From the NCBI RefSeq assembly GCF_011044495.1, contig NZ_CP049143.1, forward strand, positions 372,001-436,000: 64,000 nucleotides of DNA, written 5' to 3'. Shown here in pieces: positions 1 to 64,000 of this stretch (its first letter is position 1; each line of letters begins with the position of its first letter). The notes under the pieces were generated by a model, which saw only the letters and a program-made list of their open reading frames with translations, made no database searches and was not told the DNA's origin. The position numbers and the translations under genes are program-made. The DNA comes from Roseimicrobium sp. ORNL1. Lineage in GTDB: Bacteria; Verrucomicrobiota; Verrucomicrobiia; Verrucomicrobiales; Verrucomicrobiaceae.

Positions 1-33
1 GGTGCAAGTTCATGGGAGAACTTCCATTGATCG

Positions 34-702
34 TTATTTGGGTTGGGTGGTGAGGAACTCCTTCCAAAGCGTCTCCGCATCCGCGCCGCACAGTTCTTTG
101 AACTTCTCCGGGCTGTAAGTGCCGTCGTGAGAGGCGGTATTCAGCTTGCGCACCAGATCCTTGTCCCTGGTCTTCTTTTCTTCCAGCCAGATGAGGAAAG
201 CGGCGGCAATGCCATAGCCCTGCTTGTAGCTGTGCTTCACACGGTCGATCCGATGCGTGCGCTTGCCGGGCTCGAAATGCCGGTCGCGCGTGTAGTCCGC
301 GATGCCCTCCGTGAGCCACCAGTCACCCTTGCCCTTGTAGTTCTGCACCACATGCGTGAGCTCATGGATGACCATGCCGTAGTCATCTGGCGCTTTCTTG
401 GTGACCCATTCCTCTGAGATGGTGATCTCGTTGTTCACCGTGCCGGCCACGCCTTTCATCGGTTTGAAGACAAGTTTCACCTCGGGATAGGGCAGCGGAT
501 GACTCTCTCCGAAGAGGATGTTGTTGAGCTTCGGGTACCATTCCTCCACGAGTGTCTTCGACTTCTCCGCGAAAGCCTGGCACTGCGGCGCCTGGCTGTA
601 GTCCACGGTGACGGTGAACTTCTGCTGTGCAGATGCGACGCCGCACAGGGATGAGGCAAGAAGAGCGATCAAAAGTCGGAAGCGGTGGCTGCGAGTTTGC
701 AT
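34..702 (-). CDS. Secreted basic-secretory-protein (BSP) family metalloprotease
   Basis: 222 residues. Residues 1-25 form a signal peptide with a small-residue cleavage site (VASA before QQ), so the protein is probably periplasmic or secreted. The zinc signature HELTH is at residues 113-117, followed by WLTEGIADY at about 129-137, the arrangement known from the plant basic secretory protein family, which are putative metallopeptidases. The domain fills almost the whole mature protein, which is usual for the family. The ATG at 702 sits directly before the hydrophobic signal. It lies 19 bp downstream of the TRIC-like gene on the same strand, so the two are probably cotranscribed. Substrate unknown. 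The family assignment rests on motif order and length. Confidence 0.82.
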   Translation of the reverse strand: MQTRSHRFRLLIALLASSLCGVASAQQKFTVTVDYSQAPQCQAFAEKSKTLVEEWYPKLNNILFGESHPLPYPEVKLVFKPMKGVAGTVNNEITISEEWVTKKAPDDYGMVIHELTHVVQNYKGKGDWWLTEGIADYTRDRHFEPGKRTHRIDRVKHSYKQGYGIAAAFLIWLEEKKTRDKDLVRKLNTASHDGTYSPEKFKELCGADAETLWKEFLTTQPK

Positions 703-721
703 GGGGACGGAGGAGGAAGGA

Positions 722-1333
722 TCAGGTGCGTGAGTCGAAGACAGGAAGGCGCCATTTCCACACGATGGCTGCGAGCCGCAGCAGCAGGATCACGATCATG
801 CCCACCAAGCCGGGCATGGGAAAGGTGGGGACGAACCGGTACAGCAGCACATAAGCGACAGACCCAATCGTGGCGGCGGTGGCGTACAGAAAAGTTTCCT
901 GGCGGAACACGAGCGGCAGCTCGCGGCAGAGCACATCGCGAATGATTCCCCCGGCCACGCCGGTGATGACACCCAGGATCACGGCGATGATGCCGGACTC
1001 CTGGTATTGCAGCGACTTCTCTGCGCCCACGATGGTAAACATCGCCAGGCCGATTGCATCGGCAACCAGCAATGCCCGCAGCGGCATGCGCCAGAAGCGC
1101 GCGACCACGAAGGTGGCCAGCGCCGTGAGCAAGGCGGTGACAGTGACGGAAGGGTTTTGAATCCAGAACACAGGCTCCGCACCCAGGCACAGATCGCGGA
1201 TGGTGCCCCCTCCCACCGCCGTCACGAGTGCCAGCACCAGCACGCCAAACAGATCGACACCGCGCCCTGCGGCGGCGAGCACACCGGAAATGGCGCACAC
1301 GGCGACGGCGAAATGTTCAAGCCAGGGAGGCAT
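722..1333 (-). CDS. TRIC / UPF0126 family cation-channel-like membrane protein
   Basis: 203 residues, almost entirely hydrophobic, with about seven membrane segments. It contains the two internally repeated signatures of the UPF0126 (YicG/YadS) family: GGGTIRD at residues 41-47 and GGIIRD at 128-133, each at the start of a three-helix half, so the inverted-duplication architecture is visible. Prokaryotic members of this family are homologues of trimeric intracellular cation channels and are thought to conduct monovalent cations across the inner membrane. Length is normal. Upstream of the BSP-type protease gene with 19 bp between them; no functional link is obvious. Confidence 0.88.
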   Translation of the reverse strand: MPPWLEHFAVAVCAISGVLAAAGRGVDLFGVLVLALVTAVGGGTIRDLCLGAEPVFWIQNPSVTVTALLTALATFVVARFWRMPLRALLVADAIGLAMFTIVGAEKSLQYQESGIIAVILGVITGVAGGIIRDVLCRELPLVFRQETFLYATAATIGSVAYVLLYRFVPTFPMPGLVGMIVILLLRLAAIVWKWRLPVFDSRT

Positions 1334-1360
1334 GGGATGGGGCGCACATGAGCAAAGACA

Positions 1361-2572
1361 CTAAGACGTCTTCAGCGGAGCAAACTCCTGCTGCTGGAGT
1401 ACTTCGCCCTGGAGATTACGCATGGTGAACTGGAGTCGGGTTCCATTCGCATGCCCTTCCATGAACGTGGCCGCGTCCGGTTTTGGACCTCCGCCCACGA
1501 GTTGCGCGTACGGTCGCTCTGGTGAAGGTGGCAGCCAGGCGTGCTCGTGGGTATGTCCGGACACCACGACCTGCGCCTTCCACTCCACGAGAGCATCATG
1601 CCACAGATCGCGGCTTCTCCGGCTGAAGGCATCGTAGCTGCGGCCCTCTTCACTTTCATTGAGCCACCGGAGTGGGATGTGGCAGAAGACAACACGGTAG
1701 GGGGCATCGCGCAGCTCCGGTGTTGTCAGCACGTGGGAGCGCAGCCATGCGACCTGTTCCTTGCGGAGAGGTTCACACGCCACCCGGCCCTTGAAGCTGG
1801 GGTGGTCGTCATCTTTGTCTTCTCCGGTGTTCAGGCAGACCACGGCGACGGGGCCAGAGCGGAAGGCATAGTAGGAACGTCCTTCTGGTGCGGCGACATG
1901 ATCGGCGAGTTGGTAGCCATACTGCCCGCGCAAATCATGATTTCCCCAAACGAGGAAGAGGGGGCGCTCTGCGGTGAAGTCTGTGCCGGCGGGATGCAGC
2001 AGCGTGGGGATGATCTGCTCCTCCTTGTGCCAGTCGTTGCAGATGTCTCCATTCCACAGGAGGAAGTTGGCAGAGTCCGGGGAGGCGGCATGCAGACGCG
2101 CGATGGTCTCATTGTTCTGGTGCGTGTCGTTCCACACCAGGAACTGCGTCTCCTCCGTCGTGGGGGCCAGGGTCCGCAGGGTGCGCCAGGCGCTCTCCTC
2201 ACGTGCCGCGGGGTCGGTCATGGCCTCCGTGACGGTGCGGTAGGCATACGTCGTGCCGGGAGCGAGGTCGTGTAGGCGCACGCGTAGCGCTTTGGTGCTT
2301 TGGGTGGAGTAGCCGAAGGGATTTCCTCCGAAGTGCTTCACCTCATTGCCCTCCTTCACCTCAACCCAGCCACGCGCATGCCGTGAGACCCCCCACACAA
2401 TTTCCGCACCATCCGCACGCGGCGCCATGACCACGGGTGGGGTGGTGGCGAGCGCGGGTGATGCTGGGGCTGCGGATGCGGAAGGAGGTGGCGTTGCCGG
2501 GGCCTGACCGGCGGCATGTGAGAGCGCAGCCACTCCAGTGGCGGCTTGGGTGAGGAAAAGGCGGCGTTTCAT
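1361..2572 (-). CDS. Tat-exported calcineurin-like metallophosphoesterase
   Basis: 403 residues from the ATG at 2572. That start is chosen because it opens with KRRLFLTQAATG, a twin-arginine-like signal; an in-frame ATG 39 bp upstream (2611) would bury it. Metallophosphoesterase motifs appear in order: NDTH (about 148-151), GDICND (175-180), GNHD (210-213), a metal-binding His in FCHIP (about 298) and GHTHEH (339-344). All ligands of the dinuclear centre are present, so it should hydrolyse phosphate esters in the periplasm. Residues 40-145 look like the beta-sandwich that precedes the catalytic domain in purple-acid-phosphatase-like proteins. A proline/alanine-rich linker follows the signal. 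Substrate unknown. Confidence 0.87.
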   Translation of the reverse strand: MKRRLFLTQAATGVAALSHAAGQAPATPPPSASAAPASPALATTPPVVMAPRADGAEIVWGVSRHARGWVEVKEGNEVKHFGGNPFGYSTQSTKALRVRLHDLAPGTTYAYRTVTEAMTDPAAREESAWRTLRTLAPTTEETQFLVWNDTHQNNETIARLHAASPDSANFLLWNGDICNDWHKEEQIIPTLLHPAGTDFTAERPLFLVWGNHDLRGQYGYQLADHVAAPEGRSYYAFRSGPVAVVCLNTGEDKDDDHPSFKGRVACEPLRKEQVAWLRSHVLTTPELRDAPYRVVFCHIPLRWLNESEEGRSYDAFSRRSRDLWHDALVEWKAQVVVSGHTHEHAWLPPSPERPYAQLVGGGPKPDAATFMEGHANGTRLQFTMRNLQGEVLQQQEFAPLKTS

Positions 2573-2674
2573 GATGAGAGTAAAACGACGTGGCGGACCC
2601 TGCTTGTCCAATGATGCCGCATTTTACGCATGGAATTCAATGGTAGATCACGGGAACAGGAACTGGGAGCGGAG

Positions 2675-3868
2675 TTACACGCCCAGCTCTAGCTTTACCT
2701 CAACAAACGCGGCTACCGCTTGTTCCAACTCCGCTTTCGTGTGTGCGGCACTGATCTGCGTGCGGATGCGCGCCTTGCCCACGGGTACCACCGGGTAGCT
2801 GAAGCCAATCACGTACACGCCGCGCTTCAGCATCGCATCGGCGAACTTCGTGGCCAGCGCGGCGTCTCCCAGCATGATGGGAACGATGGGATGCTCACCG
2901 GGCACGATGTTGAACCCGACCTTCGTCATCGCCTCGCGGAAATAACGCGTATTCGACTCCAGCTGGTCTCGCAGCTTGGTGGATTCTTCCAGGAGCCGTA
3001 GCGCTTCGAGTGAACCGCCGGCGATGCACGGGGCCAGGGTATTGGAGAACAGATAGGGCCGTGAGCGCTGGCGCAGCAGGGCGATGATGTCCTTTCGCCC
3101 GCTCGTATAGCCACCGGAAGCGCCGCCCAGCGCCTTGCCAAGCGTGCCCGTGAGAATATCGATGCGTCCCATGACATCACGATGCTCATGCGTGCCGCGA
3201 CCATGCTTGCCCATGAAGCCCACGGCGTGCGAGTCATCCACCATGGTCAGCGCGCCGTACTTGTCCGCGAGATCGCAGATGTCTTTCAGGGGAGCGATGG
3301 TGCCATCCATCGAGAAGACCCCGTCCGTGGCGATGAGCTTGAACCGTGCTCCGGCTGCATCTGCGTCTTTCAGGCAGGCCTCCAACTCTGCCATATCGCT
3401 GTTCTTGTAGCGGTAGCGCTTCGCTTTGCAGAGGCGGATGCCATCGATGATACTCGCATGATTCAGTTCATCGCTGATCACCGCATCTTCCGGGCCGAGC
3501 AGCGTTTCGAAGAGCCCGCCGTTCGCATCAAAACAGGAAGAGTAGAGGATGGTGTCCTCCGTGCCGAGGAAGTGGCTGAGCGCCTCCTCCAGCTCCTTGT
3601 GCACCTGCTGCGTGCCGCAGATGAAGCGCACGCTGGCGAGACCGTAGCCCCAGTGCTCCAGCGCTTCATGTGCCGCACGCCGCACGGAGGGGTGCTGCGC
3701 GAGGCCGAGGTAGTTGTTCGCGCAAAGGTTGAGCACGGCGTCGCCGCCATTGGCGCGCACGAGGGAGCCTTGGGGAGTGGTGAGGATGCGCTCGCGTTTT
3801 ATCGTGCCCGCTTCGCGGATGCCCTCAAGCTGCGCAGTGAGGTGTTGCTGAAACTTGGTATAGCTCAT
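2675..3868 (-). CDS. kbl: Glycine C-acetyltransferase (2-amino-3-ketobutyrate CoA ligase)
   Basis: 397 residues, matching the usual length of the enzyme. It is an alpha-oxoamine synthase fold-type I PLP enzyme: [11 protein letters not shown] (133-143), [10 protein letters not shown] (211-220) and the PLP lysine in GTLGKALGG (K245). It cleaves 2-amino-3-ketobutyrate with CoA to glycine and acetyl-CoA, the second step of threonine catabolism in the cytoplasm. It sits 18 bp downstream of tdh on the same strand, the classic tdh-kbl pair, which separates it from the biotin- and sphingolipid-type members of the same superfamily. Confidence 0.96.
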
Positions 3869-3886
3869 GACAAGTCGATGGGTTGT

Positions 3887-4912
3887 TCATGCCCAGTCCA
3901 GGATCACCTTGCCGCTTTGGCCGCTCTCCATGACCTCGAATCCCTTTTCGAACTCGGTGTAGTGATAGCGGTGGGTGATGACCGGCTTGATATCCAGGCC
4001 TGTCTCCAGCATCACCGTCATCTGGTACCAGGTCTCATACATTTCACGTCCATAGATGCCATGGATGGTGAGCATGTTGAATACGACCTTGGTCCAGTCG
4101 ATCGCGATTTGCTCCGAGGGAATGCCAAGCATAGCGATTCGTCCGCCATGGCACATGTTGTCGATCATATCGCGGAAGGCCTGTGGATTACCACTCATCT
4201 CCAGGCCCACGTCGAAGCCCTCGCGCATGCCGAGTTTCTTCTGCACATCGGCCAGACTGCCACGAGTGACATTGTGAGCCACGGTCGCGCCCATCTTCTT
4301 CGCGAGGTCGAGGCGGTAGTCATTCACATCCGTCACCACCACGTGGCGGGCACCCGCATGCTTCACGACTGCGGCCGCCATGATGCCGATGGGGCCTGCG
4401 CCGGTGATGAGGACGTCTTCACCCAGTACTTCAAATGCGAGCGCGGTGTGGACTGCATTGCCGAAGGGGTCGAAGATCGCGGCAACCTCCTTGTCCACAT
4501 CATTGCGATGATGCCAGACATTGGTCATCGGCACGCTGATGTATTCCGCGAAGGCCCCAGTGCGATTGACACCGATACCCACGGTGTCCTTGCACAGATG
4601 ACGGCGGCCCGCGAGACAGTTGCGACAGCGGCCGCACACCACGTGCCCTTCGGCGCTGACGATTTCGCCGGGATGGAAGTCGCTCACATTCGAGCCCACT
4701 TCCACCACCTCACCCACGAACTCATGGCCCACGACCATGGGCACAGGAATGGTTCGCTGGGCCCACGCGTCCCATTTGTAGATATGCAAATCTGTTCCGC
4801 AGATGCCAGTCTTGTGCACCCGAATCAGGACATCATTGATGCCGATGGTGGGCTCTGGCACGTCTTGCAGCCAGAGGCCGCGTTCCGACTTTGCTTTGAC
4901 GAGGGCTTTCAT
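3887..4912 (-). CDS. tdh: L-threonine 3-dehydrogenase
   Basis: The ATG at 4912 gives 341 residues, the length of the Escherichia coli enzyme; a longer in-frame reading to 5011 would run through the intergenic palindrome and is rejected. It is a medium-chain zinc alcohol dehydrogenase: [13 protein letters not shown] with the catalytic-zinc cysteine and the threonine-dehydrogenase-type continuation, GHEFVGEV, a structural-zinc cluster CGRCRNC...C, and a Rossmann GAGPIGI. It oxidises L-threonine with NAD+ to 2-amino-3-ketobutyrate for the adjacent kbl product. It is divergent from an XRE-cupin regulator across 92 bp holding a perfect 16-bp palindrome, which suggests control by that regulator. 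Confidence 0.96.
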
Positions 4913-4927
4913 GGGTAAAGCATGTAT

Positions 4928-4981
4928 ATCCGGCATGCCGGATGAGAATTCCAATATTTTGGATTGCCATTTCCGGCATGC
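4928..4981. promoter_or_regulatory. Palindromic operator candidate in the tdh / XRE-cupin divergent region
   Basis: The 92 bp between the two divergent starts contain the perfect 16-bp palindrome ATCCGGCATGCCGGAT at 4928-4943. One extra copy of its core, TCCGGCATGC, lies at 4972-4981. Between them is a weaker AT-rich dyad, TCCAATATTTTGGA. The centre-to-centre distance of the two CCGGCATG sites is about 41 bp, close to four helical turns. This is the expected layout for a dimeric XRE regulator that represses tdh-kbl and itself. The sequence is observed; the regulatory role is inferred. Confidence 0.6.
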
Positions 4982-5004
4982 AAGACAAAAATCCGGTTTA
5001 TTGT

Positions 5005-5610
5005 ATGCCAAAGAAATCCGCCAAGACTGTTGCCCGACCCACCGCCGAACCTGCAGAGGCCATCAGCCGCCATCTCGGGAATCGGGTGAAACAACTGCGC
5101 GCGGAGCGTGGTTGGTCGCTGGAAGCACTGGCGGGGGCGAGTGGCGTGAGCAAGTCGATGCTGAGTGAAATCGAGCGTGAGCAGGCGAATCCCACGCTGG
5201 CCGTGACGCTTCGTATTGCCCAGGCCTTCGAGTTGAGCCTTGGGGAATTGATTGGCACCCCGGGCGCTACGTCCGGCATCCGGGTCATACGAAATGCGGA
5301 TCGTGCCTATCATTATCGTTCCGATGATCATTGTCGGATTCGCACGCTGAGCCCGCTGAATCTGGAAAAGGATGTGGAGTTTTATGAGGTGACCCTCCAG
5401 CCCGAAGGGGCCTTGCGCAGCCAGGCGCACTATGAGGGCACACGCGAATTCCTCACCGTGGTGAAGGGGCAGGTGAAGGTGGAGTCCGGAGGGGACAGCG
5501 AACTTTTGCATCACGGGGACTCTTCGAACTACCGGGCTGATGTGCCGCACGCGATTGTGAATGCCGGACGAGGCGAGGCTGTGGTGTTCCTGGTGGTGAT
5601 CTATCGATAG
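5005..5610 (+). CDS. XRE-family regulator with C-terminal cupin sensor domain
   Basis: 201 residues from the ATG at 5005. The in-frame ATG at 4942 is rejected because the added residues would be encoded by the operator palindrome and match nothing in the family. An XRE helix-turn-helix spans about residues 22-84 ([13 protein letters not shown]...[11 protein letters not shown]), followed by a cupin barrel at about 125-195 that in this family binds a small-molecule effector. Divergent orientation with tdh-kbl suggests it senses an amino acid or breakdown product and controls threonine degradation. Effector unknown. Confidence 0.88.
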
Positions 5611-5678
5611 TTTCGCTGAATGCCGCGCTGGCCGCGCCCGTAGGCTTCACACTCATTTTCACGCTCCTCCTCACACCT

Positions 5679-7904
5679 ATGAAACTGATGCTAACTCAGC
5701 ACCTCATCGCTGCTGCATGTCTTTTGGGTGCCACGGCATCCGCACAGATGCCGGCGGATCTTGTCAAAGCGGAACGCACCAAAATCCTGGAAGGCGTGGG
5801 CTCGGTGCCCAAGACGGGTGCCCCGGGTCCGATTGCCATCTGGGGGACGATGGCATTTCCCATTCTCTCTGCACCTGACCGCCAGGGAGCGGAGTTGGCC
5901 GTGGCGGCAGCAGCGGGTTATGGCAAGGGACGAGTCATCCTCTTTGGTCACAACAGTTACCTCACCGGCAGTGAAGGTGGGGAACACGCGAGGCTCATGG
6001 AGAACTGCGTGAAGTGGGCCGGCAACAAGCCCAACCCACGCGTGGGTCTCAAGCAGGTGAATGCACTCAACTTCTACAGGGAGCGCGGCTTCAATTCCGC
6101 GAAGACCTTCACCGGCCCATTGGAACGCAAGACGCTGAATGACTTTGATGTCGTCATCATCAACATCCAAACCGTGACTGATCCCGCAGAAGGAGATGCG
6201 CTGGCGGCGTGGGTGAAAGAGGGCGGTGGTGTCGTCGCCGGCATGACGGGCTGGGCCTTTGAGCAAACCAGCGGTGGAAAGAACCTCGCTGTGGCCCATG
6301 GGGTGAATCGAGCGCTGATGCCAGCAGGTATTGCTATCACGGACATGAGTGCCTTTGATCAATTGCCATCCTTCCAAGCGCGCGTGGATTTGCCTGCGAT
6401 GATGAATGCCTCGACGGCCATCGCTGCCATCAAGAAGCAGGGTGGCGGTGGTACTGCGCCTTCTGCGGAAGAGATGAAGCAGGGTATGAGTGCCATCCAG
6501 GTGGCGCTGGCTTCCCAACCGCCGGATCGCAACAATCTGCGTGATGCCGTGGTTGCCGCGATTGGAGGCATGGGAAGTGCCACGCCCGTGCCTACGAAAG
6601 CGGAGCCACTCACCGAAGTGAAGAATCCTGCCGACCGTCTCCGCCTCGGCATGGAGACGCGTGTGTTGCGCCTGGCGCCCGGTAGCGCGGCGGCCGCGCA
6701 CCCAGCGCATGTGGCCTTCCCGGGGAAGGCGCCGGCGGATGCTCCGCGCATCACCCAGGAGGTGAAGGTGAATCCGGCAATCCCCGGATGGACCAGCACG
6801 GGGCTCTACGCGGTCGCAGGTGAACCCATCACCGTGACGCTGCCTGCCAATCTGGTGGGCAAGGGTTACGCGGTGCGCATCGGCTGTCACTCGGACACGC
6901 TGTACCATCTGGAGAGCTGGTCGCGTGCGCCGGACATCACCAAGTCTGTTGCGCTCGAATCCGCGGAGACCAAGGCTGCGAGCGCGTTCGGTGGATTGAT
7001 CTACATCGAAGTGCCGGGACGTGCTGCGAGTGATGCGCCGTTCGCCGTGAGCATCAGGGGCGGCATCGCCGCTCCCTTGTTTGTGCTGGGGCAGGACGAT
7101 GACGCAAAGTGGAACAACGAGATCAAAAACCGCCCGGCTCCCTGGGCGGAACTGGCCTGCGACAAGGTGATTCTCTCAGTGCCCACGGAAGCGGCGCGCG
7201 CCGTGAAGAACCCCACGGAGCTCATGGCATTCTGGAAGAGGGTTGTGGAAGCACAGGACGATGTGAGCAACCAGACCGCCGAACGCAAACGCCCCGAGCG
7301 CATGGTGGCGGACGTGCAGATCAGCGCGGGCTTCATGCACTCGGGCTATCCCATCATGATCCACGTGCCAGAAGCCATGGAGATGGTGACGTACGGTCGC
7401 ATCAAGTTCCCCGGTTGGGGCTTCTACCACGAGATTGGGCACAACCATCAGCGGGATACCTTCACCTTCGCCGGCACAGGGGAAGTGACGAACAACGTCA
7501 TCGGCATGTACTGCTACCATGCCGTGCTGCAAAAGGACTGGCTCATCGGCCATTCCGCCATCAGCGAGGAGGCGCGAAAGAAGAGCGTGCAGAAGATCAA
7601 AACGGCCTCAGACAAGTGGGCCGCGTGGAAGGCGGATCCTTTCCTGGCACTCACCACGTACATCCAGCTCGTGCAGGCGTTTGGCTGGGATAGCTGGAAG
7701 AAATACCTGCACAGCTTTGCCGACAGCAGCTACGGTCCTGCACCAAAGAACGACGAAGAGCGCCGCGACCAGTTCCTTGTCCGCTATTCGAAAATCGTGA
7801 ACAAGAACCTCGGACCCTTTTTCGATGCATGGGGCATTCCGGTGAGCTCCAGCGCGAAGGCCGAGGTGTCGAAACTGGAGGCGTGGATGCCGAAAGAGAT
7901 GTGA
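5679..7904 (+). CDS. Secreted M60-like (enhancin-type) zinc peptidase
   Basis: 741 residues with an N-terminal signal peptide (about 1-22, ending ATASA). The catalytic site HEIGHNHQ starts at H584 in GWGFYHEIGHNH, with a downstream glutamate at about 602 (GEVTNN), matching the HExxH...E spacing of M60-like peptidases, many of which cut mucins and other glycoproteins. Residues about 30-240 form an alpha/beta domain resembling the glutamine-amidotransferase-like modules that precede M60 domains in PVC proteins. The region at 395-480 looks like the beta-sandwich found just before the catalytic domain. It probably digests extracellular glycoprotein. The AGE-family epimerase gene follows 40 bp downstream, consistent with glycan use. 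Confidence 0.83.
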   Translation: MKLMLTQHLIAAACLLGATASAQMPADLVKAERTKILEGVGSVPKTGAPGPIAIWGTMAFPILSAPDRQGAELAVAAAAGYGKGRVILFGHNSYLTGSEGGEHARLMENCVKWAGNKPNPRVGLKQVNALNFYRERGFNSAKTFTGPLERKTLNDFDVVIINIQTVTDPAEGDALAAWVKEGGGVVAGMTGWAFEQTSGGKNLAVAHGVNRALMPAGIAITDMSAFDQLPSFQARVDLPAMMNASTAIAAIKKQGGGGTAPSAEEMKQGMSAIQVALASQPPDRNNLRDAVVAAIGGMGSATPVPTKAEPLTEVKNPADRLRLGMETRVLRLAPGSAAAAHPAHVAFPGKAPADAPRITQEVKVNPAIPGWTSTGLYAVAGEPITVTLPANLVGKGYAVRIGCHSDTLYHLESWSRAPDITKSVALESAETKAASAFGGLIYIEVPGRAASDAPFAVSIRGGIAAPLFVLGQDDDAKWNNEIKNRPAPWAELACDKVILSVPTEAARAVKNPTELMAFWKRVVEAQDDVSNQTAERKRPERMVADVQISAGFMHSGYPIMIHVPEAMEMVTYGRIKFPGWGFYHEIGHNHQRDTFTFAGTGEVTNNVIGMYCYHAVLQKDWLIGHSAISEEARKKSVQKIKTASDKWAAWKADPFLALTTYIQLVQAFGWDSWKKYLHSFADSSYGPAPKNDEERRDQFLVRYSKIVNKNLGPFFDAWGIPVSSSAKAEVSKLEAWMPKEM

Positions 7905-7944
7905 ATGACTTTTGGCGGTGTCATCGTAGTGCTGTCAATTGTTG

Positions 7945-9132
7945 ATGACACACGACACTGCCAGACTTGCCGCCTTCTATCGCGAAGCATTGCTGCGCGA
8001 CTGTGTGCCTTTCTGGTTTCCTCGCTGTGTGGACACGCAGCATGGAGGCTTCCTGCATTGTCTGGACGCGGATGGTTCACTGCTCGACACGGACAAGTCC
8101 GTGTGGGCTCAGGGACGCATGAGCTGGATGCTGCTCACGCTTTTCAACACGGTTGAACAGCGCCCGGAGTGGCTGGCGTGGGGCGAGAGTGGTTTGCGTT
8201 TCCTGGAGCAGCATGGCGTGGACAAGACGGATCCGCTCGGGCGCATGTACTTCCACCTCACGCGTGAAGGCCACCCGATTCGCAAGCGTCGTTACGCCTA
8301 CAGCGAGAGCTTTGCTGCGATTGCCTATGCCGCGCATGCACGAGCGACCGGCCATGCTGTCTCGGCAGAGCGGGCACGTGCGTTGTTTGATCTGTTTGTG
8401 AAGTGGAACTTCACCCCCGGCCTTATGCCGCCGAAATACACGGATGTGCGAACGATGATCAGCATGGCGCCGCGCATGATCACACTGGTCACGGCGCAGG
8501 AGCTTGCCACCAATCTCGGGGACGATGCAACCCTGCGAGGTTGGAGGGATCGCTGCATTGAGGAGATTGAGAAGTACTTCGTGAGGCCTGAGCTACAGTG
8601 CGTGATGGAGAACGTCTCGCCGGATGGCAGCCTCATGGATCACTTCGATGGACGCCTGCTGAATCCTGGACACGCCATGGAGGCGGCGTGGTTCATCATG
8701 CAGGAGGGTGCGTTTCGGAGGGAATCACGTTTCGTCGAGCTGGGCTGCAAGATGCTGGACTGGATGTGGGCCCGCGGCTGGGATCCCGAACATGGTGGCA
8801 TCTTCTACTACCGGGATGCTGCAGGGAAGCCGGTGCAGGAGTACTGGCACGACATGAAATTCTGGTGGCCGCATGATGAGGCGCTCATCGCCACGCTGAT
8901 GGCCTGGAGACTGACCGGTGAGACGCGCTATGCCGCGATGCATGAACAGGCGCGTCTCTGGAGCTTTCAGCACTTCGCGGATCCACAGCACGGTGAATGG
9001 TTCGGCTATCTGAATCGCGACGGCTCCCGATCCACCACGACCAAGGGGAACCTTTGGAAGAGCTTCTTCCACCATCCGCGTGCCCTGTGGATGTGCCACG
9101 GCATGCTGGCGGCAGAGACGCCGCCAGCGTAG
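7945..9132 (+). CDS. AGE-family (N-acylglucosamine 2-epimerase-like) sugar epimerase/isomerase
   Basis: 395 residues from the ATG at 7945; two TTG codons just upstream could extend it by two residues. Length and the regularly spaced aromatic/His motifs of an (alpha/alpha)6 barrel fit the family: RRYAYSESFAAIAY, LLNPGHAMEAAWF with a conserved His, DPEHGGIFYY, DMKFWWPHDEAL, and DPQHGEWFGYLNRDG near the end. Members interconvert N-acetylglucosamine and N-acetylmannosamine or related hexoses in the cytoplasm. Exact substrate not determinable. Placed directly after the M60-like peptidase gene. It ends 13 bp from the convergent O-methyltransferase gene. Confidence 0.9.
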   Translation: MTHDTARLAAFYREALLRDCVPFWFPRCVDTQHGGFLHCLDADGSLLDTDKSVWAQGRMSWMLLTLFNTVEQRPEWLAWGESGLRFLEQHGVDKTDPLGRMYFHLTREGHPIRKRRYAYSESFAAIAYAAHARATGHAVSAERARALFDLFVKWNFTPGLMPPKYTDVRTMISMAPRMITLVTAQELATNLGDDATLRGWRDRCIEEIEKYFVRPELQCVMENVSPDGSLMDHFDGRLLNPGHAMEAAWFIMQEGAFRRESRFVELGCKMLDWMWARGWDPEHGGIFYYRDAAGKPVQEYWHDMKFWWPHDEALIATLMAWRLTGETRYAAMHEQARLWSFQHFADPQHGEWFGYLNRDGSRSTTTKGNLWKSFFHHPRALWMCHGMLAAETPPA

Positions 9133-9145
9133 TCGATGGATACAC

Positions 9146-10183
9146 TTACTTGGTCGCTATCATGAACCCGCGATCCGCTGCGGTATCCAGATATGCACCC
9201 GGCTTGAACCCTGCCTCGCTGCACAGGTCCGCATACTCCTGCACGGAGTAGCATTTACCCTGCGTGGAGTGCATCAGCAGTGAGGAATACTCCGCCACCG
9301 GGAGAGGACCGGTCTTGTCGGCATTGATGAAGGCATCATGGATGATGAGCAATCCACCCGCAGGCAGCGCCTTGTAGGAGATGGCGAGAAGCTCCTTCAC
9401 CTCGGTGGTGCCCCAGTCGTGCAGCACGTTGGAGAAGAGGTGCACATCGCAATCGGCGGGCAGCGCATCCTTGAACATGTTCCCCGTAGCCACGGAGACG
9501 CGATCATGGAAGCCGCGCTCATCGATGCAGCGTTGGGCGATGCGATCCACCGGAGCCTGATCGAGCACGGTCGCTTGCAGATGCGGATGATGCGCGCAGA
9601 AGGAGCACGCGTAGATGCCGCTGCCACCACCGATATCCAGCAACCTCTTGCGCCCGGTGAGATCCACTTTCTTTGCCATCGCCTGCGCGAGGTAGATGCC
9701 GCGGCAGTCCATGGCTGCGGTGAAGCTGCGGGAGAACTCATCCGTCTCCATGGCCTTGTGCCAGTCCAGTGCTGCCTTGTCCCCGCCCCAGTTGGCGGGC
9801 TTGTCGGTCTTCAGCACCTGAAGGTAGTCCTTCACAATGGGCCTGTCCTTCAGGGACGCATAGTAGGGCTTCAGATTCCACGGCGAGTCACTCGTGAGGT
9901 GTTCCACCGCCGTGGGCGTGGCGTGATAAGTGCCCTCTCGATTCTCCACGAAGCCATTCGCCGCGCAGAGGGTGAGCAGCACATCCAGCGGGCGCTCCGT
10001 GAAGCCGAAGTGCGCAGCGATGCCATCTTTCGTGGACGGGTTCGCGTGCAGCCATGTGAAGAAGTCCAGATGCACCACCGCGGTGGTGATGAAGTCAGCG
10101 GCATACAGCCCGTCGCGATAGCGATAGGCGCGGATGGGATCCGTGGAGGGAACGGCGGTGAGGTCTAGCGGCATGCCTCGCAT
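9146..10183 (-). CDS. SAM-dependent O-methyltransferase (plant-type/acetylserotonin family)
   Basis: 345 residues if started at the ATG at 10183; the ATG at 10174 is an equally good alternative. A longer in-frame reading to 10456 overlaps recJ by over 200 bp and its N-terminus is low-complexity, so it is rejected. An N-terminal winged-helix dimerisation domain (about 15-95) is followed by the SAM motif LLDIGGGSGIYA and LDQAPV. The catalytic His lies in NVLHDWG, as in plant-type small-molecule O-methyltransferases. It follows recJ by 47 bp on the same strand. Acceptor unknown. Confidence 0.85.
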   Translation of the reverse strand: MRGMPLDLTAVPSTDPIRAYRYRDGLYAADFITTAVVHLDFFTWLHANPSTKDGIAAHFGFTERPLDVLLTLCAANGFVENREGTYHATPTAVEHLTSDSPWNLKPYYASLKDRPIVKDYLQVLKTDKPANWGGDKAALDWHKAMETDEFSRSFTAAMDCRGIYLAQAMAKKVDLTGRKRLLDIGGGSGIYACSFCAHHPHLQATVLDQAPVDRIAQRCIDERGFHDRVSVATGNMFKDALPADCDVHLFSNVLHDWGTTEVKELLAISYKALPAGGLLIIHDAFINADKTGPLPVAEYSSLLMHSTQGKCYSVQEYADLCSEAGFKPGAYLDTAADRGFMIATK

Positions 10184-10230
10184 GGAAGCGCGAAGTTGCC
10201 CGGAGGAAAGCGGGAAGTACGTGCCTGCCG

Positions 10231-11949
10231 CTATTCCGCCGTCCGCACCTCGCAAATCATGAGCTGCCAGGAGACCTGCCCGCGCCACGAGTGGCGCTGC
10301 ACCTTGATGGCCACATCCCAGGGAGAGGGAGGGGCGTCCTTCACTGGAGCATTGAACCACATCGCTGGCCGCACTTCCTTCCCCTGCCGCAGCATAAGCT
10401 TCCAGTGCTTCTCCTTCAGCACCTGGCCGGGGAGATTGGGCTCCACCCCGCGGCACAGAAAGACTGGCTCGGGATTGCCCATGCCAAAGGGTTCCATGCG
10501 AGCGTAGCCATCGAAGAAAGGCGGTGCCAGATCAGCGAGGCGAATCTCCGCATCGAGATGCAGACGCGGCGCCAGTTCATCTGCGCGAATTTGCGCGCGC
10601 ACACCTTCGATCATCGCCGAGCGGAAGGCGGCGAGATTCCCTTCTTGCAGGGCCACGCCCACGGCCATGGGGTGACCGCCACCCTTGTCCAGCAAATGAC
10701 GGCAGCTATCCAGCGCAGCCACGAGCGAGATGCCCGCCACGCTGCGTCCACTGCCCTTGCCCATGCCATTCTCATCAAAGGCCAGCATCAGGACAGGGCG
10801 ATGATATTCCCGCATGAGGCGGGAGGCGACAATACCTACCACACCCGGGTGCCAGCCGCGTGAGCCGAGCACGATGCACTCGCCCTGTGCGAGTGTCGGA
10901 TCAGAGGCGAGCATGGCTTGCGCCTCGCGCTGCACGGTGTTTTCCACTTCCTGCCGCTCACGATTGTGCAGATCCAGCAGGCTGGCGAATTCGTTCGCTT
11001 CCTGCGGATCCGTGCAGAGCAAGAGATCGAGCGCTGTCTGGGCGGTGTCGAGTCGTCCCGCTGCATTCAAGCGCGGGCCAAGGCGAAAGCCGATATGATG
11101 CGCCTGCACGAAGCCGTCCAGGCCGGTGATATCCTTCAGCGCTTTCAGTCCCACGCAGCGGGTCGCGCCCAGGACATCAAGTCCCTTGCGCACCAGAGCA
11201 CGATTTTCCTCCTTCAGTGGCACGAGGTCCGCCACGGTGCCCATGGCGACGAGATCCAGATGGTCCTTGAGGTCGAAATGCTCCAGCCGGCGCGTCTTCA
11301 GCAGCGCATGCGCCAGCTTGAAGACGAGGCCCACGGTGCACAGGTAGGTAAAGGGACCGCCCTCGCCCTGCAGTTTCGGATTCACCAGCGCCGCGCATTC
11401 GGGTAGTCGGGGGGTGGGCTCGTGATGATCCACGATGATGCACTCCACGCCCTGTGCCTTCAGCCAATCCGCCTCTGCAACCGACCCGGTGCCGCAGTCG
11501 AGCGCGATGAGCAGGTCCGGCTTGCCATGCCGCTCAAAGCAGCGCGCGAGGCCATCAAGGCTGAGCCCATAGCCCTCCTCCATGCGTAGTGGGAGGAAGG
11601 CACGCGGATCCAAGCCATAGGCTCGCAGCGTGTGCGTGAGCAGGGTGATGGAGGTCACACCATCCACATCGTAGTCGCCGTAGAGCACCACGCTTTCCTT
11701 TTTGTCCACCGCCTGGAAAATGCGCTCCACTGCAGCCTGCATATTCGGCAGTACAAAGGGATCGCCCAGGTCGGAGAGGCGCGGGTTGAGGAAGGTCCGC
11801 GCTAGTGCCTCCACTTCATGACCACGCAGGGCCAGCAGGTGCAGCAGCAGGGGATTTAGCTCTCTTCCCAGCGGCCCTTGGGCAAGCGCCTGCACGACGG
11901 CGGCGTCTGGAGATTGCAATGACCAAAGGGGGGCAGGGGCAGATGACAT
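10231..11949 (-). CDS. recJ: Single-stranded-DNA-specific 5'-3' exonuclease RecJ
   Basis: 572 residues, the usual bacterial length. DHH-superfamily motifs are in order: GDYDVDG (residues 91-97), ALDCGTG (about 149-155), VDHHEP (173-178), then the DHHA1 motifs GWHPGVVGIVASR, GSGRS and GGGHPMAVG. A C-terminal OB-fold follows. The enzyme degrades single-stranded DNA 5' to 3' in recombination, mismatch and base-excision repair. It is divergent from hemL across 216 bp. Confidence 0.97.
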   Translation of the reverse strand: MSSAPAPLWSLQSPDAAVVQALAQGPLGRELNPLLLHLLALRGHEVEALARTFLNPRLSDLGDPFVLPNMQAAVERIFQAVDKKESVVLYGDYDVDGVTSITLLTHTLRAYGLDPRAFLPLRMEEGYGLSLDGLARCFERHGKPDLLIALDCGTGSVAEADWLKAQGVECIIVDHHEPTPRLPECAALVNPKLQGEGGPFTYLCTVGLVFKLAHALLKTRRLEHFDLKDHLDLVAMGTVADLVPLKEENRALVRKGLDVLGATRCVGLKALKDITGLDGFVQAHHIGFRLGPRLNAAGRLDTAQTALDLLLCTDPQEANEFASLLDLHNRERQEVENTVQREAQAMLASDPTLAQGECIVLGSRGWHPGVVGIVASRLMREYHRPVLMLAFDENGMGKGSGRSVAGISLVAALDSCRHLLDKGGGHPMAVGVALQEGNLAAFRSAMIEGVRAQIRADELAPRLHLDAEIRLADLAPPFFDGYARMEPFGMGNPEPVFLCRGVEPNLPGQVLKEKHWKLMLRQGKEVRPAMWFNAPVKDAPPSPWDVAIKVQRHSWRGQVSWQLMICEVRTAE

Positions 11950-11997
11950 CTAAAGGGACGTGACAGCGTGAAACTCAATTTGCACGGATGCTAGCGG

Positions 11998-12020
11998 ACC
12001 CATGGGCGTCGTCCATGGGT
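11998..12020. promoter_or_regulatory. Hairpin in the recJ-hemL divergent intergenic region
   Basis: A perfect 8-bp inverted repeat, ACCCATGG and CCATGGGT, flanks a 7-nt loop GCGTCGT and is followed on the plus strand by TTTTGTCT. It looks like a short intrinsic terminator reading towards hemL, but the genes diverge, so no transcript needs ending here. A leader attenuator for hemL or a protein-binding dyad are alternatives. The rest of the 216-bp gap holds nothing else recognisable. Confidence 0.35.
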
Positions 12021-12165
12021 TTTGTCTCGGAGGGATGCGATTGTGATATTTTGACGACGATGGAGGAAATGTGGCCCTGCCTGCCGAGGTGTGGACGTCG
12101 TTTGAGGCGCTGAGTCTGCTGATGCCTCCACTTGTAGCCCGCCGACTTGTCGCTAATCATGAGGC

Positions 12166-13452
12166 ATGTCCAACGGCCCGCTTTCCACCAGCCTCTTCGC
12201 CCTCGCCAAGAAATACATCCCCGGCGGGGTGAACTCCCCCGTACGCGCGTTCCGCAACGTCGGCGGCGAGCCGTTCTTCGTGCGCCGCGCCAAGGGCTGC
12301 CGCATCTGGGACGTGGATGGCAAGGAGCTCATCGACTACGTGGGCACTTGGGGCCCGGCCATTCTGGGCCATGCACCGCTGCCGGTCATTGAAGCCATCC
12401 ACAACGCGGCTAAGGACGGTGTGAGCTTCGGCATTCCCAATCCCTACGAAGTGGAGATGGCCAAGCTCATCTGCGAGTGGGTGCCCAGCGTGGAGAAGGT
12501 GCGCATGGTGAACAGCGGCACGGAGGCCACCATGAGTTGCATCCGCCTCGCACGTGGCTTCACCGGGCGCGACCGCATTGTAAAGTTCGACGGTTGCTAT
12601 CACGGTCATTCTGATGGCTTGCTTGTCGCCGCAGGCAGTGGCGCTCTCACGCATGGCCGCCCGGACAGCGCCGGTGTGCCTGCCGCTTATGCCGACCTCA
12701 CCACCGTGCTGCCGTACAATGATGTGGCCGCGCTGGAAGAGTGCTTCGATAAGATGGGCCACGAAATCGCCGGCGTCATCGTGGAGAGCTATCCTGCCAA
12801 TGCCGGTCTCATCCTGCCGCAGCCCGGCTACCTGGCGAAGCTACGCGAGATCACGCAGAAGCACGGCGCTGTGCTCATCTTCGATGAAGTGATGACCGGC
12901 TTCCGCGTTGCCAAGGGCGGCGTGCAGGAACTCGAGAACTACTCACCGGACCTCACCGCCATGGGCAAGGTCATCGGCGGCGGCATGCCCGTGGGTGCCT
13001 TCGGTGGTCGTGCGGACATCATGGACATGCTCGCTCCGGAAGGTCCCGTGTATCAGGCCGGAACCCTGAGTGGCAATCCCGTGGCCATGGCTGCCGGTCT
13101 CGCCCAGCTCCGCGAAATGGAAAAGCAGCAGGGCTGGAAGCGACTCGATGAACTCGGTGCCATCATGGAGGAAGCCGTGCTCGACACGCTGAAGCAGACG
13201 GGCCGCAACTACCAGTGGTACCGCGTCGGCAGCATGTTCTGCCTCTTCTTCACCGAGACCCCCGTCCGCAACCTCACCGACGCCAAGACGAGCGACCTCG
13301 CCTCCTTCCGCAAGTTCTTCCACTACTGCCTCGACAAGGGCGTGTACTTCGCGCCTTCCCAGTTCGAGACCGGTTTCATCAGCACCGCGCATGCGCCGGA
13401 AGATCTGGCGCGCACGGCGGAGGTGGTGAGGGAGGCGTTGTTGGCGCTGTAG
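12166..13452 (+). CDS. hemL: Glutamate-1-semialdehyde 2,1-aminomutase
   Basis: 428 residues, typical for the enzyme. A class III PLP enzyme with the hallmark N-terminal [11 protein letters not shown], the PLP pocket [25 protein letters not shown], and the PLP lysine K268 in [33 protein letters not shown] is diagnostic of the aminomutase as opposed to ordinary class III aminotransferases. It converts glutamate-1-semialdehyde to 5-aminolevulinate, the C5 route to haem. Divergent from recJ. Confidence 0.97.
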
Positions 13453-13490
13453 GAGACTGGACGTCCCCAAGCACGTAGCGATTCCGCGAA

Positions 13491-14735
13491 ATGGTCTGGA
13501 TGATATTCACCGGCTTGGTGGCGGCACTTGCTGTCGTGACGTGGTACCGCCTTCCTGTCGGCACGGTTTTTGGAAGAACAGTGAGGCTGCGCGAACTTCT
13601 GAATGCCAATACTAGGCTGCAACTTCGCATGGGAGACGCGAACCGGCGGCTGGCTCCCATCAAAGCGCTGCCAGCCAAGCAGCGTTTGGACGCGCTCCTC
13701 AGACTCGAAGAGAGCCACGGTAACGTATTTTTGACGGGCGACACAATCCGCATGGAAATAGTCGCTACAGGCATCAGCGAAGCAGTGCCCCATATCAAAG
13801 CTCTCCTATCCCTGCCTATGGAGGGGCGTCGCGCTATTTGTAGTGGCGTGACGATGGCGCTGGAACGCCTGGCTGCTGAGGAGGACTACAGGGTGAAGGT
13901 ATTCGCGTTGCTTGTTCCATATCTGGACTACAAAGGAGAATACTCTCATTCTCCCGTGGCAGTGGAGCAGCTTCCGGAATTGCTGTTGCGATTGGACGTT
14001 CAGTGGGCGGACCGAGTGCTGCGCATGCCTGAGTATCTGAGTCCTGATTTCGAACATTTCATCAATGTGCTTGAGGCCCTCAATGATCATCGTAGAACGG
14101 TGGACAAGGACAAGCTGGAGCAATGGCTCCGCGAATTAGACTCGGATAACTTCGGGTATGGAGAGGGAAGAACATACATCGAACTCGCCAGAGCAATGTC
14201 TGTTCACGACTGCGACGTAGCGGACGAGACTCTTGGCAGAATGGTAGCTCAAGGTGTTGAGGTTTCCGTCCTGGCAGCTGAAAACTTGCTAAGCTTGCGC
14301 AATCTTCCCCATCCGCGATTTACTTTGAGCGATCGTGTCGACAAGTCAGGCCTTGAGAGCTTAAGCCACGAGGAGCGAACCGTCTGGCTGGTGGATCGCT
14401 ATAACTATGCCATGAGCGTGGGGGTGACAACCCAACTGGATGATGACGACTTCGTTCCCTTGATATCCTCCATCATTACGGCCCTCAGGGAAGTCGACGC
14501 ACCCAAAGCTGCCATACGGCTCACGCGTCTGGCTGAACTCTACTGGCCGGAAGGACCAAGTCCAGGTCGTGACCCCGTTAGCCGCCTCATCGAGGCTCAC
14601 GGTGATGACTGGCATGAACTCGTCGATGCCATTGTAGAAGAACATCAGCCCCTTGAAGACACCAGTTTGTTGGCGCTGACTTACGAGCTGAAGCACGCAG
14701 ATTGTTTCCAGAAAAAGTCAGCAATTCCTGACTGA
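13491..14735 (+). CDS. Uncharacterised, mostly helical protein with an N-terminal hydrophobic segment
   Basis: 414 residues, not recognised. Residues 2-18 (VWMIFTGLVAALAVVTW) form a hydrophobic stretch that could be a membrane anchor. The rest is amphipathic, leucine-rich and acidic, with a helical-repeat look (for example QLPELLLRLDVQWADRVL and SLLALTYELKHADCF), but no repeat period or catalytic motif stands out. By eye its codon use is less G+C-rich than that of hemL just upstream (38 bp away), so recent acquisition or relaxed expression is possible. Convergent with the PPC-domain gene. No function proposed. Confidence 0.7.
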   Translation: MVWMIFTGLVAALAVVTWYRLPVGTVFGRTVRLRELLNANTRLQLRMGDANRRLAPIKALPAKQRLDALLRLEESHGNVFLTGDTIRMEIVATGISEAVPHIKALLSLPMEGRRAICSGVTMALERLAAEEDYRVKVFALLVPYLDYKGEYSHSPVAVEQLPELLLRLDVQWADRVLRMPEYLSPDFEHFINVLEALNDHRRTVDKDKLEQWLRELDSDNFGYGEGRTYIELARAMSVHDCDVADETLGRMVAQGVEVSVLAAENLLSLRNLPHPRFTLSDRVDKSGLESLSHEERTVWLVDRYNYAMSVGVTTQLDDDDFVPLISSIITALREVDAPKAAIRLTRLAELYWPEGPSPGRDPVSRLIEAHGDDWHELVDAIVEEHQPLEDTSLLALTYELKHADCFQKKSAIPD

Positions 14736-14773
14736 CTTTTGGTGCTTATCAATGGCGCTGTATCGCAGACACC

Positions 14774-16453
14774 CTACTGCCCCGCCTTCACCGTAAGCCA
14801 GATCGTCGGCCCTGAATCTCGCAGTGACGTCCCACGAAGGGCCTCACCACGCAGCGGCCCTTCCACACGCTGAAACTTCGGCGGGTCAGACTTGTCCCAG
14901 ATCGTCACGTTGATGGGTTGATTGGCGGCAGCGGCATTGGCCGCCGCTTGAATTTTCAGTTCCACCTCTCCGCCCTTCTCCGGCACAGGTGTTTCCGGGC
15001 AGAAGACGCCGATGGGCAGATTGCCCAGGCGCACGGCGAGTGGGCCTTTGAAGCCATTGCGGAACTTGAAGGTCGCCTTGAGGCTCACGGTCTTGCCTGC
15101 GGTGAGGACAAGGGGCTTCGCATCCGCCAGCGCCACAGTGTAGTCAGGTTGCGGGGTGGCAAGCTCCAGCACATAAGACGCATCCTCGCTGCCCTTGTGG
15201 AAGAGATCGGATACGATGACCTGATACACCCCATCCACCGCGGCGGTCCATTGCGCCTGGGGATCGGCGGAAGCGCCCGCATCATCCACGGTCGAGGTAA
15301 TCTTGCCATCGGGCGCTTCGATTTTGATCAAGGAGTCGAGTGGTAGACCCAGTTCCTTGGACCACACGCGCGCTTCCATGCGATCGCCCTTCTTCAAGGT
15401 GATGGCATAACGGTCCACATCCTCCTTGCCCGAGATCCGGCCACCCACACATCCGACTTCTACGGGTGTCGCCTGTTCCTTCGTGTCATTTGGTTCCTTC
15501 TCGGTGGTGGGAGCCTTGTCACAGAGCACCACCTGGAGTGGCACGAGGGTATTGGGCAGGGACACTTGGGCGATCCCGTCTTCGATGCTGCGGAGTTGCG
15601 CGCTCTCGACGGTCGTCTTCAGCTTGCTCTGGTCGAGATTGTGTCCGTATAGCGTTAACTCGGTCTTACCAGTCTTCATCACCGCAGCGGGGAAGAGCTG
15701 CGTCACCACCGGACCGCTGCTGAGATGCAGGCGATACACAATGGTCGGTCCGCCGAAGAAGCGTTCATCCGCCGTGGGAGGATGCGCGAAGCCGGCGATC
15801 TGCACCGTGTAGCGGCCATCTTTGGGGGCCTTGAAGACAATGTCCGGATCCAGATTGCGCCCGTCACTCGCGGTGAGCACGCGTTCGCCGGCTTCATTCA
15901 CCACGTGCGCGATCACATCGACACCGGAGCCGAGGCTGTAGGCCTCCACCATGCCGACGAGCGTCTGGCCTTCGCGGAGTTTGAGGGAGTAACCATCAAC
16001 ATCGCCGCTCTTGTCGAGCTTGCCATTGATGCACACCGGCATCTGCTGCAGCACCTGCGGCTTCTCCCAAGCGTCGTTTGGTTCGGCCTCTGTGATCTCC
16101 GGCAGCGTGCCGATGCTGAACCAGCGTGGCTCCGAAGCACCTTCCGCATTCACGGCATGAATCAGGTAGAGCCCCGGCTTTGCCTCTTTGCTAAGGGTGG
16201 CGTTCCACTCCCGTTTCTTGCCCGAGGGCGTGAGAGTCAGTCCGGGAGTCTCTGTCCAGAGCGTGACCTTGTCATCCAGCTTGCCAATGGCGGCCATGGT
16301 GAAGGTTGAACCCACCTGGCCCCCAGCGGGGAACAGGGCCTGAAGGACAGGGATTTCTGCTCGCAACGAAGCGCCAGCCGAGAGAGCCAGCGCTCCAAGT
16401 CCCAACAAGCAACGATGCACCACACGCACTCCCACGCAGATACTCACACTCAC
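14774..16453 (-). CDS. Exported protein with two PPC (bacterial pre-peptidase C-terminal) domains
   Basis: 559 residues from a GTG start that overlaps the DUF1501 stop codon (GTGA), indicating translational coupling. Signal peptide about 1-32. Residues about 155-225 (GDVDGYSLKLREGQTL...DGRYTVQIAG) and 345-430 (EDVDRYAITLKKGD...DGVYQVIVSD) are two PPC-type beta-sandwiches, which in PVC genomes are often attached to peptidases or cell-surface proteins. No catalytic domain is visible. It is the last gene of the five-gene operon starting at 22811, where it probably acts as an extracytoplasmic binding partner of the DUF1501 and DUF1549/1553 proteins. Confidence 0.82.
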   Translation of the reverse strand: MSVSICVGVRVVHRCLLGLGALALSAGASLRAEIPVLQALFPAGGQVGSTFTMAAIGKLDDKVTLWTETPGLTLTPSGKKREWNATLSKEAKPGLYLIHAVNAEGASEPRWFSIGTLPEITEAEPNDAWEKPQVLQQMPVCINGKLDKSGDVDGYSLKLREGQTLVGMVEAYSLGSGVDVIAHVVNEAGERVLTASDGRNLDPDIVFKAPKDGRYTVQIAGFAHPPTADERFFGGPTIVYRLHLSSGPVVTQLFPAAVMKTGKTELTLYGHNLDQSKLKTTVESAQLRSIEDGIAQVSLPNTLVPLQVVLCDKAPTTEKEPNDTKEQATPVEVGCVGGRISGKEDVDRYAITLKKGDRMEARVWSKELGLPLDSLIKIEAPDGKITSTVDDAGASADPQAQWTAAVDGVYQVIVSDLFHKGSEDASYVLELATPQPDYTVALADAKPLVLTAGKTVSLKATFKFRNGFKGPLAVRLGNLPIGVFCPETPVPEKGGEVELKIQAAANAAAANQPINVTIWDKSDPPKFQRVEGPLRGEALRGTSLRDSGPTIWLTVKAGQ

Positions 16454-17787
16454 GCAAAGAGCTCCTTGATCGGCTTGCCGCCATTCACGAGGTGCACCGG
16501 ACGCCCCGTGCTGGTGTGCAGCATCTGGTGCGGATCGATGCCCAGCTTCGTGTAGAGCGAAACGGCGAAGTCCTCGGGCGAGTAGATGTTCTCGGAGGCG
16601 TAGTACCCTTTCGGATCCGTGGCACCGATGATCTGTCCGCCGGGGATTCCCGCACCTGCCATGAGCACGCTCATCGCTCCTGGCCAGTGATCCCGTCCGG
16701 CATCCTTGTTCACCTTTGGCGTGCGACCGAATTCACCAAGGCAAATCACCAGCGTGCTGTCCAGCATGCCGCGTTGATCGAGGTCCGTGATGAGTCCACT
16801 CAATCCGCGATCCAGCCTGTCCGCGTAGCTGTCCTTATAGCCTTTGAAGAGGGCACGGTGATGGTCCCAGCCGCCCCAGTAGGCCACGGTGAAGGAAACT
16901 CCCACCTCTGCCAGACGGCGCGCGAGAAGCAGGCGCTGGCCAAACTCATTCTTCCCGTAGAGCTCGCGGGTTTTCTCCGGCTCCTTGCTCAAGTCAAAAG
17001 CCGCCTGCGCCGTGGGCGAAGTCACGAGTTCCATGCCCTGCTGGTAGAACTGGTCAAAGCCCACCGTTGGGTCCTCGGCGACCTGCTCATGGATGCGCTG
17101 CATGCGATCCAGCGAGGCGCGCAGGTCATTGCGATTCATCGCGCGGCCTTCGCTGATGCCTTCGGGAATGGCCACGTCGCGCACGCGGAAGGACTTGTCG
17201 CTCGGGTCGCCGCCAATCACGAAGGGCGCATGCTGCGCACCGAGGAAGTTCGGACCACCCGAGCGCGAGACGCTGGGCAGGCTCATGTACGAGGGCAATC
17301 CACCGCGCACGCCACGCTCATAGGAGACCATCGACCCGAAGGAGGGATGGAAACTCACAAACGCCCCGCAACCCACGGGCACCGGGGTGGGGGAGCCCGT
17401 CATCAGGTAGTGATTGCCACCACCGTGATTCGGATCTTTGTGGCAGATGGAGCGGACGACGGAGAATTTGTTGAAGGTCTTCGCCAGCAGCGGGACGCTC
17501 TCGCTGAAGTGCACCCCGGGCACACAGGTGGGGATGGACTTGAAGTCCCCGCGGATGTCCTGCGGTGCGTCCGGCTTCGGGTCGAAGGTCTCGTAATGCG
17601 AGGGACCACCGTCCAGCCACACGAGGATGCAATTGATCTGGTCCGGGCTCGCCTTGCCCCGTGCCTGTGCCGCCTGGGCTCTGAGCGCCAGCACATCCGT
17701 GAAGGCAAGGCCACCCAACGCGCCGAAGCCGACCTGCAGGAAGTCGCGGCGGCCGAAGCCATTGCAGTTGGTGTTGAAGGGACTCAT
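16450..17787 (-). CDS. DUF1501 protein, Tat-exported
   Basis: 445 residues from the ATG at 17787, chosen because a twin-arginine signal GFGRRDFLQVGFGALGG follows within 30 residues; the in-frame start at 17898 lies inside the upstream gene. DUF1501 hallmarks: WLDGGPSHYETFDPKPDAP near the N-terminus and LGEFGRTPKVN followed by GRDHWPGAMSVLMAGAGIPGG near the C-terminus. The fold is alkaline-phosphatase/sulfatase-like, but biochemical activity is unknown. DUF1501 genes nearly always follow a DUF1549/DUF1553 gene in Planctomycetes and Verrucomicrobia, as here (49-bp gap), and the pair is thought to act together outside the cytoplasm, perhaps in polysaccharide breakdown. Confidence 0.94.
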   Translation of the reverse strand: MSPFNTNCNGFGRRDFLQVGFGALGGLAFTDVLALRAQAAQARGKASPDQINCILVWLDGGPSHYETFDPKPDAPQDIRGDFKSIPTCVPGVHFSESVPLLAKTFNKFSVVRSICHKDPNHGGGNHYLMTGSPTPVPVGCGAFVSFHPSFGSMVSYERGVRGGLPSYMSLPSVSRSGGPNFLGAQHAPFVIGGDPSDKSFRVRDVAIPEGISEGRAMNRNDLRASLDRMQRIHEQVAEDPTVGFDQFYQQGMELVTSPTAQAAFDLSKEPEKTRELYGKNEFGQRLLLARRLAEVGVSFTVAYWGGWDHHRALFKGYKDSYADRLDRGLSGLITDLDQRGMLDSTLVICLGEFGRTPKVNKDAGRDHWPGAMSVLMAGAGIPGGQIIGATDPKGYYASENIYSPEDFAVSLYTKLGIDPHQMLHTSTGRPVHLVNGGKPIKELFA

Positions 17788-17836
17788 GAGGGGGCTGGAG
17801 GCAGGTAGGAATACGGCCCGGCGAGCGGGCTTCTTT

Positions 17837-20020
17837 TCAGTGGTTGAAGACGAACTCGGCGGAATTGATGAGCGCCCAGGCGAGGTCGCCGATGGCATTT
17901 TGCCGATTGGCCTGGGGCTGGCTCAAAAAGCGGACGGACACGCGCAGCTCCTCCTCGTCCGGGAGGCGGCTGTACAGCGTGAGGTACAGCTCGGAAACGA
18001 GGTCGATGTCCGACACCTCACGCTTCGCAAGCTGGCCAATGCGGCTGTCCTCATTGTTGAGCTTCTTCTGGATATCTGAGGAATTCATCAGGTGCAGCGC
18101 CTGGATCACACTGGACTTCCGCTCGCGTTCGCAGGGGCACTCTTGGCTCGCGTTGGGGCGGCCAAAGGCATCCAGGAAGTCCGAATCAATCTTGTAGTTC
18201 CAGGTCTGCACCGCGCGGGAATGCGGCGGTAGTCCGCTGTACTTGTCCTTCATCCCGGTGGCATCGCACACGGCATCCAGCAGCACTTCCGCACTCATGC
18301 GGCGCTTGATGCCGCGCGCGTAGTTCTTCGTGTCCGCCACATTGTGCTCATTGGGTTGGGTGCTGAGCTGATAGGTGCGCGAGTTCACGATGGTGCGCAT
18401 GAGGTGCTTCATGTCGAAGCCATGTGCGACGAAGTCCTGCGCCAGCCAGTCCAGCAGCGCCGCATTCGTCGGCGGATTGGAAACGCGGAAGTCATCCACC
18501 GGATCCACGATGCCGCGCCCGAGGAAGTCCGACCAGATGCGGTTCACAATCGCGCGGGCGAAGAAAGGATTGTCGCTGCCGGACATCCAATCCGTGAGCC
18601 CCTTGCGCGGGTCTTGCCCAGCTACATATGGCATCTCGGGACCATCAGGCACCTTGGGAGTCATCACCGCGTCGGTGATGGGATGCGTAACCTTGCCACC
18701 GCTGCCGTACCACACATACTCCGGCTCTCCAGAGATGGGAGCGGAAATGCCCTGGCCCTTGCGCTTCATCTGGCCAAAGAAGGCCGCGAGCTGGAAGTAG
18801 TCTTCCTGCGTCCACTTCTCACTCGGGTGGTGATGGCACTTTGCGCAATCGAGGCGCACGCCGAGGAAAATCTGCCCCACGAAGGAAGTCGCATCGACCG
18901 GGTCACGCTTGTCACGGAACACGGCTACGGGCCCATACTCATGGCTGCTGCCCTCCGCGGTGAGCAGCTCCTTCACCATGGTGTTGTAGGGCTTGTTCGC
19001 GCGGAAGCTTTCGCGCAGCCACTGGTCGAGCAGGTACACCGGTTTCACGCCCACGCGGGAGGGATTGGGCCGGATGAGGTCGCCCCACTTCACCGCCCAG
19101 TGGTCGGCATAGTTGCGATGCTCCAGCAGTTCATCCACGATGTGCTTGCGCTTGTCAGCACGGGTATCAGCCAGGAACTTCCGCGCCATCTCCGGCGTGG
19201 GCAGCATACCGATGAGATCCAGCGAGACCCGGCGTAGGAACTCCGCATCCGTGCACGTTTCGGAGGGCAGCAGGCCCAGCTTGCGATGGCGCTCATACAC
19301 CAGCCGGTCGATTTCATTATTCACCGGCAGCTTCGTGTAAAGCTCCTCGGGCAGGACCTTGTCCGATGGAACGGTGATGCGCGCGATATCCACCAGTCCC
19401 ATGTAGCGCACCACGATCACGCCCTCGCCGCTGACCTTGCCCACAGTGACCAGTCCCTGCTCATCTACCGAGGCCATCTCCTTGTCCTGGGAGAGGTACT
19501 CTGTAAGGCGGGTGACATCGCGTGTCTTCCCATCGGAATAGGTCGCGGTGACCTTGAGCGGTTGATTCGCCGCCTTTGCGTAGGTCTTCTCACGCGGTTC
19601 CACCGCCACAGAAGTGAGCTTGGCCTCATTCTCGGAAGAGAAAGGCACGCCCTGCTGCATCCACTCGATGAGAATGCGATAAGCCTCGCTGTCCGTCTTG
19701 ATGCGCTCGCCACCCTCGTGAGCCACGGCGCCCGTGGCTTTCTTCAGCAGCAGGCTTTCCTCGGGCGCGGCCAGGAGCAGTCGGCGACCACGATCATCGC
19801 TCACGATCTCATCATAGTCGTGCTTCGGATCATAGCCGAAGACAGAAAGCTTGAAGTTGTTCTGCCCTTCCGGCTTCGCGTGGCAAGTGCCCGCCGCGCA
19901 TCCCGCCTTCATGAGCTGGGGCATCACATCATTGGTAAAGCTAATCGGGTCCGCGGCATGTGCCATCATCCCCGGCGACAGGGTCGCCAGGAGCATGGGA
20001 AGCAGCGGGTTGCGGGGCAT
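17837..20020 (-). CDS. DUF1549-DUF1553 protein with Ig-like domain and haem-type CxxCH motifs
   Basis: 727 residues from the ATG at 20020, where a signal peptide begins (MPRNPLLPMLLATL, cleavage near HAAD). Order: an N-terminal cytochrome-like segment with C41 and C46-H47 in GCAAGTCHAK, a bacterial Ig-like (BIG2) domain at about 140-235, DUF1549 (about 265-460) containing a CAKCHHHP motif at 392, and DUF1553 (about 500-715, with WMSGSDNPFFARAIVNRIW). The first motif has four residues between the cysteines, so haem attachment there is uncertain; the second is a canonical CxxCH. Encoded between the cytochrome-WD40 and DUF1501 genes. Function in the family is not established. Confidence 0.93.
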   Translation of the reverse strand: MPRNPLLPMLLATLSPGMMAHAADPISFTNDVMPQLMKAGCAAGTCHAKPEGQNNFKLSVFGYDPKHDYDEIVSDDRGRRLLLAAPEESLLLKKATGAVAHEGGERIKTDSEAYRILIEWMQQGVPFSSENEAKLTSVAVEPREKTYAKAANQPLKVTATYSDGKTRDVTRLTEYLSQDKEMASVDEQGLVTVGKVSGEGVIVVRYMGLVDIARITVPSDKVLPEELYTKLPVNNEIDRLVYERHRKLGLLPSETCTDAEFLRRVSLDLIGMLPTPEMARKFLADTRADKRKHIVDELLEHRNYADHWAVKWGDLIRPNPSRVGVKPVYLLDQWLRESFRANKPYNTMVKELLTAEGSSHEYGPVAVFRDKRDPVDATSFVGQIFLGVRLDCAKCHHHPSEKWTQEDYFQLAAFFGQMKRKGQGISAPISGEPEYVWYGSGGKVTHPITDAVMTPKVPDGPEMPYVAGQDPRKGLTDWMSGSDNPFFARAIVNRIWSDFLGRGIVDPVDDFRVSNPPTNAALLDWLAQDFVAHGFDMKHLMRTIVNSRTYQLSTQPNEHNVADTKNYARGIKRRMSAEVLLDAVCDATGMKDKYSGLPPHSRAVQTWNYKIDSDFLDAFGRPNASQECPCERERKSSVIQALHLMNSSDIQKKLNNEDSRIGQLAKREVSDIDLVSELYLTLYSRLPDEEELRVSVRFLSQPQANRQNAIGDLAWALINSAEFVFNH

Positions 20021-20058
20021 TTGGAAGTTACGGAATAAGGGGTGTATTCTTGCGATGG

Positions 20059-21411
20059 CTACTTGGGCTCCAGCTCGCCCTTGGGCTGGCCGGTGGCAGC
20101 ATCCCAAATGTAAACCTTACCGTTAAAGGCGCCTGCGAAAACGCTCTTGGCATCAGCCGTGATGGCCACGCTGGTGAGGTTCTCGTTCACCGTCGTGAGC
20201 TTGCGTTCCTTGCCGGTGTCGCTGCGCTGTTCGCCGGTGTGTTTCGTGAGTTGGGTGTATACGCTGCCGTTGCCCTTCTCCGTGACCACGGCGAGGGCCT
20301 TGCCGTCGGGCGTCCAGGCCAGTGCGGTGTAGACGGTCTTCTTGTCGCCCAGGGACACATCCTGCTCCTTGCTCTTCACATCCCACACCTTCACTTCACG
20401 GTCGGCGCCGGCAGTGGCGATCTGAGTGGCATCCTTGTTGAAGGCGACCGCGAGCACGTGATTCGTGTGGCCCTCGTAGGTCGCGACGAGTTTCAGCGTC
20501 GCGAGGTCCCAAAGTTTCGCGAGCTTGTCCGCGCTGCCGCTGAGCAAGCGGTCGCCGGAAGGCGAGAGGCGCAGGGCATAGATGGTGTCTTCATGGGCCT
20601 TCCACGTAGTGGCGAGAGTGCCGTCCTTGAGGTTGAACTTCCGCAGGAAGCCCGCGCCGCCTGATTCACCATCCCCGGCAAAGAGAGTGTCACCCGTCTT
20701 GTCCACCGCCAGTGCTGTGATGCCACCGAGCAGAGGTCCATTCAGCGTGCGCACCTGCTGGTGGGTGAGGGTATCCCATACGATGATGCGCTGAAATCCG
20801 CCCGTGATGAGTTGCTTGCCATCGGGTGTCCAGGCCAGTGATTGCACCGGCTCGGTATGTCCGCCTTCGAGCTTTCCTGCGATAGGACGCTCGGGCTTGG
20901 TCATGTCGACTATGACCACGCTGCTGCCACGGCTGTATGCCAGCAGCTTCTCATCCGGCGAAAAGGCCACGGCCAGTACGGGCTGGTAGCTCTGCGGTGC
21001 GGGAGCCAGCTTCACCGGCTTGGCCACAGGTGCTTCATCGAAGACCGTGGCATCCCAGACCGCACCCTCATCGATCCACGCTTTCAACGCCGCCACTTCA
21101 GCCTCGCCAAGCTGTTTCTTCGGCGGCATGTGTGGGTCACCTTCCTCCAGGACAACTTGGTAGAGCAGGCTGTCCGCGCCTTTGCCGGGAACGATGGGCG
21201 TGCCGTTGTCACCACCCACCATCATCTTCTCATGGGTGGTGAGCAGGAGGCCGCCCTTGGCCTTGCCCGGCTTGTGGCAGCTCACGCACTGATCGCGCAG
21301 CACCCGCATGGCCGCCTTGGTGTCCGCACGCACCTCAGTGCCAAACAGCATCATTCCCATCGAAGCCAGCAGGCCGATGCGAAGGAGGGTGAGTCGGGGG
21401 TGGGGGAGCAT
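20059..21411 (-). CDS. Exported cytochrome c (PSCyt1-type) - WD40 propeller protein
   Basis: 450 residues with a signal peptide (about 1-29). A c-type haem site CVSCH is at 42-46, with a candidate axial Met in DPHMPPKKQL near 105, forming the Planctomycete-type cytochrome domain. Residues about 150-450 hold seven WD40 blades, recognisable by FSPDEKLLA, WTPDGKQLITGG, LSPSGDRLLSGSADK...LWD, AGADREVKVWD and FNGKVYIWD, enough for one closed propeller. Probably a periplasmic redox-linked scaffold for the DUF1549/1553 and DUF1501 proteins encoded downstream (38-bp gap). Confidence 0.92.
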   Translation of the reverse strand: MLPHPRLTLLRIGLLASMGMMLFGTEVRADTKAAMRVLRDQCVSCHKPGKAKGGLLLTTHEKMMVGGDNGTPIVPGKGADSLLYQVVLEEGDPHMPPKKQLGEAEVAALKAWIDEGAVWDATVFDEAPVAKPVKLAPAPQSYQPVLAVAFSPDEKLLAYSRGSSVVIVDMTKPERPIAGKLEGGHTEPVQSLAWTPDGKQLITGGFQRIIVWDTLTHQQVRTLNGPLLGGITALAVDKTGDTLFAGDGESGGAGFLRKFNLKDGTLATTWKAHEDTIYALRLSPSGDRLLSGSADKLAKLWDLATLKLVATYEGHTNHVLAVAFNKDATQIATAGADREVKVWDVKSKEQDVSLGDKKTVYTALAWTPDGKALAVVTEKGNGSVYTQLTKHTGEQRSDTGKERKLTTVNENLTSVAITADAKSVFAGAFNGKVYIWDAATGQPKGELEPK

Positions 21412-21461
21412 CTCAGGGGAACGTCCGAGGGGGAGCCTTCGACAACACTACGCCGGATTCG

Positions 21462-22811
21462 TTATTTCAGTTCCAACCGTGCGCCATACATGTTCGTCCC
21501 GCCAGCGTCGCCTTCGTAGGTCTTGGACCCAAAGGTGCCGGGCAATGTGCACGAGCCGCCGAAGACCAGTCCGCGCTCGGGATGCCAGACCATGGTGTAG
21601 GCATTGTCGCCCTTCGGCCCACCCGCTTGCACGAGCCATTGCAGGGCTCCCTTGGAATCCAATGCGGCAACATAGATATCCGTGGCTCCCTTCGAAACCA
21701 GCGTCTGGCCAGCGAAGGTCGATGTGGCGCTGAATTCACCTGTGACGAAGATGGTACCCTTGTTGTCCGTGGCCACGCCGAGGCAGTAGTCGACCGCCGG
21801 ACCTTGAATCACGCGGCTCCACTGCAGGTCACCGGAAGCGCTGTAGTGCGCGAGCAGGCCATCGTTATCCTTATCACCCGTGGTGTGATAGACCGTATCA
21901 CCCACCGTGGCTTCTCCCTTGAACATGCCTGCAATCCACGCGCGGCCAGAGCTGTCCACCGTGAGTTCATGAGCCCCGGCCCCTGCACAGGTGCGCACCC
22001 ACTGTGCCTTGCCATCGCTATCGAGCTTGATGAGTAGTGTGGATTGACCCTTCGCCGTGCTGAGCGGCAGGCCTCCGAAAGTGCCTGCGCCACTCGTGGA
22101 GCCGCCGAGGTAGATGTTGTCAGAGCCATCCAGTGCCACGCCATGCCCGCTACTGGAGTCCTTGCCCTCGGAGGCCTTCACCCACTTGAGAGTGCCGTTC
22201 GCATCGTACTTGGCGCAGAAGATGGGACGTCCCGCGCCGGGCACCGTGATCTCGCCAAACTTGCTTTCGCCCAATACCGCGCCCGTGACAATCACATCAC
22301 CGTGGCTGTCCAGGGCGATGCCGTGGCCGTAGTCATATCCTTTGCCGCCGGCAGTGCGCACCCACAGCAGATCGCCCTTGGGGGAGTACTTCGCCACGAA
22401 GATGTCGTAGTCGCCCGCATTCGGCAGGGCCTTGCCCTCGACCATGGCATCGGTGCTCTGGTAGTGGCCGGTCACGTAGGCATTGCCGACCTTGTCTGCG
22501 ACCACACCATAGGCGCGATCCACGAGGCTGCCGCCCAGATTGCGCGCCCACTGGAAGTGTCCATCCTTGTCGACCTTGACCAGCACGAAGTCCATGGCGC
22601 CCTTACTCTTCACCTGGAGTTCACCAAACGAGGCGTCGCCCGTCATCTCACCAGCAAGGAAGACATTCCCCTCGCGGTCGAAGCAGATGGCCCGGGTCTT
22701 CCCATTCTTCGCGCCGGTGCCGTGACTCATCCACGCAAATGCCGGTGCTTCGGCAGCGAAGCTGGAGAGTGGAGCAGTGGCGAGGAGGAGCGCGGCAGCG
22801 AGAAACTTCAT
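21462..22811 (-). CDS. Secreted SBBP-type beta-propeller protein
   Basis: 449 residues from the ATG at 22811, which opens a clean signal peptide (KFLAAALLLATAPLSSFAA); in-frame starts further upstream reach into the kinase gene and add no signal feature. Seven blade motifs of the type [YFW]-x-[GA]-G recur every 55 residues or so: FLAGEMTG, YVTGHYQS, IVTGAVLG, YLGGSTSG, WIAGMFKG, FVTGEFSA and VFGGSCTL. This is the beta-propeller repeat family seen in surface proteins; no enzyme signature. First gene of the operon continuing with the cytochrome-WD40 gene 50 bp later. Confidence 0.85.
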   Translation of the reverse strand: MKFLAAALLLATAPLSSFAAEAPAFAWMSHGTGAKNGKTRAICFDREGNVFLAGEMTGDASFGELQVKSKGAMDFVLVKVDKDGHFQWARNLGGSLVDRAYGVVADKVGNAYVTGHYQSTDAMVEGKALPNAGDYDIFVAKYSPKGDLLWVRTAGGKGYDYGHGIALDSHGDVIVTGAVLGESKFGEITVPGAGRPIFCAKYDANGTLKWVKASEGKDSSSGHGVALDGSDNIYLGGSTSGAGTFGGLPLSTAKGQSTLLIKLDSDGKAQWVRTCAGAGAHELTVDSSGRAWIAGMFKGEATVGDTVYHTTGDKDNDGLLAHYSASGDLQWSRVIQGPAVDYCLGVATDNKGTIFVTGEFSATSTFAGQTLVSKGATDIYVAALDSKGALQWLVQAGGPKGDNAYTMVWHPERGLVFGGSCTLPGTFGSKTYEGDAGGTNMYGARLELK

Positions 22812-22866
22812 GGGGAGAGAAGTCATACGCTGCCAGGGCTTTAGACACTGACACGATTGTCGGCGA

Positions 22867-24192
22867 TCATGGTACAATACTCTCCAGCAGCCTCTGGATG
22901 TCTGCGAAGAGCGGTCTTTCAGAGGGCGTTCCTTGGCACTGTGCTTGCAAGGTTCGCATCGTATTCACGGCTCTTGATTCGGCAGTGTCCCCGGTGCAGC
23001 GATCTAACAGTTCCTCCAACAGAATGCCGAAAGCGCGAACCTCCAGGCGCTCTAGTGCCTGCTTTAACCCGAGGTCACCCTGAGGCACAAAGGTGGCCCC
23101 GCCGAAGTCCGTGATGCGGCATCGGCCATCGTCGTGATGCAGGATGTTGTGGGCATACATGTCTCCCAGCATCAGGCCGCGCGCATGCAGATGAACCCCG
23201 ACGGAAGCGGCACTCAGGGCGATGCCGTGCGCGGTTCCCAGGGAGAAGGTCTGACCGCCTGTATAGATATCCCGCGTGCAGCTCTCGAAGTCCGGCGGCC
23301 CGGCGAGGTTCATGAAGCCCTCGTCGAGCAGGGACATCACCAACCCATGCGCGCCGTGCGGGTGCTGCGTGATGCGGCCCAGCACATCCACAAAGTTCTC
23401 GTGACGACCTGCCGCCAGCGCCGCGGCCATTTCATTCTCCGGAAGGCCGTCGCTAGTCATGGCGCCTTTGAAGACTTTCACCGCTACTGCACGGGGCGCG
23501 CTCCCATTCCCGGAGTGCCATTGGGCCTTTGAGATGCGGCCGGAGGCGCCTTCGCCCAGCAGGTTCTCCAACTGCAGCGCGCTCCACGGGATGTCCGTCA
23601 TGGGGATGTCATCCGAGGAAGGTGCGGGTGCGACGGGATTCCCCGCGAAGGCCAGCCATGCCAGACGCGGCAGCGAGGTCAGCCACGAAGGCAGGTGTGC
23701 GAACTCATTGGCCGCGAGGCGCAGCAGTTCCAGATTCGCGAACTGCGCAAAGCTCTCCGGCAGGCTGCGCAGTTGATTGCCGGAGAGCATCAGCTTCTGC
23801 ATCTGCGTGCATTGTCCCAGCGACTCTGGCAGCGTCTTGATGCGATTGTCCGTGAGGATGAGCCAGCGCAGTTCCTCTGGAAACTCCATGTCCGGCACCT
23901 GCTCGATCTGGTTCGACTTGAAGCCCACCATCTGCAGGCTGGAGCATTCACCGACGACCTCAGGGAAGGTGGTAAACTGATTCGAAGAGCAGAACAGAAT
24001 GCGCAGCTTATGCAGTCGCGGCAGGTCCTCTGGCAGCGAGGACAGGGCGTTGCCGGTGAGGTTCAGGACTTCCAGCGTTTCCGAGTGCTCGAAGACCTCC
24101 CTGGGTACTTCCGTGAGGCCGCAGCTCAGATCCAGCCGCTTGGCGTTGACGAGATTGCCGGATTGAAGGATTTGAAGATTCTCCTGGGACAT
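22867..24192 (-). CDS. Leucine-rich-repeat - protein kinase fusion
   Basis: 441 residues, no signal peptide, so cytoplasmic. Residues about 16-185 carry seven or so LRRs (LEVLNLTGNALSSLPEDL, LRWLILTDNRIKTLPESLG, MQKLMLSGNQLRSLPESF). Residues 205-441 are a kinase domain: glycine loop GEGASGRI (213-220), lysine in AVAVKVF (239), catalytic loop LGDMYAHNIL (342-351) and DFG (362-364). The catalytic loop replaces HRD with LGD but keeps the Asp and the Asn (D344, N349), as in a known bacterial LRR-kinase subfamily. Probably an active Ser/Thr kinase regulated by LRR binding. It lies just upstream of the five-gene DUF operon (55-bp gap) and might be cotranscribed. Confidence 0.88.
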   Translation of the reverse strand: MSQENLQILQSGNLVNAKRLDLSCGLTEVPREVFEHSETLEVLNLTGNALSSLPEDLPRLHKLRILFCSSNQFTTFPEVVGECSSLQMVGFKSNQIEQVPDMEFPEELRWLILTDNRIKTLPESLGQCTQMQKLMLSGNQLRSLPESFAQFANLELLRLAANEFAHLPSWLTSLPRLAWLAFAGNPVAPAPSSDDIPMTDIPWSALQLENLLGEGASGRISKAQWHSGNGSAPRAVAVKVFKGAMTSDGLPENEMAAALAAGRHENFVDVLGRITQHPHGAHGLVMSLLDEGFMNLAGPPDFESCTRDIYTGGQTFSLGTAHGIALSAASVGVHLHARGLMLGDMYAHNILHHDDGRCRITDFGGATFVPQGDLGLKQALERLEVRAFGILLEELLDRCTGDTAESRAVNTMRTLQAQCQGTPSERPLFADIQRLLESIVP

Positions 24193-24294
24193 GCGCGGGT
24201 AGCCGATGCCCTTCCGTGGAATGGGTTTCGTTCCGCGTCAATCAATGGCTTGAAGACAAACTGCACCCGGCGCCGTGCAGAATGCCGCCGCCCA

Positions 24295-25905
24295 CTATTT
24301 CTGTGTCGCAGACTTCACGTACAGCGCACTGAAGCGGATGTCTTTCCGTTTGGCTCCTTCGAAGACTACACGGACGCGAATGCGCTCAGGAAGGTCCGAG
24401 ATGCCAGCCTTGTCTGCCCAAGAGATGGGAGTCTGGAAACCGCTCTGGCGCACGACGACCACATTCTTGCCGGAGTACTTTTCCAGCGGCCGCATTTGTG
24501 CATCCAGTAGTTCCACCCGCAGTCCTGCTTCCTCGCTGAGGCCCTCTGCGTTCACAAAGAACTCGTGAGGCACTCCTGCCTTGATGGATACGGATGCGGT
24601 GATGAATTCACTCTGAACCTCGGGAAGCTGATAGTCTCCCGGGCCTTGGCCTGCGTCTTCAAACACCAGGTCACCGAAGCGATCACGCGGCAGCAGCGCG
24701 AGGCCCACGCCGCCGCGCGGGGGCTCCTCCTCCCAGTGACGCGGGTCCCACGTGCCGTAGTACACATAGGTCTGCTCGCCCACGTTCTCGAACCCTTGTC
24801 CCTGAATCAGTCCGCCCTGGTCCCACGCGCCATCTTCGCCTCGCTTCAGAAAGGTCCACTCATGGGCAGGCTCGCGGAAGGCCACGCCATCATTGCTCAC
24901 GGCGAAGCCGAGGTCGATGGTCACATCCTTCCATTCCTTGGCCCCATGCCAGATGCCGAAGATGCCCAGCAGCACGTTGCCGCGATTCCACACGCTGATA
25001 CCCTCGTGCACCTGCTCTCCCTCGCGGCTGCGTCCGGCACCGAGCAGGGTATGCTGCTGCAGGCGGACAAGACTGATGGCGCTGGTCTGTGACCAATTTT
25101 TGAAATCAGGGGACTGGTACACCCGCGCGACACGGCCGTGATAGGGTCGCGCGGCATCCATGGAGTTCTGGCCCGAGGCGAAGAACATGCCGTCCCACTT
25201 GTACAGGCCACCGCTGGGCTCGAAGTGAATCTTGGGCAGAACGAGCGCGTCCTCCGGCAGTTCCGCCTTGGTGGACTTCACTGGCTTCTCCATCTTCCAA
25301 GTCAGGCCATCCGCGCTCACAAAAGGTGCCAGTGTGCCCAGGCGCCGCTCCTGCCGGAAATACACGTGCGAGGATATCTTATAGCGTCTTGCTGGATCGG
25401 GATCTTCATCATCCTTGAGCACCTTCACATTTACAAAGCCCAGTGGGTAAGGATCCGTGGAGATGATGTTGTTGTCCTTGTTCCCACGAAACTCCACGAG
25501 CCCGAGATTCGGCTTCACCCACTTCACGCCATCATCGCTCTCCGCATAGGCGGCACGCCAGCGAGCGGAGGCAACCTTGTTCTCCTTGTCATCGTCGAAG
25601 GCCACATACCACAGGCGGAACTTCCCGTTCTCGCGAATCACTGATCCATAGAACTGCACCCCGCGAGCATCCGGAGTTCCAGGCGCACCACGTGGCACCA
25701 CCGGATTTGCCGGATGTTTGGTGGGAGTCCGCATCTCCACCCGCAGATTCTGGATGTGCGGAATGGAGACACTGTCGAACGCGAAGATGGTCGTGGCCCT
25801 GGTCTCATCGAAATACTCCGCGGCGTGGGTTGCATTGATGAAGGCTATCGTGCAGACGACGGCCAGGGCTCCCTGACGGCACATTGAAGGGAAGGTCATG
25901 ATCAT
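24295..25905 (-). CDS. Exported glycosidase-like beta-propeller protein (paralogue of 29602-31044)
   Basis: 536 residues with a signal peptide (cleavage near THAAEYF). The body has propeller-like motifs typical of GH32/GH43-like proteins: FRLWYVAFD, YAESDDGVKWVKPNLGLVEF, SADGLTWK, KNWSQTSA and WDPRHW. Residues about 415-535 form a C-terminal beta-sandwich. Its NLGLVEFRGNKDNNII segment closely matches KLGLVEFDGSKENNII in the protein encoded at 29602-31044, so the two are paralogues. No catalytic triad can be assigned from sequence alone. The start codon overlaps the acyltransferase stop (ATGA). Last gene of the locus starting at 31044 or 32278. Confidence 0.7.
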   Translation of the reverse strand: MIMTFPSMCRQGALAVVCTIAFINATHAAEYFDETRATTIFAFDSVSIPHIQNLRVEMRTPTKHPANPVVPRGAPGTPDARGVQFYGSVIRENGKFRLWYVAFDDDKENKVASARWRAAYAESDDGVKWVKPNLGLVEFRGNKDNNIISTDPYPLGFVNVKVLKDDEDPDPARRYKISSHVYFRQERRLGTLAPFVSADGLTWKMEKPVKSTKAELPEDALVLPKIHFEPSGGLYKWDGMFFASGQNSMDAARPYHGRVARVYQSPDFKNWSQTSAISLVRLQQHTLLGAGRSREGEQVHEGISVWNRGNVLLGIFGIWHGAKEWKDVTIDLGFAVSNDGVAFREPAHEWTFLKRGEDGAWDQGGLIQGQGFENVGEQTYVYYGTWDPRHWEEEPPRGGVGLALLPRDRFGDLVFEDAGQGPGDYQLPEVQSEFITASVSIKAGVPHEFFVNAEGLSEEAGLRVELLDAQMRPLEKYSGKNVVVVRQSGFQTPISWADKAGISDLPERIRVRVVFEGAKRKDIRFSALYVKSATQK

Positions 25906-26576
25906 GGTGGCGGGAAGGATTCGCTTTTCCAGGTGTCGTCGTGATGTGAGCCAAAGAGATCGGTCTGTGGCAGAAGCAGCTCGGGCAGGTTCCCTTTGCC
26001 CATACCTTCTGGAAGCGGTTGGTGACGCGCCGGGACTCCCACAGCCAGCGTGTATGGCGGCACGTCCTTGTTCACCACTGCTCCTGCCGCGATGAATGAA
26101 CCGCGGCCGATGGTGATTCCTGGGCAGATGGTGACACCTCCTCCAATGGTCACATGATCCTCAATGTGCGCACCCTCCACCGGCGCTGCGCGACGCATGG
26201 GCAGCCGGTCGTTCAAAAAAGTGGTGCCTGGTCCGATGAATACCATGTTTCCAATCACGGTGGTGCTGGGAAGATAGACATGCGCCATGATCTTCACCCC
26301 GTCGCCAATGCGTAGGCGACCTTCCAGCGTGCACTTGTGATGGACGACACATCGATGACCGATGGTGATCTCTGCCCGGATCAATACCTGATGTCCACAC
26401 TGGAAGCGGTCACCTATGGTGGTATTGGCATAGATGATGGAACCTGAGCGGATGATCGCGTGGTCTCCAATTCGGGTGGGCGCGGAATCACCGGGGTAGC
26501 GGTATCCCAGCACCACTCCCGGATCCACCTGGGCATGCGCGCCCAGCACGTAGTAGGCATCAGCGGGAGGCTCCAT
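25902..26576 (-). CDS. Left-handed beta-helix (hexapeptide repeat) N-acyltransferase
   Basis: 224 residues from the ATG at 26576, which overlaps the ceramidase-like gene by 17 bp; a longer in-frame start at 26678 adds non-conserved sequence. Hexapeptide repeats cover about residues 30-185 (IGDHAIIRSGSIIYANTTIG, IGNMVFIGPG, VTIGGGVTICPGITIGRGSFI), ending with the typical VVNKDVPPYTLAVGVPAR. The loop GTTFLNDRLP resembles the TNDKYP loop of sugar N-acetyltransferases that modify UDP- or dTDP-amino sugars with acetyl-CoA. Overlaps at both ends indicate translational coupling with the neighbours. Substrate unknown; an O-acetyltransferase is possible. Confidence 0.85.
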   Translation of the reverse strand: MEPPADAYYVLGAHAQVDPGVVLGYRYPGDSAPTRIGDHAIIRSGSIIYANTTIGDRFQCGHQVLIRAEITIGHRCVVHHKCTLEGRLRIGDGVKIMAHVYLPSTTVIGNMVFIGPGTTFLNDRLPMRRAAPVEGAHIEDHVTIGGGVTICPGITIGRGSFIAAGAVVNKDVPPYTLAVGVPARHQPLPEGMGKGNLPELLLPQTDLFGSHHDDTWKSESFPPP

Positions 26577-28164
26577 CCTTGGCGAAGCGGTTGAGGATTT
26601 CCACGCCCTTGATGGCAAGCACGTCGCCAGCGGGCTTTTGATAAGGAGCGCGAAAACGGCTGTAGCGATAGTGAGCACTCATGTATTCGCCGTCACCGGT
26701 GTTGGGACCATCGGTGAGATAGCCGTAGGACACATTGGTATAGCCGCAGGGAATGGTGAGCGGCAGCGTGGAACCTGCCCGCATCTGCCGGCCAATGCCC
26801 TGGAACGGCTCGAAGGGCATGCCGACAATCCCCACATCTCCGATGCGAATGGCACACAGCTCCACTTCAAGGTGCTGCGCGACGCTGTCGGCCTTGCCGA
26901 GTTGGTGCATCTCCAGCGCCCAGCGGCTCCAGGGCAGGACACCTTCGATCAACTTGCCACGGTACACGGGTGAGAGTTCCCTTGGGAAATTCAAGCCGGC
27001 GCAGCCCAGTGTGTTTTCATCGCCCGCATTGGCGCGCTTGATGAAGTCTTCCATCTCGGTGATTTCGGCCCTGAGTGTTTCTTGTGAAGGCAGGGGGCCG
27101 AGGGGAATCTTCACCTTTGCCACTTCATAGTTGAACCCGTCGCGTGAGGATGGCTGTATCTTCTCCAGCGCCTTCACGTAACTCTCACCCAGCATTCTTC
27201 CGTACTTGGTGGAAAGCTCGACACTGCCGCGGAACATTCCTTTGGAATTCACATCACCCGCGCAGCCCTGAAGGAAACTCACCGGCACTGGATTCGCGGG
27301 AGCGAGATGTGCCGCCACTACATCGCCAGCCACCTGGGGCCAGTCACCGAAGACGATGGGCTTTTCCGGATGATAGCAGGTGCAGGGATGCCCGGTGAAC
27401 TGCACCAGGGCCGTCACCACCTGTCCTTGCTCGTTCTTCAGCACCACGATGGGCGCCTGGCGATCAATGTCTCCATTGTAGTCCACACCCACGAGGTCGC
27501 GATCTTTTTCACGCATCAGATAGGCGGTCCCATCCGCGCGCCGCCCTTTGCGGTTGTAGGTGATGCGTCCTTCGGATCCTTCCGCCCACCACACTGTGAC
27601 CGGTTGCAGCAGTGCGGGCAGACGTTTCGCGTGGTGGAGGAGTTGCTCCAGCAGTTCCTTTCCCGTGGGCAACAGCTCGGGTTCCGGGATCTCATTCGGG
27701 GACGTTGATAGCACTTCATAGGCTTCCGTCTGATTGGAGGCCATCTTCATGTCCGTGTGATTGTGCGAGACAAAGATCAGCACGCGGTCCGTGGGAAGGT
27801 TCAATTCCCTGGCAATCTCGCGGCGGAACATCGCACTGACGTTCACGGCCTTTGGTGAGTTGAAGTGGGTTGTCACCAGGCACAGCTGTTCACCACCGTC
27901 GTCGAGCAGTGTGATGGTGGATTTCAACGGGCCTGCCACATGCAGCACCACCGCGCCTGTCTTGCCCACGGTCGCTCCACCCGCGGCGGGAGTGATGCCA
28001 AACTCAAGCGCCGCCGCCTTGAGCCTGGGCTTTGCTACGGGCCCGGTGGACCATAACGGAGAGGACATCATCACCAGCAGTATTGATGAAAAGCAAACGA
28101 GGCGACGGCGTAGCAGCGAGACCGCGTGGGCCTTTGCAGGGGAAAGACAGGAGGGCGCGTGCAT
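26560..28164 (-). CDS. Neutral/alkaline ceramidase-like exported hydrolase
   Basis: 534 residues. N-terminal hydrophobic signal (residues about 19-40) after a basic stretch, so exported or membrane-anchored. Motifs follow the neutral ceramidase N-terminal domain: AALEFGITPAAGG, a beta-strand region with an alcohol-binding-like DDGGEQLCLVTTHF, the metal-ligand-like FVSHNHTD, FTGHPCTCYHP and FLQGCAGDVN. In true ceramidases these regions hold the zinc histidines of an amidase that cleaves N-acyl-sphingosine. Members of this family in PVC bacteria are uncharacterised and may act on other amides. Overlaps the acyltransferase gene and lies 76 bp after the MFS transporter gene. Confidence 0.62.
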   Translation of the reverse strand: MHAPSCLSPAKAHAVSLLRRRLVCFSSILLVMMSSPLWSTGPVAKPRLKAAALEFGITPAAGGATVGKTGAVVLHVAGPLKSTITLLDDGGEQLCLVTTHFNSPKAVNVSAMFRREIARELNLPTDRVLIFVSHNHTDMKMASNQTEAYEVLSTSPNEIPEPELLPTGKELLEQLLHHAKRLPALLQPVTVWWAEGSEGRITYNRKGRRADGTAYLMREKDRDLVGVDYNGDIDRQAPIVVLKNEQGQVVTALVQFTGHPCTCYHPEKPIVFGDWPQVAGDVVAAHLAPANPVPVSFLQGCAGDVNSKGMFRGSVELSTKYGRMLGESYVKALEKIQPSSRDGFNYEVAKVKIPLGPLPSQETLRAEITEMEDFIKRANAGDENTLGCAGLNFPRELSPVYRGKLIEGVLPWSRWALEMHQLGKADSVAQHLEVELCAIRIGDVGIVGMPFEPFQGIGRQMRAGSTLPLTIPCGYTNVSYGYLTDGPNTGDGEYMSAHYRYSRFRAPYQKPAGDVLAIKGVEILNRFAKDGASR

Positions 28165-28240
28165 GAGAAGGAATCAAACTCGTAGCGGTGGCTGCCAGAC
28201 CGAGGTGCATACGACAGGCAATGGTGAATCCTTCATGGCA

Positions 28241-29593
28241 TCATCCACGTGGCGTGTGTTTCCCCTGATCACCCACACGCACGGCGAAGACCAGAAGCGC
28301 CGTCATGGCAGCGGATGCCGCGAGCACGAGCAGGCCCGCGGTATAACCTGTAGTTTCCTCCTTTAGCCAGCCCATGCCATACGGACCGGCAAAGCTGCCG
28401 AGATTCCCCACGGCATTGATCAAACCTATGGCGGCGGCATTCGCAGTACCAGCCAGGAAGCTCGTCGCATACGCCCAGAAGCTGGAGGTGTAGCCCATGA
28501 GTCCAATCACGGCGATACAGAGGCAGAAGATGGCCAGCGGGAGATAGCCCTGCGATGCCGCGAGCGCTGCCAAACCGAGGCTGCCTACGCCCATGAGCGC
28601 AATGGTGTGCCAGCGACGTTCCCCCGTGCGGTCAGATGACCATCCGGCCACAATCTTTGCCACCACACCCAGAGAGTAGGGGAGGGAGACGAGCAGCGAC
28701 ACCTCCATGTTTGAGAAGCCAGACATCGATTTGATCATCTTGGGCAGCCAGTAGCCGAGACCGTTGGAGGCGATGAGCCCAAAGAAATAGGCAGCGCAGA
28801 AGAGGAGGACCTGGGGATTCTTCAAGGCCTGCGTGATGGATGTCGCGTGCTGCTTGCCTTCCAACTCACGTGCTGCTCGTTCCCTCTCCAGTTCATCCAC
28901 CAGCCATGCCTTTTCATCAGGAGGCAGCCACTTCGCTTGCTCCGGTCGCTCTGTCAGAAAGAACCAGGTGGTGAACCCCAGCACAATCGCAGGTATCCCT
29001 TCGAGGATGAAGAGCCACCGCCAGCCTTCCATGCCAAGCCACTGAAGCTTCAGCAGCGCGCCCGAAATGGGGCCGCCAATCACCATGGCCAGCGAGATGG
29101 CGGACATGAACAGCGCCACCGCCTTCGCCCGGTCCGCGCCACGGAACCAATGGCCCAGATACACGATGATGGCTGGGAAGAAGCCCGCCTCAGCGGCGCC
29201 GATAAGAAAGCGCAGCCAGTAAAACTGCTGCGCATTCTGAATGAAACCCATGGCCACCGCGAAGATGCCCCACGTCAGCATGATGCGGCAGATCCATTTT
29301 CGCACACCCCACCGGACGGCGATCACGGCGCCCGGCACCTCCAGAAGGAAGTAGCCAATGAAGAAGATCCCCGCCCCCAGCCCATACGTCTTGTCCGTAA
29401 AGCCGAGGTCTGCCGTCATCTCCAGCGCGGCATAGCTCACATTTACCCGGTCCAGATAGGCGATGACATACAGAAGAATCAGATAAGGCATGAGCCGCCA
29501 CATCACCCGCTTCCGGACTCGTGAGCTGATGTCGGGGTCAGTGGCAGTCACGATGTTGTTGGTTGCGGAGGGTAACTGCTGGGCGTTGTCCAA
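28241..29593 (-). CDS. MFS transporter, anion:cation symporter (ACS) family
   Basis: 450 residues with about 12 membrane helices. The first-helix motif YLDRVNVSYAALEM and GIFFIGYFLLEVPG are the signature of the anion:cation symporter family, which imports organic anions such as hexuronates, glucarate, galactonate and tartrate with protons. The start used here is TTG at 29593, 8 bp from the stop of the preceding gene; GTG at 29551 is an alternative. Its placement inside the locus suggests it imports the substrate that the surrounding enzymes process, most likely a carboxylated sugar derivative. Confidence 0.9.
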   Translation of the reverse strand: MDNAQQLPSATNNIVTATDPDISSRVRKRVMWRLMPYLILLYVIAYLDRVNVSYAALEMTADLGFTDKTYGLGAGIFFIGYFLLEVPGAVIAVRWGVRKWICRIMLTWGIFAVAMGFIQNAQQFYWLRFLIGAAEAGFFPAIIVYLGHWFRGADRAKAVALFMSAISLAMVIGGPISGALLKLQWLGMEGWRWLFILEGIPAIVLGFTTWFFLTERPEQAKWLPPDEKAWLVDELERERAARELEGKQHATSITQALKNPQVLLFCAAYFFGLIASNGLGYWLPKMIKSMSGFSNMEVSLLVSLPYSLGVVAKIVAGWSSDRTGERRWHTIALMGVGSLGLAALAASQGYLPLAIFCLCIAVIGLMGYTSSFWAYATSFLAGTANAAAIGLINAVGNLGSFAGPYGMGWLKEETTGYTAGLLVLAASAAMTALLVFAVRVGDQGKHTPRG

Positions 29594-29601
29594 TAATCAA
29601 C

Positions 29602-31044
29602 TCACGGCACAAACTGGAGAGCGAAAAGGTCCGCTTGTCGGAGGACGAGTCGAAGGCGGATGGGCTTGCCTTGGAGTTCTGCGAGGGAGCCACCTTTCCA
29701 TGCGATGGTGTGATCGGTGAAGTCGCCGCGAATGGGAGTACAATCTTCCAGGGAAAATCCGGGAATCGCCTTGCCGTGGGCATCCTGCACCTCCACACGT
29801 GTGTCACCTTTGCTCACGATATTCAGGGAGAGTTTCTCCCCCACGAAGGTGAGCGGCTTGGTGATGAGTTCGCCGCCCTCCTGCGCCGAGGCGGAGACAA
29901 AACCGTCCACACGGAACGTGAAGCGGCGGATGCGGCTGCCCGGTCCCTTGTAGTAGGCTTCGGACGCGAAGACGGAGACTTCCTTGTCGTTGCCGGGCAA
30001 TTGCAGGATACCCAGTGTCATGTAGTTGCTGCGGTTCCCATCGCGATCCTTTGGCGCGGTGATGGGAATGAGCGGATCGGGCCATCGCTGGAAATTCACT
30101 CCGTCGCGGCTGGTCATGAGCACGGGCTCCACCTGGGAGAGCTTGGGCTGGTATCGTGTCGGGAATCCAAGCAGCAGGTGGGGAGCGCGTGCATAGGGCC
30201 GCACGGCATTGGTGTAGAGCTGTGCCACGGGTGCCTCGCCATATTGCAGGTCTGCCTGACTCTCCCAGTGCAGGAAGTCCTTTGAAGTCGCGGTACGGAT
30301 GGCGCGCACACCTTTGGGCTTCCAGCCCCGCTCATCCGTGTATCCTCCGGTAAAATAGCGCCAGTAGGCACGGTAGGCGCCAAGCACCGGATCGTAAAAG
30401 GCGGTGTTCTGTGAATCAAACGAGCCCGCGGTAATCACCGGCTCCTCCCGTATGCGTGTCCACCGGATGCCATCCGCAGACTGGTAGGCCTGGAGGCTGG
30501 GGCGCTTTTTACGCGTGCGTTCATCGCCGGTACTGGCCAGGGCCTTGTAGCGGGATTCGGGCGGGCAATTCGGACTGGTGTCCTTGAACGGAGAGAAGTT
30601 GGAGCAGCCCTCGCCCATCAGGATGATATTGTTCTCCTTGGAACCATCGAACTCCACCAATCCGAGTTTTGGTTTGGTCCACGTGATGCCATCGCGGCTC
30701 TCGGCATAGCAGGTGGTGAGCTCGTGGGCTGGTTTTCCTTCATCTCCGGCATGATGGGAGCCCCGATAGTAAACGCGATAAAGATCGCCGTCCTGGAACA
30801 ACGTGAAATAGCCGGACGTGTTCCCCTCCCACGGTGCGTCGCACACCAGAGCCACATCTTGGGCCTTCGGCTGGTGCATGCGCAGCTCGACTCCCTCCAT
30901 GGTGGCGATGACCTGCTTGTCTACCAGCAGCTCTCTTTTCGAGCCCATGTCGCAGGGCGCATCTGCGGCGTGAAGGATGCAGGGCAGCAGCACGAGAGGT
31001 GACAGCCAGTGAAGGTGCCTGATGTGTTTCCAGTCGGTTCGCAT
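29602..31044 (-). CDS. Exported glycosidase-like beta-propeller protein (paralogue of 24295-25905)
   Basis: 480 residues from the ATG at 31044, which gives a signal peptide (HWLSPLVLLPCILHAADA); the reading to 31113 adds a non-signal extension. Propeller-like strands: DLYRVYYRGSHHAG, YAESRDGITWTKPKLGLVEF, QSADGIRWTRI, YRAYWRYFTGG, TSKDFLHWES, DGVNFQRWPDP. A C-terminal beta-sandwich begins near residue 370. Shares the GLVEF-D-GSKENNII block with the protein at 24295-25905. It opens the run of co-directional genes, 85 bp after the regulator gene. Probably a periplasmic glycan-active or glycan-binding protein; activity not provable from sequence. Confidence 0.7.
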   Translation of the reverse strand: MRTDWKHIRHLHWLSPLVLLPCILHAADAPCDMGSKRELLVDKQVIATMEGVELRMHQPKAQDVALVCDAPWEGNTSGYFTLFQDGDLYRVYYRGSHHAGDEGKPAHELTTCYAESRDGITWTKPKLGLVEFDGSKENNIILMGEGCSNFSPFKDTSPNCPPESRYKALASTGDERTRKKRPSLQAYQSADGIRWTRIREEPVITAGSFDSQNTAFYDPVLGAYRAYWRYFTGGYTDERGWKPKGVRAIRTATSKDFLHWESQADLQYGEAPVAQLYTNAVRPYARAPHLLLGFPTRYQPKLSQVEPVLMTSRDGVNFQRWPDPLIPITAPKDRDGNRSNYMTLGILQLPGNDKEVSVFASEAYYKGPGSRIRRFTFRVDGFVSASAQEGGELITKPLTFVGEKLSLNIVSKGDTRVEVQDAHGKAIPGFSLEDCTPIRGDFTDHTIAWKGGSLAELQGKPIRLRLVLRQADLFALQFVP

Positions 31045-31129
31045 AGAGCGTGGCGGGTTAACAACGCCACAACAACGAAGTGCCAGCGGCAGATCCTTCG
31101 CCCGGTTTGGCACTCCAGCCTTGGTTCAT

Positions 31130-32278
31130 TCAACCAAGCGTCTCGTCTTCGATAAGCCGGGGCATCGTGCGGATGACACGTGATGCCAGCGTGCCGGTCT
31201 CTGCGAGTTCCCGCATGGCTTTGGCAGCGCGTCGCGCGAATTGTTCCGCATCCACCGTGTAGCGAGCCAAGGAGGGGCTGGCGTGCCAGAGGAAACTTTC
31301 ATCGTCGCGGGAGAGTACCACGGCATCCTGTGGCAGGCGGATACCACGACGCATGAGATGCATGGTGACCGTGAGTGCATGTACCGCGCGAGCCACCAGG
31401 TAGGCAGTAGGTCGGGGGCGGGACTTGAGTGCCTCGTCGAGCAGGGTGCACAGGTGGGCTTTGTTCCGGTGACGCAGTATCGTGAGCGTGGCACCGTCAT
31501 GTCCCTCCATGGACTCCCGCATGCCGCGTTCGCTGTCGAGGTCTCCTCCGGTACTGCTCACGGGAAGCACCATCGCGAGGTGACGATGACCTCTGCGGAG
31601 TAGAAGTGTTCCCGCGTGGCGGCAGACGGCCCGGTAGTCGGCATCGATGGACGGAAGAGGGATCTCCTCAGGGCAGGTGCCAAGCACCAGACAGGGGATG
31701 GAGGTCTTGAGGAACCACTTCTGCATGGGCGCACTGGAGCTCATGAGCAGCCATGCAGACGCGGGAACTTTGCGCATGAGCTTCTCCAGCGCTTTCGCGG
31801 GCGTCTTCGAGTAGCAGGCTGGGTCTACGACGAGTTCCATTCTCCAGCGGTTGTGCGCCAGTTGCTCCCGCAGGATGTCGATCACCAGCAGAGAAGCTGG
31901 AGGCATGGTCCTCAATGGAGCAAAGGCAATGGCTCCCACGACGCGTTCTCCTGTCTTGAGCGAGCTGCGTCCGGCTTTCTTTTTGATCACGCGCCTCCGA
32001 CGCTCGGCCACTTCGATCCATCCTTTGATCTGTAGTTCCTTCAGTGCGGCGCGGATGGTCGGGCGGCTGACTTGCAGTGCGGCGCAGAGGTCCCGCTCGC
32101 CGGGCAGGTGTGTCTTCCATCGTCCCGTCCGGATGCCATTGCACAAGCTGTTCACCGTCTGCGCCACCAGGGTGATGCGCCTTGGCAGGGGCAGGGGATC
32201 TGTGCTGCGCTGGTGTGACATCTGGTCAGGTGATGTGACCAAGAGCATGCGATTGGCCGCACTGCCGGGCAAGTTCAT
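31130..32278 (-). CDS. GntR-type winged-helix / LacI-type sensor transcriptional regulator
   Basis: 382 residues from the ATG at 32278, which has a plausible ribosome site (AAGGGTGA, 4-11 nt upstream); the ATG at 32221 is possible and would leave more room for promoters. A GntR-like winged helix spans about 35-100 (PGERDLCAALQVSRPTIRAALKELQIKGW), followed by a periplasmic-binding-protein-like sensor (about 110-375) as in LacI/GalR regulators. Such regulators in PVC bacteria respond to sugars. The gene is divergent from the amidohydrolase-aminotransferase gene (32 bp) and co-directional with the five genes downstream, so it probably controls both sides. Confidence 0.87.
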   Translation of the reverse strand: MNLPGSAANRMLLVTSPDQMSHQRSTDPLPLPRRITLVAQTVNSLCNGIRTGRWKTHLPGERDLCAALQVSRPTIRAALKELQIKGWIEVAERRRRVIKKKAGRSSLKTGERVVGAIAFAPLRTMPPASLLVIDILREQLAHNRWRMELVVDPACYSKTPAKALEKLMRKVPASAWLLMSSSAPMQKWFLKTSIPCLVLGTCPEEIPLPSIDADYRAVCRHAGTLLLRRGHRHLAMVLPVSSTGGDLDSERGMRESMEGHDGATLTILRHRNKAHLCTLLDEALKSRPRPTAYLVARAVHALTVTMHLMRRGIRLPQDAVVLSRDDESFLWHASPSLARYTVDAEQFARRAAKAMRELAETGTLASRVIRTMPRLIEDETLG

Positions 32279-32310
32279 ACTGTCACCCTTCGCGTTTTTC
32301 CAATCGTCCC

Positions 32311-34656
32311 ATGTCTTGGAAGCTTGTCACCGCACTTACCGATGCCGATCGCAGACTGCTCACGCGTGCGGTGGAGGGGTTTGTGCCTGAAAAGGTCTAT
32401 GACATCCACACGCACCTGTTCCACACCCGTCATTTCGCCGAAGGCAAGCGCCCGGTGTTTCTGGATGAGAATCGTGGTTATGGGCTGACCGATTTTAACG
32501 AAGCCTGCGCTCGCTGGCTGCCGTGGCGACAGGTGGAGGGGTTGTTCTTTGGTTATCCCTCTGTGGGGAATGACCGTGATGGAGAGAATGCATGGATGCA
32601 GGAGCAGGTTGCCCCAGTGGTGAAGAGCAGTAACAGCCGCGCCCTCGTCCTTGCCGCGCCGGATGACGATCCCGCAGCGGTGCGTCGTCTGCTCGAAGGC
32701 GGTGTTTTCGTTGGCATCAAGTGCTACCGGCTCTATGCGAACGTGGAAGACACCCGTCAGGCGACCATTGAGTCATTCACCCCGGAGTGGATGTGGCAGC
32801 TCTGCGATGAGTTTGAGGGTGTGCTGATGCTGCACATCATGAGGGATGATGGCATCACGGATCCACACAACATTGAAACGCTCCGCCGCTTGTGCCGCCG
32901 CTATCCCAAGTGTCGACTGGTGCTGGCGCATGTGGCGCGTTCCTTCAACTATCGCCACGCACGCGAGGGACTGCGGGCCATCGTGGATCTGGACAATGTG
33001 GTGGTGGATACCTCCGCTGTGACGCAGACGGGCGCGTTTCGCGCGGCGCTGGAAGTGTTGGGGCCACAGCGCGTCCTTTGGGGCAGTGACTACATGGTGA
33101 GCGAACTGCGCGGCGCCTGCTTCACACAGGGAGATGGCTTCACCTGGGTCTATGCGGATGATGCCGCGTCCAAGGACCTGACGGTGTTCGGTCACTACAC
33201 ACTGGTTGGCATCGAGTCGCTGCTGTGCTTGAGAGAAGCCTGTGAAGATACCGGCATGTCGGCTGGAGATATTCAAGACATCTTCCGGGATAACGCACTG
33301 CGACTGCTCGCTCCGCATCTGCCCCAGTCTTCGGCGCCTGCGGCGATCACCGGCCCACAGAAGTGGCAGGAAGCTCGCGAGAAGATTTCCTGTGGCACCG
33401 GCTTGATGTCGAAAAGGGCGGAGAGCTTCGATCCCATCAGCTGGCCTGCGTATTTCTCGCGGTGCTCCGGGCCCTACATCTGGGATTTGAATGGCCGCAG
33501 ACTCACCGACTTCACCGGCGGTGTGGGAGCCATCCTTCTTGGCCACAGTGATCCTGAGGTGAATGCCGCCGTGCATCGGCGGGTGAATCTCGGCACCTAT
33601 TGCACGCTCAATCCACCGGATGAAGTTGAACTGGCGGACGTGCTCCTGGAGCTTCATCCGTGGGCACAGCGCGTGCGCTACGCACGTGGCGGTGGGGAGG
33701 CGCTGTCCCTTGCGGTGCGTATCGCGCGTGCTGCCACCGGACGCAGTGGCGTGGCGTTTTGCGGTTATCACGGCTGGAGCGACTGGTATCTGGCCGCCAA
33801 TCTCGCCAGCAATTCCGCACTGGACGGCCATCTGATTCCCGGACTCGAGCCGCACGGCGTGCCACGTGAACTCGCGGGCACCTCGGTTCCCTTCAAGTAC
33901 AATGACCTCGGCGCGTTTGAATCCGCCATGGCTCAACTGGATGGGCGTCTCGCCGCCGTGGTCATGGAGCCTTTCCGTTCTGAACTGCCGCGCGATGGTT
34001 TTGTAGAAAAGGTCGCCGCAAAATGCCGTGCTGCAGGCGCGGTGTTTGTGGTGGACGAGGTGACCGCTGGTTGGCGCTTTGGCATGCCGGGAGGCAGCGC
34101 GAAGCTTGGCATCGAACCTGACCTTGCGGTCTATGCCAAGGCCACGAGCAATGGCATCCCCTGTGGCGCCGTGGTTGGTCGTGGCGCTGTCATGGACGCT
34201 GCCAATACCAGTTTCATCTCCAGCAGCTACTGGACAGATGGCATTGGCCCCGCGGCTGCGCTTGCTTGCATTCGCAAGATGCTGCGCACCGGCACACAGC
34301 CCTATGTGGAATCTCTGGGTGAGAAGTTGCACACCCTGTTGAGCGACCTTCGTGCGAGGCACCCCTCGCTGAAGCTCACCATTGGCAACCGCCCCTGCGC
34401 TCCCTCCCTGACCTTTGCCTTGGGTGAGGCGTCACTTCCCGCCAAGGCGCTGATGATTCGCAAGATGCTCGCGCGCGGTTTCCTGATGTCCAGCCAGCTC
34501 TATGTGATGCATGCGCACGACGAGACGCACGTCGCCGCCATGATTGAGGCATTGGATGAAGTGCTGGCTGAACTCTCCGCGCTGCATGACTCGGGCCGCC
34601 TCCTCACCGAGGCAGGTCGTGTGGCGCCCGCGCAAGGATTCACGCGTCTTGCTTGA
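32311..34656 (+). CDS. Amidohydrolase - class III aminotransferase fusion protein
   Basis: 781 residues. Residues about 25-345 are an amidohydrolase-2-type TIM barrel: DIHTHLFH (31-38) gives two metal-ligand histidines, H207 sits in LAHVARSF and D260 in WGSDYM. Residues about 375-765 are a glutamate-1-semialdehyde-aminomutase-like class III aminotransferase: FCGYHGWSDWY in the PLP pocket, cofactor Asp 582 in VVDEVTAG and the Schiff-base lysine K610 in YAKATSNGIP. No stop, frameshift or extra start occurs across the linker (about 346-374), so this is a true fusion. The YHGWSDWY form is common in aminotransferases of surface-sugar pathways. The pair could couple hydrolysis of one intermediate to transamination of the product. 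Divergent from the regulator gene. Confidence 0.85.
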   Translation: MSWKLVTALTDADRRLLTRAVEGFVPEKVYDIHTHLFHTRHFAEGKRPVFLDENRGYGLTDFNEACARWLPWRQVEGLFFGYPSVGNDRDGENAWMQEQVAPVVKSSNSRALVLAAPDDDPAAVRRLLEGGVFVGIKCYRLYANVEDTRQATIESFTPEWMWQLCDEFEGVLMLHIMRDDGITDPHNIETLRRLCRRYPKCRLVLAHVARSFNYRHAREGLRAIVDLDNVVVDTSAVTQTGAFRAALEVLGPQRVLWGSDYMVSELRGACFTQGDGFTWVYADDAASKDLTVFGHYTLVGIESLLCLREACEDTGMSAGDIQDIFRDNALRLLAPHLPQSSAPAAITGPQKWQEAREKISCGTGLMSKRAESFDPISWPAYFSRCSGPYIWDLNGRRLTDFTGGVGAILLGHSDPEVNAAVHRRVNLGTYCTLNPPDEVELADVLLELHPWAQRVRYARGGGEALSLAVRIARAATGRSGVAFCGYHGWSDWYLAANLASNSALDGHLIPGLEPHGVPRELAGTSVPFKYNDLGAFESAMAQLDGRLAAVVMEPFRSELPRDGFVEKVAAKCRAAGAVFVVDEVTAGWRFGMPGGSAKLGIEPDLAVYAKATSNGIPCGAVVGRGAVMDAANTSFISSSYWTDGIGPAAALACIRKMLRTGTQPYVESLGEKLHTLLSDLRARHPSLKLTIGNRPCAPSLTFALGEASLPAKALMIRKMLARGFLMSSQLYVMHAHDETHVAAMIEALDEVLAELSALHDSGRLLTEAGRVAPAQGFTRLA

Positions 34657-34671
34657 GACCTTCTCGTTTTC

Positions 34672-34689
34672 GCTCCTCTACTGAGGAGC
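34672..34689. terminator. Hairpin between convergent genes (possible bidirectional terminator)
   Basis: A perfect 7-bp stem GCTCCTC / GAGGAGC with loop TACT lies exactly where the fusion gene (plus strand) and the FecR/LamG gene (minus strand) converge; it includes the last codons of the latter. A T-rich TTTTC lies on the fusion-gene side, but no long U tract follows the stem in either direction, so efficiency is doubtful. Confidence 0.4.
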
Positions 34690-36294
34690 TTGATGCGTGC
34701 GCATCAGCGTATTGACCTCTTGATGCGACAGCGCCGCATCGAAGACGAACACTTCATCAAGGTCGCCCTTGAAGAATCGGGGGCCCGGGTCGCCTTTGCG
34801 TACGGGGTCAGGGAAGGCCACATTGCGACCCAGCCACACACCGTGGCCGGCGTTGAGTACGTCGGTGTTGATCTCCGTGCGTGTCTCGCGTGTGACGATC
34901 TCCGGTTTGCCGTCCACATAGAGCATCACGTTGGTGGCGATGGTCGCGCGGGAGCCGCCATACATCACCACCGCAATGTGGTGCCACTGGTTGTCTCGCA
35001 GATCAGTGGTGCCGATGATGCGGCCGTTGTCATACGTGCCGAGGCGCAGGCGTCCTACAGGTCCTTCGGTGGAGATGGTATTGGCCGAGAGCTGCCATGC
35101 GGTGGCGCCGGTGAGCGAGCCCCAGGAGATGATGCCGTGACCGGTCCAGGAATCCTTGTTCAGTTCCTTGGGCACGCGTACCCACAGCGCCACGGTGCGG
35201 GAGGCATTCCCACCAATGCCGGGGAAGGGCGATTCGGCGTACACCCCTTTGCCATCGAACGACAGCGCTTTGCCGGACACACCCTCGATGGACTGCGGCC
35301 CTTTGCCCGCTGTCGGTGCTTTGTCCGGATAGGCGAGTAGATCCAGCCGCGCCTGGCCGTCCACCCCGAGTTCCTTGCCTTTGTTGGGGGCGATGCCGCC
35401 GCTGATGTCATCGAAGCTCCAGTGAATGTAACCGGGCACACGGCCCGCAGAGACCGGCATGGCTGTTACAAAGGTGTTCGCATCCGCGTCGATACGTTCG
35501 ACGGAAGCACCATGCACACGCAGGCCTTCATTGTCGAAGAGCTTGGTGGTAGTGCCCACCTGCCTTGCAGTGACATCCACCACGCCGGCGAGCACGTGCA
35601 CTTCCATGGCCGCGCCCTGGATCATGTGCACACAGAATTCCGTGCCACGGTCCACCGCGGAGCCTTCGGTGGTCTCCACGGAGAACCCATGGGCCGAGGG
35701 CGGGCAGCGCACGGAAAGCCGGCCCTGGTGCAGATAGGCGTGCATCTCATCCTTCAGTTCCACGTCGAAGGGGCCCTCCAGCACCATGCGGGCGCCGCTG
35801 CCGAAGGCCAGTTCCACCAGACCCGCCTCCGCACGCAGGCGCGTGTTTTTTGCCAGGTCAGAGGTCTTCAGCGAGGAAGACTCGCCTGACCAGAGAATAC
35901 CTTCTGAGCGTGAGAGAGTCGCCGCCGGAGTGTGAACATGGTCCAGCCACCAGGCACCACCAGCCAGCATCAACACGACAGCGGCAGCAGCGGCCACCCA
36001 GCGCAGATGTTTCTGCCAGAGCCAGCGTCGAGCTTTCTCCGCGGAGCGCCAGGCTGCCTGGATGGAGACTGTGTCCGGCTGCTTCAGGCGCATGGCTACC
36101 TCACGAGCGGCGAACTGGCCGCTGGGATCGCTCAGCGCCAGCGGCAGGAGACGCTCCACTGTCAACACGCGCATCAGAGCCACGCGGGCTTCTTCGCTCT
36201 CACGGCAAAGGGCAAGCAGTTGCACCCCTTCCTCCACGGACAGGGTGCCTTCCGCAGCGCGGGCCGCGAGAGTCTGCCATTGCATCGTGTTCAT
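34678..36294 (-). CDS. FecR-domain membrane protein with C-terminal LamG domain (anti-sigma partner)
   Basis: 538 residues. An N-terminal cytoplasmic region (1-95) with a helical, zinc-free anti-sigma-like sequence is followed by one membrane segment (about 99-117, WVAAAAAVVLMLAGG), a FecR beta domain (about 130-275; LAFGSGARMVLEGPFDVEL, RGTEFCVHMIQGAAMEVHVLAG) and a laminin-G/concanavalin-like domain (about 290-530; ALWVRVPKEL, WHHIAVVMYGG, LYVDGKPE, LDEVFVFDAAL). The start overlaps the sigma gene stop (ATGA), so this is a coupled sigma/anti-sigma-type pair. The LamG domain may sense a glycan or surface ligand; unlike classical FecR systems no TonB receptor gene is adjacent. Confidence 0.87.
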   Translation of the reverse strand: MNTMQWQTLAARAAEGTLSVEEGVQLLALCRESEEARVALMRVLTVERLLPLALSDPSGQFAAREVAMRLKQPDTVSIQAAWRSAEKARRWLWQKHLRWVAAAAAVVLMLAGGAWWLDHVHTPAATLSRSEGILWSGESSSLKTSDLAKNTRLRAEAGLVELAFGSGARMVLEGPFDVELKDEMHAYLHQGRLSVRCPPSAHGFSVETTEGSAVDRGTEFCVHMIQGAAMEVHVLAGVVDVTARQVGTTTKLFDNEGLRVHGASVERIDADANTFVTAMPVSAGRVPGYIHWSFDDISGGIAPNKGKELGVDGQARLDLLAYPDKAPTAGKGPQSIEGVSGKALSFDGKGVYAESPFPGIGGNASRTVALWVRVPKELNKDSWTGHGIISWGSLTGATAWQLSANTISTEGPVGRLRLGTYDNGRIIGTTDLRDNQWHHIAVVMYGGSRATIATNVMLYVDGKPEIVTRETRTEINTDVLNAGHGVWLGRNVAFPDPVRKGDPGPRFFKGDLDEVFVFDAALSHQEVNTLMRTHQAPQ

Positions 36295-36872
36295 GAGGGA
36301 GTTGTGGTCGGGGGAGTTCCACGCAGAGTGGCCTCTACGCAGTCACCGATGACAACACGCAGGCGGTGCAGTTGCATGGATACAGCAGATGTTTTCCTTT
36401 GCAATCGTTGAGCAAGTTCGTCGAGGGACATTCCTTCCGAGTATCGTGCCTGCAGAAGCAGGCGTGAAGGCCCCTCCAGGTGTTCCAGACAGTCACGCAG
36501 CGCTTCGAGAGCGGCACTCTCGCGCTCGGCAGGCAGATGTGAGGGCAGGCCGCTGTCGATGAGCGTCTGTAGTTCCTCGTTCAACCCGATGGGAAGGGCG
36601 CGGAACTTGCGCCGATGGTTGGCCAGCAGGTTCATCGCGATTCCGCGCAGCCAGGGACCCATGGGACGGTCCGGGTCACAATCCGACAGCTTCCGAAACG
36701 CGGTCACGAATGCCTCCTGCGCCAGATCCTCGGCATCGTGAGAGTTCGACAGGCGAACAGCCAGGCATGCGCGCACGCCAGCGTGGTGCCGCTGCACCAG
36801 CGTCGCAAAGGCACTGATGTCTCCGTTCTGGGCGGCACGGATGAGGCGTGATTCTTCGTCAGCGGGGGACAC
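36291..36872 (-). CDS. ECF-type RNA polymerase sigma factor
   Basis: 193 residues from a GTG start. Sigma region 2 contains DAEDLAQEAFVTAFRKL, with the typical aromatic/acidic pattern; region 4 has LLLQARYSEGMSLDELAQRL...SAVSMQLHRLR, a helix-turn-helix for -35 recognition. Length is normal for the ECF group. It heads a two-gene operon with the FecR/LamG protein and diverges from the Verru_Chthon cassette across 257 bp, making that cassette a plausible target, though other targets elsewhere are likely too. No convincing -35/-10 pair was identified in the intergenic region. Confidence 0.92.
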   Translation of the reverse strand: MSPADEESRLIRAAQNGDISAFATLVQRHHAGVRACLAVRLSNSHDAEDLAQEAFVTAFRKLSDCDPDRPMGPWLRGIAMNLLANHRRKFRALPIGLNEELQTLIDSGLPSHLPAERESAALEALRDCLEHLEGPSRLLLQARYSEGMSLDELAQRLQRKTSAVSMQLHRLRVVIGDCVEATLRGTPPTTTPS

Positions 36873-37129
36873 GGGGAAATGAAGGGGACATGAATAGATT
36901 GTTTCCTACCCGGCGGAACAGCACCTTCGCCTAAAGATATCCGTTACGCACCCCAACAAGGTCCGCGAAACCGAATAGGATTTCATCTTTGTCAAAAAAA
37001 ATCAGGGGTGATGTGCTGAACGTAACGAAGCAAGACAATGTACACACAAGGGACCGTCTTCTCGGGACATCCCTTACCCCCAGGAAAAGCCTGCGTGGTG
37101 TGCAGGCAATCAAAAACCCACGCTTCAAA

Positions 37130-37816
37130 ATGATGCCTCTCTCAGAACACAAGTCGCATGGCGGACGGGCCCACGCACGTTCGTATCGCACAGGTTTCAC
37201 CTTGGTGGAGATGATGGTGGTGATCACCATCATCGGCCTTCTCATCGCGGTGGCCTCCACGGGTCTCACCGGTGCCATTCAGGCCATGAGCCTCACGAAC
37301 AGCGGGGGGAAGGTCACGCAAATCATGGAGGCCGCCAGGCAGCGTGCCATGACGGGAAACGTGATGACGGCAGTCATTCTCGTCACCAGAACCGGTCAAG
37401 AGGGAGATGGACGCGCCTTCACCATCGCGGAGTGCCCTCCCGGTGGACCATGGGTGCAGACCCGCGAATGGGAAATGCTGCCAGATGGCATCGTGGTGGA
37501 TCTGGATGCGAGCCAGGACAATGCCTCCTTCCTGACACACTCGCCCCAACCGTTTCCGTTCAACAACGGCCAGGCTTCTGCTCCCGTGAAGTACAACGGG
37601 TCGAGCCTGGGCAACGGGACGTTCGCCGCGCGCATTTTCCTGCCGGGCGGTGGTTTGTTGAATCCCAATGACGCAGCTGTCCTGCAGGTCGTGCAGGGCA
37701 CGGTCGACGGAGGCCAGGTGACTTACAACCGCCGCAATGCCGCCGGTGGCCCCGCCAACTACTACCGGGTGGCACTGCTGGGCGCCACGGGGAAAACGAA
37801 AGTGGAGCGTCCTTAA
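37130..37816 (+). CDS. Verru_Chthon cassette protein D, prepilin-like
   Basis: 228 residues from the first of two consecutive ATGs at 37130; an in-frame ATG at 36989 is unlikely because it would put about 47 extra residues before the prepilin leader. Prepilin peptidase site: G before FTLVEMMVVITIIGLLIAVA, with Glu at +5, then a hydrophobic helix of about 20 residues. It matches the prepilin-type family called cassette protein D, first described in Verrucomicrobium and Chthoniobacter. Assembled pseudopilins of this kind normally serve type II secretion or type IV pili. First gene of a tight plus-strand run; the next gene starts 17 bp after its stop. Confidence 0.86.
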   Translation: MMPLSEHKSHGGRAHARSYRTGFTLVEMMVVITIIGLLIAVASTGLTGAIQAMSLTNSGGKVTQIMEAARQRAMTGNVMTAVILVTRTGQEGDGRAFTIAECPPGGPWVQTREWEMLPDGIVVDLDASQDNASFLTHSPQPFPFNNGQASAPVKYNGSSLGNGTFAARIFLPGGGLLNPNDAAVLQVVQGTVDGGQVTYNRRNAAGGPANYYRVALLGATGKTKVERP

Positions 37817-37833
37817 CCTGATGATGTGATGCC

Positions 37834-38304
37834 ATGAACTACCGTCCGCCAGCCAGCGAGCGAAGCCGCCCGGGATTTTCCCTCCCGGAGGTAGCCATTG
37901 CCATCGCAGTGGCTGGCGTGGCGTTGATGGCGGTCGTGGGTTTGTTGCCGGGATTGTTAAATGTGGATCGGGGCAGCGGGATCAATTCGGTCATTTCATC
38001 CCTGTCGACCCAGGTGTTGGGCCAGCTCCAGTCGGAGCCCTATCAGAATCCGCAGTCCTCACCTCCTGCGAGGAATTTTTTGTTTTCCGAAAATGGCCAG
38101 CTTGTGCAGAACCCGGCCGAAGCGCAGTACGATTGCCGGGTAAGCTTTGGGGCGATACCCGTCTCAGCAGGAGCGGGGCCCGAAGGCACGATCGCGAATC
38201 CCGGGCCTAATTGCAGCCTGGTAACCATGGAGTTCACATGGCCTGTGGGCAGCAGGTCCAGGCTCAACCGACGTGTCGTTCATGCAACCTTGGCGAACAA
38301 CTAG
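37834..38304 (+). CDS. Verru_Chthon cassette protein B, prepilin-like
   Basis: 156 residues. Prepilin leader of 14 residues ending in a glycine, then FSLPEVAIAIAVAGVALMAVV; the site has Pro at position 4 and Glu at +5, a variant typical of cassette protein B. The C-terminus carries beta-rich sequence with a cysteine pair (YDCRVSF and PNCSLV) and the ending NRRVVHATLANN. Probably a minor pseudopilin that caps or nucleates a filament. It overlaps the following gene's earliest possible start (GTG at 38273); the preferred ATG at 38282 overlaps it by 23 bp. Confidence 0.84.
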   Translation: MNYRPPASERSRPGFSLPEVAIAIAVAGVALMAVVGLLPGLLNVDRGSGINSVISSLSTQVLGQLQSEPYQNPQSSPPARNFLFSENGQLVQNPAEAQYDCRVSFGAIPVSAGAGPEGTIANPGPNCSLVTMEFTWPVGSRSRLNRRVVHATLANN

Positions 38305-39214
38305 CAAGACCTCCCCAAGCGGTATCTGCAGCGGCTTCACCCTGGTTGAGCTGCTTGTCTCCACCGCTGTCTTGGGTCTCTTGCTGGTATTCCTGGCGCA
38401 GGTGTCCAATGTCGTGGCCAAAACCTGGACGGACAGCCAGGGGCGCGCCGAGCGTCGGCAGAACGGTCGTGCACTTGTGGATTTTATTGCCAGGGATCTA
38501 CGTGGCGCGGCTCTTCCCGTAAACTCAGGCACGCCGCGGACAGTACCGAATCTGCAGTTTGTCTTGAATCCTCCGACCGTGGAGCCACAGGATCGGAATC
38601 CCAGCGCTCTTTTCTGGCAGGCTCCCGTGGGAACTGCCACCGCCATGGGAGACATGGCCGTGCTGGGCTACCTGGTACGGTGGGATGGCTCGGGTCCCTA
38701 TCCACGTGCTGCTCTCTGCAGGGTGTTCCTCAATCCCGGCGACCCCAATCATCGCATCTATCTGCCAGGTCACGTGGATAGCTGGATCGACTCCGCAGTG
38801 CTGGATGCTGCGGCACCCGGCACACGGGTGAGCGGCTATCGTGGACTCTTCGCGGAGAATGTCATCGGCTTCTGGGCGAAGTGCCTTGATGTGAAGGGAA
38901 ACGTGGTGACGAATGTCACTGGCGGCGGATTCAGCTCCAGACAGGACTATACTGGTCGGGATGGCAGCAGTGCCGTGGTGACCTACAAGGCACCCGTGCT
39001 GCCCACCAGTGTGGAGGTTTCCATCGTGCTTTTGGACAGCCGTTCCGCATCCAGGATCACCCCACCCATGCAGGACGCCCTGATGCGGGTGGTGCGGGAT
39101 TCGGACGATGCAGACAGTTGCGTCAAGAGCCTGCAATCCAGTGCTTCTTTCAAGCCCATCATTCAGGGCGCCACGGCACATACACTCCGTGTTTACCTCG
39201 AGAACGGACCATGA
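38282..39214 (+). CDS. Verru_Chthon cassette protein C, prepilin-like
   Basis: 310 residues from the ATG at 38282; a GTG three codons earlier (38273) is an alternative. Leader up to residue 18 ends in a glycine followed by FTLVELLVSTAVLGLLLVFLAQV, a canonical prepilin methylation/cleavage site with Glu at +5. The globular part contains RRQNGRALVDFIARDLRGAALP, a PulJ/GspJ-like motif, and ends AHTLRVYLENGP. Likely a minor pseudopilin. Start overlaps protein B and the stop overlaps the next gene (ATGA), implying fixed-ratio translation. Confidence 0.85.
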   Translation: MQPWRTTSKTSPSGICSGFTLVELLVSTAVLGLLLVFLAQVSNVVAKTWTDSQGRAERRQNGRALVDFIARDLRGAALPVNSGTPRTVPNLQFVLNPPTVEPQDRNPSALFWQAPVGTATAMGDMAVLGYLVRWDGSGPYPRAALCRVFLNPGDPNHRIYLPGHVDSWIDSAVLDAAAPGTRVSGYRGLFAENVIGFWAKCLDVKGNVVTNVTGGGFSSRQDYTGRDGSSAVVTYKAPVLPTSVEVSIVLLDSRSASRITPPMQDALMRVVRDSDDADSCVKSLQSSASFKPIIQGATAHTLRVYLENGP

Positions 39215-42189
39215 AGATCTCCCTTCCCTACTTCGTTCGCGGCAGCATGAGCACCTCGGGTGCCGCCCTGATCATGACCGTCATTATCCTGGCGATGATC
39301 ACCATCATGGTTTTGGGCCTGGCGGATCTCGTGCGCTACGAGACGGCGTCTTCCTCCGCGCATCAAGAGCGGGCTCGGGCGCAGCTCTTCGCCCGCATGG
39401 GAGTAGATATCGTGACCGGGGTTTTGCGGAAGGAAACGGCTGACCCCGCAAGGACCTGGGCTAGCAAACCCGGTGCCCTGATTGTGCCCGATTCTGATGG
39501 CAATCCACCGCAGCTCACGCGCCTTGGCAAACAGGTGAATCTCCACTCCGGTCTTCCATCTCCCAGTCTGCTGGATCCTGGGTTCAAGCCCATCGTCCTG
39601 CGCCCGGCCGACCTCAATATCCAGACTTTTGCGGATCAGAATCCACCGACCCATCTCATCACCGATCAGCCGCAGGACCCGGCGAATCCTGCCAGTCCGG
39701 TGGTGAAGCTTCCGGTTCGGTGGATCTATGTGCGCGCCGATGGCACGCTGGACTATGCGGAGTCCCCGGACCTGACCAGGGCAAGCAATCCGCTGGTGGG
39801 TCGCTTTGCCTACTGGACGGATGATGAGTCCAGCAAGATCAATCTCAATACGGCCTGGAAGCGCAATCCCGCAGGCTCGGCTCCGGCAGGGCTGGTGGTT
39901 AATACTTTCTCTGCGAGCCATCCCACCAGTGTGAATGTGGCCAGCCTGAAAGGAATGACCGCCCAGATGGCGGATGTCCTGCACGGCACGATTACGCCCA
40001 ACCATTTGTATACTGACCTAGACAACCCCGAGAAGCCGGGCCGCTTCTTCAATTCTCCACGCGAGGTGCGCGCGCTGGGGGCGGAGTTCACTTCGGTTTT
40101 CAACGCCGCCAAGTTTGAGGTGACGCACTACAATCACGATCCGGATACCACCTTCTTCAATGAACCGCGCATCGTGCTCACCACCCAGAAGAAGCACGCC
40201 AAGGGAAGGCCCTTCCTGGACATCCTCAAGAATCCCGGAACGGATACGACGTTGGGAGACGATCCCGGCTACGTGCGCAAACCGACCTCTCCCTACAACA
40301 CGGCCACTTCCGCTGAAGTCATTGACCGTACCAAGTTCAACGATGTGATCAAAAAGCTGGTCACCTATCTCAAGAGGGAGGATTGGCCCATGGTGGACAA
40401 AACACCGGCCGGTACCGCGCGCATCTCCCTGCAGAGCAAGTATTTCAACAACAACTCCAGCCGGCTGGCCCAGCTCGCCCTGGGAATCGTGGAATACGTG
40501 CGCTCCGCGGAGTCTTCCAAGACACTGGTGGAGCCCATCCGGGTTTTCAACACTGGAACTGACAGTGCACCTTTCTATTATCTGGTGACCACCGGTGATC
40601 ACACGGGAAAGGATGACACCTACAAAGGGAATCCTCGCGGCCCGCACATCACCGAAATGGCAATCTGGCGCTCCAATACTGCCACGAGCGGGCGTTACCG
40701 CGTGCGGTATTATATCGAAATATACCTGCCTGAAAATTACGGGATCGATTCCATCGATCTGCTCGCACCTGAGACTGGAAAGCAGATGTATCTCTATCAG
40801 CACTTCTCGGATCAGCTTTATGCCAGTGCGACCGCGACCACGAATGCCTACGAGCAGAACGGGAAGAGCAAGTGGTTCAAAATTACGAATGCGCCCACCG
40901 CCGCCGGAACGACTGTCCCCACGATGATCCTCGGGGGGGGATCCGTGATGAATCCAGGTGATTACCGCACCATCGTGATGGAGTTTTACAGGAGCGGCAC
41001 AACCACGACCTTCCCCATGCGCCATGCTCTTGCAATGGGTGATTCTCCAACCAATGCGAACAACGCGATCCGACTCGACATTGCTCCGCTGGGTGACGTG
41101 GGAAATGACAAGGCGATCACTCTGAACTTTGTCGCCCAGACCAACGTGTCTGCCGAGGCACTGGAGACCATTCCCTCGAATCTGAGTTCCATTGAATCGG
41201 ACGATCCTCGAGTCAATGCGGTCGCTCAAGATTGGAAGCTTCAATCGGGAACGAACACACTCGCAGGCGGAATCGTCAATGCAGGTGGCAGATTGAAAAA
41301 TAACAATAACAAGGTCGGCCAGGGCTCTTCCGTTCCGACGGACCAACCCGAGCAGGACCTTGACATTAACGGGAAGATCTCGAGTGCCAGCTTGCGTATG
41401 CCCTATCCCAGAGGGCACACCAAAAATCCCGCCGGTGTGGTTTATTCACCCGGTGAGCTGGGTCTCATCCAGACGGGATTGGAGGGCAAGAGCCGTACTG
41501 GCGGCGCTGGAACCCCCGCTGCTGCCACCGGTGGGATTCCGTGGAGAACTCTTCGTCTGCAGCCAAACCGCTATCGAGATTCCAATGTCGTGCCGGACTG
41601 GGCATTCATGGATCTTTTCACTGTCCCGGTGGAGGTGCCTGCGCTGGCGAAGGGAATTTTCTCGCCTCACGACACGACCACGGCTGGCCGCATCAACATG
41701 AATGCGCAGACCCAGCCTTTTGGGAATCCTGAGTTATTCGCGACACCCCTGGAGCGGAGAATGCCTCTGGTAGCGCTCCTGGCGGGAGTTCCCAAGGATG
41801 GGAGTGGCACCCTGCTCAAGGTGGAAGAAGCGGAGGCCATCGCTCGCAACATTTACTTTCGCACGCTGTCTCTTGCCCAGGGCAAGGTCTACGGCCATGC
41901 GAGCACTTATGACTCCCCTGGCGAAGTCGTGGAGATAGAAGGAGTCGCCGACAAGGGAGAGGAGAGCGAGGCCGTGGTGCGCGGCATTGCCAATCTCATC
42001 TGCGCACGCGGCAGTGTGTTCAACGTGTATACCATCGGCCAGTCCCTGAAGCAGACTCGCAATGGAGAGTTGCTGGTCACCGCCGAACAAAGGCAGCAAA
42101 CCTTGATCGAACGGTATGACCGCAACACGAACCCGAACATCACGGACATCTATTTCCGAAAGGCCGGATTCCAGCATCTCAATCCCTAG
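39211..42189 (+). CDS. Verru_Chthon cassette protein A (large GspK/PilX-like protein)
   Basis: 992 residues from the ATG at 39211, which overlaps the preceding stop by 4 bp; an upstream in-frame ATG at 39118 is ignored. Residues about 14-37 (GAALIMTVIILAMITIMVLGL) form a membrane helix without a typical prepilin glycine-Phe site. The motif FAYWTDDESSKINLNTAW is a hallmark of cassette protein A, and VVRGIANLICARGSVFNVYTIGQ near the C-terminus resembles the end of GspK. Rich in Asn/Thr and predicted beta. Probably the large tip-like component of the pseudopilin complex. It ends 148 bp before the giant surface protein gene and may be cotranscribed with it. Confidence 0.85.
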   Translation: MKISLPYFVRGSMSTSGAALIMTVIILAMITIMVLGLADLVRYETASSSAHQERARAQLFARMGVDIVTGVLRKETADPARTWASKPGALIVPDSDGNPPQLTRLGKQVNLHSGLPSPSLLDPGFKPIVLRPADLNIQTFADQNPPTHLITDQPQDPANPASPVVKLPVRWIYVRADGTLDYAESPDLTRASNPLVGRFAYWTDDESSKINLNTAWKRNPAGSAPAGLVVNTFSASHPTSVNVASLKGMTAQMADVLHGTITPNHLYTDLDNPEKPGRFFNSPREVRALGAEFTSVFNAAKFEVTHYNHDPDTTFFNEPRIVLTTQKKHAKGRPFLDILKNPGTDTTLGDDPGYVRKPTSPYNTATSAEVIDRTKFNDVIKKLVTYLKREDWPMVDKTPAGTARISLQSKYFNNNSSRLAQLALGIVEYVRSAESSKTLVEPIRVFNTGTDSAPFYYLVTTGDHTGKDDTYKGNPRGPHITEMAIWRSNTATSGRYRVRYYIEIYLPENYGIDSIDLLAPETGKQMYLYQHFSDQLYASATATTNAYEQNGKSKWFKITNAPTAAGTTVPTMILGGGSVMNPGDYRTIVMEFYRSGTTTTFPMRHALAMGDSPTNANNAIRLDIAPLGDVGNDKAITLNFVAQTNVSAEALETIPSNLSSIESDDPRVNAVAQDWKLQSGTNTLAGGIVNAGGRLKNNNNKVGQGSSVPTDQPEQDLDINGKISSASLRMPYPRGHTKNPAGVVYSPGELGLIQTGLEGKSRTGGAGTPAAATGGIPWRTLRLQPNRYRDSNVVPDWAFMDLFTVPVEVPALAKGIFSPHDTTTAGRINMNAQTQPFGNPELFATPLERRMPLVALLAGVPKDGSGTLLKVEEAEAIARNIYFRTLSLAQGKVYGHASTYDSPGEVVEIEGVADKGEESEAVVRGIANLICARGSVFNVYTIGQSLKQTRNGELLVTAEQRQQTLIERYDRNTNPNITDIYFRKAGFQHLNP

Positions 42190-42337
42190 TAAGCAACGGC
42201 AATAGTCGCCGGTCTCATCCGGTGACGGTGGCGTTTTATTCCGGGCTACCAGCCATACGTCTTCCCGCCAGGCACGTGCTGTTTCAGGTCATTCAGGACA
42301 AACTTTGACACTTCTTCTCTCCCTTCTTTCGCCGCCC

Positions 42338-45300
42338 ATGCGCTTCCTCATTTCTAGAAGACTTGCACGCTCCATTTTTTATTTGGTCCTCGTCGCCGGT
42401 GCAATCACCGCCAGCTGTTTGCGAGCTGACATTCTGCAATGGGACACCGGTGTGGGGACCGCTGGTGTGCAGGATGGTGGAGGCAACTGGCAGGTCGGCA
42501 GCGGCAACTGGTTGAATCAAACAACGGCCACGCCGGATGTGGTTTGGGCGGATGGCAATGACGCGGTATTCGGCGGGGGCACGGGAGCCGCGGGAACAGT
42601 AACTCTGCTGGGCCCTATTTCCGCGAAATCGCTCACGTTTGATCCGCCGGGAAGCGGCACGTATACCATCACGGGCAATGTGCTGACCATCGTGGACGGG
42701 CTCATCACTGCAAATGCCAGTGCCAGCATCACGTCCGTTATCAACGGAAGCGCGGGTCTCACAAAAGCAGGTGCGGGCACGCTGACCTTGGGAGGCGCCA
42801 ACGCCAACACTTACGGCGGCACGGCTACCGTCAGCAATGGAGTCCTTCTCCTGAGCAAAACCGCGGGACAGAACGCCATCACTGGAAATCTGAATATCAC
42901 AGGTGGTGGTAAGTTGCGCTTTGGTGCGAACAACCAGGTTGCTGATTCCTCCGCAGTCACGGTGTCTGGTTCAGGGAGTGTCTTCAATGGTGATGGGGTC
43001 AATACGGGAGTAGCCAACCTCAACGAAACGATTGGCAGCCTCACCGTGGTGGGTGGAACCGTGAACTCCGGCACAGGTACCACGGGCCTGGTTGTTACCG
43101 GTGTCGCGAGCTTCACTGGAGGTGCCTCCACCGCCATCTTCGTAGGGAACAGCGGTGCCCAGGTGTCCGTGAACGAACTGCGCATCACCGGGATGAACGC
43201 CGTCGCCGGCGGCACCGTGGGGACGGCAAACAGCTTCACTCTCTATGGCAACTCCACCACGGTGCGCAGTACCTTGACCGTGGGAAGCGGGGGTCTTTCT
43301 CTGGATGGCAGTACGCTGAACCTGCGGCAGGGAGGCGCGGGCGCCCAGGGCAGCAGGTTGATCCTGAATGGGGACGTGACCACGCTGGGAGCGTCCGCCT
43401 CTCGCATCAATCTTGATACAATAGGGGGCACGACAGGTGCCGTGGGAGTGGAGTTGAGCAGCAGCGCGGCAGTCGTGAGCAGGACCTTCAACACCGGCGC
43501 GAATCTCACCATCAACGTCGGACTGGGGAATGGTGCGGCTACCACCGCCTCCATCGTGAAGACGGGCGCGGGCACCTTGACCCTCTCCTCGTTGAACACG
43601 TTTAATGGCACCACGACCGTGCAGCAGGGCGGCATGATTCTGGATGGTGCGAATGGCAGGCTCTCCAACACGACCGCACTCATGCTCACCGGAGGCTCCT
43701 CTCTTCTGAACGGCAGTGCCACCGCAGCTACGAACAGCGGCGTCATCGACCGCATCAACAGCGCAGCGACCCTCACTCTCGGGGGAAGCACATTCACCCA
43801 CGCTGTCACCACGGATGGAAACTCCCACAGCCAGACGCTTGCCAGCCTGACCATTGCGCAGGGCGCCAGTACCATCAATGCCAATGGCACGACCGGGACG
43901 AACACACTCACCTTTACAGGTGCGGGTGGCGGCGGCTACGTCCGTCAGGCGCGTGGCACGGTGAATTTCAACAATACGGGACTCACGATCGCCTTCACCA
44001 ATGCCCCCACCGCTGGTGGAGGTAGCAGCGTGTCAGGTGGAGCAAATGCAATCCTGGTAGGCGCAACGCTCAATGGCAGGGACTTTATCGCAGCCCAGGC
44101 GGGAACGCTCACGGCCGCGACCTATGTGCCCACAGGCACCACAGATTGGTTTACAGGTGCGAACATGGATGTGACAGGCACCAACCCCGCGCCCTATGCC
44201 GCCACTTCCATCAACAGCCTGCGATACAACACCGCAGGTGCATTTACCGTAACCCTGACTGGCACACACACCATTGATAGTGGGATGATCCTGGTGACGG
44301 ATCAGGTCGGTGCGAATGCGTCCACGCTCACCGGAGGTGTTCTTCGTGGCTCGCTGAACGGTGAACTGGTTGTATTCCAGAACAACCTGGGTGTGGCCGG
44401 AATGTTCACCATTGGATCGAACATTGAGAACAACGGAGGCGCCACGGGCCTGACCAAGGCGGGCCTGGGGATTCTCTCTCTCATTGGCGCGAATACTTAT
44501 ACGGGGCAGACATATGTCTCTGCAGGAGTGCTCCGCGCCGTGGAAGGAGTGGGACTTTCCAGCGGCAGCAATCTCAACGTCGTGGGTGGGGTCTTCGCCC
44601 CGGGCTCTGTGGCGGAATTCACCAGGGCGCTCGGCGCTGGCGCCGGTGAGATCCAGTTGAGCGGCCCGGCCGTGGGGTTCACTGCCGTGGGAAATGCGGC
44701 CACCATCAATCTTGGGGGTGCGTCTGGCACGCTGCAATGGGGCTCCGCCTTCTTCAACCCCACGGTCCTGGTATTGAATGACGCAAATGCCGACAACGCG
44801 ATCGAGTTCAAGAACGGCCTCGATCTGAATGGAGCGGTGCGCACTATCACCACCACCTCGGCTGCTGCCAATGCCGCCACCATCTCGGGCATCATCAGCA
44901 ACAGCACCGGAACTGCGGGGATGATCAAGACTGGCGCAGGCACGTTGATCCTTTCGGGAGCGAATACCTATGGCGGCGCCACCACTCTTACCCAGGGGGT
45001 TCTTGCCGCTGGTCATAACAGTGCGTTTGGCACCAGCACCGTGGTGCTGAACGGAGGCACTCTCCAGGCGGCGGGTGGCTCACGGTCGGTGGCGAACAAC
45101 GTGGTGCTTGCTGCCAATTCCACCGTGTCGGGCACGAATTCACTGACTGTCACCGGCTCATTTACCTTTGGAGCGGATGGCAATGACATCACCAATGCCA
45201 TGACGGGTGGCGCTGTCTTTGAGCTCGCGGGGAATGTCTATCTTTCCAACTCGGAAACTTCCAGCTTTGTTGGGGAGTTCTTTGGGGGCGGCACAACTTT

Positions 45301-48300
45301 GGTGAGCGGAGTCATCGCCAACAACAGCGGAAACAATACCCTGGCCAGTCATGTGTTTTTCAATAACGCCACCGGCACCCTTCGCCTCACGGGCGTGAAC
45401 ACGTTCACAGGCAGAACGTTGTCCGCTGGCGGCGGTGCGATCGCCATCTCCCAGGATCGGAACCTGGGCCTCGCGCCTACTTCGCCGGTGGTGGACTCCA
45501 TCATCCTGGCAGGCTCCGGACGGCTTCGCATTGAGGAGAGCTTTGCACTCGATGTGAATCGCAGCATCGGTATCGGCAACAGTGGTGGTGGCGCTGCGAC
45601 CGGGAGCATCGAAGTGATCACCGATAAGGTATTTACGGTGAACGGCACCATCACAAATCGCACGGTGAATTCGAACGGCTCTCCCACGACGGGCTCTCCC
45701 AACGTGGGATCGCTGACGAAAACGGGGAACGGCGTGCTGGTGCTCGGTGGGACCAATACCTACGGTGGTACTACCACAGTAAGTGCCGGTATTCTGAGAG
45801 TGACTTCTGCCAATGCCCTGGGGACAACCTCGACGGGAACGACCGTGAGTGCCGGGGCCCATTTGGAACTTGCCAACGGCGTCACCGTCACGGGAGAGAC
45901 GCTGACCATCAGTGGCAGCGGTCGTTCCGTCGCTTCCCCAGATTCACCGGGGGTAAATCGCGGCGCGCTGCAAGTGGTTGCCGGAGGCACCGCGACCTGG
46001 GCAGGAGATATCATACTCAACAATGCAGTCAGCCGCATCGGCACACAGGCAGGTGGCACCCTGCTCGTGACCGGGGTGATTTCCGACGGGGCGAATAACT
46101 TTGCCCTTCAGATCGGTGCGGATAACACGAATGGGACGGTAGTTCTCAGTGGGGCCAACAACTACGGTGATGGTCTCACGGCCAGCACCCAGATCATTCG
46201 CGGCACGCTCAAACTGGGTGCGCACAATACGCTGCCCACGGTGACGGTGTTGGACGTGCATTCGCCCACGACCATTCCCTCGGAAGTGTCCACGGTGGAT
46301 CTGAACGGGTTCAACCAGGCCATCGCTGTGCTTCAGGGTACCGGAGCATCTGCCACGAATGCTTTTGTCACCAATACAAACACGGTCACGGCAAGCACGC
46401 TCACCATCAATCAGGACTCCTCCTCGACATTCGCTGGAACCCTCACAGGAAATCTCTTTGTCGTGAAGAACGGCACGGGAACTCTGACCCTCAGCGGGCC
46501 GAACTCCTTCCGTGGAAATCTAACGGTGAACAACGGCTCGCTGATCCTTTCCGGCAACAATACATATCTGGGCGACACCATCATCAACGGCGGCACCGTG
46601 CTCCTCAGCGGAGGGAATGCGATTCCGGACGGTGCGAGCAAGGGGGATGTCTACGTGAACGGCGGGGCCACGACTGCAGGATCGCTGGACCTCAACAACT
46701 CGGCAGAAACCATCAACGGGCTCAACGGCTCCTCCGGCGCGGTGCAGGGCCGCATCTTCAACAATGCGACCAACACCACCGCACGAGTGCTCACCATTGG
46801 CGCAGACGGAAGTAACGGCAGCTACGCGGGCCAGATCCTCGACAACTCCGGAGGTGCGGCCCTGGGTGTGGTGGCGATTACCAAAATCGGCCGGGGCACC
46901 CAGACATTCTCGGGAGCCAACACCTCCACGGGAGCCATCACCATTTACAATGGGACATTGGAGTTCGACTACTCCGCAGGGGCTGACGTGTTGAACGGCC
47001 AGAACTTCGCGCTGCGCAATGGCACCATCTCCTTCAAGGGGAATGGAACCGGCACCACCGATGAAACGATCGGCACCCTCTCCACCCTGGCCATCAGTGC
47101 CAATCGCATTGTGATCTCAAACAATGGTGGGACGGGTACCACAGTCACGACAGGCGCGTGGAACTCAGGCGGAGGCACCTCGGGGATTTTTGTGGACGTG
47201 TCTGCAGGTGGTGTGCTCAAAACGACCACGGCGTTCGGCACGGCAGATGGCACCAGCTTTGCCATCAAGAACGGCATCCTCATGGCTGGAACCAGCGCAG
47301 GCGGTGCTAACGGCTATCGTGGCATGGTACTCGTGAAGGATGCTACCGGCGTGGGCTTTGCCACGCAGAATGCCAGCAATGAAATCGTGCGGTACACCGG
47401 CGCGACGGCATTGGTGGCCGCGTCCAATTCCGTGACGACAAACTACATCATGTCCGCGGACCTGACCAAGACGGGCACGGCCTTCCAATTCTCCACGCTC
47501 CAGATTGACACAGGTTCGACCTTCACCGCGGGGGAAAGCATCGACCTCAACATTGGCGGCAGCACCATGCTTACATCTGGATCCGGGAATGGCCACGCCA
47601 TCCTGGTTACGGGTGCCAATGACGCGAGCATTACCGGCACACATGCCAACGCCGTGCTGAACTCCCTGTTCGTGGCCAATCACGGCACGGGAACCTTCAC
47701 CCTCGGCGTGAGCATGAATGGCCAGGCACTCGTGAACTTCGGATCCGGTCTCACGATTTACAACCGGGCGGAGCTTCCCGGTGATGTGTATGCCGCTGGA
47801 GGCACCCTGCGCTTCACCCAGAACATGACGCACACCGGCGGCCTGATGCGCATTCTCGGCGATGGCATCTTCGAGATCGGCGCGGACCTGAACGGAGCAA
47901 ATACAGGCGACTTTGACCGCACCATGGGTTCCGGGTTGGTGATGATTGGCAATGGGGGATTCAGCGCCTTCAGTGCCAATCGCCTGGTGAGCATCGGCGG
48001 GGCTTCCCCGACTGCCCTGACCTGGGGCGCTGGTAATTTCATGGCGTCCTCTGATGGAACAGACGGGAACTACGTCCTCATGTTGGGCTCCAGCACGTCC
48101 AACGCCATGCTGGACTTCGCCAACAGCATCAACCTTGGTACTCGCACCCGGACGGTTGATGTCGGCAATGGTGTGAATCTCAACGACGTGGATGCGCGCC
48201 TCTCGGGTGCCCTCAGTGGCGCCAATGGTGCACTTGAAAAGATCGGTGCCGGTACTCTCGAGGTCACGGGAGCGAACACCTACGGCATGGGCACGACCAT

Positions 48301-48961
48301 TGCCGCAGGAACCTTCCTGGCAAACAATACGACGGGATCTGCCACGGGCACAGGGGAGGTGGTGGTGCAGTCGGGTGCGAAGCTTGGTGGCACGGGTACT
48401 GTCACGGCCTCCACCGGCACGCGGAACATCACGGTGGGCAGTGGCGCAACATTGATGGTGGGAAATACACACACCGTATCCACCGGCAGTGGCGGAGTGG
48501 CCTCGGCCCTGAGTCTGCAGACCAGTGCTGGCGGCGTGATTACTCTGGGTGGCACGGTACAGCTCGATTTGTTCGGAAACACCAACAACGGCTCAGGCAC
48601 GAACCCCGCCTCAGACAATGACGTGCTTCGCCTCACCAGCGAAACTTCGGTGGTGGTGGATGGCATTCTGGCGATCGTCGATACCACGAATACCTCGCTG
48701 ACTTGGGGACTGGGAGCCACGTGGCAGCTCATCGACTGGTCCATGGTTACCGCAGCCGTGCATAACTCTGGCACTTTTGATGATATCCTGCTGCCTACCC
48801 TAAATACGGGCCTGACCTGGGATACTTCGAAACTCTATATCGATGGCACCATCTCTGTCGCGGGCGTCGTGCCTGAGCCGAGCCGCGCGCTTCTGCTGCT
48901 GGCCGGTGGGATGGCGCTGATCATGCGCCGTCGTCGGTCACGGGAACAGGCTGTGGCGTGA
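42338..48961 (+). CDS. Giant autotransporter-repeat surface protein with PEP-CTERM anchor
   Basis: 2207 residues from the ATG at 42338 (the TTG at 42305 is less likely). Signal peptide about 1-30. At least eight copies of the autotransporter-associated beta-strand repeat, core [LI]xKxGxGTLxLxGxNTYxGxT, occur near nucleotides 42750, 43550, 44450, 44920, 45710, 46460, 46880 and 48230, separated by Gly/Asn/Thr/Ser-rich beta-helix sequence. The C-terminus is not a beta-barrel but a PEP-CTERM signal: PEP at 48872-48880, about 16 hydrophobic residues, then RRRRSR. So it is probably sorted by an exosortase and attached to the surface or exopolysaccharide. No exosortase gene lies in the window. Convergent with the AraC gene, 9 bp between stops. 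Confidence 0.93.
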   Translation: MRFLISRRLARSIFYLVLVAGAITASCLRADILQWDTGVGTAGVQDGGGNWQVGSGNWLNQTTATPDVVWADGNDAVFGGGTGAAGTVTLLGPISAKSLTFDPPGSGTYTITGNVLTIVDGLITANASASITSVINGSAGLTKAGAGTLTLGGANANTYGGTATVSNGVLLLSKTAGQNAITGNLNITGGGKLRFGANNQVADSSAVTVSGSGSVFNGDGVNTGVANLNETIGSLTVVGGTVNSGTGTTGLVVTGVASFTGGASTAIFVGNSGAQVSVNELRITGMNAVAGGTVGTANSFTLYGNSTTVRSTLTVGSGGLSLDGSTLNLRQGGAGAQGSRLILNGDVTTLGASASRINLDTIGGTTGAVGVELSSSAAVVSRTFNTGANLTINVGLGNGAATTASIVKTGAGTLTLSSLNTFNGTTTVQQGGMILDGANGRLSNTTALMLTGGSSLLNGSATAATNSGVIDRINSAATLTLGGSTFTHAVTTDGNSHSQTLASLTIAQGASTINANGTTGTNTLTFTGAGGGGYVRQARGTVNFNNTGLTIAFTNAPTAGGGSSVSGGANAILVGATLNGRDFIAAQAGTLTAATYVPTGTTDWFTGANMDVTGTNPAPYAATSINSLRYNTAGAFTVTLTGTHTIDSGMILVTDQVGANASTLTGGVLRGSLNGELVVFQNNLGVAGMFTIGSNIENNGGATGLTKAGLGILSLIGANTYTGQTYVSAGVLRAVEGVGLSSGSNLNVVGGVFAPGSVAEFTRALGAGAGEIQLSGPAVGFTAVGNAATINLGGASGTLQWGSAFFNPTVLVLNDANADNAIEFKNGLDLNGAVRTITTTSAAANAATISGIISNSTGTAGMIKTGAGTLILSGANTYGGATTLTQGVLAAGHNSAFGTSTVVLNGGTLQAAGGSRSVANNVVLAANSTVSGTNSLTVTGSFTFGADGNDITNAMTGGAVFELAGNVYLSNSETSSFVGEFFGGGTTLVSGVIANNSGNNTLASHVFFNNATGTLRLTGVNTFTGRTLSAGGGAIAISQDRNLGLAPTSPVVDSIILAGSGRLRIEESFALDVNRSIGIGNSGGGAATGSIEVITDKVFTVNGTITNRTVNSNGSPTTGSPNVGSLTKTGNGVLVLGGTNTYGGTTTVSAGILRVTSANALGTTSTGTTVSAGAHLELANGVTVTGETLTISGSGRSVASPDSPGVNRGALQVVAGGTATWAGDIILNNAVSRIGTQAGGTLLVTGVISDGANNFALQIGADNTNGTVVLSGANNYGDGLTASTQIIRGTLKLGAHNTLPTVTVLDVHSPTTIPSEVSTVDLNGFNQAIAVLQGTGASATNAFVTNTNTVTASTLTINQDSSSTFAGTLTGNLFVVKNGTGTLTLSGPNSFRGNLTVNNGSLILSGNNTYLGDTIINGGTVLLSGGNAIPDGASKGDVYVNGGATTAGSLDLNNSAETINGLNGSSGAVQGRIFNNATNTTARVLTIGADGSNGSYAGQILDNSGGAALGVVAITKIGRGTQTFSGANTSTGAITIYNGTLEFDYSAGADVLNGQNFALRNGTISFKGNGTGTTDETIGTLSTLAISANRIVISNNGGTGTTVTTGAWNSGGGTSGIFVDVSAGGVLKTTTAFGTADGTSFAIKNGILMAGTSAGGANGYRGMVLVKDATGVGFATQNASNEIVRYTGATALVAASNSVTTNYIMSADLTKTGTAFQFSTLQIDTGSTFTAGESIDLNIGGSTMLTSGSGNGHAILVTGANDASITGTHANAVLNSLFVANHGTGTFTLGVSMNGQALVNFGSGLTIYNRAELPGDVYAAGGTLRFTQNMTHTGGLMRILGDGIFEIGADLNGANTGDFDRTMGSGLVMIGNGGFSAFSANRLVSIGGASPTALTWGAGNFMASSDGTDGNYVLMLGSSTSNAMLDFANSINLGTRTRTVDVGNGVNLNDVDARLSGALSGANGALEKIGAGTLEVTGANTYGMGTTIAAGTFLANNTTGSATGTGEVVVQSGAKLGGTGTVTASTGTRNITVGSGATLMVGNTHTVSTGSGGVASALSLQTSAGGVITLGGTVQLDLFGNTNNGSGTNPASDNDVLRLTSETSVVVDGILAIVDTTNTSLTWGLGATWQLIDWSMVTAAVHNSGTFDDILLPTLNTGLTWDTSKLYIDGTISVAGVVPEPSRALLLLAGGMALIMRRRRSREQAVA

Positions 48962-48970
48962 GTGCCTGTA

Positions 48971-49864
48971 TCAACCAAGCGCGCTGCGGCGGAACTGCTG
49001 CCGGTACGCACGTGGAGAGGCACCCATGAGGCGCTGGAACTGGCGGTTGAAATTCGCGAGATTTTCAAAGCCACAGTCCAGCGCGATGTCTGCCACCTTG
49101 TCATCCGTTTCGGCGAGGCGCGAGCAGGCGCGGCCCACACGGAGTTCATTCACGTACTGTGGCAGGGTTTTGCCCGTGCGTGTTTTAAAGAAGCGGCTGA
49201 AGGCACCGGCGCTCAGGCTCGCCTTGGCGGCCACGGCCTCGCGGGAGATGGGCTCCGTGAGATGCTCATGGATGTAGCCGAACACGCGGCCCATGCGACC
49301 CTGGTCCGTCTCGTGGAGTTCGGGCCGGAATCCAGCACTCGCGAGTGGCTTCAGATCGCGTGACTGGGAAAGGTCCTGCAGGATGTGGAGCAACTCAATG
49401 ACCTTCGGCAGGCCTGCGGCCTTTGCCATGCTCTGCATGCGCTGGGCGATTTTCACCCGCGTGCTGCCGCCGACTTGCAGTCCACGATTGGCACGCTTCA
49501 AAAGCGCGCGCACCGGTTCCATCTCCGGCTTGCGCATGAATTCTTCTCCCAGGAAGTCATCGCGGAAACGGGTGACGATGGCGTGGACCGCATCCGTCGC
49601 CAGAGGTTTCTCCATGTCATCCTGATGCCAGACGTGAGGCACATTCCCGCCCACCAGCACGAGATCGCCTCCGATAAGGGGTGCGATGCTGTCGCCCACG
49701 ACGCGGTGGCCACGGCTCTTGAGAACGAGCGTGAGCTGGTGTTCCGGATGAAAGTGCCATTGCGCGCCGTAGCCGCTGCCCTGGACAACTTCGCAATGGA
49801 AGGACTCCCACTCGCGCTGTGGAGTGTTCTCGAGCACTGGCCGTGCCTTGGTGGTGTGTCTCAT
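48971..49864 (-). CDS. AraC-family regulator with N-terminal cupin
   Basis: 297 residues from the ATG at 49864; an in-frame start at 49945 runs into the blaI promoter region. N-terminal cupin (about 25-95; QWHFHPEHQLTLVL, GGNVPHVWH) likely binds a small effector. Two helix-turn-helix motifs follow: EPISREAVAAKASLSAGAFSRFFK and DKVADIALDCGFENLANFNRQF, with the terminal ASPRAYR typical of AraC proteins. Divergent from blaI (148 bp between starts), convergent with the giant surface protein gene. Target unknown; local control of the surface protein or a sugar pathway are both possible. Confidence 0.9.
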   Translation of the reverse strand: MRHTTKARPVLENTPQREWESFHCEVVQGSGYGAQWHFHPEHQLTLVLKSRGHRVVGDSIAPLIGGDLVLVGGNVPHVWHQDDMEKPLATDAVHAIVTRFRDDFLGEEFMRKPEMEPVRALLKRANRGLQVGGSTRVKIAQRMQSMAKAAGLPKVIELLHILQDLSQSRDLKPLASAGFRPELHETDQGRMGRVFGYIHEHLTEPISREAVAAKASLSAGAFSRFFKTRTGKTLPQYVNELRVGRACSRLAETDDKVADIALDCGFENLANFNRQFQRLMGASPRAYRQQFRRSALG

Positions 49865-49962
49865 GGTGAGAAATACAAAAGTATCAGTTTCCCGGCGGAG
49901 GGCAATGGCCTTGTTTTTTCCGCGTGCACAAAATCCGGGAGCCATAAGGCAGTGAAAAATGC

Positions 49963-50000
49963 ACTACAATTGTAGTTGACTGGTGCACTACAACTGTAGC
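49963..50000. promoter_or_regulatory. Tandem BlaI/MecI-type operators and promoter of blaI-blaR
   Basis: Two near-identical dyads lie upstream of the blaI-like gene: ACTACAATTGTAGT (49963-49976, perfect) and CTACAACTGTAG (49988-49999, one mismatch). Both share GCACTACAA and TGTAG, their centres 24 bp apart. TACA-n-TGTA is the known BlaI/MecI operator core. TTGACT at 49976-49981 is a good -35 located between them; CATCAT (50000-50005) or TAGCAT (49997-50002) could be the -10. Repressor binding would block this promoter, so autoregulation is likely. With CATCAT the transcript would begin near the ATG at 50013, almost leaderless. Confidence 0.75.
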
Positions 50001-50012
50001 ATCATCGGTCCC

Positions 50013-50396
50013 ATGTCTCTGCCTGCTGTTTCAAATTCAGAATGGACGGTCATGGAACTGCTGTGGGAAAAGTCCCCTCAGACAGCCGCCGAGGTCATCG
50101 CCGCGCTCCGGGAATCCACCGGTTGGGCGCCGAATACGATCCGCACCTTGCTGGCCCGGCTTGTCGAGAAAGGCGCTCTCAAGGCGAAGGATAACGATGC
50201 CGGCGTGCGTGAGTTTGCCCCCGCAGTGAGGCGGGATGCCGTGGTGCGGGCCGAGAGCAAAACCTTCCTGCAGCGTGTCTTCCGAGGCGCAGAGAAGACG
50301 CTGCTGGCCCACTTTGCCTCCAACGCGAAGCTCACTCCAGAAGAGGTGAAGGAACTGAAAAAGCTGCTCGACGAAAACGTGAAGTCTAAGTCATGA
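50013..50396 (+). CDS. BlaI/MecI/CopY-family transcriptional repressor
   Basis: 127 residues from the ATG at 50013, following the operators; the in-frame ATG at 49983 would place the start inside the second operator. Winged helix over about residues 5-70: EWTVMELLWEKSPQTAAEVIAAL and PNTIRTLLARLVEKGAL, classic for the family. The C-terminal helices mediate dimerisation; the linker between them is where BlaR1-type peptidases cut MecI/BlaI. Its stop codon overlaps the start of the peptidase gene (ATGA), so sensor and repressor are made together. Confidence 0.94.
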   Translation: MSLPAVSNSEWTVMELLWEKSPQTAAEVIAALRESTGWAPNTIRTLLARLVEKGALKAKDNDAGVREFAPAVRRDAVVRAESKTFLQRVFRGAEKTLLAHFASNAKLTPEEVKELKKLLDENVKSKS

Positions 50397-53245
50397 ACAT
50401 GCCTGCTCTCCATAAGCTCACCGTGGCGTTCGATTTCGCCCTGCATGCCTCCCTGCTTGGTGCCGTGGGGGTGATCCTGGTTCTGACCATCCGCGGGACC
50501 CTGGGGCGATACATCGCGCCAGTCGCCCGTGGCTGGCTCTGGCTGCCCGTGGCCTTGCTCTGCCTGAGTCCACGGCTTCCCAGTGTGGTTGGTCGGAGTG
50601 TGTCTCCTGAGGTGATTCCAGCAACGGTCCGTGAGGCGCTAGCTCCAGTGAATACGCCCGTGGTGGTACGCGGTGAACCCCAGTTGCTATCCAACCATCC
50701 GATGCCTGCGCCGCAAGCTCCCGGCACAACGCTCACGTTGCGGGAGAAGCTGGCGATTGGCTGGGGAGCAGGGAGCATTGCCATCTTCGGCTTCTGGTTC
50801 GTGGCCTATGCGAGCTTGTGGAAGCGCATCCATCGCGAGAAGGGAACGGTGAGCCAGCGCCTGGCGGAAGAGTTTCGCGACTGTGTACGCACGTCGGGTC
50901 TCAGGCGTGCTCCGGGATTGATTGTCACCAGAGCCGTGGACAATCCAGCCGTCGCAGGTTTGTGGCGTCCTGTCGTGCTGATGCCGCCCGGCCTCGCGGA
51001 CTCCATGCAGCGTGAATCACTGCGTCATGTGCTGCTGCATGAGCTGGGTCACATTCGCCGTGGGGATCTGTGGCTGCATTGGCTCTCGGCCATCATGGTG
51101 GCGCTGCATTGGTTCAATCCACTTCTCTGGCTGGCATCGCGAAAGTTCCGAGCTGACCGCGAGGCCGCGTGTGATGCCGAAGTGATTGGCGCCTCTGGAA
51201 ATGCTGCACATGCTTATGGTGAAACCCTGCTGGCTCTCGGCGCACGGGTGCCGCGAATGCTGTCACCCCGTCTGATGGCAGGTATTCTGGGTAGCGCAGA
51301 TCTGGTGAAACAGCGCATCGTCGATATTGCACGTCTGGGGAAGACGTCGCGGCTCGCAGGGTGGCTGGCATTTCTCGTGGTGATGAGCGGCACGGCCGCC
51401 ATTGCCCTTGCCGCGGCTGAGCCAGGCAGTGCAACGACCATCGGAGATCCCCCCGTAAAGACTGAGACTTCGCAAGCGGCAGCGGAACTGTACACGCGTA
51501 CCTACAAGGTCCCCCCGGACTTTCTCCAGTGGGCGCAGGAGCAGAATTCGCAACCATCGACGGAGAAGGGCTCAGGGAAGAAACTCACAGCAGTCCAGAT
51601 ACTGACGAATGTCGGCGTGCCCTTTCCCGAGGGAGCGAGCGCAGTCTTTGTGGCGAGCACGTCGCAGATGATCGTGAGGAACACCGCGGCCAACCACGAC
51701 ATCATCAAGGCGCTTGTGGAGGTAAATGCGGCGAACCCGATCCGGCAGGTTTACGTCACCTGTCAGCTGGTGGTCTTCAAGGAGGGGAGTAAGCCGGAAT
51801 TACTCGGCATTTCCTTCACTGAGCCGAACCAGGCCATCAAAGTGGAGTCGACCACGGGAGATGAGAAGCCTGTGATGGTGCAGCATCCTTCACCGTCACC
51901 GTTTGCTGTGTCGGGTGTCTTCACCAATCCCCAGTTTGCAGTCATCTGGAGAACGCTGGCGGGCAAGGATAAATCATCATCCAGTGTTCCTTCCAGCGGA
52001 GGGGCGGATGTTCCCTTCAAGAATCTCTCGTCTGAGGTGCAGGCGGTCATCCAGATGCCTTCCGTCACCACGCGTAGTGGGCAGAGGGCCACCCTGGAAA
52101 CGATACGGGAGTTCATCTATCCCACCGAGTATGACAAGAAGCCTTCAGAGAAGTCGGGAGGGAAAGTCGAGTACACGCCGAAGGCCTTCGAAATGCAGCC
52201 CCTCGGTTTCGTAATGGAAATGGAGCCAGTGATTGGGCCGGATGGGTACACGATTGATCTTGCGATGACACCGCAGTTGCGAACGTTCACAGGGTGGGTG
52301 GATCATGCTCTCGCAGATGGCGCGAAGGTCAAACAGCCCACCTTCAGCACTCACAAGGCGACCACTTCGGTGACCATCTGGGATGGGCAGACGGTGGCTT
52401 TTGCCGGGGAGGCTCACATCGCGCCATTCCTCATGGATCCGTCCTTGAAGAGCGAAGCCGCCGTGCTGGGGAAGGTGCATCCCATGCTGCTCTTTGTGAC
52501 AACGCAGATGATCGATCCCTCAGGCCATCGGGTGAAGCCGAGAGAGGGATTGGAGGGGAAGACAAACGCTTCTGACCCAGTCCCGCCTGTTTCAGATTCC
52601 AAGACGGCGGGCGCTTCACATGGAAAGGGGACCAGCCGGGCACGTATTGACGTGGGCACCGATTATAGGCCACCCAATCCAAATCAGACCGAGGAACAAA
52701 CCACTACAGACTTCGTGGGACTACAAATCGAATTTCTCAAGAGCCCACAGTTGCGCAAACGGGCTGAGGAGCGCATGAAGATCTGGAACCCTGACGTGGA
52801 GACAGCGCCGGTGGTCTTGACAGCTGAGAGGGTGCGGGACACGACTCAGGTGGAAGTCTTCGCTTCCGCGACTGGAAGTACCGCCTATGCCAGGCTCTTT
52901 CTGGATTGCCTCCTGGATGAAATGGCGGCGTTCCGCCAGGAAAGAATTCGGGACCAGCTGAATAGTGGGGCTCGCAGCCGTGTAGTTGATAGACTCTATG
53001 AGAAAGAAACTGAGGTGAAAGAACTCATGGAAAAGTTCGCGCGAGCAACCCGGGAAAATGCAGCCCAACAAAAGCTGGATGAAATAAAAGCAGATCTAGC
53101 TCGCGTGCGAGGCGACCTGCAAGCTTGGGAAGAGAAGCGTAAACAAGTGGAAACCGCCATGTTACCCGAGAGAAGGGCAGTTGAACGGGCAAAACCTTTT
53201 CAAATCATCGAACATCCCACTACGATTGAGACTGGAGAAAAGTAG
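50393..53245 (+). CDS. BlaR1-like M56 peptidase fused to secretin-like and Wzz-like regions
   Basis: 950 residues. Residues 1-345 are a BlaR1/MecR1-type membrane metallopeptidase: HELGH at 216-220, third zinc ligand Glu in REAACDAE (about 257), and membrane helices near 16-34, 44-60, 124-141, 228-247 and 322-341. Instead of a penicillin-binding sensor, about 366-445 resembles a secretin N-domain (YKVPPDFL...FVASTSQMIVRNT) and 450-712 a secretin-like core (MPSVTTRSGQRATLETIREF, LGFVMEMEPVIG, VTIWDGQTVAF). From about 750 a Wzz/GumC-like stretch follows (LQIEFLKSPQLRKRAEERM, ASATGSTAYARLFLDCLLDEM), with a coiled coil at 880-925 and an AKPFQIIEHP end. Adjacent to its BlaI-type repressor, it probably senses an envelope signal, not a beta-lactam. 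Confidence 0.85.
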   Translation: MNMPALHKLTVAFDFALHASLLGAVGVILVLTIRGTLGRYIAPVARGWLWLPVALLCLSPRLPSVVGRSVSPEVIPATVREALAPVNTPVVVRGEPQLLSNHPMPAPQAPGTTLTLREKLAIGWGAGSIAIFGFWFVAYASLWKRIHREKGTVSQRLAEEFRDCVRTSGLRRAPGLIVTRAVDNPAVAGLWRPVVLMPPGLADSMQRESLRHVLLHELGHIRRGDLWLHWLSAIMVALHWFNPLLWLASRKFRADREAACDAEVIGASGNAAHAYGETLLALGARVPRMLSPRLMAGILGSADLVKQRIVDIARLGKTSRLAGWLAFLVVMSGTAAIALAAAEPGSATTIGDPPVKTETSQAAAELYTRTYKVPPDFLQWAQEQNSQPSTEKGSGKKLTAVQILTNVGVPFPEGASAVFVASTSQMIVRNTAANHDIIKALVEVNAANPIRQVYVTCQLVVFKEGSKPELLGISFTEPNQAIKVESTTGDEKPVMVQHPSPSPFAVSGVFTNPQFAVIWRTLAGKDKSSSSVPSSGGADVPFKNLSSEVQAVIQMPSVTTRSGQRATLETIREFIYPTEYDKKPSEKSGGKVEYTPKAFEMQPLGFVMEMEPVIGPDGYTIDLAMTPQLRTFTGWVDHALADGAKVKQPTFSTHKATTSVTIWDGQTVAFAGEAHIAPFLMDPSLKSEAAVLGKVHPMLLFVTTQMIDPSGHRVKPREGLEGKTNASDPVPPVSDSKTAGASHGKGTSRARIDVGTDYRPPNPNQTEEQTTTDFVGLQIEFLKSPQLRKRAEERMKIWNPDVETAPVVLTAERVRDTTQVEVFASATGSTAYARLFLDCLLDEMAAFRQERIRDQLNSGARSRVVDRLYEKETEVKELMEKFARATRENAAQQKLDEIKADLARVRGDLQAWEEKRKQVETAMLPERRAVERAKPFQIIEHPTTIETGEK

Positions 53246-53289
53246 CAATGCTGCTGCTCTCCGAAGGGGCATTTCAAACTGCCCAAATC

Positions 53290-53298
53290 ACAATTGTA
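53290..53298. promoter_or_regulatory. Possible third BlaI-type operator upstream of the aminotransferase gene
   Basis: ACAATTGTA matches the core of the perfect BlaI operator at 49963-49976, but the flanking bases differ (TC on the left, TC on the right, where the operators have CT/AG). It lies 58 bp upstream of the aminotransferase ATG, in the 110-bp gap after the BlaR-like gene. Eight-base palindromes are common, so this is weak by itself. Confidence 0.25.
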
Positions 53299-53355
53299 TC
53301 ACAAGGCATTGCCCGCAGAGTAGCGGCTTCCTCATGTAGGAGTTAGCCTGCTTAC

Positions 53356-54756
53356 ATGGGCAAAGAGTACAGCATTACCCCCGTCTCCGTTCCTCACGTG
53401 GAGACGAAGCATCGTCGCATTCAAACCGCGCTGCCGCATCCGGATTCCGTGCCGGTACTGGAGAAGCTGCGTTCCCTTGAGCCCATCTCCATGCGTGGCA
53501 TGCCGCCCATCGTCTGGGACAAGGCCGAGGACTACTATGTCTATGACCGCCACGGCAACAAGTGGCTCGACTGGAGCAGCGGCGTGCTGGTGACGAATGC
53601 CGGCCACGGCGTGAAAGAAGTGCGCGAGGCCATCATCGCCCAGGTCCAGAGCGGCCTGCTGCACAACTACGTTTTCCCCAGCGAAGAGCGCGCCGAACTC
53701 ACCGAACTCCTCATCTCGCTCGCCCCGGCGGACCTGAAGAAGGTCTTCCTCCTAACCACCGGTTCGGAGGCCACGGAGTGCGCCATCAAGCTCTCGCGCT
53801 CCCACGGCATCAAGGTCGGCGGACGCGGGAAGATAGGCATCATTGGCTTCGAGCGTGGTTTCCATGGTCGTACGCTGGGATCCCAGCAGGCGGGCGGCAT
53901 GGCGGGACAGAAGAACTGGATCGTGAACGAAGACCCCGCGATCTTCACCGTGCCCTTCCCGGATGGCTACTGGCAGCCGGACGTGAGCTTCGAGTGTTTC
54001 CTCAAGGCGATTGACCAGCGTGGCCTCAAGCCGGAGAACATCGCCGGCGTCATGATGGAGACCTACCAGGGCGTGGGTCCCGACTTCGCCCCGACCGAGT
54101 ACGTGCGCCAGCTCGCTGCGTGGTGCAAGAAGCACCAGATCGTGCTCACCTTTGACGAAGTGCAGGCTGGCTTCGGTCGCACGGGCAAGTTCTGGGCGTT
54201 TGAGCACTACGGCCTGACGCCGGACATCATCTGCTGTGGCAAGGGCATCAGCAGCTCGCTGCCGCTCTCGGCGGTGATTGGCCGTGCGGAGATCATGGAC
54301 CAGTTCCCTCCTGGCTCCATGACCAGCACGCACACGGGTAATCCCGTCTGCTGCGCAGCCGCCATGGCAGCCATCCGCAAGATTCTGCGCGAGAAGATGA
54401 CGGAAAACGCCGCCGCGCTGGAGCCCGTGCTCCTTGCAGGGCTGCAGAAAATCCAGGCGCAGTATCCCGAGGTCATCGGCCACGTTACGGCCAAGGGACT
54501 CGTGGCTGGCATGCAGACCGTGAAGCCGGGCACGAAAGACCCCGATCACGACCTCGCCCACCGCATCATTGAGCTGTGCTACCAGAGGGGGCTTCTCCTT
54601 TTCGCGCCAGTCGGAGCCTGGGGACAGACGGTGAAAATCGCACCTCCCCTTAGCATCCCGAAAGACGCGTTGCAGGAAGGACTCACGGTACTGGAAGAAG
54701 CTACCGCCCAAGCGATTTCCGAACTGGTCGCAGAGGAAGTGTTGCAGGCTGCCTGA
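53356..54756 (+). CDS. Class III (4-aminobutyrate-type) aminotransferase
   Basis: 466 residues, normal for class III omega-aminotransferases. Substrate/cofactor motifs: GNKWLDWSSGVLVTNAGH, TGSEATECAIKLSR, FHGRTLG, TFDEVQAGFGRTG (cofactor Asp) and K296 in CCGKGISSSLPLSAVIG, the PLP lysine. THTGNPVCCAAAMAAI is typical of GABA/ornithine-type enzymes. It moves an amino group from an omega-amino acid or diamine to 2-oxoglutarate or pyruvate. Exact substrate cannot be fixed from sequence. Preceded by 110 bp; next gene starts 72 bp downstream. Confidence 0.9.
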   Translation: MGKEYSITPVSVPHVETKHRRIQTALPHPDSVPVLEKLRSLEPISMRGMPPIVWDKAEDYYVYDRHGNKWLDWSSGVLVTNAGHGVKEVREAIIAQVQSGLLHNYVFPSEERAELTELLISLAPADLKKVFLLTTGSEATECAIKLSRSHGIKVGGRGKIGIIGFERGFHGRTLGSQQAGGMAGQKNWIVNEDPAIFTVPFPDGYWQPDVSFECFLKAIDQRGLKPENIAGVMMETYQGVGPDFAPTEYVRQLAAWCKKHQIVLTFDEVQAGFGRTGKFWAFEHYGLTPDIICCGKGISSSLPLSAVIGRAEIMDQFPPGSMTSTHTGNPVCCAAAMAAIRKILREKMTENAAALEPVLLAGLQKIQAQYPEVIGHVTAKGLVAGMQTVKPGTKDPDHDLAHRIIELCYQRGLLLFAPVGAWGQTVKIAPPLSIPKDALQEGLTVLEEATAQAISELVAEEVLQAA

Positions 54757-54827
54757 GTCGAGACACTGGTGGATCTGGGCGTTGGGGTATTGCATTCCGG
54801 TGATTAATCCGGTGTGCTGGGGGCGTT

Positions 54828-56291
54828 ATGTCCCGCCCTAACGCCATGAATCCACCCGACTCTCCCGTTTCCTCCCGTCGCGATTTTCTGAAAGCCACGA
54901 CCCGGACTGCCGCCGGCGTCTCCGTCCTGTCCGGCATCACCATCCCGTACGTCCACGCCTCGGTGAATGACGAGGTGAAGGTGGCGCTCATCGGCTGCGG
55001 CGGCCGTGGATCCGGTGCGGCGAGCAATGCGCTTTCCGTGGGCAATGCCCCCACCCGTCTCGTTGCCATGGCGGACGTGCAGCAGGACCGCATGAACGCC
55101 AGCCACGATGCGCTGAGCAAGAAGCACCCGGACCGCATGAGCGTTTCCGAGGACGCGAAGTTCATCGGGTTCGATGCCTACAAGAAGGCCGTGGACGTGC
55201 TCAAGCCGGGCGATATCGCTGTCTTCGCCACGCCTCCTGCCTTCCGCTGGGTGCACTACAAGTACGCCATTGAGCGTGGCGTGAACATCTTCATGGAAAA
55301 GCCGCTGGCGGTGGACGGTCCCACCTCCAAGCGCATGCTGGAGCTGAATGAAGAGGCGAAGAAGAAGGGCCTCAAGGTGGCCGTGGGTCTCATGTGCCGC
55401 CACTGCCGCGTCCGTGGAGATCTTTACAATCGCATCCAGGACGGCGCGATTGGTGACCTCATCCTGGCCCGCGCGTACCGCATGCAGGCCCCGGTGGCCT
55501 CCTGCTTCTCCAAGCGTCGTCCGGAAGAAACGCCCGAGCTCATCTGGCAGATCCAGCGCTTCCATTCCTTCCTCTGGGCGAGCGGTGGCGCGTACAGCGA
55601 CTTCTTCATCCACAACATCGATGAAGCCTGCTGGATGAAGAACGACTGGCCGGTGGAAGCCCAGGCCAGCGGTGGCCGCACGGATCGCGGCGACTATGTG
55701 GACCAGAACTTCGACCACTACTCCGTGGAATACACCTGGAAGGATGGCAGCAAGTTCTTCTTTGAAGGCCGCAACATCACCGGCTGCCGCAATGAGTTCT
55801 CCACCACGGTGCATGGCTCGAAGGGCATGGCCATCGTTTCCTCGGCAGGTCACCTCCCGGCGAAGAGCGCCATCTTCAAGGGCCAGACACGCGATGCCGC
55901 CTCCACCGTGTGGCGTGCACCGTCTACCGAGCCGAACCCCTACCAGATGGAGTGGGATGACTTCCTCGACGCCATCCGCAACAACAAGCCCTACAACGAA
56001 ATGGAGCGCGGCGTGAAGGCGAGCCTCGTCACCTGCATGGGCCGCATGGCGGCGCACACTGGCCAGATCATCACCTATGATCAGATGCTGAACTGCCCGT
56101 ATGAATTCGCCCCCGGCGTGGACAAGCTGACCCTCGATGGCCCAGCTCCGATCCACGAAGACGCCAACGGCCGCTATCCCGTGCCGCTTCCCGGTGTGAA
56201 TCGTGACCGCGAGTACGCCATGGCGGATGTGGTGGTGCCAGCAGCCCCGGCTCCGGCTCCGGCACCCGCGGCGGGAGCACAGAAGTCCTAA
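54828..56291 (+). CDS. Tat-exported Gfo/Idh/MocA-family oxidoreductase
   Basis: 487 residues. Twin-arginine signal SSRRDFLKATTRTAAG then a cleavable hydrophobic stretch; the Rossmann motif VALIGCGGRGSGA and a conserved EKP motif (VNIFMEKPLAVDG) bind NAD(P). DGSKFFFEGRNITG and NEMERG-type segments in the C-terminal half resemble the inositol/sugar dehydrogenases of PVC bacteria, which use bound cofactor in the periplasm. An Ala/Pro-rich tail (PAAPAPAPAPAAG) ends the protein. ATG 54828 or 54846 are both usable. Followed by a strong terminator hairpin. Confidence 0.92.
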   Translation: MSRPNAMNPPDSPVSSRRDFLKATTRTAAGVSVLSGITIPYVHASVNDEVKVALIGCGGRGSGAASNALSVGNAPTRLVAMADVQQDRMNASHDALSKKHPDRMSVSEDAKFIGFDAYKKAVDVLKPGDIAVFATPPAFRWVHYKYAIERGVNIFMEKPLAVDGPTSKRMLELNEEAKKKGLKVAVGLMCRHCRVRGDLYNRIQDGAIGDLILARAYRMQAPVASCFSKRRPEETPELIWQIQRFHSFLWASGGAYSDFFIHNIDEACWMKNDWPVEAQASGGRTDRGDYVDQNFDHYSVEYTWKDGSKFFFEGRNITGCRNEFSTTVHGSKGMAIVSSAGHLPAKSAIFKGQTRDAASTVWRAPSTEPNPYQMEWDDFLDAIRNNKPYNEMERGVKASLVTCMGRMAAHTGQIITYDQMLNCPYEFAPGVDKLTLDGPAPIHEDANGRYPVPLPGVNRDREYAMADVVVPAAPAPAPAPAAGAQKS

Positions 56292-56310
56292 GCTCAAACC
56301 TCACAAGCGA

Positions 56311-56344
56311 GGGGCCGCCCGAAAAGGCGGCCCCTTTTCGTTTT
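56311..56344 (+). terminator. Rho-independent terminator after the Gfo/Idh/MocA gene
   Basis: Stem GGGGCCGCC (56311-56319) and GGCGGCCCC (56326-56334), 9 perfect base pairs with loop CGAAAA, followed by TTTTCGTTTT. It starts 19 bp after the stop of the oxidoreductase gene and ends about 65 bp before the next ATG. Confidence 0.9.
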
Positions 56345-56366
56345 GAAAGAACCAGTACTATTACCA

Positions 56367-56408
56367 GCGTTCAGGGCTCAAAGCCCGCAACCTCTGAGCC
56401 CTGAACGC
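56367..56408 (+). promoter_or_regulatory. Perfect 14-bp inverted repeat abutting a start codon
   Basis: GCGTTCAGGGCTCA (56367-56380) and TGAGCCCTGAACGC (56395-56408) are exact reverse complements around a 14-nt loop. The right arm ends one base before the ATG at 56410 and occupies the place where a ribosome site would be. In RNA this would form a stable stem masking the translation start; in DNA it could be an operator for a dimeric repressor. There is no T tract, so it is not an intrinsic terminator. Confidence 0.7.
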
Positions 56409-56409
56409 C

Positions 56410-56742
56410 ATGAAACAGATCATCCCCGTTCTCGCCCTGTTGCTGCTCATAGCGCTGGGCACACCCCGTGTTGGAGCTGAGAATCCCGACCAGCCCCACA
56501 TGAGGGCAGCGCTCGAATTGCTGCAAACCGCGAAGAAGTCCGATACGCCTCTGCCGATGCTGACGTCCGCCAGGAAGCATCTCAAGAACGCAGCCAAGAA
56601 CAAGGGTGGTGCCAGGGTGGAAGCGCTGGAACTGGTCGATGAAGCTATCGCTCAAGCGAAGGCTGGGGACAAAAAGAAGACCGAGCAGAAAATCAACGCG
56701 GCGATCGCGAACATTCACTCTGGCATGGGAAACGCCAAGTAA
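56410..56742 (+). CDS. Small exported helical protein of unknown function
   Basis: 110 residues with a signal peptide (about 1-23, ending VGAEN). The mature part, about 87 residues, is predicted helical, lysine- and alanine-rich (ALELLQTAKKS, LTSARKHLKNAAKNKG, ALELVDEAIAQAKAGDKKKTEQKINAAIANIHSG), with two similar helix-hairpin units. Not recognised. Start position is strengthened by the preceding 14-bp inverted repeat, which ends just before this ATG. Its own transcription unit, flanked by a terminator upstream. Confidence 0.75.
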   Translation: MKQIIPVLALLLLIALGTPRVGAENPDQPHMRAALELLQTAKKSDTPLPMLTSARKHLKNAAKNKGGARVEALELVDEAIAQAKAGDKKKTEQKINAAIANIHSGMGNAK

Positions 56743-56837
56743 GCGCGTGGGCGGTTGGCTATTTTTCCGTCGCTCCTCAATCATGGCGCACGCAATTCTG
56801 GTGACACCCGGGGTACTCCTGCGGTAGCCTCCATGGC

Positions 56838-58748
56838 ATGACGAACAAGCTTGTCGCAGGAGCGTGCGTGTTCCTTTGCCTGGCAGCCGCATGCCCGCTG
56901 CTTGCCGCTCCCATTCACACTGCAGCTGCCGGGGGAAATCTCACCCAAATCGAGAGACTTCTCTCAAAGGGCGCGGATGTGAATGCGCCGCATGAAGTCA
57001 GCGGCCTCACCCCGTGGCAGATGGCCCGTATGCATGGCCGTGATGAGGCAGCTGAACTCCTGGCAAAGAAAGGCGCGGATACGAAGCGTGAGTTTCCGAC
57101 GCCGGAGGAGATTATGGACCGGGCCTTGAAGAACTCCGTTAAGTCGGACGGCCCTGGTTTTGCCATCCTCGTCTCGCGCGATGGCAAGGTGCTCTATGAG
57201 CGCGGCTTCGGCATGGAGGACATGGAGGCGAAGAAACCGATCACGCTGGAGACGACCTTTCGCATCGGTTCCGTGACGAAGCAATTCACCGCCACAGCCG
57301 TCTTGCTTTCAGAAGAAGATGGCAAACTCAAGGTCACGGATACCGTGGCGAAGTTTTACCCCGGCTTCCCTCGTGGGGACAAGATGACGCTGCACCAGCT
57401 CCTCACACACACCTCCGGCATCTACAATTTCACTGCGCTTCCCGATTTCATGAAGGACGTCACGAAGCCCATGACGTCGGCACAGGTCATCGCCTCCTTC
57501 CGCGATGTGTTTCCAAACTTCGAGCCAGGCAGCGCTCACATGTATAGCAATTCGGGCTATTTCTTGCTCGGTGACATCGTGGAGAAGACGCAGGGCCGCA
57601 CGTATGTGGCGCTGCTGAAGGAGCGTGTGTTCGACAAGGAAGGCATGAAGTCCACCGGTGCGCATCGCCCTGACTTGGGCCTCGCGCACGAGGCCAGGGG
57701 TTACGCGCCTAAGGATGAGAAGGACGGGAAAGCCGGTTGGAAGCCTGCGGTCAACTGGCACATGAGCCAGGCCGGTGGGGCAGGAGAGCTGTACTCCACG
57801 GTGGGTGATCTCTACCGGTGGAACGAAGCCATCTACCACGGTCGCGTGCTGCGTCCCGAGTCCCAGAAGAAGGCTTTCACACCGCTGAAGGACTATCCTG
57901 ATGCGCCCAAAAAGCTGGAGGCCTCCGATGGCAACTATGCCTACGGATGGGTCGTCGGAGACGTGCGTGGGTTGAATAGCATCTGGCACAATGGTGGCCT
58001 CAATGGATTCACGAGTGAGCTGCGGCGTTTCCCGGATCAAAACGTCACCGTGGTAGTGCTGTCCAACTCCGCTTCCCCCATCGGCGGCTTCACCGCTGCC
58101 AGCGTGGCGGAGCTTGCGGCCAGGCAGTTCCTCTGGCGCGAGATGCAGCCGCAGCCGTGTTTCAGCGAGCAGACTCTCGCAGAGGGCACCAAGCTCGAAG
58201 ACTATGTGGGCACGTTTGATTTCTCCGTGCTCGGAGTGATGCGCTTCCGTGTGGAACGTGGACGCCTGCAGGCCAAGCTCGCCGATCAACGCTGGGGAGA
58301 TGTCGGTCCCGCAGGCAAGGACATCTTTCGCGAACCGGATGTGGACGCGAATTTCGAATTCAAACGCGATGAAAAAGGAGGCGTATCTTCCGTCACTCTC
58401 AAGCAACGTGGCACGGTGATCTCAGGGAATCGCTTTGCCGAGCCCAAGGAAGGCGAGATGACACGGGCTGCGCTGAATGAGCTGACGGGGAGATATCAGC
58501 TCGCTTCCCAGACCTTCGAAATGAAACTCTCTCCTCGCGGAAGCTTCCTGCTTGGAAAACTGGGCGAGCAGCCTGACTTCGCCTACTACCCGATGGCGGA
58601 AAAGAAAGACCACGTCTTCTGCAAGGCGATCCGCGTGGAGTTGGAATTTAAGCGGGAGAAGGATGGCAAGGTCCAGACTCTGGTTCTTCACCAGAATGGT
58701 ATCGCGATGCCGTTTGCAAGGGCGGGGGAGGTCGACCCTAAGAAATGA
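56838..58748 (+). CDS. Exported ankyrin-repeat - class C beta-lactamase-like serine hydrolase
   Basis: 636 residues with a signal peptide (about 1-24). Two ankyrin repeats (about 25-88: PIHTAAAGGNLTQIERLLSKGADVN) precede a beta-lactamase/DD-peptidase fold: S145-x-x-K148 in IGSVTKQF, Y236-S-N in MYSNSGY, and H384-N-G in WHNGGLNGF. These are the catalytic Ser, Lys, Tyr and the KTG-equivalent. About 455-630 holds two copies of the DUF3471-like beta domain (LEDYVGTFDFS and LTGRYQLASQTF). Probably a periplasmic esterase, D-aminopeptidase or peptidase instead of a drug-resistance enzyme. Ankyrin fusion to this fold is unusual. Confidence 0.87.
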   Translation: MTNKLVAGACVFLCLAAACPLLAAPIHTAAAGGNLTQIERLLSKGADVNAPHEVSGLTPWQMARMHGRDEAAELLAKKGADTKREFPTPEEIMDRALKNSVKSDGPGFAILVSRDGKVLYERGFGMEDMEAKKPITLETTFRIGSVTKQFTATAVLLSEEDGKLKVTDTVAKFYPGFPRGDKMTLHQLLTHTSGIYNFTALPDFMKDVTKPMTSAQVIASFRDVFPNFEPGSAHMYSNSGYFLLGDIVEKTQGRTYVALLKERVFDKEGMKSTGAHRPDLGLAHEARGYAPKDEKDGKAGWKPAVNWHMSQAGGAGELYSTVGDLYRWNEAIYHGRVLRPESQKKAFTPLKDYPDAPKKLEASDGNYAYGWVVGDVRGLNSIWHNGGLNGFTSELRRFPDQNVTVVVLSNSASPIGGFTAASVAELAARQFLWREMQPQPCFSEQTLAEGTKLEDYVGTFDFSVLGVMRFRVERGRLQAKLADQRWGDVGPAGKDIFREPDVDANFEFKRDEKGGVSSVTLKQRGTVISGNRFAEPKEGEMTRAALNELTGRYQLASQTFEMKLSPRGSFLLGKLGEQPDFAYYPMAEKKDHVFCKAIRVELEFKREKDGKVQTLVLHQNGIAMPFARAGEVDPKK

Positions 58749-58797
58749 AGGACTATCGTCGAATAAGTGAGCCTGGTTGAGCGACAATCCCTTACTG

Positions 58798-59487
58798 ATG
58801 GAAACCATGAAATTCGATCTTTCCCGTACTGCTGAGTCTAAAGGACGCGAGGGGAACTGTGCGAAGCTACCCCGAAGACGCACGCTCCTCGGTCTCGTAG
58901 TGGCCGGGCTATTTCCTTTCGCGGCCGCTGTCCTTCCAGCGGAGGAATCCGTGGTTGAGCTCCCTGAGGGCAAATCTCCGGATGGGGCGGTGCTGCTCCG
59001 GATAAAGGGAGAACCCAAATCAGAGGATCCCAACGTGTTGGAATTGGTGACGGTGGCCACCGGCAAGGTGGCAGGCACTGTTCCTGCGGGCGGATACACT
59101 TCGACAGCACAGGCCGAGGTGGATAATGCCGTAGTCCTATGGTCGCCCGATTCCAAGAGGTGCGCGTTGATGTTCCGCGATTCCAAACGTACCACCAAGC
59201 TCCAGGTGTTTCAGGTGGACCCATCCGGACTGCGTGAAATCGAACTGCCATCTCCCACCGATGCAGCCTTTCAATTGCTGGGTGCCAAGGAGTGTTTTCG
59301 CAGCCTGCGTCAACTTCCGGTGCGTTGGCTGGATGCGGACAGCCTGCTGGTCAAAGCAAGCGGGGATGTCGTCAAGGAGACCGGGGATAAGGTCCCGATC
59401 TATTATGAGGCAGATGTCCGGTACAAGGTGAGCGAAAGGAAAATCGTCAAAGCGACTCTGACACATACTGAGCCCAGAGAGGGCTGA
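58798..59487 (+). CDS. Uncharacterised exported protein with Tat-like signal
   Basis: 229 residues from the ATG at 58798; TTG 58777 and ATG 58807 are alternatives. The N-terminus has PRRRTLLGLVVAGLFPFAAA, a twin-arginine-like signal with an export stretch. The mature region is beta-rich (VVLWSPDSKRCALMFRDSKRTTKLQVFQVDPSGLREIELP) and looks like half of a beta-propeller with one WSPDSK motif. No family recognised with confidence. Convergent with the TPR gene across the 453-bp repeat-bearing gap. Confidence 0.68.
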   Translation: METMKFDLSRTAESKGREGNCAKLPRRRTLLGLVVAGLFPFAAAVLPAEESVVELPEGKSPDGAVLLRIKGEPKSEDPNVLELVTVATGKVAGTVPAGGYTSTAQAEVDNAVVLWSPDSKRCALMFRDSKRTTKLQVFQVDPSGLREIELPSPTDAAFQLLGAKECFRSLRQLPVRWLDADSLLVKASGDVVKETGDKVPIYYEADVRYKVSERKIVKATLTHTEPREG

Positions 59488-59533
59488 CAGCGGTCTATTG
59501 AGTCTTGCACAAAAGACTGACGTGTTGGAACTC

Positions 59534-59809
59534 GTGCCCTGAAGGGGCACAGGAGCCCAGCCCAGGGTTAGGGAGCCCTGGCGACCGACACCCTGGGTCG
59601 CATTGGAATTGGTGGCCGCCCTGAAGGGGCGGAGGAGAGTTGACCATTCAGGTGTTCTATCGCCTACGGTGGGAAAGTGCCACGTTGCACAGGCTGCCAC
59701 GTGCTCCTCCACCCCTTCAGGGTGGGATACATTATCGTACACCACCCAGGGTGTCGGTCGCTTAGGCTCCCTAACCCTGGGCTGGGCTCCTGCAGCCCTT
59801 CAGGCTGCA
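59534..59809. repeat. Nested inverted-repeat element with four covarying hairpins
   Basis: The 453-bp gap at 59488-59940 between convergent genes holds this element and nothing else recognised. Outer arms of about 60 bp (59539-59598 and 59743-59803) are imperfect reverse complements; within them lie an inner pair (59616-59640 and 59703-59725). Four small hairpins share the loop core TGAAGG but have different, paired stems: GTGCCC/GGGCAC (59534-59550), CCGCCC/GGGCGG (59616-59632), and on the minus strand CCACCC/GGGTGG (59709-59725) and TGCAGCC/GGCTGCA (59791-59809). The stems vary in step, so base-pairing itself looks selected. A dispersed intergenic repeat (REP-like) is the best guess. Confidence 0.8.
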
Positions 59810-59940
59810 ACTTCGGGTGCTGACCAAGACAATAAGTTGGAGAAAATTGTCAGTCTATTGCGCAATGTTCAATAGTTCCAGTTTGGTGGTTCTACAAAGA
59901 CACTCTGCCCGCTTCGACAGACAGTGAGGTGACGGGCTGC

Positions 59941-61695
59941 CTAGTCCAGCTTGATGGGAGACAGGTACCGGCGTTCTTCTTCAAACATCTCCGCCGCGAC
60001 GACGTCCCTGGCCATGGCGGCGGCTTCTTCGCGTTTGCCTGCTTTCCACAAGAGTCCCGCCAGCACGGCCTTGGGGCCGGGTTCCAATTTCATGGCATGG
60101 CTCGCAGCGATTTCCAAGCTGCGCTTCATGCTCTGGAAGTCGCCCGCGTGAAACTCGGCGAGGGCTTTTGACAGGAGCGCGATGGGCTCTTGTTCCGATG
60201 CATCGTCCTTTGCATATAGAAAGTGCCCCAAAGGCCGGTCCATCTCGATGCCGGAGAGCAACCTCAGATAATCCAGTTCGCTGCTGGAGGAGTGCCAGCC
60301 CGGTTCGAGCTTCAGCATGGCATTCGCTGCCTTCAACATGCCAGCGGCATCGCGACGGCGTTCGCTGAGTTCATAGATCCGTCGAAGAGTGGGTAGTTTC
60401 GCAGGGCTGTCCATCCCGGCCAGCTCCCAGTAGGCCGTGAGGGCCACCTCTACCTGGCCCAGGGATTCCGCGCCTGCTCCGACCTGGGCCAGCTCCGATG
60501 CCTTGTTGTTTCCTGAGGCATACAAGATGGCGCCGTTCAGGTGCCCAACCATGGTATCACCTTCCTTTAGATTACGCGCGAGGAATGCCCGGATGAGTTC
60601 CAGATCCACCTTGGAGACAGGAAGCGGTCGGTTATCGAGCATGCGCTCCAGGGATTCCCATTGGCCTCTGCGCATGAGAGCATTGGCGCGTGCAAGAAAG
60701 AGTCCGCGAGAGCCCATTGCGTCGGACTCTGAAATCTCGCTGAGTACGGTGTCGCTTTTACTGTGCCGTGAGATCCACTGGTAAAAGAGATCCCTCGTTT
60801 CCTTCTTTTCCGGTGAAATGAGTTTTTTGGCGAGGGGGATGATGGTGTCGATCAGCTCCGGCGACTTCGCCACGCACTGCTCAAAGACCCAATAGCGCTG
60901 CATGTCATTGAAGGCGGGTGCCTTGCTGGCGAGCTCAGCGAGCTCGCCCAGTTTCGAGGAATCGAGCGAGTTGGAAAGTGCGAGTGCAGACAGACCAATG
61001 ACGGTCAACTTTCCTTCTCCGCGTGCAGCCTCCCACAAGATGTCGGTTGCCGCATCACGGGTTGCCTTGTCGTGTGAATGGATTTCTTCCGCGGCGAGTT
61101 TCACACGGCACTCGGGATCGTCGCGGTGTTCGCGCCAGATTGCGAGCCGCATCTCTTTGGCTTCGGCGACCTTGCCGCCCTTTTGAAGAACGGCGGCGCG
61201 GAATTCGCGTGTCAGTCGTTCCTGACGGCAGGTTTCGGGAAGAGAAGCTTCGATTTGGAGGGCGCGCGCGAGATCGTTGCAGCGGAGGGCAGCCTGTCCC
61301 ATCGCCACCGTGTCCTCCCATGTTGCAGCACCCAAATGCTGAAGTTGGTTCCAGGCGCGGAAGGCACTTCTCTCAGCACCGGGCAGCTCATCCAGGCACC
61401 TGGCAATGGACCTCGTCACGAGGGGATCGTTTGGAGCCTTGCGAACTGCTTGCGCGAGCAACTCAAAAGCCTTCTGCGGTTGCCCGGCATCCAGAAGGGC
61501 GATGCCTTCCTTCGAGAGTTTCCTGGCCTCCCAGGTGTGCCAGATTTGTTTTGCCCTAGGTAGCAGGAGCCAGGTTCCTCCCGCCATGGCGAGCAGCACG
61601 AAGGAAGCGACGATGAATATCCGGGCCCTTCTCTTCGAGGGTGACAAGCGGCGCGGCGATGGTGAAGGTGCCGAGGGAGATCCTGGGATGCTCAT
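59941..61695 (-). CDS. Membrane-anchored TPR-repeat protein
   Basis: 584 residues. One membrane helix at about 25-44 (FIVASFVLLAMAGGTWLLL) after a basic N-terminus, then a long helical-repeat region. TPR-like units include KLSKEGIALLDAGQPQKAFELLAQAV (about 60-85) and AGLLWKAGKREEAAAMARDVV near the end. Probably a scaffold on the outer side of the inner membrane. The ATG at 61695 overlaps the preceding formylglycine-enzyme-like gene (ATGA), so the two proteins are likely partners. No enzyme motif. Confidence 0.82.
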   Translation of the reverse strand: MSIPGSPSAPSPSPRRLSPSKRRARIFIVASFVLLAMAGGTWLLLPRAKQIWHTWEARKLSKEGIALLDAGQPQKAFELLAQAVRKAPNDPLVTRSIARCLDELPGAERSAFRAWNQLQHLGAATWEDTVAMGQAALRCNDLARALQIEASLPETCRQERLTREFRAAVLQKGGKVAEAKEMRLAIWREHRDDPECRVKLAAEEIHSHDKATRDAATDILWEAARGEGKLTVIGLSALALSNSLDSSKLGELAELASKAPAFNDMQRYWVFEQCVAKSPELIDTIIPLAKKLISPEKKETRDLFYQWISRHSKSDTVLSEISESDAMGSRGLFLARANALMRRGQWESLERMLDNRPLPVSKVDLELIRAFLARNLKEGDTMVGHLNGAILYASGNNKASELAQVGAGAESLGQVEVALTAYWELAGMDSPAKLPTLRRIYELSERRRDAAGMLKAANAMLKLEPGWHSSSSELDYLRLLSGIEMDRPLGHFLYAKDDASEQEPIALLSKALAEFHAGDFQSMKRSLEIAASHAMKLEPGPKAVLAGLLWKAGKREEAAAMARDVVAAEMFEEERRYLSPIKLD

Positions 61696-62795
61696 TTTGA
61701 AGCCGGGATTTCCGCGGGTGTGGGGGCTGGGCCGTTTGGTTGGCTGTCTTCAGTGTCCTGCCTTCGTCTCAGCAGGCTTCGTTTTGCCTCGTCGAGTTCC
61801 TTTTGATCAATAACCGGGGTCTCCATCAGTTTGCGCCTGGCTTCATCGACTTCTTTCTGGTCAACCGTCGGGTTCTTCATGAACTCGCGCTTTGCCTCAT
61901 CGATCGCCTTCTCGTCCATGGTCCTGCGTCCCATGAGTTTGCGTTTTTCCTCTTCGATTTCCTCCTGTCCCACCACCGGCTTTTCCATCAACTTTGAAGC
62001 CATTTTTTTCTGCTCAAGTTCCATTCGTTCGGCGGCAGCGCTGTCTTCAAGCACGCAGCGGAATCCAACACCAGGCGAGCGAGTGCTCGCAGACACATGA
62101 TAGGCGTACTGCGTTTCCAGGCACTCCTGGCGCCAGTACATCCATGAACCTCCGCGCAGGGTCACGGCGAGTTCACCGGTTTGCAGGTGGTCTGAAGTCC
62201 ATTCCCAGACGTTCCCCCCGAGATCATAACAACCGCTGCGGGACGGGAGAAATTGACCCACTGGCGCTGTGAAGGCATATCCATCTTCGGAAACTTCAGC
62301 GATGGGTTGATGGCCGTAGTTTCCTGATTGCTGAGGCGGTGGCCAGGCGTCGCCCCAAGGATAGAGGCTGTCGGACGCATTAGACTCGGTGGCAATACCC
62401 GATGCGGCGTCCCATTCGGCCTTGCTGGGAAGGCGATAGGACTGCCCTGCTTTCAGCACTCCAGCCTTCCTTTCATGCGCCGTCAGCCAAGTGCAAAACT
62501 CCTGCGCCTCTGAAAATGTCACGTTCACCACAGGATCCTGTGTGGTTTGCGTGAATGCTGGCTTATATGTCCAGGGAATGCCTTTCTCCTTGATGTAGGC
62601 ATCCCAATCCGACACGCGTGTCTCCCAGATGGACACAAACACCGGCGTGCCCGGCAGTTCCACCAACTTCATGCCCACGCTGTTGATGATTTCTTTTCGA
62701 TCTGGAGCATCACTATCTTCGCCTGGTCCACTCTCGCTGAACGCTGCGGTGGACAAGCTGGATAGGGATAGGGCAATAACACAAGAACGTAACAT
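61692..62795 (-). CDS. Formylglycine-enzyme-like (SUMF1) exported protein with C-terminal coiled repeats
   Basis: 367 residues from the ATG at 62795, where a signal peptide begins (LRSCVIALSLSSLSTAAFSES); the reading to 63065 adds an unrelated leader. Residues about 30-262 are an FGE-sulfatase/SUMF-type fold (MKLVELPGTPVFVSIWETRVSDWDAY, YRLPSKAEWDAA, GGNVWEWTSDHL, VTLRGGSW, RSPGVGFRC). Formylglycine-generating enzymes need two cysteines after RGGSW, at +2 and +7; here +2 is Tyr and only +7 (QEC) is kept, so it is probably not an oxidase but a binding or scaffold relative. Residues 268-339 are four 18-residue repeats. Coupled to the TPR gene. Confidence 0.86.
   Translation of the reverse strand: MLRSCVIALSLSSLSTAAFSESGPGEDSDAPDRKEIINSVGMKLVELPGTPVFVSIWETRVSDWDAYIKEKGIPWTYKPAFTQTTQDPVVNVTFSEAQEFCTWLTAHERKAGVLKAGQSYRLPSKAEWDAASGIATESNASDSLYPWGDAWPPPQQSGNYGHQPIAEVSEDGYAFTAPVGQFLPSRSGCYDLGGNVWEWTSDHLQTGELAVTLRGGSWMYWRQECLETQYAYHVSASTRSPGVGFRCVLEDSAAAERMELEQKKMASKLMEKPVVGQEEIEEEKRKLMGRRTMDEKAIDEAKREFMKNPTVDQKEVDEARRKLMETPVIDQKELDEAKRSLLRRRQDTEDSQPNGPAPTPAEIPASK
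61779..61994 (-). repeat. Four tandem 54-bp coding repeats (18 residues each)
   Basis: Residues 268-339 of the formylglycine-enzyme-like protein consist of four contiguous units of exactly 18 residues fitting KLMxxPxxDxKExDEAKR; the first and second diverge most (GRR and EEEEK variants). High charge and a Met/Leu pattern suggest a coiled coil or charged helical stalk. The DNA copies are diverged, so expansion is not recent. Confidence 0.85.
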
Positions 62796-63040
62796 GGATT
62801 CAACGGGGCGCGACAATAGTCTCTTGTTCGCGAGACCCAAGTAAGAAAGGACGCAATGCAACAGCGTCAATTTCGTCACAGCACTTGCAGTTGCAAACCA
62901 GGGCTCTTGGAATGCAACAGCGGCATATCTCAATGCATGAGAATAGTGCCGTCGCTCAATCTGGTCATGTGCATGCACGTTCGTGAGCATGGCAGCCAGA
63001 GGCATGCCAGCGTCGTAGCCTCGCTGAGATACTTTGCACG

Positions 63041-64000
63041 TTAGAGGGACACGCCACGCTTCCACGGCAGGAAGTCATCTTGTCCCAATGCCACCGCCTT
63101 CGGCATGTATGCACCACTCGCGGTGGCGATCGTCAGATCCAGCAGTTCTTCACCAGCCTGTTCCACCGTTTTCTTTCCGGTGATGATGGGGCCGGCATCA
63201 TAATCAATGACGTCACCCATGCGGAGGGCGAGTTCGGTGTTCGTGGAGATCTTGAGCGTGGGGCAGATGGGATTGCCGGTGGGGGTGCCCAGGCCGGTGG
63301 TGAAGAGCATCACCGTGCAGCCGGCACCTGCGAGGGCGGTGGTGCTTTCCACGTCATTGCCCGGAGTGCATACGAGTGCGAGGCCGGACTTTGTGATGGG
63401 CTCGGGATAGTCCAGCACATCAGTCACCGGTGAGGTGCCGCCTTTCTTTGCGGCGCCGGCGGACTTGATGGCATCGGTGATCAGGCCATCGCGGATGTTG
63501 CCGGGTGAAGGATTCGCATCGAATCCGCTGCCACAGGCTTCCGCAGCTTTCTGGTAGGAGCGCATGAGTTGCACAAAGCGATCTGCGAGAGATGCGGTCA
63601 CGCAGCGATTGCTGAGTTCCTGCTCGATGCCGCAAAGTTCGGGGAATTCCGAAAGCGCTGCGGTGCCGCCGAGAGCGACCAAGAGATCCGCCGTGTGGCC
63701 AATCGCAGGATTCGCGGAGATCCCCGAGAAGCCATCGCTGCCGCCACACTCCACGCCCACGATGAGATCGCTGATGGCGCATGGCTCGCGCCGCAGTTCG
63801 TTGGCCTCGGCGACTCCCAGAAAGGTGGTCCTGATGGCGCGGCTCATCATGTCCTGCTCCGAAGCGGACTTCTGCTGCTCAAAGATGTGCAGCGGCTTGG
63901 AGAAATGCGGATGCCGATCCGCGAGTGCCTTCTCCAGCACGCTGACCTGCGCATGCTGGCAACCGAGGCTCAGCACCGTGGCGCCGGCGACATTCGGATG
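63041..64000 (-). CDS. UxaA-family hydrolyase (altronate dehydratase-like), 5' end cut by window edge
   Basis: The frame stays open from 63041 to the end of the window: the last codons read [18 protein letters not shown], the internal motif of altronate dehydratases, so the true start lies beyond position 64000. Visible parts: [39 protein letters not shown]-type segments and [22 protein letters not shown], all typical of the UxaA C-terminal domain; GVECGGSD holds a likely iron-ligand cysteine. Family enzymes dehydrate altronate, galactarate or related sugar acids. It lies 245 bp upstream of the formylglycine-like gene; that gap holds no other gene. Confidence 0.88.

Follow-up and report, generated by a model that had tools for sequence, protein, structure and literature searches.

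What does a single protein that joins an amidohydrolase (AH) to an aminotransferase (AT) do in Roseimicrobium sp. ORNL1, and do the genes packed beside it make up its pathway?

Organization of the locus

The window analysed here is a stretch of 64,000 nucleotides. Seven ORFs were identified at 24295-34656 by ORF listing and HMM scans, instead of the eight of a preliminary description made from the sequence alone (Table 1). Six of them lie on the minus strand, packed in an operon-like manner and divergent from the fusion gene. The ORF listing agreed with that description on the overlaps at 25902-25905 and 26560-26576, and the divergent 781-aa protein was borne out by its Amidohydro_2 and Aminotran_3 matches. 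The presence of both a GntR HTH and a LacI-type Peripla_BP_3 domain confirmed the proposed regulator, and a search of the own genome confirmed that the two propeller-like proteins are paralogous (mutual E 4.9e-16). Taken as a whole, the genes, overlaps and divergence of the preliminary description stood, the gene count did not, and the term "ceramidase-like" is weak. The acyltransferase ORF can open at GTG 26678, the likely start being ATG 26576.

Table 1. Features of the fusion locus (positions in the window)
Feature	Position	Strand	Evidence
Amidohydro_2/class-III aminotransferase fusion, 781 aa	32311..34656	+	PF04909 E 2.7e-17, PF00202 E 2.3e-35
Operator-like palindrome TGTGACCAAGAGCATGCGATTGGCCGCA	32234..32261	.	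divergent gap; repeat search of window and L117
GntR HTH plus LacI-type sensor regulator	31130..32278	-	PF00392 E 9.5e-11, PF13377 E 4e-17
Propeller-like protein beta1, GH32/GH130-like	29602..31113	-	PF00251 E 0.0021, below cut-off
MFS permease, anion:cation symporter type	28241..29593	-	PF07690 E 6.4e-53; TIGR00893 320.8 bits, cut-off 395
Ceramidase-like hydrolase, His-x-His motif, accessory	26560..28164	-	profile vs neutral ceramidase 2zws E 0.024
Left-handed beta-helix (Hexapep) acyltransferase, QdtC-like	25902..26576	-	PF00132; QdtC E 1.3e-25
Propeller-like protein beta2	24295..25905	-	no Pfam family at E<=0.01; weak NF052550 match

The fusion is a conserved two-domain protein

Amidohydro_2 matched residues 61-333 (63.9 bits, cut-off 26.4) and Aminotran_3 residues 381-685 (122.5 bits, cut-off 30.5), within domains spanning about 1-345 and about 346-770; the predicted structure had a pLDDT of 88.6. 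Residues H33, H35, H175, H207 and D260 were invariant in 64 aligned fusion rows (the window plus 63 of 65 non-redundant rows, L055 and L096 being left out); we take them to be the metal ligands of the amidohydrolase superfamily, namely the HxH motif, two later His and one Asp. D582 and K610, presumably the PLP-binding Asp and Lys according to motif comparison by eye, were equally invariant. A second alignment (A2) comprised 49 rows.

Full-length fusions were found in 19 of the 57 genomes searched, own genome included; G007, which only contains an N-terminal fragment (E 9.3e-33), was scored as fusion-less. In one scan, relatives were encoded in 201 of 203 candidate stretches, and the fusion occurred in records titled Verrucomicrobia, Planctomycetes, Lentisphaerae and Arenibacter, names that can be wrong for metagenome bins. 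A frameshift or assembly artefact was rejected, since 79 of the 80 relatives checked lacked a stop codon in the matched stretch (L059 and L076 end inside the gene and were left out of this check). The single exception, L115, carries AH and AT as two intact neighbouring genes and its AT branches within the fusion clade, which suggests that the gene was split secondarily. Paper searches returned no literature on an amidohydrolase-aminotransferase fusion of this type or on 8-amino nonulosonic acid aminotransferases, and none of the nonulosonic acid (NulO) papers naming accessory enzymes describes the fusion, among the matches listed.

The aminotransferase domain is related to enzymes of NulO clusters

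The AT domain shares superfamily and fold with the glutamate-1-semialdehyde aminomutase HemL. This identity was rejected on account of its score against the TIGR00713 equivalog model, far under the cut-off (163.8 bits against 527.3), and of its position in the tree. A separate HemL-looking gene is present in the window at 12166-13452 (assigned by eye; in the tree it clusters with a second row of this kind). The cut-off of PRK06209 (NF004856) was not reached either (191.6 bits against 486). The best structural match was the aminopentol aminotransferase FumI (Z 43.8, rmsd 2.0, 401 residues), whose substrate is presumably of the fumonisin type, yet the identity is 27%. Class-III matches in phage records were weak (27-31% identity, 12 records).

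At E<=1e-30 the AT domain matched 43 plasmid records, and the top two (45% identity) lie in NulO clusters. In Halorussus (aquaticus) L172 the AT adjoins CTP_transf_3 and Gfo/Idh genes, with a NeuB-family gene in the same stretch, and in Pseudosulfitobacter (pseudonitzschiae) L173 it is fused to CTP_transf_3 and located between pseB/pseC and pseG/pseI. Compared with the six fusion ATs that match it best, the Halorussus AT was 51-53% identical across some 440 aa. In the tree, 18 fusion ATs, one split AT, L172 and L173 formed one clade (support 100/99), which was separate from the HemL-type rows; the fusions by themselves formed a clade with support of 90/89. The AT of the NulO-like cluster L174 and the NeuB-linked L213 fell outside the former clade. 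The two cluster enzymes thus share a clade with the fusion AT but differ in context, being beside or fused to CMP-sugar genes, whereas the fusion AT is joined to an amidohydrolase in loci without those genes. In the O-antigen gene table of Legionella pneumophila serogroup 6, a "glutamate-1-semialdehyde 2,1-aminomutase" is placed between PseG and an acylneuraminate cytidylyltransferase (PMC3694923); by name and gene context it is a candidate relative of the fusion AT.

The amidohydrolase domain

The structure search of the whole fusion returned only the AT half, and hence the AH half was modelled alone. The nearest match was to COG3618 amidohydrolases (Z 21.8, with Z 18.9-21.8 across the 50 rows listed). 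The solved neighbours of the AH domain are for the most part not amidases but decarboxylases, pyrone hydrolases and hydratases; LigY is also among them. Enzymes such as 4do7, 2-pyrone-4,6-dicarboxylic acid hydrolase, ACMSD, LigJ and LigY have the AH fold in common with the fusion but are only 12-18% identical to it, and no fused aminotransferase appears in their titles among the matches listed. In view of these neighbours, and of the weak resemblance of the propellers to GH130/GH32-type glycan enzymes, the earlier statement that amide or amine bonds are the target of most enzymes in the locus is too strong. Many Amidohydro_2 members carry out reactions other than amide hydrolysis.

The frequent partners of the fusion are encoded elsewhere in the genome

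Of 98 loci taken, 12 were dropped as contig copies and five had no called fusion ORF (L058, L064, L067, L072 and L079); counts over 82 loci refer to 81 loci plus the window, and counts over 89 to 86 non-duplicate loci, L178, L179 and the window. Families were obtained by automatic clustering of mechanical ORF calls, and for 14 clusters a single member was scanned with Pfam. The labels SGNH, PL11, PL18, Lam1080, FadR, HADH, PQQ and DUF1501 were given by eye, the SGNH- and PL11-labelled clusters returning no Pfam family on the scan. Cluster 3 contains HEAT-repeat proteins besides SSS symporters; for the SSS figures, four members were removed by eye in the 82-locus count and five in the control comparison.

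The commoner partners were an SDR, two Gfo/Idh proteins (GfoA and GfoB), an HpcH aldolase, an SSS symporter and a second amidohydrolase (AH2b). On the same strand, the fusion was directly preceded by a propeller gene in 15/82 loci, by the SDR in seven and by HpcH in five, and directly followed by SSS in six and by AH2b in five. SSS symporters were near the fusion in 24/82 loci, propellers in 30/82, and GntR-type regulators comprised seven of the GntR/LacI type and six FadR-like ones (by eye). Thirty-one of the 82 loci had no core partner or propeller nearby, many contigs being short. In the own genome the partner set lies at 7.02-7.03 Mb, on the same chromosome but far away from the fusion. 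The proposal that the adjacent genes are the pathway is not supported.

In the family, all 17 of 17 fusion-bearing genomes contained GfoB, HpcH and AH2b, against 5/19 fusion-less genomes for each of GfoB and HpcH and 6/19 for AH2b. Outside it, the fusion-bearing G041 and G048 are without close GfoB, HpcH and AH2b. When 12 fusion loci were compared with 20 control loci (the families had been derived from fusion loci, and no test locus was queried with its own members), only propellers, AH2b, SSS, Lam1080, PL11 and PL18 reached p<0.05 (uncorrected; the Fisher tests take no account of relatedness); HpcH was found in 2/12 against 0/20 and GfoB in 1/12 against 1/20. The co-occurrence of GfoB, HpcH and AH2b with the fusion, together with their adjacency in other genomes, suggests that the two loci serve one pathway.

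A possible catabolic pathway and its substrate

Domains, conservation, synteny, co-occurrence and phylogeny lead us to favour, tentatively, the reading that the fusion takes part in a catabolic pathway, split over two loci, whose substrate is a 3-deoxy-2-ulosonic amino sugar acid from outside the cell, in all likelihood a nonulosonic (sialic-acid-like) one; substrate, direction, chemistry, secretion and regulation are all inferred. Secreted propeller and hydrolase proteins would trim or release the sugar, which MFS and SSS permeases would import. The fusion would then strip the nitrogen substituent (an amino, perhaps N-acyl, group): its AT domain might convert C-NH2 into C=O on PLP and its AH domain might open an amide or lactone or process a keto acid. 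The carbonyl would be adjusted by Gfo/Idh and SDR enzymes, and the GarL/HpaI-like aldolase would cleave the 2-keto-3-deoxy acid into pyruvate and an aldehyde.

A NulO-like substrate is suggested by the AT, GfoA and GfoB, each of which points to NulO clusters. The single plasmid match of GfoA from fusion locus L102 at E<=1e-20 was the same Halorussus cluster as for the AT, and the best of three plasmid matches of GfoB was a Halorussus cluster with acylneuraminate cytidylyltransferase, SDR, neuB and neuC; an SDR accompanying the fusion elsewhere matched NulO clusters too. The kelch protein passed the PF24996 NANM cut-off in both cases scanned, although its score against the NCBIfam N-acetylneuraminate epimerase model was far under the cut-off. 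A substrate change is a possibility to be taken seriously, if a somewhat doubtful one: the catabolic layout would be the same, acting on an ordinary amino-sugar or keto sugar acid (hexosamine-, uronate- or aldarate-derived), with the AT and the Gfo/SDR enzymes recruited from NulO-type families. The best model for the MFS permease is the D-galactonate transporter, under its cut-off, and the sialate symporter model gave 21.3 bits (cut-off 604). HpcH is closest to GarL (E 1.3e-30; 106.8 bits, under the cut-off of 406.75), which we take to be a 2-keto-3-deoxy-acid aldolase, and the SDR to gluconate 5-dehydrogenase models, also below cut-off. No NulO gene was named under the match in the 15 records listed of 173 plasmid records matching HpcH. 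A GfoB relative sits in a GlcNAc-type catabolic locus (nagA, glucosamine-6-phosphate deaminase), which keeps an ordinary amino sugar in play, and the proximity of the AH domain to COG3618 enzymes also fits. Against this stands the agreement of three separate families on NulO clusters, and the NANM match of the kelch protein.

Direction of the pathway

The opposite direction, in which the AT would aminate a keto sugar and the QdtC-like acyltransferase would then acylate it for a surface glycan, is unlikely. It has in its favour that the nearest AT relatives belong to biosynthetic clusters, that the best solved match of the hexapeptide protein is QdtC and that DegT aminotransferase genes lie next to some of its relatives on plasmids. 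However, eight NeuB, PseI, cytidylyltransferase, PseG and NeuC queries found nothing in the 89 fusion loci, many on short contigs, nor in the 20 controls, and the acyltransferase is present in just 3/82 loci, window included. The absence of these genes, and the occurrence of SSS symporters, propellers and GntR-type regulators nearby instead, argue for catabolism; permeases and the aldolase are also among the frequent neighbours. A NulO biosynthesis cluster, recognized by a NeuB-type synthase and a cytidylyltransferase close together, was seen in none of the 89 loci, and NeuB was not found in the own genome, so that the window was rejected as part of a NulO biosynthesis island. Fusion and NeuB were not significantly linked, either among all genomes (11/19 against 12/38, p 0.09) or within the family (10/17 against 9/19, p 0.53), and hence their co-occurrence speaks neither for nor against catabolism of a NulO. 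A DHDPS-type cluster was seen in three fusion loci.

In nan-type sialic acid catabolism the genes NanA-NanE-NanK form a cluster (PMC2693436). The NanM-like kelch protein and the SSS-family importer are possible parallels in fusion loci, which differ in having an HpcH/HpaI aldolase and the AH-AT fusion, apparently instead of that cluster.

The adjacent genes and the divergent gap

Both propellers and the ceramidase-like protein have N-termini that resemble signal peptides by eye, and the combined profile of the two propeller types matched 1,2-beta-oligomannan phosphorylase (E 3.6e-08, 68 profile positions). The ceramidase-like gene is real, as described earlier, but its likeness to a ceramidase is weak: no Pfam family was found at E<=0.01, and the match to the solved enzyme came from a four-sequence profile, the His-x-His motif being common to the four aligned sequences. 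It was present in 5/19 fusion-bearing genomes (6/57 overall) and in 4/82 fusion loci, and the MFS family likewise in 4/82, window included in both counts. Three genes, those for the ceramidase-like protein, the acyltransferase and the MFS permease, accompany the fusion rarely and count as accessories; the re-acylation step proposed earlier depends on one of them.

Neighbour order is partly kept in relatives. Of the six minus-strand genes, the same-genus genome G001 (L117) retains five; where beta1 would be, it has an SDR and an alpha/beta-hydrolase. L057 carries propeller, M14-type, ceramidase-like, hexapeptide, propeller and fusion genes on one strand. It is very unlikely that the seven adjacent genes alone import, deacylate, transaminate and re-acylate an N-acyl amino-sugar acid: the operon-like packing, L117, the ceramidase-like gene near propellers and fusion in L057 and L113, and a haloarchaeal plasmid with a distant class-III AT, a ceramidase-family gene and two Gfo/Idh genes are consistent with it, but three of the genes are rare across the 82 loci and the frequent partners are encoded elsewhere. 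Of that earlier interpretation, the catabolic-looking amino-sugar setting (permease, transaminase, regulator with palindrome) and the partial conservation of the neighbours survive.

The true regulator start is likely ATG 32221, as an in-frame Met is shared with L117 and the palindrome lies upstream of it. Repeat search and alignment showed the palindrome to be kept in L117; a second element, TGGTCA-N7-TGACCA at 32223-32241, overlaps it. The pattern, picked after the site had been seen, had a single match in the window at <=3 mismatches and none in 100 shuffles. The regulator may repress the divergent pair through this palindrome. As a mark of the 7.02 Mb genes too, it was rejected, with no match or chance-level matches beside them. 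A sigma-70 promoter scan was uninformative (3 sites against 3.1 expected).

Significance

Microbial surface glycans commonly contain nonulosonic acids other than Neu5Ac. No description of their bacterial catabolism was found among the matches listed from the open-access PMC literature. It is possible, although doubtful, that the fusion belongs to an undescribed route for the breakdown of NulO amino sugars of microbial glycans in Verrucomicrobia, Planctomycetes, Lentisphaerae and Bacteroidota, in which the fusion, two Gfo/Idh proteins, SDRs and a GarL-type aldolase would replace NanA/NanE/NanK and the amination of NulO biosynthesis would be turned round. Whatever the substrate, this is a putative bifunctional enzyme conserved across several phyla, with a pathway probably split between two genome sites, so that work confined to the window would overlook half of that pathway. 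If the NulO reading is true, the locus supplies an enzyme and a gene set for asking how bacteria eat nonulosonic acids.

Fusion protein and gene layout

The ORF listing of 24295-34656 gives seven genes and not the eight of the preliminary description. Six of the seven are carried by the minus strand and the remaining one (781 codons), which encodes the amidohydrolase-aminotransferase fusion, is divergent. The minus-strand gaps measure, in order, 16, 8 and 76 bases and are followed by a 17-base and then a 4-base overlap. Both overlaps had been described before, and the longer one holds if the hexapeptide protein opens at an in-frame ATG. The regulator, permease, acyltransferase and fusion called earlier agreed with domain scans, whereas the two beta-propellers and the ceramidase-like hydrolase obtained weak family matches and weak likeness, respectively.

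Positions of the features discussed in the text
Feature	Record	Position	Remark
Amidohydro_2	fusion protein	residues 61-333	Pfam
Aminotran_3	fusion protein	residues 381-685	Pfam
4-base overlap	window	25902-25905	
17-base overlap	window	26560-26576	
Palindrome TGTGACCAAGAGCATGCGATTGGCCGCA	window	32234-32261	between Met 32221 and fusion start 32311
Class-III aminotransferase gene	window	12166-13452	HemL-like by eye
M60-type peptidase, then epimerase family gene	window	5679-9132	
FecR + LamG and 193-aa proteins	window	34678-36872	opposite strand, beyond fusion
Separate amidohydrolase and aminotransferase genes	L115	9986-12385	titled Lentisphaerae
Four genes past the second gene set	L212	4377-9902	own genome, about 7.032-7.038 Mb

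The metal ligands expected in the amidohydrolase half (H33, H35, H175, H207 and D260) and residues K610 and D582 of the aminotransferase half were invariant across an alignment of 64 rows, and therefore both halves look functional. The AlphaFold model consists of two confident domains (mean pLDDT 88.6); modelled separately, the amidohydrolase half reached 93.5. The structures closest to the aminotransferase half were FumI, HemL and D-phenylglycine aminotransferase (Z about 40-44). Among the matches listed, the neighbours of the amidohydrolase half were COG3618 amidohydrolases, pyrone-dicarboxylate hydrolase, IDCase, LigJ, LigY and ACMSD (Z 18.9-21.8, identity 12-18%), enzymes whose substrates are often carboxylates with an adjoining keto, enol or lactone group. 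These neighbours argue against presuming an amide as target, as had been done previously. Since the window contains a separate HemL-like gene, tetrapyrrole synthesis is probably independent of the fusion.

The full-length fusion was present in 19 of the 57 genomes searched (own genome counted). A scan of genome contigs returned 201 related stretches, and 80 loci were kept, with titles from Verrucomicrobia, Planctomycetes, Lentisphaerae and Arenibacter. One carrier of the fusion is a relative in culture, Brevifollis gellanilyticus (L060). In locus L115 the two halves are separate adjoining genes; its aminotransferase nests within the fusion clade of the tree, which suggests that the fusion was split secondarily.

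Ancestry of the aminotransferase half

Among 72,556 plasmid records, 43 matched the aminotransferase half at E<=1e-30, and the top two matches (about 45% identity) both lie in nonulosonic acid (NulO) clusters. The aminotransferase gene of Halorussus aquaticus adjoins genes for a cytidylyltransferase and a Gfo/Idh enzyme, and the stretch also includes a member of the NeuB family. That of Pseudosulfitobacter has a cytidylyltransferase fused on and is flanked by pseB/pseC and pseG/pseI. With the aminotransferase halves of its six top-matching fusions, the Halorussus enzyme shares 51-53% identity. In the maximum-likelihood tree, these two aminotransferases, 18 fusions and the split aminotransferase formed one clade (100/99), with the HemL-type rows outside; support for a fusions-only clade was lower (90/89). 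The aminotransferases of a NulO-like cluster (L174) and of a NeuB-linked Methylomagnum locus (L213) also fell outside, and their placement thus indicates that NulO-linked class-III aminotransferases have multiple origins or belong to a wider family that is old. In the part of PMC3694923 concerning a Legionella O-antigen cluster, a 'glutamate-1-semialdehyde 2,1-aminomutase' stands between PseG and an acylneuraminate cytidylyltransferase.

Partner genes in relatives

Three of the genes first described are rare near the fusion: with the window included, the ceramidase-like and MFS genes were each found in four of 82 fusion loci and the hexapeptide gene in three. The ceramidase-like gene occurred in six of 57 genomes, five of them with the fusion. 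Partner families were defined as ORF clusters from the surroundings of the 82 loci, and comprised propellers (30 loci), SDR (26), SSS symporter (24), the GarL/HpaI-like aldolase HpcH (17), the Gfo/Idh family GfoA (13), NanM-like kelch (12), PhyH (10), SGNH-like by eye (10), a second Amidohydro_2, AH2b (9), GntR/LacI (7), ATC_hydrolase-like (7) and the Gfo/Idh family GfoB (6). The same-strand gene directly 5' of the fusion was a propeller in 15 loci, an SDR in seven and HpcH in five, and in 31 of the 82 loci core partners and propellers were both absent.

For twelve fusion loci, 20 stretches of the same genomes served as controls (p values uncorrected). Propellers were found in 5/12 versus 0/20 (p 0.004), AH2b and SSS each in 4/12 versus 0/20 (p 0.014), SDR in 5/12 versus 2/20, HpcH in 2/12 versus 0/20, and GfoB in 1/12 versus 1/20.

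The only plasmid match of GfoA (L102) at E<=1e-20 was the Halorussus NulO cluster also found with the aminotransferase. GfoB (L068) had three, the top one in another Halorussus cluster with SDR, acylneuraminate cytidylyltransferase, neuB and neuC, and the second in a Spirosoma locus that also contains nagA and glucosamine-6-phosphate deaminase. In reverse searches, the archaeal GfoA, GfoB and SDR matched 11, 7 and 32 of 89 fusion loci, versus 0, 0 and 2 of 20 controls.

Small proteins, mostly of 170-253 aa, recur 3' of the fusion, often with a kelch gene (L051, L052, L054, L055, L069, L080 and others); one gave 23.5 bits to ATC_hydrolase PF14196, under the cut-off of 28.1. Beyond the window's fusion lie a FecR + LamG protein and a 193-aa protein, sigma-factor-like by eye. 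Both are conserved in G001, a genome of the same genus, and near the fusions of L091 and L092 there are distant relatives (23-25%). On a Haloprofundus salinisoli plasmid (L214), ABC transporter genes, two Gfo/Idh genes and one for a Ceramidase_alk protein lie near a class-III aminotransferase that is distantly related (31%); the logic of this haloarchaeal locus is similar.

A second gene set at 7.02 Mb

A search of the own genome (7.96 Mb, one contig) with GfoB found a single close homologue (73%) at 7.02 Mb, in the order GfoA, GfoB, HpcH, SDR and then kelch, ATC_hydrolase-like, SSS symporter, second SDR, AH2b and third SDR. These genes are 61-78% identical to fusion-adjoining genes of relatives, except kelch (38%) and the third SDR (53%). 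Measured along the contig, 6.6 Mb separate the set from the window; on a circular chromosome the distance would be about 1.3 Mb. In G001, GfoB, HpcH and AH2b are on the fusion's contig, about 160 kb off. Just past the set, four further genes encode BhcC 3-hydroxy-aspartate aldolase-like (below cut-off), RraA-like, M81/MlrC and Rid-family proteins.

Across 36 genomes of the family, GfoB and HpcH were present in 17/17 with the fusion versus 5/19 without it (Fisher p 3e-6, kinship of the genomes being ignored), and AH2b in 17/17 versus 6/19. Within one genus, GfoB and HpcH were present in 10/10 versus 2/6 (p 0.008). Genome searches of two fusion-bearing genomes outside the family (G041 and G048) found no close copies of GfoB, HpcH or AH2b.

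Regulation

The regulator ORF may start at 32278, and an in-frame Met at 32221 is common to the same-genus relative. The palindrome in the divergent gap is identical at 27 of 28 bases in that relative, and its pattern occurs once in the window. From these sequences, the regulator may plausibly act on the genes to either side of the gap. Near the 7.02 Mb genes the pattern occurred at chance level only, and control of that distant half is not supported.

Proposed breakdown route

In the window, an M60-type peptidase gene (PF13402, E 2.5e-70) precedes one of the N-acylglucosamine 2-epimerase family (PF07221, E 5.1e-44). Since M60 peptidases cleave glycoproteins and such epimerases are found in sialic-acid breakdown, this pair may be related to the fusion locus.

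The top-scoring models for the aldolase were GarL and HpaI, both under cut-off. GarL and HpaI cleave 2-keto-3-deoxy acids, a class that includes the nonulosonic acids. The main doubt of a breakdown reading is the substrate, which might instead be an ordinary amino-sugar acid, as the galactonate-like permease and the one GfoB relative in a GlcNAc-type locus would suggest. NulO biosynthesis islands are ruled out, and nothing more, by queries with NeuB, PseI, PseG, NeuC and cytidylyltransferase, which matched 0/89 fusion loci (and 0/20 controls); NeuB was not found in a search of the own genome either.

Sections of PMC10570557 and PMC2693436 treat sialic-acid catabolism; in the open PMC literature, such a gene set was not described among the NulO catabolism matches listed, and full-text search found no paper on the fusion. 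The enzymes are individually of known kinds, and within the scope of those searches the fusion and gene set appear undescribed. The GarL/HpaI-like aldolase, the importers and the lack of synthesis genes together favour a role of the locus in breaking down an exogenous amino sugar of the ulosonic kind, in which the fusion would take off a nitrogen group and its amidohydrolase step may be a deacylation, the opening of a lactone or some other keto-acid reaction.
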